This document shows positions 1 through 18,589 of a stretch of 18,589 bases of DNA, piece after piece. How positions within the stretch are numbered: the first letter of the stretch is position 1; each line of letters begins with the position of its first letter. The position numbers and the translations under genes were made by a program. Origin of the DNA: Fimbriimonadaceae bacterium (lineage in GTDB: Bacteria > Armatimonadota > Fimbriimonadia > Fimbriimonadales > Fimbriimonadaceae); contig JAIBBE010000180.1 in NCBI GenBank assembly GCA_019694835.1, forward strand, positions 1 through 18,589, read 5' to 3'. The notes under the pieces are model-generated. The model did no database searches, was not told the DNA's origin, and saw only the letters and a program-made list of their open reading frames with translations.

Positions 1-52
1 GGCTGCCGGGCCCGAAACCGGCTAGTATCGACGACGCCGCTGCGCGGCAATG

Positions 53-125
53 GTGGCTGTAGTTCAGTTGGTAGAGCACCAGGTTGTGATCCTGGCTGTC
101 GCGGGTTCGAGTCCCGTCAGCCACC
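53..125 (+). tRNA. tRNA-His (anticodon GTG)
   Basis: The acceptor arms GTGGCTG (53-59) and CAGCCAC (118-124) pair fully. The anticodon stem CCAGG/CCTGG (79-83, 91-95) encloses TTGTGAT with anticodon GTG at 86-88. The T arm is GCGGG-TTCGAGT-CCCGT. A G at 52 faces the C at 125, matching the extra G-1 pair that marks tRNA-His. The 3' CCA is not encoded. The gene remains complete although an element is integrated in its 3' half, because the att core restores the sequence. Confidence 0.97.
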
Positions 126-126
126 C
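77..126 (+). repeat. attL core, 50-bp direct repeat (left copy)
   Basis: These 50 bases are identical to 18463-18512. Identity breaks on both sides (G76 versus C18462, A127 versus C18513). The repeat runs from the end of the tRNA D arm through the anticodon arm and T arm to one base past the discriminator. This is the usual attachment site for tyrosine integrases that use tRNA genes. Confidence 0.95.
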
Positions 127-130
127 AGCA

Positions 131-163
131 GGTCAGGGAGCCTTCGGGCTCCCTGACCTTTTT
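131..163 (+). terminator. Intrinsic terminator inside the element, downstream of tRNA-His
   Basis: Perfect 12-bp stem, GGTCAGGGAGCC at 131-142 and GGCTCCCTGACC at 147-158, with a TTCG tetraloop and then five T's (159-163). It lies 5 bp inside the element, so it belongs to the element rather than to the original tRNA locus. It would end tRNA transcription before it enters the element. Confidence 0.92.
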
Positions 164-367
164 CTTCGGCTTCGGGGCCTGCATCCTTAATGCAACCTTA
201 CGGGTGTTACCCACTAGAATGGCCAGCCGCGACACGCCGATAAGTCAAACTTCGTCGCCAAGGAAAATTACACCGCGATCTGGAACTATTTCCATCCGGT
301 CGAATCGGCTAAAACACAACATGCTGTGGGAGATCACGCTCCGGCATCTACATCTAGTGTTTTAGTT
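164..367 (+). other. Left leader of the element, no gene seen
   Basis: About 200 bp between the terminator and the first gene. It holds the candidate arm sites at 181-200. TAGAAT at 215-220 and TAGTGT at 355-360 resemble actinobacterial -10 boxes, but neither has a recognisable -35 element. The second lies 7 bases before the ATG at 368, a spacing that would suit a leaderless transcript. I see no coding sequence. Confidence 0.4.
181..200 (+). promoter_or_regulatory. Candidate integrase or Xis arm-type sites, left
   Basis: GCATCCTTA (181-189) and GCAACCTTA (192-200) are near-identical and spaced 11 bp apart, about one helical turn. The second is repeated exactly at 18351-18359 and, inverted, at 18402-18410, on the other flank of the att core. 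Phage-type integrases bind short arm sites on both sides of the core. That role is inferred here. Confidence 0.55.
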
Positions 368-586
368 ATGAAGCACTGCAACCAGACGAGCCTGCCTCAG
401 CGGATGACTATCCGGCAGGCCGCAGAATCCAAGAACCTATCCACCAAGACGATTCGTCGCTACATCTCGTCCGGGCGGTTGACCGCTTACCGTGTAGGTC
501 CGCGTGCGATCCGGGTGGACCGCGACTCCCTCCTTGCTCTGGACACCCTGATCGGTTGCGACACCGCCGCAAAGGCGAATTCGTGA
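368..586 (+). CDS. Excisionase-like helix-turn-helix protein
   Basis: Small protein (72 aa from the ATG at 368) with a MerR/excisionase-type winged helix: the segment MTIRQAAESKNLSTKTIRRY is followed by a wing-like GRLTAYRVGPRAIRVDRDSL. Such proteins act as recombination directionality factors or small regulators of integrative elements. Its place beside attL, immediately upstream of the replication ATPase and across attP from the integrase, fits an Xis role. The start is uncertain: a GTG at 326 gives 86 aa, and an ATG at 404 gives 60 aa that still hold the whole HTH. None has a clear ribosome binding site. Its TGA overlaps the GTG of the next gene (GTGA, 583-586), so the two are probably translationally coupled. 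It could instead be a repressor of the rep gene. Confidence 0.8.
   Translation: MKHCNQTSLPQRMTIRQAAESKNLSTKTIRRYISSGRLTAYRVGPRAIRVDRDSLLALDTLIGCDTAAKANS
571..575 (+). promoter_or_regulatory. Ribosome binding site fixing the start of the Rep-like ATPase
   Basis: AAAGG ends 7 bases before the GTG at 583. Together with the GTGA overlap it favours 583 over the in-frame TTG at 556. Confidence 0.6.
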
Positions 587-1815
587 CCGCATCCGAATAC
601 CGGACAGTCAACCTCATATCGGCGACCGACGTTACCGACGACGTGCCAACGTGGGCCTGGGAGTACAACGGCAAGGGCCGCATACAACTCGGAACCCTCG
701 CACTGTTCGCCGGCAGGCCGGGAGCCGGTAAGAGCACAGCCGCGAGATGGTTCGCTGCCGGGTTTACCAACGGCACACTGGCGGGCCGCTGGTGCGGGAA
801 GCCGCAGAACGTCGCTTATATCGCGCCCGCCGAGGAGTCGTTGAAGTACATCGTCAAGCCGGGGTTGCGCGCCGCAGGGGCCGACCTCAGCCGTATTTAC
901 TTCCCCGAGGTATGGCACGACGACAAGCAAGTGCGACTCCAGTCCGACCTGGACGAAGCCCGTCTTACCGAGGAGATCGTCGCAGCGGGCATCACCATCG
1001 TCGTCGTGGACCCGTTGATGGACACCATCTCGGCCTCCACCGACATCCATCGCAACAACGAGGTACGGGCCTGCATCGACCCCTGGGCGCGGATCGCCGC
1101 CAAGATCGACGGCATCGTCATCGGGGTCGCACACCTGAAGAAAGCCGCCACCGGAGATGTAGTCGCGGGAGTCAACGGGTCGAGTGCGTTCGGCGAGGTC
1201 CCTCGCGCCGTGTTCGGCTTCGCCAAGGACCCGGCAACCGACGACGACCGAATCATGTCGCAAGAGAAGAATTCCACCGGCGAGGAGGACCTGGCGCTCA
1301 CCTACCGGATCGAGTCCCACCCGGTGACCACCGACTCGGCCAACGTCGCCGAGGTGGGGCGGTTCGTCATCATCGGCGAGTCGGATCGCACGGTTGGTGA
1401 TGTTCTCCGCGAGGCCAAGCCGCCTGCCGCTAGTGACGCGCAGATCTGGCTCGAGGACTACCTCACTGAACACGGCACCGCCCCTTCACGTGATGTCAAG
1501 GAAACGGGTAAGGCGGAAGGATTTAGTGGATCGGCCATCGACCGCGCGGCTAGGAACCTGAAGGTGGCGATCACCACGTCCAATGCCTTCCCGCGTCACA
1601 CGCTGTGGTCGCTACCACGGTCACGTCAGTCACGTCAGTCGCCTCGTGTACAAGTCGTGCGTGACGCGACTGACGTGACTGTGGACAACTGCCCCGGTTG
1701 CGGCGGTCCGCTGGGCGCGACCACCGGCAATTGCGCCTATTGCATTGCTTCCGAGGCCAACAGGATTGCCGCGAAGGCGAATGAGGCCGACGACACCAAT
1801 GCCGCGATGGTGTGA
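583..1815 (+). CDS. RepA-like RecA-fold ATPase/replicative helicase
   Basis: A 410-aa protein of the AAA_25/RepA hexameric helicase group, which unwinds DNA during replication of plasmids and integrative elements. Visible parts are the Walker A motif GRPGAGKS (residues 44-51, K50), a Walker B strand IVVVDPLMD (D143), and the motif VIGVAHLKK, which may supply a sensor histidine. A helical/winged segment follows around residues 290-350. The C-terminus carries two CxxC pairs (CPGC and CAYC), a likely zinc ribbon. Between these lies a Ser/Arg/Gln-rich linker encoded by short direct and inverted DNA repeats (1622-1681). The GTG at 583 is preferred because it overlaps the upstream stop and has an AAAGG site. 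The gene may let the excised circle replicate. A role in regulation or as a helper-dependent satellite replicase is also possible. Confidence 0.85.
   Translation: MTASEYRTVNLISATDVTDDVPTWAWEYNGKGRIQLGTLALFAGRPGAGKSTAARWFAAGFTNGTLAGRWCGKPQNVAYIAPAEESLKYIVKPGLRAAGADLSRIYFPEVWHDDKQVRLQSDLDEARLTEEIVAAGITIVVVDPLMDTISASTDIHRNNEVRACIDPWARIAAKIDGIVIGVAHLKKAATGDVVAGVNGSSAFGEVPRAVFGFAKDPATDDDRIMSQEKNSTGEEDLALTYRIESHPVTTDSANVAEVGRFVIIGESDRTVGDVLREAKPPAASDAQIWLEDYLTEHGTAPSRDVKETGKAEGFSGSAIDRAARNLKVAITTSNAFPRHTLWSLPRSRQSRQSPRVQVVRDATDVTVDNCPGCGGPLGATTGNCAYCIASEANRIAAKANEADDTNAAMV
1622..1681 (+). repeat. Iteron-like direct and inverted repeats inside the rep gene
   Basis: CACGTCAGT occurs twice in tandem (1622-1630, 1631-1639) and once inverted as ACTGACGTG (1669-1677). 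The larger inverted repeat has perfect 16-bp arms at 1627-1642 and 1666-1681, separated by 23 bases. It lies in a poorly constrained linker of the Rep-like protein. Tandem short repeats within or beside a rep gene commonly form the Rep-binding part of an origin. That function is inferred. Confidence 0.55.
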
Positions 1816-1819
1816 TCAC

Positions 1820-1833
1820 TTATCGCGCGATAA
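1820..1833. repeat. 14-bp perfect palindrome downstream of rep
   Basis: TTATCGCGCGATAA is perfectly self-complementary and is nested inside an outer GATCAC (1814-1819) and GTGATC (1841-1846) pair. It begins 5 bases after the rep stop. There is no T tract, so it is not a typical terminator. An operator or part of an origin is possible. Confidence 0.35.
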
Positions 1834-2239
1834 CAGGCGCGTGATCTGACCCCAACGTCGGGCGGGCGGCGCGCACCGATTTTACGGAACGCGGTTGCCG
1901 CAGTAGCACCAGACGCCAGCCGTTCCGCAGCAAGCCGCCTCCCTCGCGAGCAGCTTTCGGGTCTCCATATGTCCTGGGGCAGCGGGCGCGACCCGTCCCG
2001 AACGAAGGGACGTGAGTGTCTTGACATTGACCGCCTTGGTGATGTGTTGAACGCGCTGCTCAGAGCATTGGAGTAGTGGAGAGCATCTGCGGTTGTTGGT
2101 GTACCGCGGACGCATTGGGGACGAGCTCCGCGCACCTGTACGGAATACGAAGCACAAACCGCACAGGTCACCGGATCTTCTTCGCAGTTATTGAGCAGAT
2201 AGAGTAGCCACTCAGACGGCTGGCGCATCCTTAGGGCAC
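1834..2239. other. Non-coding gap between the rep gene and the defence operon
   Basis: About 400 bp with no convincing gene. On the minus strand, open frames at 1882-2157 and up to 2228 contain Cys-rich fragments such as CAVC (with ADALHYSNA shortly after it in the same frame) and CYCGNRVP (in another frame). These faintly recall a broken zinc-binding protein but have no consistent reading. The promoter of the downstream operon should lie here. TTGACA at 2021-2026 is the only good -35 match, and no -10 follows at the right distance. Confidence 0.35.
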
Positions 2240-5200
2240 GTGGCGAATCACGGCAATCCTGTTGGCACGCAGAGAAGTCCGGCGATTAAAGCACATCTGC
2301 GCCCTAGCTGCGGCAGATCACAGCGTGGACGTCCTGAATGGACGAACGGCCTCGAACCGTCGGTGCTAGTAGGCATAATCGACGAGGTGACATCCTCTGA
2401 GGGCTGGCTCAACCAGGACCGAAGTCTCATTCGTTGGGTAGATGATCACCGCCGACGTGCCATCGAAGCTTATGCAGCGGATCCACTTCTCATAGAGGAA
2501 CATTCAAGGCAAGAGGATAGCTACCGAACCGGTGGCTATGCGCACCGGCAGGTGTTGGAATTGGTTCAGAATGCCGCCGATGCGCTTTCGCGCGGTCACG
2601 AACGAGGCCGGATCGAGGTCGTACTCGACAATGGATTCATATACTGCGCTAATCAGGGTGCGCCATTCGATCAGTCGGGCCTTGAAGCCGTCACACATGC
2701 GTATCTGAGCGACAAACGAGGTCAGGAGATCGGTCGCTTTGGCCTAGGGTTCAAATCTCTTCTGGGCATTGGTGAATCGATACATGTTTTTAGTAAAACA
2801 GTCTCCTTCGGCTTTTTGCAAGCCGAGTCAGCGGCGATTCTGAACGAAATTGCACCGCGAGTAGGTAGCCGTCCCATATTGCGATTACCCCATCTAATCG
2901 ATTTTCAAGTGGAAGCAAATAACGACCCTATCCTTCGAGACTTGTCAGACTGGGCTACAACTATCGTAAGGGTCCAAGTAGTCCGAGGAATGGAAAGACT
3001 GATCGAGGACTTGAAATCATTCCCAGCTCAATTCATGCTTTTTGTAGACGGGGTGTCCGAGATTCGGATCAGAATTGGCGACGAGGCGCCAGTGGCATTC
3101 GCATCGGAAAAAATCAATGACCACCTGTGGCGGCTATTCGATGGGACGAAGAGTTCTGAATACGTCGTCTTCAGACAAATGCACCGCCCATCGGATGCTG
3201 CCCTTGCGGAGGTCAGCGAGGCTGTCCGCCGGCCCGAGGTGACCGTCACATATGCGGCTCCCCTGGATGATGCCCAGGCCCGCGGAGAATTTTGGGCATA
3301 CTACCCGCTGCAGGACGTTACCTCTGCAAGGGGCATTCACAATGCGCCCTGGAGAATCAACGACGATCGCACGAACTTGCTCGATGGCCAGTTCAATGAG
3401 GAGTTGTTGGTCGTACTTGCGCACCTAATCGTTATGGCTCTGCCTTACCTCCGCACCGCTGACGATCCTGCGCGTCATTTTGACTATTTGCCAGCGCGGG
3501 GCAGAGAAATTACGTATACCGCCGATAAGCGCCTCTCTGCATTAGTACCTCAGCTCGCATCGCAGACTGCATGCATTCCGGACGCCGAGGGCAACCTGAA
3601 GTTGCCCGATGTTCTAAGCTACCCGGAAATGGGTTTGAACGTTGAACTAGCGTCGGTGCGAATTTGGGATCAGTCTCCGGGCCGACCCGTCTTGTCTCCG
3701 CATTGGTCATGCTTTAAGTCAAATACTCGTAAATTCCGTCTCCGCACGCTCATCAGGCCCGATAATGATGCGATCCCTAATGAACGCGAATTAAGTGCGT
3801 CCGAGTGGCTGGAGGCACTCGTCCGAGATGCGACTGACGATCAATGCGACTATGCATTGCAAGTATATTCATCGATAAAAGATGAAGCCACCAGGGCACT
3901 AATGCTGGAAGCAAGAATAATTCCCGATGCGAACGGCCGACTCTCTAGCCTAGATGCAACAAGCGAATTGTTCTTAAGGGGTAATCTGCTGAGCGAAGCT
4001 GCGGGCCTCCGCCTGGTTCGCCGCTCATTCCTGGTGCGCGAGAACGTCGAGGAACGGCTGCGCTCGTTGGGCTTTGTTGACGTCGATCCAAAGCATGAGC
4101 TGGAGCGGTTGGCGAATCAGGTCGCCCGAACCTGGGACGACGACGAGTGGAGGGCCTTCTGGAGCTTGGTTGACCAAGTCAGCCCCGACGACGCCGTAGA
4201 AATTCTCGTTGCGCACCTTAACGAGGGACTCATCTTAAAGGTCTTGAGTCGCGACGGATCCTGGCGACCGGTGGGCACTGTCGTCGTACCTGCGGTTGTC
4301 AACCCGACAAAGGGCGCCCTGGCCGTGGATGTGTCGTTTCACGAACGCCATCTGGGTTTGCTTCGCGAGCTAGGGGTCGCTGAACGACCCGTTATGACGT
4401 CCACCGCTTTACGGGATCTCACGCTCCTGGAGTATCTGAGGATCTGTCGGGATATATACGTCAAGGGCGTCGATAGCCGTCAGCGGCCGGATCTGTCGAC
4501 GATCAACTTTGCGGAATCGAAGGCGTGGGGCCCCCTTTATCTCCTCAGGCGCTTCGAGGATGAAGACGAAATGGACTGCTTAACAAGTTGGACAAGAGAG
4601 TTGCTCGAGGCTGATGGCGATGAGTTTTTTACGCTTCAACAGAACCCTGGCCGGGGAGCGGTTCTTGCTCCACAGCGAGTGCGGGCGCCCCACCTCTGGG
4701 CAGCAGAGAGATACGGCCGAATTGAGTCCAGTTGGGGCCCACGCCAGCCCCATCAAACGCTGAGCCACTCCCTTGCGGAGTTCTCCGCTTTGCTTCCTGT
4801 GGCCCGCTGGCCCGTATCTGCCAAGGTATCAACCATAACTACGATCGACGATGTCACTCCCGAGCTTTGGCGCGAATTTGTTGCACGCCATCCTGATGGG
4901 GGGGATCCATTCCTACTTGGTGATCTGCTACTCAGAGCCTCGAGATCCCTAGGGCAAGGCGCCGCGCCTGAATCGTTGCCAGCAGTGCGTGGGGTGGGGT
5001 GGGATGTGGTTCCAGCGACCGACCTCCTCGTTGCGCGGAGCGACGACGAATGTCGCGCCTTACGCCACGAAGGACTCCCGTTTGTGGCCCTCGCTGCCGA
5101 GGAGGACGCACAATCCCTCGTTTCAACGTGGCGTTGCTCTCTTGCTTCAACGCTTTTGAGCGTCGAGATAGTGACCGAGGAGGCCAGCGATCCGGTGCGG

Positions 5201-7045
5201 CTCCTGGATAGGTTCCCGACTTTGCGGAACTACGTATTCGACGAGCTTGACAATATCGAAATTGTGGAATGCAGTTCCCTTCAGCAAGTCGTGAGTTCGC
5301 CGGCTGGCACCGAAAGCCACTACCTGGAGGTTGAGCAGTCCGGGCAGAAGATTTACTACGAAGCCACATTCTCGGAAGAGGAGCTCGTCGGCTGGATTTC
5401 GGAGAAGTTGGGCCTCGGCCTTAATCCCTTGGATGTCCAGCATGTGCTAAGTGCGACAGAGGATCTCAGAATAAGGGAGCGAATTGCTGCTTGCCGAGCG
5501 CAAGCGGATCCTGCGGACAAGCTGCTCGCGTTGCTGCCGGCCAGGGAGCTTGAAATGCACCTTCCGACTGGTTTGCTCGCGAGCATTCGCCAAGTCTCGG
5601 GCGAAGGTGAAGAGCGACAGGTGGCTGAACTGCTCCTCCTTGTTCACGGGTTCGATGCGCTTGCAGAAGTTCGCAAGGAACTGGCGGAAGCCGGCTACAG
5701 CGTTCCGGACCGGTGGGCTGGCTCCGCTCCGGCTGTCGCCTTCGTCCGAAGTCTCGGCTTTCCAACGGAATATGCGGGTGAGCGCAATCGCGGGCTGCAG
5801 CCAGAGTTTGTGGTTCTCGGGCCACCAAACCTGGACAGCTTGCATCCGTATCAGTCGGATCTGGCTGAGCAGATTCGCCGACTACTTAGAAACCGCGATC
5901 GTCCCGAACGCGCGATGCTCTTTCTGCCTACCGGTGCGGGAAAGACGCGGGTGACTGTGGAGGCGGCGGCGAAGTCTTTGATCAGCGGAGAGTCGCCCGG
6001 CCCGATTCTCTGGATTGCACAATCGGAGGAGTTGTGCGAGCAAGCCGTGCAGACATGGACCACGGTGTGGCGGCAGTTCGGCGACCAGCCGTTGCGGATT
6101 TGCAGGCTGTGGAGACACCACGAAGTTGCCCGAAGTGATAATGCAGTAACCGTGATCGTCGCGACCGACGCGAAGCTCGATAAGATCCGCGAGAGCGACG
6201 ACTACGAGTGGATCAAGTCGGTATCTGCAGTGATCATCGACGAGGCGCACGGGGCCACCGCACCTGGCATCACTCAAACATTGCGATGGCTTGGTATACG
6301 AGGTCGGAATACTACATCGGTCCCTTTACTGGGCTTGACTGCAACGCCTTTTGCCGGCCGCGGGGTAGAGAAAAACGAGCGGCTCTCTCAACGATTCGGG
6401 GGTCAGCTCCTCCAGATCCCCGTCGAAGATCCTTACGCTGAGTTACAACGCCTTGGCGTACTTGCGACAGTGGAGCATCAGCCGTTGCGTGGTGCGACAG
6501 TCGCCTTGAATCCCGACGAGGTTCAGAAGGTGAACACATTTGGTGACCTTCCGAATAGTGTGCTCGAGCGGGTTGGTAAGGATCACGAACGCACGGTGAC
6601 TCTGCTAAGGCACATAGAAGAGCTACCAGATGATTGGCCTGTCTTGGTTTTCACATCATCTGTGCTGTCGGCTCAGGTGCTTTCGGCTCTATTGCGCGTT
6701 CGTGGGATACCTTCTGGGACAGTGAGTGGGAGCACACGCACGGGCGAGAGACGCAGGATCATCGAGAGCTTTCGCGAGGGGTCCATCCGCGTTCTTACGA
6801 ACTGCAACCTGCTGACCCAGGGCTTTGACGCCCCGGCTGTTCGCGCCCTCTACATCGCCCGTCCGACATTCAGTCCGAATGCCTACATCCAGATGGTCGG
6901 CCGGGGGCTGCGTGGCGAGCTTAACGGCGGCAAGGCCGAATGCTTGATCGTAAATGTGGAGGACACGTTTAACGAATTTGGTCACGATCTAGCATACAAG
7001 GATTTCGACTATCTGTGGCAGAAGCTAGGCAAGAAGAATCCGTGA
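2240..7045 (+). CDS. Sacsin-like GHKL ATPase fused to SF2 (DEAH) helicase
   Basis: A 1601-aa protein with two enzymatic ends. Residues about 65-200 form a sacsin/Hsp90-like ATP-binding fold: N-box ELVQNAADA (E107, N111), DNG at 130-132, and glycine-rich lid GRFGLGFKSLLGI (165-177). The middle (about 200-1190) is a long sacsin-type region that I cannot assign further. Residues about 1200-1601 are an SF2 helicase: PTGAGKT (1230-1236, K1235), DEAH (1334-1337), LTATP (1366-1370) and QMVGRGLR (1551-1558). Both active sites look intact. It is the first gene of a four-gene operon ending in drmA-drmB, so a role as DNA-sensing or DNA-translocating antiphage component is inferred. The start is unsure: the GTG at 2240 has no good ribosome binding site, and GTGs at 2363 or 2387 would leave the ATPase domain whole. 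Many of its codons are more AT-rich than those of the rep and int genes. Confidence 0.9.
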   Translation: MANHGNPVGTQRSPAIKAHLRPSCGRSQRGRPEWTNGLEPSVLVGIIDEVTSSEGWLNQDRSLIRWVDDHRRRAIEAYAADPLLIEEHSRQEDSYRTGGYAHRQVLELVQNAADALSRGHERGRIEVVLDNGFIYCANQGAPFDQSGLEAVTHAYLSDKRGQEIGRFGLGFKSLLGIGESIHVFSKTVSFGFLQAESAAILNEIAPRVGSRPILRLPHLIDFQVEANNDPILRDLSDWATTIVRVQVVRGMERLIEDLKSFPAQFMLFVDGVSEIRIRIGDEAPVAFASEKINDHLWRLFDGTKSSEYVVFRQMHRPSDAALAEVSEAVRRPEVTVTYAAPLDDAQARGEFWAYYPLQDVTSARGIHNAPWRINDDRTNLLDGQFNEELLVVLAHLIVMALPYLRTADDPARHFDYLPARGREITYTADKRLSALVPQLASQTACIPDAEGNLKLPDVLSYPEMGLNVELASVRIWDQSPGRPVLSPHWSCFKSNTRKFRLRTLIRPDNDAIPNERELSASEWLEALVRDATDDQCDYALQVYSSIKDEATRALMLEARIIPDANGRLSSLDATSELFLRGNLLSEAAGLRLVRRSFLVRENVEERLRSLGFVDVDPKHELERLANQVARTWDDDEWRAFWSLVDQVSPDDAVEILVAHLNEGLILKVLSRDGSWRPVGTVVVPAVVNPTKGALAVDVSFHERHLGLLRELGVAERPVMTSTALRDLTLLEYLRICRDIYVKGVDSRQRPDLSTINFAESKAWGPLYLLRRFEDEDEMDCLTSWTRELLEADGDEFFTLQQNPGRGAVLAPQRVRAPHLWAAERYGRIESSWGPRQPHQTLSHSLAEFSALLPVARWPVSAKVSTITTIDDVTPELWREFVARHPDGGDPFLLGDLLLRASRSLGQGAAPESLPAVRGVGWDVVPATDLLVARSDDECRALRHEGLPFVALAAEEDAQSLVSTWRCSLASTLLSVEIVTEEASDPVRLLDRFPTLRNYVFDELDNIEIVECSSLQQVVSSPAGTESHYLEVEQSGQKIYYEATFSEEELVGWISEKLGLGLNPLDVQHVLSATEDLRIRERIAACRAQADPADKLLALLPARELEMHLPTGLLASIRQVSGEGEERQVAELLLLVHGFDALAEVRKELAEAGYSVPDRWAGSAPAVAFVRSLGFPTEYAGERNRGLQPEFVVLGPPNLDSLHPYQSDLAEQIRRLLRNRDRPERAMLFLPTGAGKTRVTVEAAAKSLISGESPGPILWIAQSEELCEQAVQTWTTVWRQFGDQPLRICRLWRHHEVARSDNAVTVIVATDAKLDKIRESDDYEWIKSVSAVIIDEAHGATAPGITQTLRWLGIRGRNTTSVPLLGLTATPFAGRGVEKNERLSQRFGGQLLQIPVEDPYAELQRLGVLATVEHQPLRGATVALNPDEVQKVNTFGDLPNSVLERVGKDHERTVTLLRHIEELPDDWPVLVFTSSVLSAQVLSALLRVRGIPSGTVSGSTRTGERRRIIESFREGSIRVLTNCNLLTQGFDAPAVRALYIARPTFSPNAYIQMVGRGLRGELNGGKAECLIVNVEDTFNEFGHDLAYKDFDYLWQKLGKKNP

Positions 7046-8604
7046 AAATCATTCCAGCAGTTCAACACTGGGGCCCCATCTCCTCAAGGGCCGAGCTTCG
7101 GGTGGCCAAGCTTCTCGTGGATGTGAATGTCGGCGAACCGGCAACTTGCTTCTACTCCGTACACATTCCGAAGCATGAGTACAAGCGGATGGCCGAAATT
7201 GACTTCCTGATTGTTCTTGATGGCATGTTCCTGGTAGTGGAAGTCAAAGGCGGTCGACTCGCCCGACGTGGTGGAGTCTGGGAGTTCACGGATCGTTACG
7301 GCGACACCAATACAAAGCGTGAAGGGCCGTTCGAGCAAGCGCGTACAGGTGCGTTTGCCTTCAAGGCAATCCTTGATGAGCGTCTTCATGGATCGAGACT
7401 CGATTTTGGCTCGGTTGTGGTCACCCCCGATCAATCCTTCGCGGATGACATTGAGTGGGACCCTTCAGAGCACATTGGGCCCGCCGGGATGACGGTCAAC
7501 GCGATGGAGTCTGGTCTCCGCGATGCAATCCGCTTCTGGCGGTCGAAGTGCCGACACAGGAGCCACACTCCGATGCGTGATGTCCTAAAAGTTATGCGGC
7601 CCGATTTCGACCGGGTACTAAGTATGTCCCTAATGGGAAGTGCCCTCGAACAGGAGTATCTCGAGCTCGCGTCAGAACAGTACGAAGCACTTCGGGGCAC
7701 TGAGATCAACTCCCGCGTATTCGTTACGGGAGGAGCTGGCTCCGGCAAGACGCTCCTTGCGATCGAGACCGCACGGCGCGCTGCAGAAGATGGCGCTGAT
7801 GTCCTCATCACATGCCGGTCTCCCCATGTAGTCGAGGTCATGCGCGCATCGCTCGATGACAGGCGCGTTCGCTGCCTCCCCTACGGAAAGACCTATGGAG
7901 CGGAACCGGCGCAGGTTCTTGTCGTGGATGAAGCGCAGGACCTCACAAATGTCGCTGACTTCATTCATCTCGATGAGCTTGTCGAAGGGGGTATCGAAAA
8001 TGGCAGGTGGCGTATGTTCTGCGATCCAAACAATCAACTTAACATTGATGGCACTTACGACGACGAAGTCGCGAAGGAATATCGTCAAAATGCTGCGCAA
8101 TATCATCTTCCGTACAACTGCCGTAACACCGCGCCGGTCGTCCAGCAGACCCAACTCATTACCGGTGCTGATCTAGGCGTCGCGAAAATCGGCGAAGGTC
8201 CCGCCGTTGGATTCAAGCAATCCTCCTCCGACGCGGAGGCCGCGGTCCAAATAGATGAGCAGCTGAAGCACTTGCGCGGCGATGAAGTCCAACTTTGTGA
8301 TGTCGCGATCGTGTCGCTTCGCGACAGTGCCCTTGAAAGTGCAGCGGTTCTCACGAGGGCCTTTCGGAGAGGCCAGATCGAAGTGGCCGGCGGTCCTGCC
8401 GTGGGCGCAGACGCAGCGACACTCACGACTGCACGCGAGTTCAAAGGGCTTGAAGCTGCACACATCTTGGTTGTCGACGTCGATGATCTGTCAACTCAAG
8501 CAATGATGGCTCGGCTGTATGTCGCAATGACACGCCCACGAATCAGCCTGTGGCTTTGTGTCAGTTCCCTGGCGTGGGCGCAAATGAGCACGGAAAACGT
8601 TTGA
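7042..8604 (+). CDS. NERD-domain nuclease fused to UvrD-like SF1 helicase
   Basis: A 520-aa protein. The N-terminus is a NERD (nuclease-related) domain of the PD-(D/E)XK type, with E18, D54 in EIDFLIV and E67-x-K69 in VEVKGG, a complete putative catalytic set. The rest is an SF1 ATPase/helicase: GGAGSGKT (230-237, K236), VVDEAQD (294-300), YNCRNTAP, REFKGLEA and YVAMTRPR (493-500). It probably cuts or unwinds DNA by ATP-driven movement. The GTG at 7042 overlaps the upstream TGA (GTGA) with AAGAAG 5 bases before it. An alternative GTG at 7015 adds 9 residues. Coupling to the large helicase and to drmA downstream places it in the antiphage operon, where it occupies the nuclease position that the phospholipase-D protein DrmC fills in ordinary DISARM. 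That equivalence is inference. Confidence 0.9.
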   Translation: MKIIPAVQHWGPISSRAELRVAKLLVDVNVGEPATCFYSVHIPKHEYKRMAEIDFLIVLDGMFLVVEVKGGRLARRGGVWEFTDRYGDTNTKREGPFEQARTGAFAFKAILDERLHGSRLDFGSVVVTPDQSFADDIEWDPSEHIGPAGMTVNAMESGLRDAIRFWRSKCRHRSHTPMRDVLKVMRPDFDRVLSMSLMGSALEQEYLELASEQYEALRGTEINSRVFVTGGAGSGKTLLAIETARRAAEDGADVLITCRSPHVVEVMRASLDDRRVRCLPYGKTYGAEPAQVLVVDEAQDLTNVADFIHLDELVEGGIENGRWRMFCDPNNQLNIDGTYDDEVAKEYRQNAAQYHLPYNCRNTAPVVQQTQLITGADLGVAKIGEGPAVGFKQSSSDAEAAVQIDEQLKHLRGDEVQLCDVAIVSLRDSALESAAVLTRAFRRGQIEVAGGPAVGADAATLTTAREFKGLEAAHILVVDVDDLSTQAMMARLYVAMTRPRISLWLCVSSLAWAQMSTENV

Positions 8605-8608
8605 GGAG
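8603..8608 (+). promoter_or_regulatory. Ribosome binding site of drmA
   Basis: GAGGAG lies 5 bases before the ATG at 8614 and overlaps the stop codon of the NERD-helicase gene. It fixes the drmA start and supports co-translation. Confidence 0.75.
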
Positions 8609-8613
8609 TGTGA

Positions 8614-11600
8614 ATGGAAAATAGTCGGCGAATGACCGATCTTCGGGCTGAAGTTGTCGAACACCTGCGGCGACAGTATCTAGGACCCGCTGGCGGTGAT
8701 GACGAGGCTCTCATCGACCGCCCTGATCGATTTTACCTGGTTGGAACCCTATACCCCCGCGGTCCAGCGAGCCGCCGAGAAGACGGTGACGTTCTGGGGG
8801 AAGATGGCCGTGGAGACGATCTCGACGAACCAATCGAGCTGGCGAACGCATGGCACCCGGCGTCGGCTGCAATCTCCTTTCTTCACACTTCACCCGAGTT
8901 GATATGCGAAGTCTCAGCGGCTCGTTACGAACGGCGTTCCGAGGGTGATCGTCTTGTATGGCAGCGCATTCCGCTAAAGGAATCCAGAATTGTCATTGAT
9001 CCCGATAGCACTGACGTCCCTAGCATTCTTGGTGGCGCGGGCCGGCTCGTATCCGTATGGCGATCTGTTGGTTCCGATCAACTGGTCACCGTCGCCGTCG
9101 AAAACACTGCAGTGCACGATAATGCAGAGACACCACCCCCGACGGAAAACTGTCTATTTCAGGTCCATTTGTCGTGTCACATAAATGACGGCGAGGCCAA
9201 GCCATATCCCGCTGTCGCGTCGCTGAGTGATGATCCCGAGGACAAGGAGCTGCAGCTTCTATACCGGTATCGACAGGTTTTTGGCGTGGGGCACGGCTGC
9301 TCAGTGTCCTGGGAGGCCGATGGCAACGGCAGAGTTCATACGGTCTCGACCGAAATGTTGCCCCAAGCGGTTGTGCCCGGCATCTCGGCCGGAGACCGGA
9401 GTGCCGAAGTCCTGCGCCTCTCCTACCTTTCCGACGAGACGGTGGAAAGGGCGACGCTTATTTCAGCCCTGAAAGAGTTCGTAGACGGTTACGCCGAGTG
9501 GGTTCAAACCGAGACCGACGGCATTCAATTACTTGACGAACGCTTCGACGGTGCGCCCTCGCGCCTCGCTAGCCGGATGAACCGCGCTGTCGTGCGGATG
9601 CGTGCAGGTATAGATGTCTTGGCCGAAGATGACGATGTCCTGGTGTCGTTCCGCCTTGCGAACGCGGCGATGCGGAGGCAGATGCAGCAGTCCAGTCACA
9701 TTCGCGATACGCCAGGTGTTCGAGGGTCCGCGTTGCTACCCCTCGATCCCGATGCGATGGAGCCGGCTTGGTTTCCTTTCCAATTAGCGTTTCAACTGCT
9801 GACTCTTTCTTCCGTTGCATTTGCGGATGACGTTGACCGGGAGTTGGTCGATCTCATTTGGTTTCCGACCGGTGGAGGTAAGACTGAGGCGTACCTTGCG
9901 ATGGCCGCGTTTGAGATCATCCATCGACGCCTAAAACGTGGTACTCGCGGCGGCGGAACAGCGGTGATCACCCGCTACACCCTCCGTATGCTGACTGCGC
10001 AACAGTTTCAGCGTGCCAGCGCACTGATTTGTGCACTGGAGCTGATGCGGCGTGATCACGTTCGCCTTCAAAACACCGAACGATTTACGATTGGTCTGTG
10101 GGTTGGGGGCGAGACCACGCCCAACTCTTACCGTGAAGCGTTTACTTCATACCGAGACATGCGCACGGCCCTTGAGCCAGAGAGCCCATTTCAGATCAGC
10201 AACTGTCCATGGTGCGGCACAAGTCTTATACCAAGACGCCGGTCAGATGAAGACGGTGCGTACGGGTTTCGTTCCACACAAAACTCATTCGAAGTACATT
10301 GCACTCACCCCGATTGCGCCTTCGCGGACGCGCTCCCCGTTCTCGTGGTAGACGATCAAATGTTCAGTGAGCCGCCCACGTTGCTTGTTGCGACCGTAGA
10401 TAAATTTGCTCGGCTCGCTTGGTCGCCAGACGCGGGGGCACTATTTGGTCGGCATCAACACTATGACGCCCCAAGTCTTGTAATCCAGGATGAGCTCCAT
10501 CTGCTATCAGGTCCGCTCGGAACAACGGTCGCGCTCTATGAAGCAGCAATTTTTGGCCTACTGACATGGGATGGAAAGAGGCCGAAGGTAATCGCATCAA
10601 CAGCGACGATTCGATCTGCCTCCGAACAGGTACGCAAGTTGTACGGCTCCGAGGTGGCTCTCTTCCCCCCAAGTGGCCTCACCGCAGAGAATAGCTACTT
10701 CGCCCGGACCGATCACAGCCTTCCCGGTCGCTTATATATCGGATTGATGCCCCAGGCGCACACCGCGAGCCGCGCGGCCGTGTTGACGTCCGTAGCCTTA
10801 CTTGAGGCGCCAACTACGACTGGGCTTAATCCAGCGGAGCTGGACGCATACTGGACTCTGGTCGCATATCACAATTCTCTGCGAGAGCTAGGTCGCACGG
10901 TGACCGCCGCGAGGGACGACGTCGGCGGGGTTTTGCGTCGGCGGGCAGAGGGCCGAACCTCCGCACGCACGTTGCGGTCAGATGGAGTTATCGAACTGCG
11001 CAGCAATGTAACGCCGGGCCAACTGATCAAGCACATGGGTAGATTGGCGCGCCGGGTCGATCAAGGTGATGCAGTCGATCTCGTCGCTACGACAAACCTG
11101 CTCTCGGTGGGCATTGACATCAGCAGGCTTGGACTGATGCTTATGAACGGTCAACCAAAGACAACTGCTGAGTACATTCAAGCCACAAGTCGTGTGGGGC
11201 GGTCCACCGTTCCCGGCTTGGTGGTGACACTTCTTCGCGCGAACAAGCCACGGGACCGCTCCCACTATGAGGCTTTTCGGGCGTACCACGAGTCAATATA
11301 TAGGTACGTTGAACCTACGAGTGTGACTCCCTGGTCGCTGCCATCGCGCGTCCGATCCCTTCATGCTGCACTCGTTATCCTTGTTCGCCATGGCGGGGGA
11401 CTCACCGCCAACGACGATGCGGGACGGTTCACAGCAGACAGCCGGATTACTGCGAAGGCAATCGAAATGATCGAAAGAGCAGTCAATAGGGCGGAGCCAA
11501 TTGACGAAGAGTTGCGGCAAGCGACGGCTGATGATCTGAGGAGACTTGCGTTTGAGTGGGATCGTCGAGTGCGGGAAGCCTCGGAACTAGGTCTCACCTT

Positions 11601-11739
11601 GCGATACCGAAGCGTAGACAACGACTATCCGGCGTTGTTATGCGACTTTGGCCAGCGACGTGAAGGATGGCCGACGGCCAATACGATGCGATCGGTTGAT
11701 CGCCAGGTTCGCGTTATTGCTTTCGGAGAGGGGATCTGA
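8614..11739 (+). CDS. drmA: DISARM-type helicase DrmA
   Basis: A 1041-aa SF2 helicase of the DrmA type. The Walker A is the unusual FPTGGGKTEAY (K423), followed by ITRYTLRMLTAQQFQRA, typical of this group. The DExH box reads DELH (626-629) within QDELHLLSGPLGT. The C-terminal core contains TTNLLSVGIDI and YIQATSRVGRS (854-864). A four-Cys zinc site (C531, C534, C563, C568) is inserted between the Walker A and DELH motifs. In DISARM, DrmA works with DrmB on foreign DNA, and the pair blocks phage entry or replication. Its stop codon shares one base with the drmB start (TGATG), the tight coupling expected of partners that form a complex. All motor motifs appear intact. The protein acts in the cytoplasm, and no membrane segment is seen. 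Confidence 0.93.
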   Translation: MENSRRMTDLRAEVVEHLRRQYLGPAGGDDEALIDRPDRFYLVGTLYPRGPASRREDGDVLGEDGRGDDLDEPIELANAWHPASAAISFLHTSPELICEVSAARYERRSEGDRLVWQRIPLKESRIVIDPDSTDVPSILGGAGRLVSVWRSVGSDQLVTVAVENTAVHDNAETPPPTENCLFQVHLSCHINDGEAKPYPAVASLSDDPEDKELQLLYRYRQVFGVGHGCSVSWEADGNGRVHTVSTEMLPQAVVPGISAGDRSAEVLRLSYLSDETVERATLISALKEFVDGYAEWVQTETDGIQLLDERFDGAPSRLASRMNRAVVRMRAGIDVLAEDDDVLVSFRLANAAMRRQMQQSSHIRDTPGVRGSALLPLDPDAMEPAWFPFQLAFQLLTLSSVAFADDVDRELVDLIWFPTGGGKTEAYLAMAAFEIIHRRLKRGTRGGGTAVITRYTLRMLTAQQFQRASALICALELMRRDHVRLQNTERFTIGLWVGGETTPNSYREAFTSYRDMRTALEPESPFQISNCPWCGTSLIPRRRSDEDGAYGFRSTQNSFEVHCTHPDCAFADALPVLVVDDQMFSEPPTLLVATVDKFARLAWSPDAGALFGRHQHYDAPSLVIQDELHLLSGPLGTTVALYEAAIFGLLTWDGKRPKVIASTATIRSASEQVRKLYGSEVALFPPSGLTAENSYFARTDHSLPGRLYIGLMPQAHTASRAAVLTSVALLEAPTTTGLNPAELDAYWTLVAYHNSLRELGRTVTAARDDVGGVLRRRAEGRTSARTLRSDGVIELRSNVTPGQLIKHMGRLARRVDQGDAVDLVATTNLLSVGIDISRLGLMLMNGQPKTTAEYIQATSRVGRSTVPGLVVTLLRANKPRDRSHYEAFRAYHESIYRYVEPTSVTPWSLPSRVRSLHAALVILVRHGGGLTANDDAGRFTADSRITAKAIEMIERAVNRAEPIDEELRQATADDLRRLAFEWDRRVREASELGLTLRYRSVDNDYPALLCDFGQRREGWPTANTMRSVDRQVRVIAFGEGI
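11725..11733 (+). promoter_or_regulatory. Ribosome binding site of drmB
   Basis: GGAGAGGGG, within the end of drmA, stops 5 bases before the ATG at 11739. It confirms the overlapping start. Confidence 0.7.
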
Positions 11740-13559
11740 TGACCGCGGATATGAGGATGACGCGACTGAGTCAGACTGTGTCACCTTTCGGAGTTGGTGC
11801 AATACTGGACATCGGCGGTGAGTCACTCATGGCCATGGACATCAGTGTCTGGCCGTATCGCGACACTCGCCGAGTAGTTTCACGTCGGCTCGAACTTAGC
11901 CTCGGCGTATCCGAATTACGCAGTCCACCGAGCGTTCCTTCATACCCATCAGTCAACACGCCGGGCCTGGCGTATCGGCGATTTCCGGCCTGGCTCTTCT
12001 GCCAGAGTTGCCGGCGAATGCACCGCTTTCTGTCTCGAGAGGAGACGGGGTCTGCGCCCCGGTGCACAGAATGCAGCGGGCCCATGGTGCCTATGCGGTT
12101 CGTCGCCGTAGGGGTGCAACACGGCCATGCAATGGACGTGCCATGGGACGTCTGGGCACATTCCGAACCGACAGATGACAATCAACGACGTTGCCGTTCA
12201 GAGGAATTGCTTTTCCAGACGACGGCTGCGGAGACTGAGGGACTTGCAAGCCTAGTGGTACGTTGCGCAGCCTGTTCAGCTAGCCGCCACTTGGGAGATC
12301 TGACTGTGCGGGAGTCGCTGCGTCGCATAGGAGTGCGTTGCAGCGGAGCGCAGCCGTGGCAATCCCCACGGCCGGGCGGATGCGACGAACGCGTAGAGGT
12401 TCTGCAGCGAGGCTCTGCCAGCGTCACGATTAGCGACACAGTAACTGCCTTGGACATCCCGGAGCCGACGACGCAAGTCCAAAACGTTGAAGACAATATT
12501 CGGCAACACAGGAACTTCGAGGATGTGAGGACTGCGCCAGACGGACCGCGGGCTTCAGTGCTTGTTGGCCTCATAGCGGAGGATCTTCAAGTAAGCGAAG
12601 AACTGGTATGGAGAGTCGCCAGAACAAGTCCCAATGCTTCACAGGAGATTCAAGCGGCGAGGCAAGGCCTCTTAGCGGATGAGTGGCTCGCCTTTCAACA
12701 AGCTATAGACAACCCGGGCGAGTCGGTGGGAACCCCGAACTTCGTGGTTTCGCTGACGCCCTTCCTCCCGGACAGCCCCGATGAGGCACTCACGGCACTG
12801 TCAGCGTTGGTTGGAAATGTCGTTATCGCTCAACGTATTCGGGAGATTAGAGTGCTGCGCGGGTTTCGAAGATATGACTATGGAAGCGACTTTGTGGATG
12901 TCGACCTTGGTCCCAGGGGTCGCGAGAGATGGCTGCCGGCAGTCGAATCATTTGGGGAGGGAATTCTTCTGACGCTCGACGACTCGGAGCTTCGTAGCTG
13001 GGAGTCCAAAGAAGAAGTGAGGGCACGCGTCGCAACGTTAGAGCGAAGGCGCAGAAGCAGCAAGATCGGCTCTCGTCTGGAGGAAGTGACGCCACGACTT
13101 GTCCTACTCCATACGCTCAGCCACTTACTAATGAGACAGCTGGCGTTCTCGTGCGGTTACTCCTCCGCATCGCTGCGAGAACGTGTATACGGGGCGACCG
13201 TACCGACACCAGAAAGCGGGATCTTGATCTACACGGCCTCTGGTGATTCGGAGGGGACACTGGGGGGGCTCGCCCGACAGGCAGAAGCACCTCGACTTGG
13301 TCGTACGCTACTTGCAGCACTTGAGCAAGCGGCATGGTGCTCGGCAGATCCGTTATGCGGTGAGAGTCGCGGTCAGGGCCTCGATAGCCTGAATTTGGCC
13401 GCCTGCCATGGATGCAGTCTTGTATCTGAAACATCCTGCGAACGCAGTAATTTGATGCTGGACCGGCTCCTGGTCATAGGCAACGAGGAGGTTCCGGGCT
13501 ACTTTTCCGATTTGATCGCGCTGATGCGGGGGCAAGCCGCGCTGAACTCAGAAGGATAA
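11739..13559 (+). CDS. drmB: DISARM protein DrmB (DUF1998)
   Basis: A 606-aa protein. The N-terminus LSQTVSPFGVGAILDIGGES is the usual opening of DrmB proteins. A zinc finger follows (C88-x2-C91, C109-x2-C112), then a second Cys cluster around RCAAC. The C-terminal DUF1998 domain holds HTLSHLL (H458, H462), a segment ILIYTASGDSEGTLGG, and a cysteine set (C534, C540, C556, C559, C567) likely to bind metal. DrmB is the non-helicase partner of DrmA. The gene overlaps drmA by one base and ends the operon 24 bp before the convergent HNH-like gene, with no terminator between them. The expected third DISARM core gene, drmC, does not follow. Confidence 0.93.
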   Translation: MTADMRMTRLSQTVSPFGVGAILDIGGESLMAMDISVWPYRDTRRVVSRRLELSLGVSELRSPPSVPSYPSVNTPGLAYRRFPAWLFCQSCRRMHRFLSREETGSAPRCTECSGPMVPMRFVAVGVQHGHAMDVPWDVWAHSEPTDDNQRRCRSEELLFQTTAAETEGLASLVVRCAACSASRHLGDLTVRESLRRIGVRCSGAQPWQSPRPGGCDERVEVLQRGSASVTISDTVTALDIPEPTTQVQNVEDNIRQHRNFEDVRTAPDGPRASVLVGLIAEDLQVSEELVWRVARTSPNASQEIQAARQGLLADEWLAFQQAIDNPGESVGTPNFVVSLTPFLPDSPDEALTALSALVGNVVIAQRIREIRVLRGFRRYDYGSDFVDVDLGPRGRERWLPAVESFGEGILLTLDDSELRSWESKEEVRARVATLERRRRSSKIGSRLEEVTPRLVLLHTLSHLLMRQLAFSCGYSSASLRERVYGATVPTPESGILIYTASGDSEGTLGGLARQAEAPRLGRTLLAALEQAAWCSADPLCGESRGQGLDSLNLAACHGCSLVSETSCERSNLMLDRLLVIGNEEVPGYFSDLIALMRGQAALNSEG

Positions 13560-13583
13560 GCCCGGTCAGGCAACTGGATGGAC

Positions 13584-14471
13584 TCAACCGATGACAGTGC
13601 CGCTACTTGCACACCTATTGCAGATTGTTGCCAATCTGCTCAAGTCGCCAAGACGCTCAGCTGAAAGGCCAAATAGGCCGTCTCCACGAGCGTCGAGGTG
13701 GCGAACCAACAAGTAGAAGGGTTGAGTTTCAGATTGACTGACATCCGCGTGGCTATGCTGACACGACCAGCAGCGGTAGCGATCTCTCTGAAACACCTGC
13801 CGGCGGAGATCCTCCGGGAATAGTCGCTGCGTCTGGTCGAGCTTGGCCCAATCTTGCGTCGACGCGAGTCGTACTTGGCCGGGCTGAAGGTCCGGTGCGT
13901 CGGCGTCTGTCTCGATAGGAAAGCCATAGTCATCGCGTAGCGAGCGTGCTAGCCGTTCTCCGATTTGTGAGCCGGCGACTCGGTCTAGCTCATCCACGTG
14001 CACCACCTGACCAACCGCTCGACGAAGAAGCTCCGAAACGCGCTCCTTAGGAGGGTCTTCCAGTTGTTGCACATCGCCCACCATTCGCCAACGCTCTCGA
14101 CGAGCAACATTGGGTTCCGCCGCGACTAGTCGATAACGGCCGCCGGATTCTTCTATGCCATAGCCCTCTTCGACCCGAAGTTCCCTTACGCGTCGTGCCC
14201 ACTCACCGATGCCCGATACTGCTGCGAGCTCGTCGCCATAGACCCATTCCCCTACTCGCAGCTTTAAATAGTCGAGGATCAGGCCCCGTGCTCCACGGCC
14301 ATGCGGGCGTCTGGGACGCCTGCCTTCGTAAGCGCGTACAACGGAAAGACGAAGTTGGGTGATTGCTTCGAGAACTTCTTCTTGGTCCGCTTGCGACGCG
14401 ACTGCGGCAGTAAGCGCAGCTAACCGATCAAGCGCGGCGTGATAGTCATCAAGGGGATCTTTGGTAGCCAC
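13584..14471 (-). CDS. Winged-helix protein with HNH-like nuclease C-terminus
   Basis: A 295-aa protein. Residues 1-50 look helical. Two similar winged-helix units follow (about 61-115 and 141-205), each with a basic or Gly-rich linker. Residues 220-290 resemble an HNH endonuclease: VFQRDRYRCWSC (C234, C237), RHLD (H258) and CNRC (C284, C287). The last histidine and the central asparagine of a textbook HNH motif are not obvious by eye, so catalysis is not assured. It sits 72 bp downstream of a cytosine methyltransferase on the same strand and may be the cognate restriction enzyme. GTG is the start, with only a weak binding site. The two winged helices suggest DNA recognition by this protein itself. 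Confidence 0.75.
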   Translation of the reverse strand: MATKDPLDDYHAALDRLAALTAAVASQADQEEVLEAITQLRLSVVRAYEGRRPRRPHGRGARGLILDYLKLRVGEWVYGDELAAVSGIGEWARRVRELRVEEGYGIEESGGRYRLVAAEPNVARRERWRMVGDVQQLEDPPKERVSELLRRAVGQVVHVDELDRVAGSQIGERLARSLRDDYGFPIETDADAPDLQPGQVRLASTQDWAKLDQTQRLFPEDLRRQVFQRDRYRCWSCQHSHADVSQSETQPFYLLVRHLDARGDGLFGLSAERLGDLSRLATICNRCASSGTVIG

Positions 14472-14543
14472 TGGTTCAGCCTACGGACTCGGCGTGGCGC
14501 GACTGCGATGACACATCGGTCTTCTGACCGATCGCCGTCGGCC

Positions 14544-15626
14544 CTAGAGGTACCCAATAACGTGTCGTGCCAGAGCCTTAGCTAGTCCGACGGGGACTGC
14601 ATTGCCGATTTGCTTGGCAATCTCGATCTTCGAACCGCACCACAGGTAGTCCTCGGGGAAGTCCTGGAGGAGCGCCGCTTCGTAGTGCGTGATCGGACGA
14701 TTGACACGGTGCTTTCCTTCCTCGTCCCACTGAGGGTGAAGATAGGCGCCCTTCTCGGGCTTGAAGAACTCCGTTCGGATTGTATGGGAGGGCACGGACC
14801 AGCGCATGCGGCCCATAACGTCCGTTGTACCGGTGGGCTTCTCACGCCAACACCGTGGCAACAAGTGTTCAGGGACGTCAAACCGACCACCGCCCGGCGG
14901 AACATGGTCGTAGCGGGCGAGTGAAAGCGGCGTTGGCGTACGTCCCAGATGGATCTCGAGGCCTTTGAATGCACCGGGAACGACCTCACCGAAAAAGGCC
15001 GTAGTCGAATCGGGTAAGTGATTCGAAGTTGGACTCTCTGGAACGTTTCCGATGCGTTCGCGGGTTCCTCGCCAAGGCTCCCTCGGAAGCGTGCCGGCCC
15101 GATCGTGTGTGGGCCTAGGCAGGTCGATTCGGCCTACCCGTGAACCGATGACGATAGTTCTAATGCGACGTTGTGCTACCCCGAAGTCAGCAGCGTTCAA
15201 ATGGCCGTATGTGAGCTCGTATTTGCCTAGGCTGCCACCATCAGTTTCCGCGAGGAGAAGCGCAAACTCAGATGAACGCATGAATCGATCGACATTCTCT
15301 ATTACGAAGACCGCTGGGTTGGCTTGTTTTACAACGCGGATGTACTCGCGCCAGAGCTTGTTTCGCGGATCGTTTACATTTCGAGAGCCCAGATTGGAGA
15401 AACCTTGGCAGGGTGGACCTCCGATCACAACGTCTGCGTTCGGAATCTCGGCGTTTGTGACGGTACCGATATCCCGCCAAAGCGTGTGATGTTCACCGTA
15501 ATTCGCCGCGTATGTTGCAGCAGCGTGCAACTCCCACTCCACGGCTAGCACGGGAGTGAAGCTCTGAGCGACGAAACCGCTGGTCATGCCGCCACACCCG
15601 GCGAAGAGATCGATCATCGTGGGCAT
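14544..15626 (-). CDS. DNA (cytosine-5) methyltransferase
   Basis: A 360-aa C5 methyltransferase, the usual length for the family. Motifs in order: I, DLFAGCGG (6-13, cofactor binding); IV, GGPPCQGFS with catalytic C73; VI, ENV (110-112); VIII, QRRIRT (152-157); a target-recognition region of about 180-275; and X, QIGNAVP (339-345). All are intact. It transfers a methyl group from S-adenosylmethionine to cytosine in a target that cannot be read from the sequence. It lies between vsr and the HNH-like gene on the same strand, the pattern of a type II restriction-modification cassette. Class 2 DISARM also uses a C5 methyltransferase (DrmMII), so it may protect host DNA from the neighbouring DrmAB operon. 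The ATG at 15626 is the first start. A second Met at codon 4 is possible. Confidence 0.95.
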   Translation of the reverse strand: MPTMIDLFAGCGGMTSGFVAQSFTPVLAVEWELHAAATYAANYGEHHTLWRDIGTVTNAEIPNADVVIGGPPCQGFSNLGSRNVNDPRNKLWREYIRVVKQANPAVFVIENVDRFMRSSEFALLLAETDGGSLGKYELTYGHLNAADFGVAQRRIRTIVIGSRVGRIDLPRPTHDRAGTLPREPWRGTRERIGNVPESPTSNHLPDSTTAFFGEVVPGAFKGLEIHLGRTPTPLSLARYDHVPPGGGRFDVPEHLLPRCWREKPTGTTDVMGRMRWSVPSHTIRTEFFKPEKGAYLHPQWDEEGKHRVNRPITHYEAALLQDFPEDYLWCGSKIEIAKQIGNAVPVGLAKALARHVIGYL

Positions 15627-15682
15627 GTGCGTATCGTACGGTCTGGCACTGACAAATCACCGGATCGGCACGATGCAGGCGA

Positions 15683-16189
15683 TCAACTCTCACGAGAGCG
15701 GGCCGGCACAGTCAACAGCCCGAGTGCCGTGGTTACCTCTGCTGTCGCTGCAGCGAGCGGTTCGTGCTCCCAGATGCGCAAGACGACCCATCCAGCGTCG
15801 ATAAGCAGCTGATCTTGTCGGCGATCACGTGCCGCATTTTCATTCAGCTTCTTCGTCCAGAATTGGACGTTTGTTGCCGGAATTTGTCCGTGCTCTGGAC
15901 AGCAATGCCAGAAACAACCATCGACAAAAATAGCGAGGTGGAGACGGGTAAACACAATATCTGGACGTACAACGAACTTTCCAATCCGTATTGGAAAATC
16001 CTTTCGGTAACGGTAGCCGGCAGCGTGAAGTGCCTTGCGCAATTGCAACTCGGGCGTAGTGTCACTCCTCCTCACCGCCGCCATATTCCGCGAGCGAGCG
16101 AGCGACGGAGGCGAGTACGTTACCGATATCGCGGTCCCCTGCGAACGGGGCCTATACGGACGACTCACTGCTTCATCTTCGTGCGCCAT
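15683..16189 (-). CDS. vsr: Very short patch repair endonuclease Vsr
   Basis: About 168 aa from the ATG at 16189. It is a Vsr family enzyme, nicking DNA 5' of the T in T:G mismatches that arise when methylated cytosine deaminates. Visible signatures are SLARSRNMAAVRRSDTTPE, RPDIVF (catalytic Asp, residue 77), VDGCFWHCCPEHG (zinc ligands and active site, about 90-101), and GWVVLRIWEHE. The frame is open up to 16360, but that extension looks non-coding and would overlap the upstream gene. The exact start (16189 or 16198) is unsure because neither has a good ribosome binding site. It ends 56 bp before the methyltransferase whose mutagenic side effect it would repair. Confidence 0.93.
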   Translation of the reverse strand: MAHEDEAVSRPYRPRSQGTAISVTYSPPSLARSRNMAAVRRSDTTPELQLRKALHAAGYRYRKDFPIRIGKFVVRPDIVFTRLHLAIFVDGCFWHCCPEHGQIPATNVQFWTKKLNENAARDRRQDQLLIDAGWVVLRIWEHEPLAAATAEVTTALGLLTVPARSRES

Positions 16190-16277
16190 CCTTGGCATCG
16201 TAAAACAATGCCGTGGGCGCACCACCGCAGCCGGTGTTCCTGATGTAGTGGCAGGCGGCCCGGGCTTGGAGCAGAGA

Positions 16278-16859
16278 CTATGGCGCCACGCCGCCAGTTG
16301 TATACCCAGTTCGAGCCTGCAGGGTAGGCGATAGCAGAAGTCGGTCATTATGGAGACCACTTGTGCGCCTGCCTGGACACCTCACGCCCGGCTCAGCGCC
16401 GCATTCGGGACAGGTAATTGCGAAGGCCTCATTGGCTTCTTGCTCCGCGGTCGAATCGGGATTGAGTGGAATGTCGGGCGTCCGTTCTGCGTAGATCAGC
16501 CCGTCGTCCCACAGCAGGACGGAATTGAGATGGTCTATATCCCAGGAGCCCCAGGCGCGCATGAATTGTTCACTCTCGCTGTCCCACACCACGACGTAAT
16601 AGAACTCGCATGACGGCGTTATCGAGTCCGAGAACCCCGTCAGTGCTCCGGTCACTCCGGCGTAGAGTTCATTTTGAGGGCCCGCCCGCCAAACCGAGAA
16701 CTTACAGTTGAGCAGGTCGACCCTCGGCGCGGAGCCAACAGGTTTGCCCCGATCTCCGTCTTCGTAGGAATACAGATACCACGGACCTGGGCGCTGGCCC
16801 GCGAAAGCCATCACTGGCTCGCCGAGCGCAATACTGACGCCGTCGTAGTTCAGAGGCAT
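16278..16859 (-). CDS. Hypothetical protein with C-terminal zinc finger
   Basis: A 193-aa protein that I do not recognise as a whole. The N-terminal 130 residues are acidic and aromatic-rich (for example PGPWYLYSYEDGDRG and YYVVVWDSESEQ). The C-terminus has CPECGAEPGVRC followed by SGLHNDR, a C-x2-C-x6-C...H pattern common in small actinobacterial and phage DNA-binding zinc fingers. The ATG at 16859 is chosen because GGAAGG lies 8 bases before it. An upstream in-frame start at 16889 lacks such a site. It is the first gene of the minus-strand group, 88 bp before vsr, so it may be a regulator or accessory factor of the methylation cassette. There is no direct evidence for that role. Confidence 0.7.
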   Translation of the reverse strand: MPLNYDGVSIALGEPVMAFAGQRPGPWYLYSYEDGDRGKPVGSAPRVDLLNCKFSVWRAGPQNELYAGVTGALTGFSDSITPSCEFYYVVVWDSESEQFMRAWGSWDIDHLNSVLLWDDGLIYAERTPDIPLNPDSTAEQEANEAFAITCPECGAEPGVRCPGRRTSGLHNDRLLLSPTLQARTGYTTGGVAP

Positions 16860-16867
16860 CTCGGCAC

Positions 16868-16873
16868 CCTTCC
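16868..16873 (-). promoter_or_regulatory. Ribosome binding site of the zinc-finger gene
   Basis: GGAAGG on the minus strand, 8 bases from the ATG at 16859. It selects that start over 16889. Confidence 0.6.
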
Positions 16874-17186
16874 GTGCATCGGCTGGCAACAGCTCAAAAC
16901 TGAGTCAGATGATTTTTGCATGCAAGGGGCTCGCGTCCGGGTCGGGTCAATAGCCTCAGAAGAAGCACAGCAATATGCGCGCACAAGCCACTGAGGCGAA
17001 TACGTCCACTTATGCGTTTCTGGAAGCATGCGCCAGCACGCAACGAGACCATCGCTCACTAATGAGCGGGTGGGTCGAAATCTCTACGGCGATTGCCTCG
17101 GGACCGCTTGTCGGGCATATTCGTGGCTCGTCAAGTTTTGGAAATATATGGCCAAACTCGCTGCGAACTGGGCGCGGGAAGGGCGA
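16874..17186. other. Non-coding gap between the integrase 3' end and the cargo
   Basis: About 310 bp without a convincing gene. It must contain the promoter of the minus-strand methyltransferase group. TTGACG (minus strand, 17129-17134) resembles a -35 box, but I find no -10 at the proper distance. A TTGCATGCAA palindrome lies at 16916-16925, which is not unusual by chance. No terminator for the integrase is visible. Confidence 0.35.
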
Positions 17187-18341
17187 CTAGCCCGATACGG
17201 AGTCCCCGTCGGTCCAGCCAGCCATCACCGAGAGCCTGTCCGCGATAGCTGCATCGCGTTCGGCCGCGGCGATCTGATAGCGCATGCTCATCGCAGGCGT
17301 CGCGTGGCCGATCCGCGCCATCAACTCCTTGGTTGTAGCTCCCGCCTGGGCTGCGAGCGTCGCACCCACATGACGCAAGTCGTGGACTCTCATTTCAGGC
17401 TTGCCCACCTCAGCGAAGCCCCGCTTGACTGCCTTCGTGAAGGCCGTCGTGGAGAGACGCTCGCCGCGGGTGGTCGTGAATACAAACGCCTCGGGCCCCT
17501 TACCGGTACGGGTGGCCATGTGCGTCCGCAGCATCTCGGCAACATGCGGCGGCACCGTCACGTCCCTGATTCCGGCCTCGGTCTTGGGCGGTCCGATTTC
17601 CAAAGCGTTGCCTACTCGCGTGGCCTGACGCCGAATCTTCAGCACCATCCGCTCGCCGTCGTAAACGTCTTTTCTCCGCAGTTCGATCAATTCCCCGAAC
17701 CGAAGGCCGCACCATGCAATTACAGGAAGCGCAACCCGATATGCCTCGGGCACTTCTTGCGCGACGCGCCCAAGCTCATTGGGACTGAGGGCCTTCACGT
17801 CGCGTTGCTTGGGTGGCTTACTCGCAGATTTGATCTGACAGGGGTTCTCTGCCACTAATTTGTCTTGGACAGCGGTGTTGAAGATGGCCTTGAGTAGTTG
17901 GTAGGCATGCCTATTGCGGGTAGGTGTTTTTTTGCCCAACTCCACCCACCAGGACCGCACGATGGCCGGCGTGACGGCATTGAGGTTGTACGCCCCCAAC
18001 GTCGGCAGAATCCGCCCGTTCAACAATTCGCCATACAAATGGCGTGTCTTGGGTGTCAGGTCACGGTGCGCTAGCCATGCTTCGGTGTACTTACGTAGCG
18101 TCGTTGTTCGCAAGGCCTTCACGGCTGCGCGGCTCTCGGGTGGGGTCCACACCCCCAGTTCGATCAGCTTGCGCTCATTCGCCAGCCAGCCCTCGGCGTC
18201 CATGCGGTTGTCGTAGGTGTGCAGAGCGTAATAGCGGCGACCATCTTCAGCGATGTAGGACGCTTGTATGCGCCCGTTCCGCATGACCCGCAGGGTGCCC
18301 CAGGAGCGTCTCCTGGTGGTCTTTCTCGGTGCCACGACCAC
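17187..18341 (-). CDS. int: Tyrosine recombinase (phage-type integrase)
   Basis: A 384-aa integrase of the usual full length. An N-terminal arm-binding region (about 1-70) is followed by a SAM-like core-binding domain (about 80-175) and the catalytic domain. Active residues are all visible: R214 in WCGLRFGEL, K253 in PPKTEAG, H320 and R323 in HDLRHVG, H346 in IGHATPAMSM and the nucleophile Y355 in RYQ. It catalyses recombination between the 50-bp att core and its counterpart in tRNA-His. The start is a GTG at 18341, with a second GTG at codon 3. The gene reads inward from attR and is flanked upstream by two copies of the 9-bp motif GCAACCTTA, one of them 10 bp before the start, so the integrase might bind its own control region. 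Confidence 0.97.
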   Translation of the reverse strand: MVVAPRKTTRRRSWGTLRVMRNGRIQASYIAEDGRRYYALHTYDNRMDAEGWLANERKLIELGVWTPPESRAAVKALRTTTLRKYTEAWLAHRDLTPKTRHLYGELLNGRILPTLGAYNLNAVTPAIVRSWWVELGKKTPTRNRHAYQLLKAIFNTAVQDKLVAENPCQIKSASKPPKQRDVKALSPNELGRVAQEVPEAYRVALPVIAWCGLRFGELIELRRKDVYDGERMVLKIRRQATRVGNALEIGPPKTEAGIRDVTVPPHVAEMLRTHMATRTGKGPEAFVFTTTRGERLSTTAFTKAVKRGFAEVGKPEMRVHDLRHVGATLAAQAGATTKELMARIGHATPAMSMRYQIAAAERDAAIADRLSVMAGWTDGDSVSG

Positions 18342-18350
18342 AACTCTACC

Positions 18351-18410
18351 GCAACCTTATCAAGTCCGCGTATGGCCACCAACAGGCATTACTGTCCATC
18401 TTAAGGTTGC
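18351..18410. promoter_or_regulatory. Candidate integrase arm-type sites, right
   Basis: GCAACCTTA at 18351-18359 and its inverse TAAGGTTGC at 18402-18410 match the left copy at 192-200 exactly. A looser copy (7 of 10) begins at 18340, again 11 bp away from the next. The sites lie between the integrase start and attR, where arm sites and the int promoter are expected. Confidence 0.55.
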
Positions 18411-18462
18411 AGTTCACTTCACAGTAAATGGCTCTTGATCAGGCAAGATACGCCTTTTTTAC

Positions 18463-18512
18463 CACCAGGTTGTGATCCTGGCTGTCGCGGGTTCGAGTCC
18501 CGTCAGCCACCC
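18463..18512 (+). repeat. attR core, 50-bp direct repeat (right copy, 3' tRNA-His fragment)
   Basis: Exact copy of 77-126. It lacks the tRNA 5' half, so it is a tRNA fragment and not a second tRNA gene. It lies 121 bp upstream of the integrase start and marks the right edge of the element. Confidence 0.95.
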
Positions 18513-18524
18513 CGATGCGGAGAG

Positions 18525-18553
18525 CCGCTCCTGACCTGTTCAGGGGCGGTTTT
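18525..18553 (+). terminator. Intrinsic terminator beyond attR (original tRNA-His terminator)
   Basis: CCGCTCCTGA (18525-18534) pairs with TCAGGGGCGG (18540-18549) with one G-T wobble, a 5-base loop and a TTTT tract. It follows the att core at about the distance expected downstream of tRNA-His, so it is likely the chromosomal terminator displaced by the element. Confidence 0.75.
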
Positions 18554-18589
18554 CTGCATTGCTGGGTTTCAGCGCGGCGGGCGCCGAAC

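Follow-up and report, generated by a model that had tools for sequence, protein, structure and literature searches.

Class 1 and class 2 DISARM encode DrmA, a helicase, and DrmB in separate genes, with a conserved valine in DrmA that has been proposed to sense methylation, and class 2 also carries a cytosine methyltransferase. In DISARM, 5-methylcytosine lowers the ATPase activity of DrmAB, and the system can do without DrmC, which is often missing (PMC9142583); the PADLOC definitions of DISARM require DrmC together with either DrmD and DrmMI or DrmE and DrmMII (PMC9252829). ARMADA has a YprA-family helicase as its hub and, in type II, an SF1 helicase as partner; its YprA helicase is in one piece and is found with BrxHII and PglX genes. 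The Tiamat protein, TmtA, has a sacsin-like GHKL region at its N-terminus. TALON, largely confined to Chloroflexota, combines a NERD-type nuclease with an ARMADA-like YprA helicase fused to RNase H and with TPR-CSD and TBP genes (PMC12458937), and the MORC/paraMORC restriction systems bring together a GHKL ATPase, an SF2 helicase, a cytosine methylase and Vsr (PMC2292703). A defence protein lodged within a DISARM-like operon has been described before, in operons associated with Shield (PMC10270631), and the Figure 1 legend of PMC12458937 mentions many uncharacterized DISARM-like classes.

Here we analyse an 18,589-nucleotide stretch of DNA (the window) in which drmA and drmB are preceded by two further genes, A and B. 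We consider it probable that the locus represents a DISARM-related defence class, for which we found no description, consisting of A, usually an SF1 helicase (the NERD-bearing B in the window), DrmA and DrmB; in most cases a C5 methyltransferase is found alongside.

Organization of the locus

The operon rides on an 18.4-kb element that is integrated in tRNA-His and flanked by two identical 50-bp repeats (Table 1). The operon genes lie on one strand, from 2240 to 13559, in the order A, B, drmA, drmB. The original prediction had read them as four coupled genes for a GHKL ATPase–SF2 helicase, a NERD–SF1 helicase, DrmA and DrmB; all four reading frames are open at their coordinates and these domains were matched. 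The tight junctions that it placed near 7042, 8605 and 11739 are present as well: the TGA of A (7043–7045) overlaps an in-frame GTG at 7042, 9 bp lie between the stop of B (8604) and the start of drmA (8614), and drmA and drmB share a TGATG from 11737, with the ATG of drmB at 11739. The GTG at 7042 is probably the start of B. Since many relatives of A are about 1550 residues long, its start is probably not 2240 and, judging from these sequences, lies downstream at GTG 2387 (1552 aa) or GTG 2363 (1560 aa).

Next to the operon are genes for a C5 methyltransferase, a Vsr-type endonuclease and an HNH-like protein, which the original prediction had overlooked. The true start of the Vsr-type endonuclease is probably further downstream than the annotated ORF start, and the small HTH_17/MerR-like protein at the other end of the element would, from its position, be excisionase-like.

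Table 1. Features of the window, with the evidence for each.
Feature	Position	Strand	Description or evidence
Left attachment repeat, 50 bp	77..126		3' part of intact tRNA-His gene 53-126
Small HTH_17/MerR-like protein	368..586	+	Pfam HTH_17 32.3 bits, cut-off 27
Phage-type primase/helicase C-terminal part (AAA_25)	583..1815	+	phrog_10729, 345.7 bits
Gene A	2240..7045	+	GHKL (sacsin/MORC/Hsp90-like) ATPase and transducer domain, ~780-residue middle region, C-terminal RadD-like SF2 helicase
Gene B	7015..8604	+	NERD PD-(D/E)xK nuclease domain and SF1 helicase
drmA	8614..11739	+	Short DISARM-type YprA-family helicase
drmB	11739..13559	+	DUF1998/MZB partner of DrmA
Accessory protein: two winged-helix-like repeats and C-terminal HNH-like treble clef	13584..14471	-	Alignment reading; weak phrog_740 HNH match, E 0.0038
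C5-cytosine DNA methyltransferase	14544..15626	-	PF00145, 188 bits
Vsr-type endonuclease	15683..16360	-	Vsr domain, residues 88-152
Small protein, phage zinc-finger-like C-terminus	16278..16889	-	PF24623
Tyrosine integrase of element	17187..18341	-	PF00589 58 bits; phrog_1 215 bits
Right attachment repeat	18463..18512		Identical to 77-126

Recurrence of the gene set

Loci for comparison were retrieved with A alone as the query, DrmAB being no part of it; of its 234 genomic relatives the best 80 were taken, and these gave 76 loci of sufficient length for comparison. The loci come from 11 named actinobacterial orders; two records have no order assigned, and one bears the title Planococcus. A is collinear with DrmA–DrmB in 75 of them, as in the window, so the genes have not come together by chance; this result, with DrmC found in none of the 76 (see below), bears out the original view of the locus as a candidate for a distinct DISARM subtype or a separate system with a DrmAB core. 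The original prediction also proposed testing whether both upstream families accompany DrmAB. This held for A and in part for the NERD helicase, the full four-gene set being present in 46 of the 76 loci and a UvrD/GajB-like helicase standing in its place in 21.

Association with DrmB extends to whole genomes. A occurs in 11 of 297 genomes sampled from the order to which the genome of locus L005 belongs, each time with DrmB adjoining (by coordinates in all 11, by gene labels in 10). Once the seed genome is excluded, DrmB is present in 10/10 genomes with A versus 20/286 others in that order (Fisher 2.5e-11), and in 3/3 versus 20/392 in a sample of Actinomycetota (Fisher 1.7e-4). The distances among A sequences are correlated with those among DrmA (r = 0.96, 73 loci) and B sequences (r = 0.98, 47 loci), none of 2000 permutations reaching as high in either case, a pattern that shared ancestry alone can also give.

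It could be argued that A and B work on their own, as a Tiamat-like system or one of the MORC restriction type, and that the minimal DrmAB unit beside them acts separately. The recovery of collinear DrmAB in nearly every locus though it was not queried, the correlated divergence of A and DrmA, and the stop–start overlaps in the window all speak against this reading, which we regard as improbable. Departures from the common arrangement occur: 27 kb separate A from DrmAB in one genome (G287), there is no same-strand DrmAB with A in L043 or next to the first A of L004, a helicase-less relative of A stands without DrmAB in L229, and DrmB was absent from three non-actinobacterial MAGs carrying A. 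An ARMADA-like operon lies divergently beside A–DrmA–DrmB in five of the 76 loci. At a further locus, L220, a GHKL-helicase module sits with an ARMADA-like YprA system.

DrmA, DrmB and the absent DISARM genes

The DrmAB pair is as clear as originally claimed. DrmA aligns with the solved Serratia protein (7s9v_A) at E 5e-147, and DrmB, encoded by a separate gene, matches 7s9v_B at E 2e-58 and NF038324 at 405 bits (cut-off 240). DrmA scores 646 bits with the PADLOC DrmA model; its scores with NF038325 (833.5 bits) and with a second NCBIfam DISARM equivalog-level model (587 bits) are below the cut-offs of 950 and 999, respectively. The alignment to Serratia DrmA begins at Serratia residue 147, so the first part of that protein has no counterpart in the window. 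V1028 aligns with V1296 of Serratia DrmA, the residue proposed as methylation-sensing; the valine is kept in 108 of 109 DrmA sequences and the DELH motif in all 109. On a DrmA tree the window sequence falls inside a clade of 55 rows, all with A. Loci with A form two separate clades on this tree, which suggests that A may be a module taken up more than once.

The phospholipase-D gene and the class-specific genes of DISARM had been predicted to be missing, and our searches agree. No DrmC match was obtained in the window or in any of the 76 A loci with a profile made from eight candidates, among them one (L206) confirmed by PADLOC and NCBIfam; the profile matched 10 of 24 sampled DrmAB loci, eight of these by construction. 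A relaxed DrmC search had one 8-bit match as its sole yield. In 73 of 77 loci, 220 ORFs follow DrmB on the same strand, and none of them has the HxK(x4)D motif, which was found in 10/10 DrmC controls; a Pfam scan of nine flanking ORFs revealed no phospholipase-D domain. A DrmE profile (two DrmE sequences) matched neither the window nor the 76 loci, the NCBIfam DrmE search gave no match with A or B, and DrmD-like and PglX-like profiles, for which these loci supplied the sequences, did not match the window. We rejected A as a disguised DrmE; beyond the NCBIfam result, hhalign gave a probability of 0.1% for residues 56–1190 of A against DrmE, a weak test with a single-sequence template.

Unlike class 1 and class 2 DISARM, then, the window has A and an SF1/NERD helicase instead of DrmC, DrmD, DrmE and DrmMI, and it falls under neither PADLOC definition in PMC9252829. 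It likewise differs from ARMADA, as DrmA and DrmB are separate and no PglX-like or DrmD/BrxHII-like partner was matched in the window, and from TALON, as its NERD domain is fused to an SF1 helicase and the nine flanking ORFs scanned contain no TPR, CSD or TBP domain.

One might still regard the locus as ordinary DISARM, class 2 in spirit, in which an exchange of accessory genes is nothing new because drmC is dispensable and drmD and drmE are poorly conserved. The frequent loss of DrmC, the publication of DISARM-like operons with swapped parts (PMC10270631) and the many uncharacterized classes alluded to in PMC12458937 accord with this reading, as does an intermediate gene set at L209, where DrmE, a NERD helicase, DrmA and DrmB occur with a C5 methyltransferase nearby. 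It is nevertheless unlikely, in view of the PADLOC definitions, of DrmA scores below the DISARM equivalog cut-offs and of the placement of DrmA among sequences that all come with A.

We found no description of this gene set, as a known DISARM subtype or otherwise, in the full-text literature searched for DISARM variants, and in PADLOC-DB 2.0.0 A and B matched only models of other systems. The word 'DISARM' is absent from the main text of an actinobacterial defence survey (PMC10482375). Given the wording of its Figure 1 legend, PMC12458937 may list the gene set unnamed.

Gene A

The N-terminal region of A matches NCBIfam P_loop_sacsin (65.4 bits, cut-off 50), residues 1201–1573 correspond to a RadD-like SF2 helicase, and the GHKL catalytic residues E/N/D/G are kept in 77 of 77 sequences. 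In the predicted structure the GHKL and transducer domains resemble topo VI-B, Hsp90, MORC2 and sacsin, the comparison barely covering the middle of A (about residues 407–1190) and the NERD part of B. Residues 62–528 match the PADLOC TmtA model (168 bits) at positions 8–450 of 1538 only (443 positions); unlike the Tiamat protein, A has an SF2 helicase at its C-terminus and keeps company with DrmAB. The window holds the components of the MORC/paraMORC set, namely a GHKL and transducer ATPase, an SF2 helicase, a cytosine methylase and Vsr, but differs from the systems of PMC2292703 in that GHKL and helicase form one chain, which is linked with DrmAB and an SF1 helicase, a layout we did not find described there. 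No relation was seen between A and ShdA, which belongs to a system named for its RmuC domain. A viral origin of A was considered and rejected: among the 80 IMG/VR loci listed a single long relative was present (L080), the rest matching the helicase part alone, and no place in the plasmid and phage collections covered 80% of A.

Gene B and other SF1 helicases

B joins a NERD domain (Pfam, 34.9 bits, cut-off 22.1) to an SF1 helicase whose core is predicted to resemble UvrD, and the NERD catalytic residues E-D-ExK are kept in 60/60 sequences. An SF1 helicase of either the NERD or the UvrD/GajB type lies between A and DrmA in 67 of the 76 loci. The interval has none in eight, and B is therefore not a universal effector. 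In 30 of 77 loci this interval has no NERD helicase, and NERD helicases also accompany DrmAB without A (L209, with DrmE; L211, L212, L214, L217, L221 and L223), so we rejected the NERD helicase as a signature of the system; A is the better one.

The C5 methyltransferase and its neighbours

The C5 methyltransferase family is present in 62 of the 76 A loci, often with Vsr, and its profile had no match in 10 sampled DrmC-bearing loci. In the window it scores 362 bits with DruM2 versus 135 bits with DrmMII. It is probably the self-marking enzyme of the system. An alternative, possible but less likely than not, is that this gene forms an independent type II restriction–modification unit with Vsr and an HNH-like or NaeI gene and shares no more than the island with the operon, which would be compatible with a four-gene class. 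The methyltransferase occurs in both orientations and on either side of the operon, its distances follow those of A weakly (r = 0.28), and NaeI (12/76 loci) and a winged-helix(-HNH) gene (14/76) point the same way, whereas the recurrence of the family with A and its absence from the sampled DrmC loci argue for a tie to the operon.

A proposed mechanism and its implications

From these sequences we infer a role in phage defence, with products that would act in a physical complex. The C5 methyltransferase would mark host DNA as self; DrmAB would load on single-stranded or overhang DNA and, as has been reported for the Serratia system, be restrained by methylated cytosine. Around DNA engaged in this way the GHKL domains of A would close into a dimeric clamp powered by ATP, the SF2 motor of A driving translocation, and B, as effector nuclease, would unwind and cut, replacing DrmC. 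At slightly less than even confidence, we put forward a third, GHKL-driven class of DISARM type. In it, DrmC, DrmD and DrmE would have given way to a dimeric clamp-translocase resembling MORC and Hsp90, either alone or together with an SF1 helicase of the NERD or UvrD type, and methylation-gated DrmAB would have become a clamp-and-shred machine. If this is true, L220 would make the GHKL-helicase module a portable activator of YprA-family defence.

As DrmC is dispensable, the effector of DISARM is unsettled, and a class that recurs in nature, lacks DrmC, DrmD and DrmE and has a conserved NERD nuclease-helicase and a GHKL clamp allows one to ask directly which partners DrmAB recruits. In the order of the L005 genome the A system is found in 11 of the 31 DrmB-positive genomes (sample of 297); definitions that require DrmC would therefore miss a sizeable part of the DrmAB loci there. 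Among bacteria, the proteins themselves exemplify the fusion of a MORC/sacsin-type ATPase to a helicase, and also a Schlafen-like arrangement of nuclease and helicase. With relatives in many actinobacteria, the system looks like a distinct, predicted branch of bacterial immunity.

The operon and the element that carries it

An ORF check confirmed the original prediction of four long forward-strand ORFs, head to tail, and the coupling claimed for them was seen at all three junctions (see table). For gene A, GTG 2387 or 2363 is the probable start rather than 2240, since many of the listed relatives are ~1550 aa long. Its assignment as a GHKL ATPase–SF2 helicase fusion is borne out by a sacsin-type GHKL region (NF047352, 65.4 bits against a cut-off of 50) and a C-terminal SF2 helicase closest to RadD, and a domain search likewise found a NERD nuclease domain and an SF1 helicase in the single chain of gene B. 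Almost the whole B product also aligns with human SLFN11/SLFN14, in the middle and helicase regions of those proteins (Foldseek E 1e-18), and it may be a bacterial relative of the helicase half of Schlafen proteins. DrmA and DrmB match PADLOC families, NCBIfam families and the solved Serratia pair 7s9v, as expected of the clear DrmAB pair that had been proposed, yet DrmA falls below both NCBIfam DISARM DrmA cut-offs (833.5 versus 950; 587 versus 999).

Features of the integrated element and its operon
Feature	Position	Strand	Remark
tRNA-His gene	53–126		intact; 50-bp repeat forms its end
Small HTH protein	368–586		inward of left repeat
Phage-type primase/helicase part	583–1815		inward of left repeat
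Gene A	2240–7045	+	GHKL ATPase–SF2 helicase
A/B junction	7042–7045	+	stop–start overlap
Gene B	7015–8604	+	NERD nuclease–SF1 helicase
B/DrmA junction	8605–8613	+	9-bp gap
DrmA	8614–11739	+
DrmA/DrmB junction	11737–11741	+	TGATG overlap
DrmB	11739–13559	+
Winged-helix-HNH-like protein	13584–14471	opposite operon	two winged-helix-like repeats, HNH-like end
C5 methyltransferase	14544–15626	opposite operon
Vsr	15683–16360	opposite operon
Small zinc-finger-like protein	16278–16889	opposite operon
Tyrosine integrase	17187–18341
Right copy of 50-bp repeat	18463–18512		exact; adjoins integrase

Apart from a small outer flank, the window consists of an integrated element. Its cargo comprises the operon and the four opposite-strand genes, among them a C5 methyltransferase, a regular companion of the operon that the original prediction did not describe. 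The contig ends lie 76 and 77 nt outside the repeats, i.e. 126 and 127 nt from their inner ends (1–126; 18463–18589). Because this spacing would fit a supposed k=127 assembly graph, and could come from one if the sample also contains the element-free site, it suggests that the element is polymorphic (present or absent) within the source sample.

Gene A accompanies DrmAB, without DrmC, in nearly all loci compared

Public genomes searched with an alignment of A alone gave 234 relatives, the best 80 of which yielded 79 loci. Seventy-six were long enough to compare: 73 from 11 named actinobacterial orders, two from actinobacterial MAGs without an order, and one titled Planococcus. The other three are 6-kb contigs from other phyla, a length that puts the neighbours beyond reach; DrmB was not found in the genomes of these three non-actinobacterial relatives. 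In 75 of the 76 loci from the best 80, A, DrmA and DrmB are collinear, the exception (L043) having DrmAB ~7 kb off on the opposite strand; in locus L004 the collinear A is a second, partly seen copy, and the first has no same-strand DrmAB.

The intervening gene varies. Counting the window, a NERD helicase lies between A and DrmA in 47 of 77 loci from this set and a UvrD/GajB-like helicase in 21, while eight have no intervening SF1 helicase (at one of these, L042, a NERD helicase precedes A) and one is non-collinear. In Phytohabitans flavus (L008, 9932–14634) gene A forms two overlapping ORFs, a GHKL part and a helicase part, reflecting a frameshift or true fission. In L249 (genome G496) it contains a single internal TAG.

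The flanking sequence fetched for the 76 loci (best 80 of 234; profile matches of at least 40 bits) showed C5 methyltransferase at 62, Vsr at 42, winged-helix(-HNH) at 14, NaeI at 12, DrmD-like at 10 and PglX-like at five, and DrmC and DrmE at none. The absence of DrmC is more than a single-profile result, because a relaxed search of the A loci gave only one 8-bit match and a motif scan agrees: HxK(x4)D, a phospholipase-D motif that all ten DrmC of the sampled loci contain, occurs in none of 220 same-strand ORFs that are 120–600 aa long and begin no more than 1.5 kb downstream of DrmB (73 of the 77 loci). The expectation that both upstream families accompany DrmAB without DrmC stands for A, and for the NERD helicase in only 46 of 76 loci, a number borne out by a second count.

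Genome samples point the same way. Among 396 Actinomycetota genomes (at most two A candidates scored per genome), DrmB occurs in 24 and full-length A in four, all four with DrmB; three additional A matches span the helicase part only. Leaving out the seed genome, DrmB is present in 3/3 A genomes versus 20/392 others (Fisher 1.7e-4), and A adjoins DrmAB in two of the three, lying 27 kb away in the third (G287). In the order of the Cellulomonas genome of L005 (297 genomes), DrmB occurs in 31 (29 above the family cut-off) and A in 11 (13 copies), near DrmB on the same contig and strand in 11/11, with gene labels agreeing in the 10 fetched; without the seed, DrmB is present in 10/10 A genomes versus 20/286 others (Fisher 2.5e-11). 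The two samples partly overlap and include some genomes of the 76 loci (e.g. those of L025 and L074), and so are not independent of the collinearity count. The 24 DrmAB loci of the Actinomycetota sample (L196–L219) have DrmC in 10 and A beside DrmAB in two. One of them, L215 (G137), carries at 6737–8494 a stand-alone SF2 helicase, kin of the A helicase part, divergent from the DrmA–DrmB pair.

Evolution of the gene set

On a DrmA tree (FastTree, 109 rows), five changes are needed to explain where A is present, compared with 27.3 on average after shuffling. The window falls in a clade (support 99) whose 55 rows all have A, and a second clade of 26 rows has A in 23, mostly with the UvrD-type helicase; deep placements are unsure because of long branches, as the program itself warns. 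Pairwise distances of A correlate with those of DrmA (r = 0.96, 73 loci; L004, L008, L043 and L053 dropped) and of B (r = 0.98, 47 loci), with 0/2000 permutations as high in either case, and common ancestry contributes to both correlations. For the methyltransferase (45 loci above 400 bits; L004 and L043 dropped) r with A is only 0.28, again with 0/2000 permutations as high, and the window's enzyme shares 80% identity with its L076 counterpart, although the A proteins of these two loci share only 31%. By these comparisons this regular companion seems to be swapped between systems independently of A.

Relation to known systems

PADLOC's DISARM definitions call for DrmA, DrmB and DrmC with either DrmD/DrmMI or DrmE/DrmMII (PMC9252829), and do not cover the window's gene set. 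Its gene set also differs from those of ARMADA, BRIGADE and TALON as given in PMC12458937, which states that many DISARM-like classes remain uncharacterized. MORC/paraMORC restriction systems likewise combine GHKL ATPases with SF2 helicases, cytosine methylases and Vsr, and the passages describing them in PMC2292703 do not list DrmAB among their parts. ShdA, reported inside DISARM-like operons (PMC10270631), is a precedent for part swapping. A full-text literature search found no paper naming both DISARM and sacsin.

Several loci bear on neighbouring systems. In five (L016, L022, L027, L036, L054; about 1–9900) an ARMADA-like operon, with a DrmD/BrxHII-like helicase, a PglX-like methylase and the start of a YprA-like helicase, is divergent from A–DrmA–DrmB. 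At L220, A occurs with a PglX-like gene, a 2238-aa YprA-like helicase with an MZB domain, and a UvrD helicase. Rhodococcus opacus B4 plasmid pROB02 (L223, 5098–18079) carries NERD helicase–DrmA–DrmB with Vsr, NaeI, HNH and C5 methyltransferase, and neither A nor a DrmC-profile match was found at this locus. The NERD helicase also partners class-2-like DISARM, as in L209 (7356–11746; DrmE–NERD helicase–DrmA–DrmB).

A possible mechanism for a distinct DISARM relative

In Serratia DISARM, DrmAB is described as loading onto 5'-overhang single-stranded DNA, 5-methylcytosine as lowering its ATPase, and DrmC as dispensable (PMC9142583). We suggest that in the window's system the C5 methyltransferase would mark self DNA and DrmAB would act as sensor-translocase; A, by analogy with MORC and topoisomerase ATPases, may be a GHKL clamp that closes and pulls on DNA via its SF2 motor, and the NERD nuclease of B might do the cutting in DrmC's stead. 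The role of B is the least certain step, because at loci with a UvrD/GajB-type or no SF1 gene some other nuclease must act. Two genomes (L242 in G515, the genome of L074; L243 in G501) have one DrmAB flanked by two A genes, in the order A–UvrD–DrmA–DrmB–A', 34–36% identical within a genome and 88 and 93% between genomes, an arrangement that would possibly fit a GHKL heterodimer.

The four-gene set is real, conserved and recurrent. It has the DISARM core, and in that part probably works like DISARM, and it lies outside any defined DISARM class. With the collinearity of A and DrmAB and the lack of DrmC matches across the compared loci, the distinct DISARM-related type originally predicted is supported, as a predicted phage defence.
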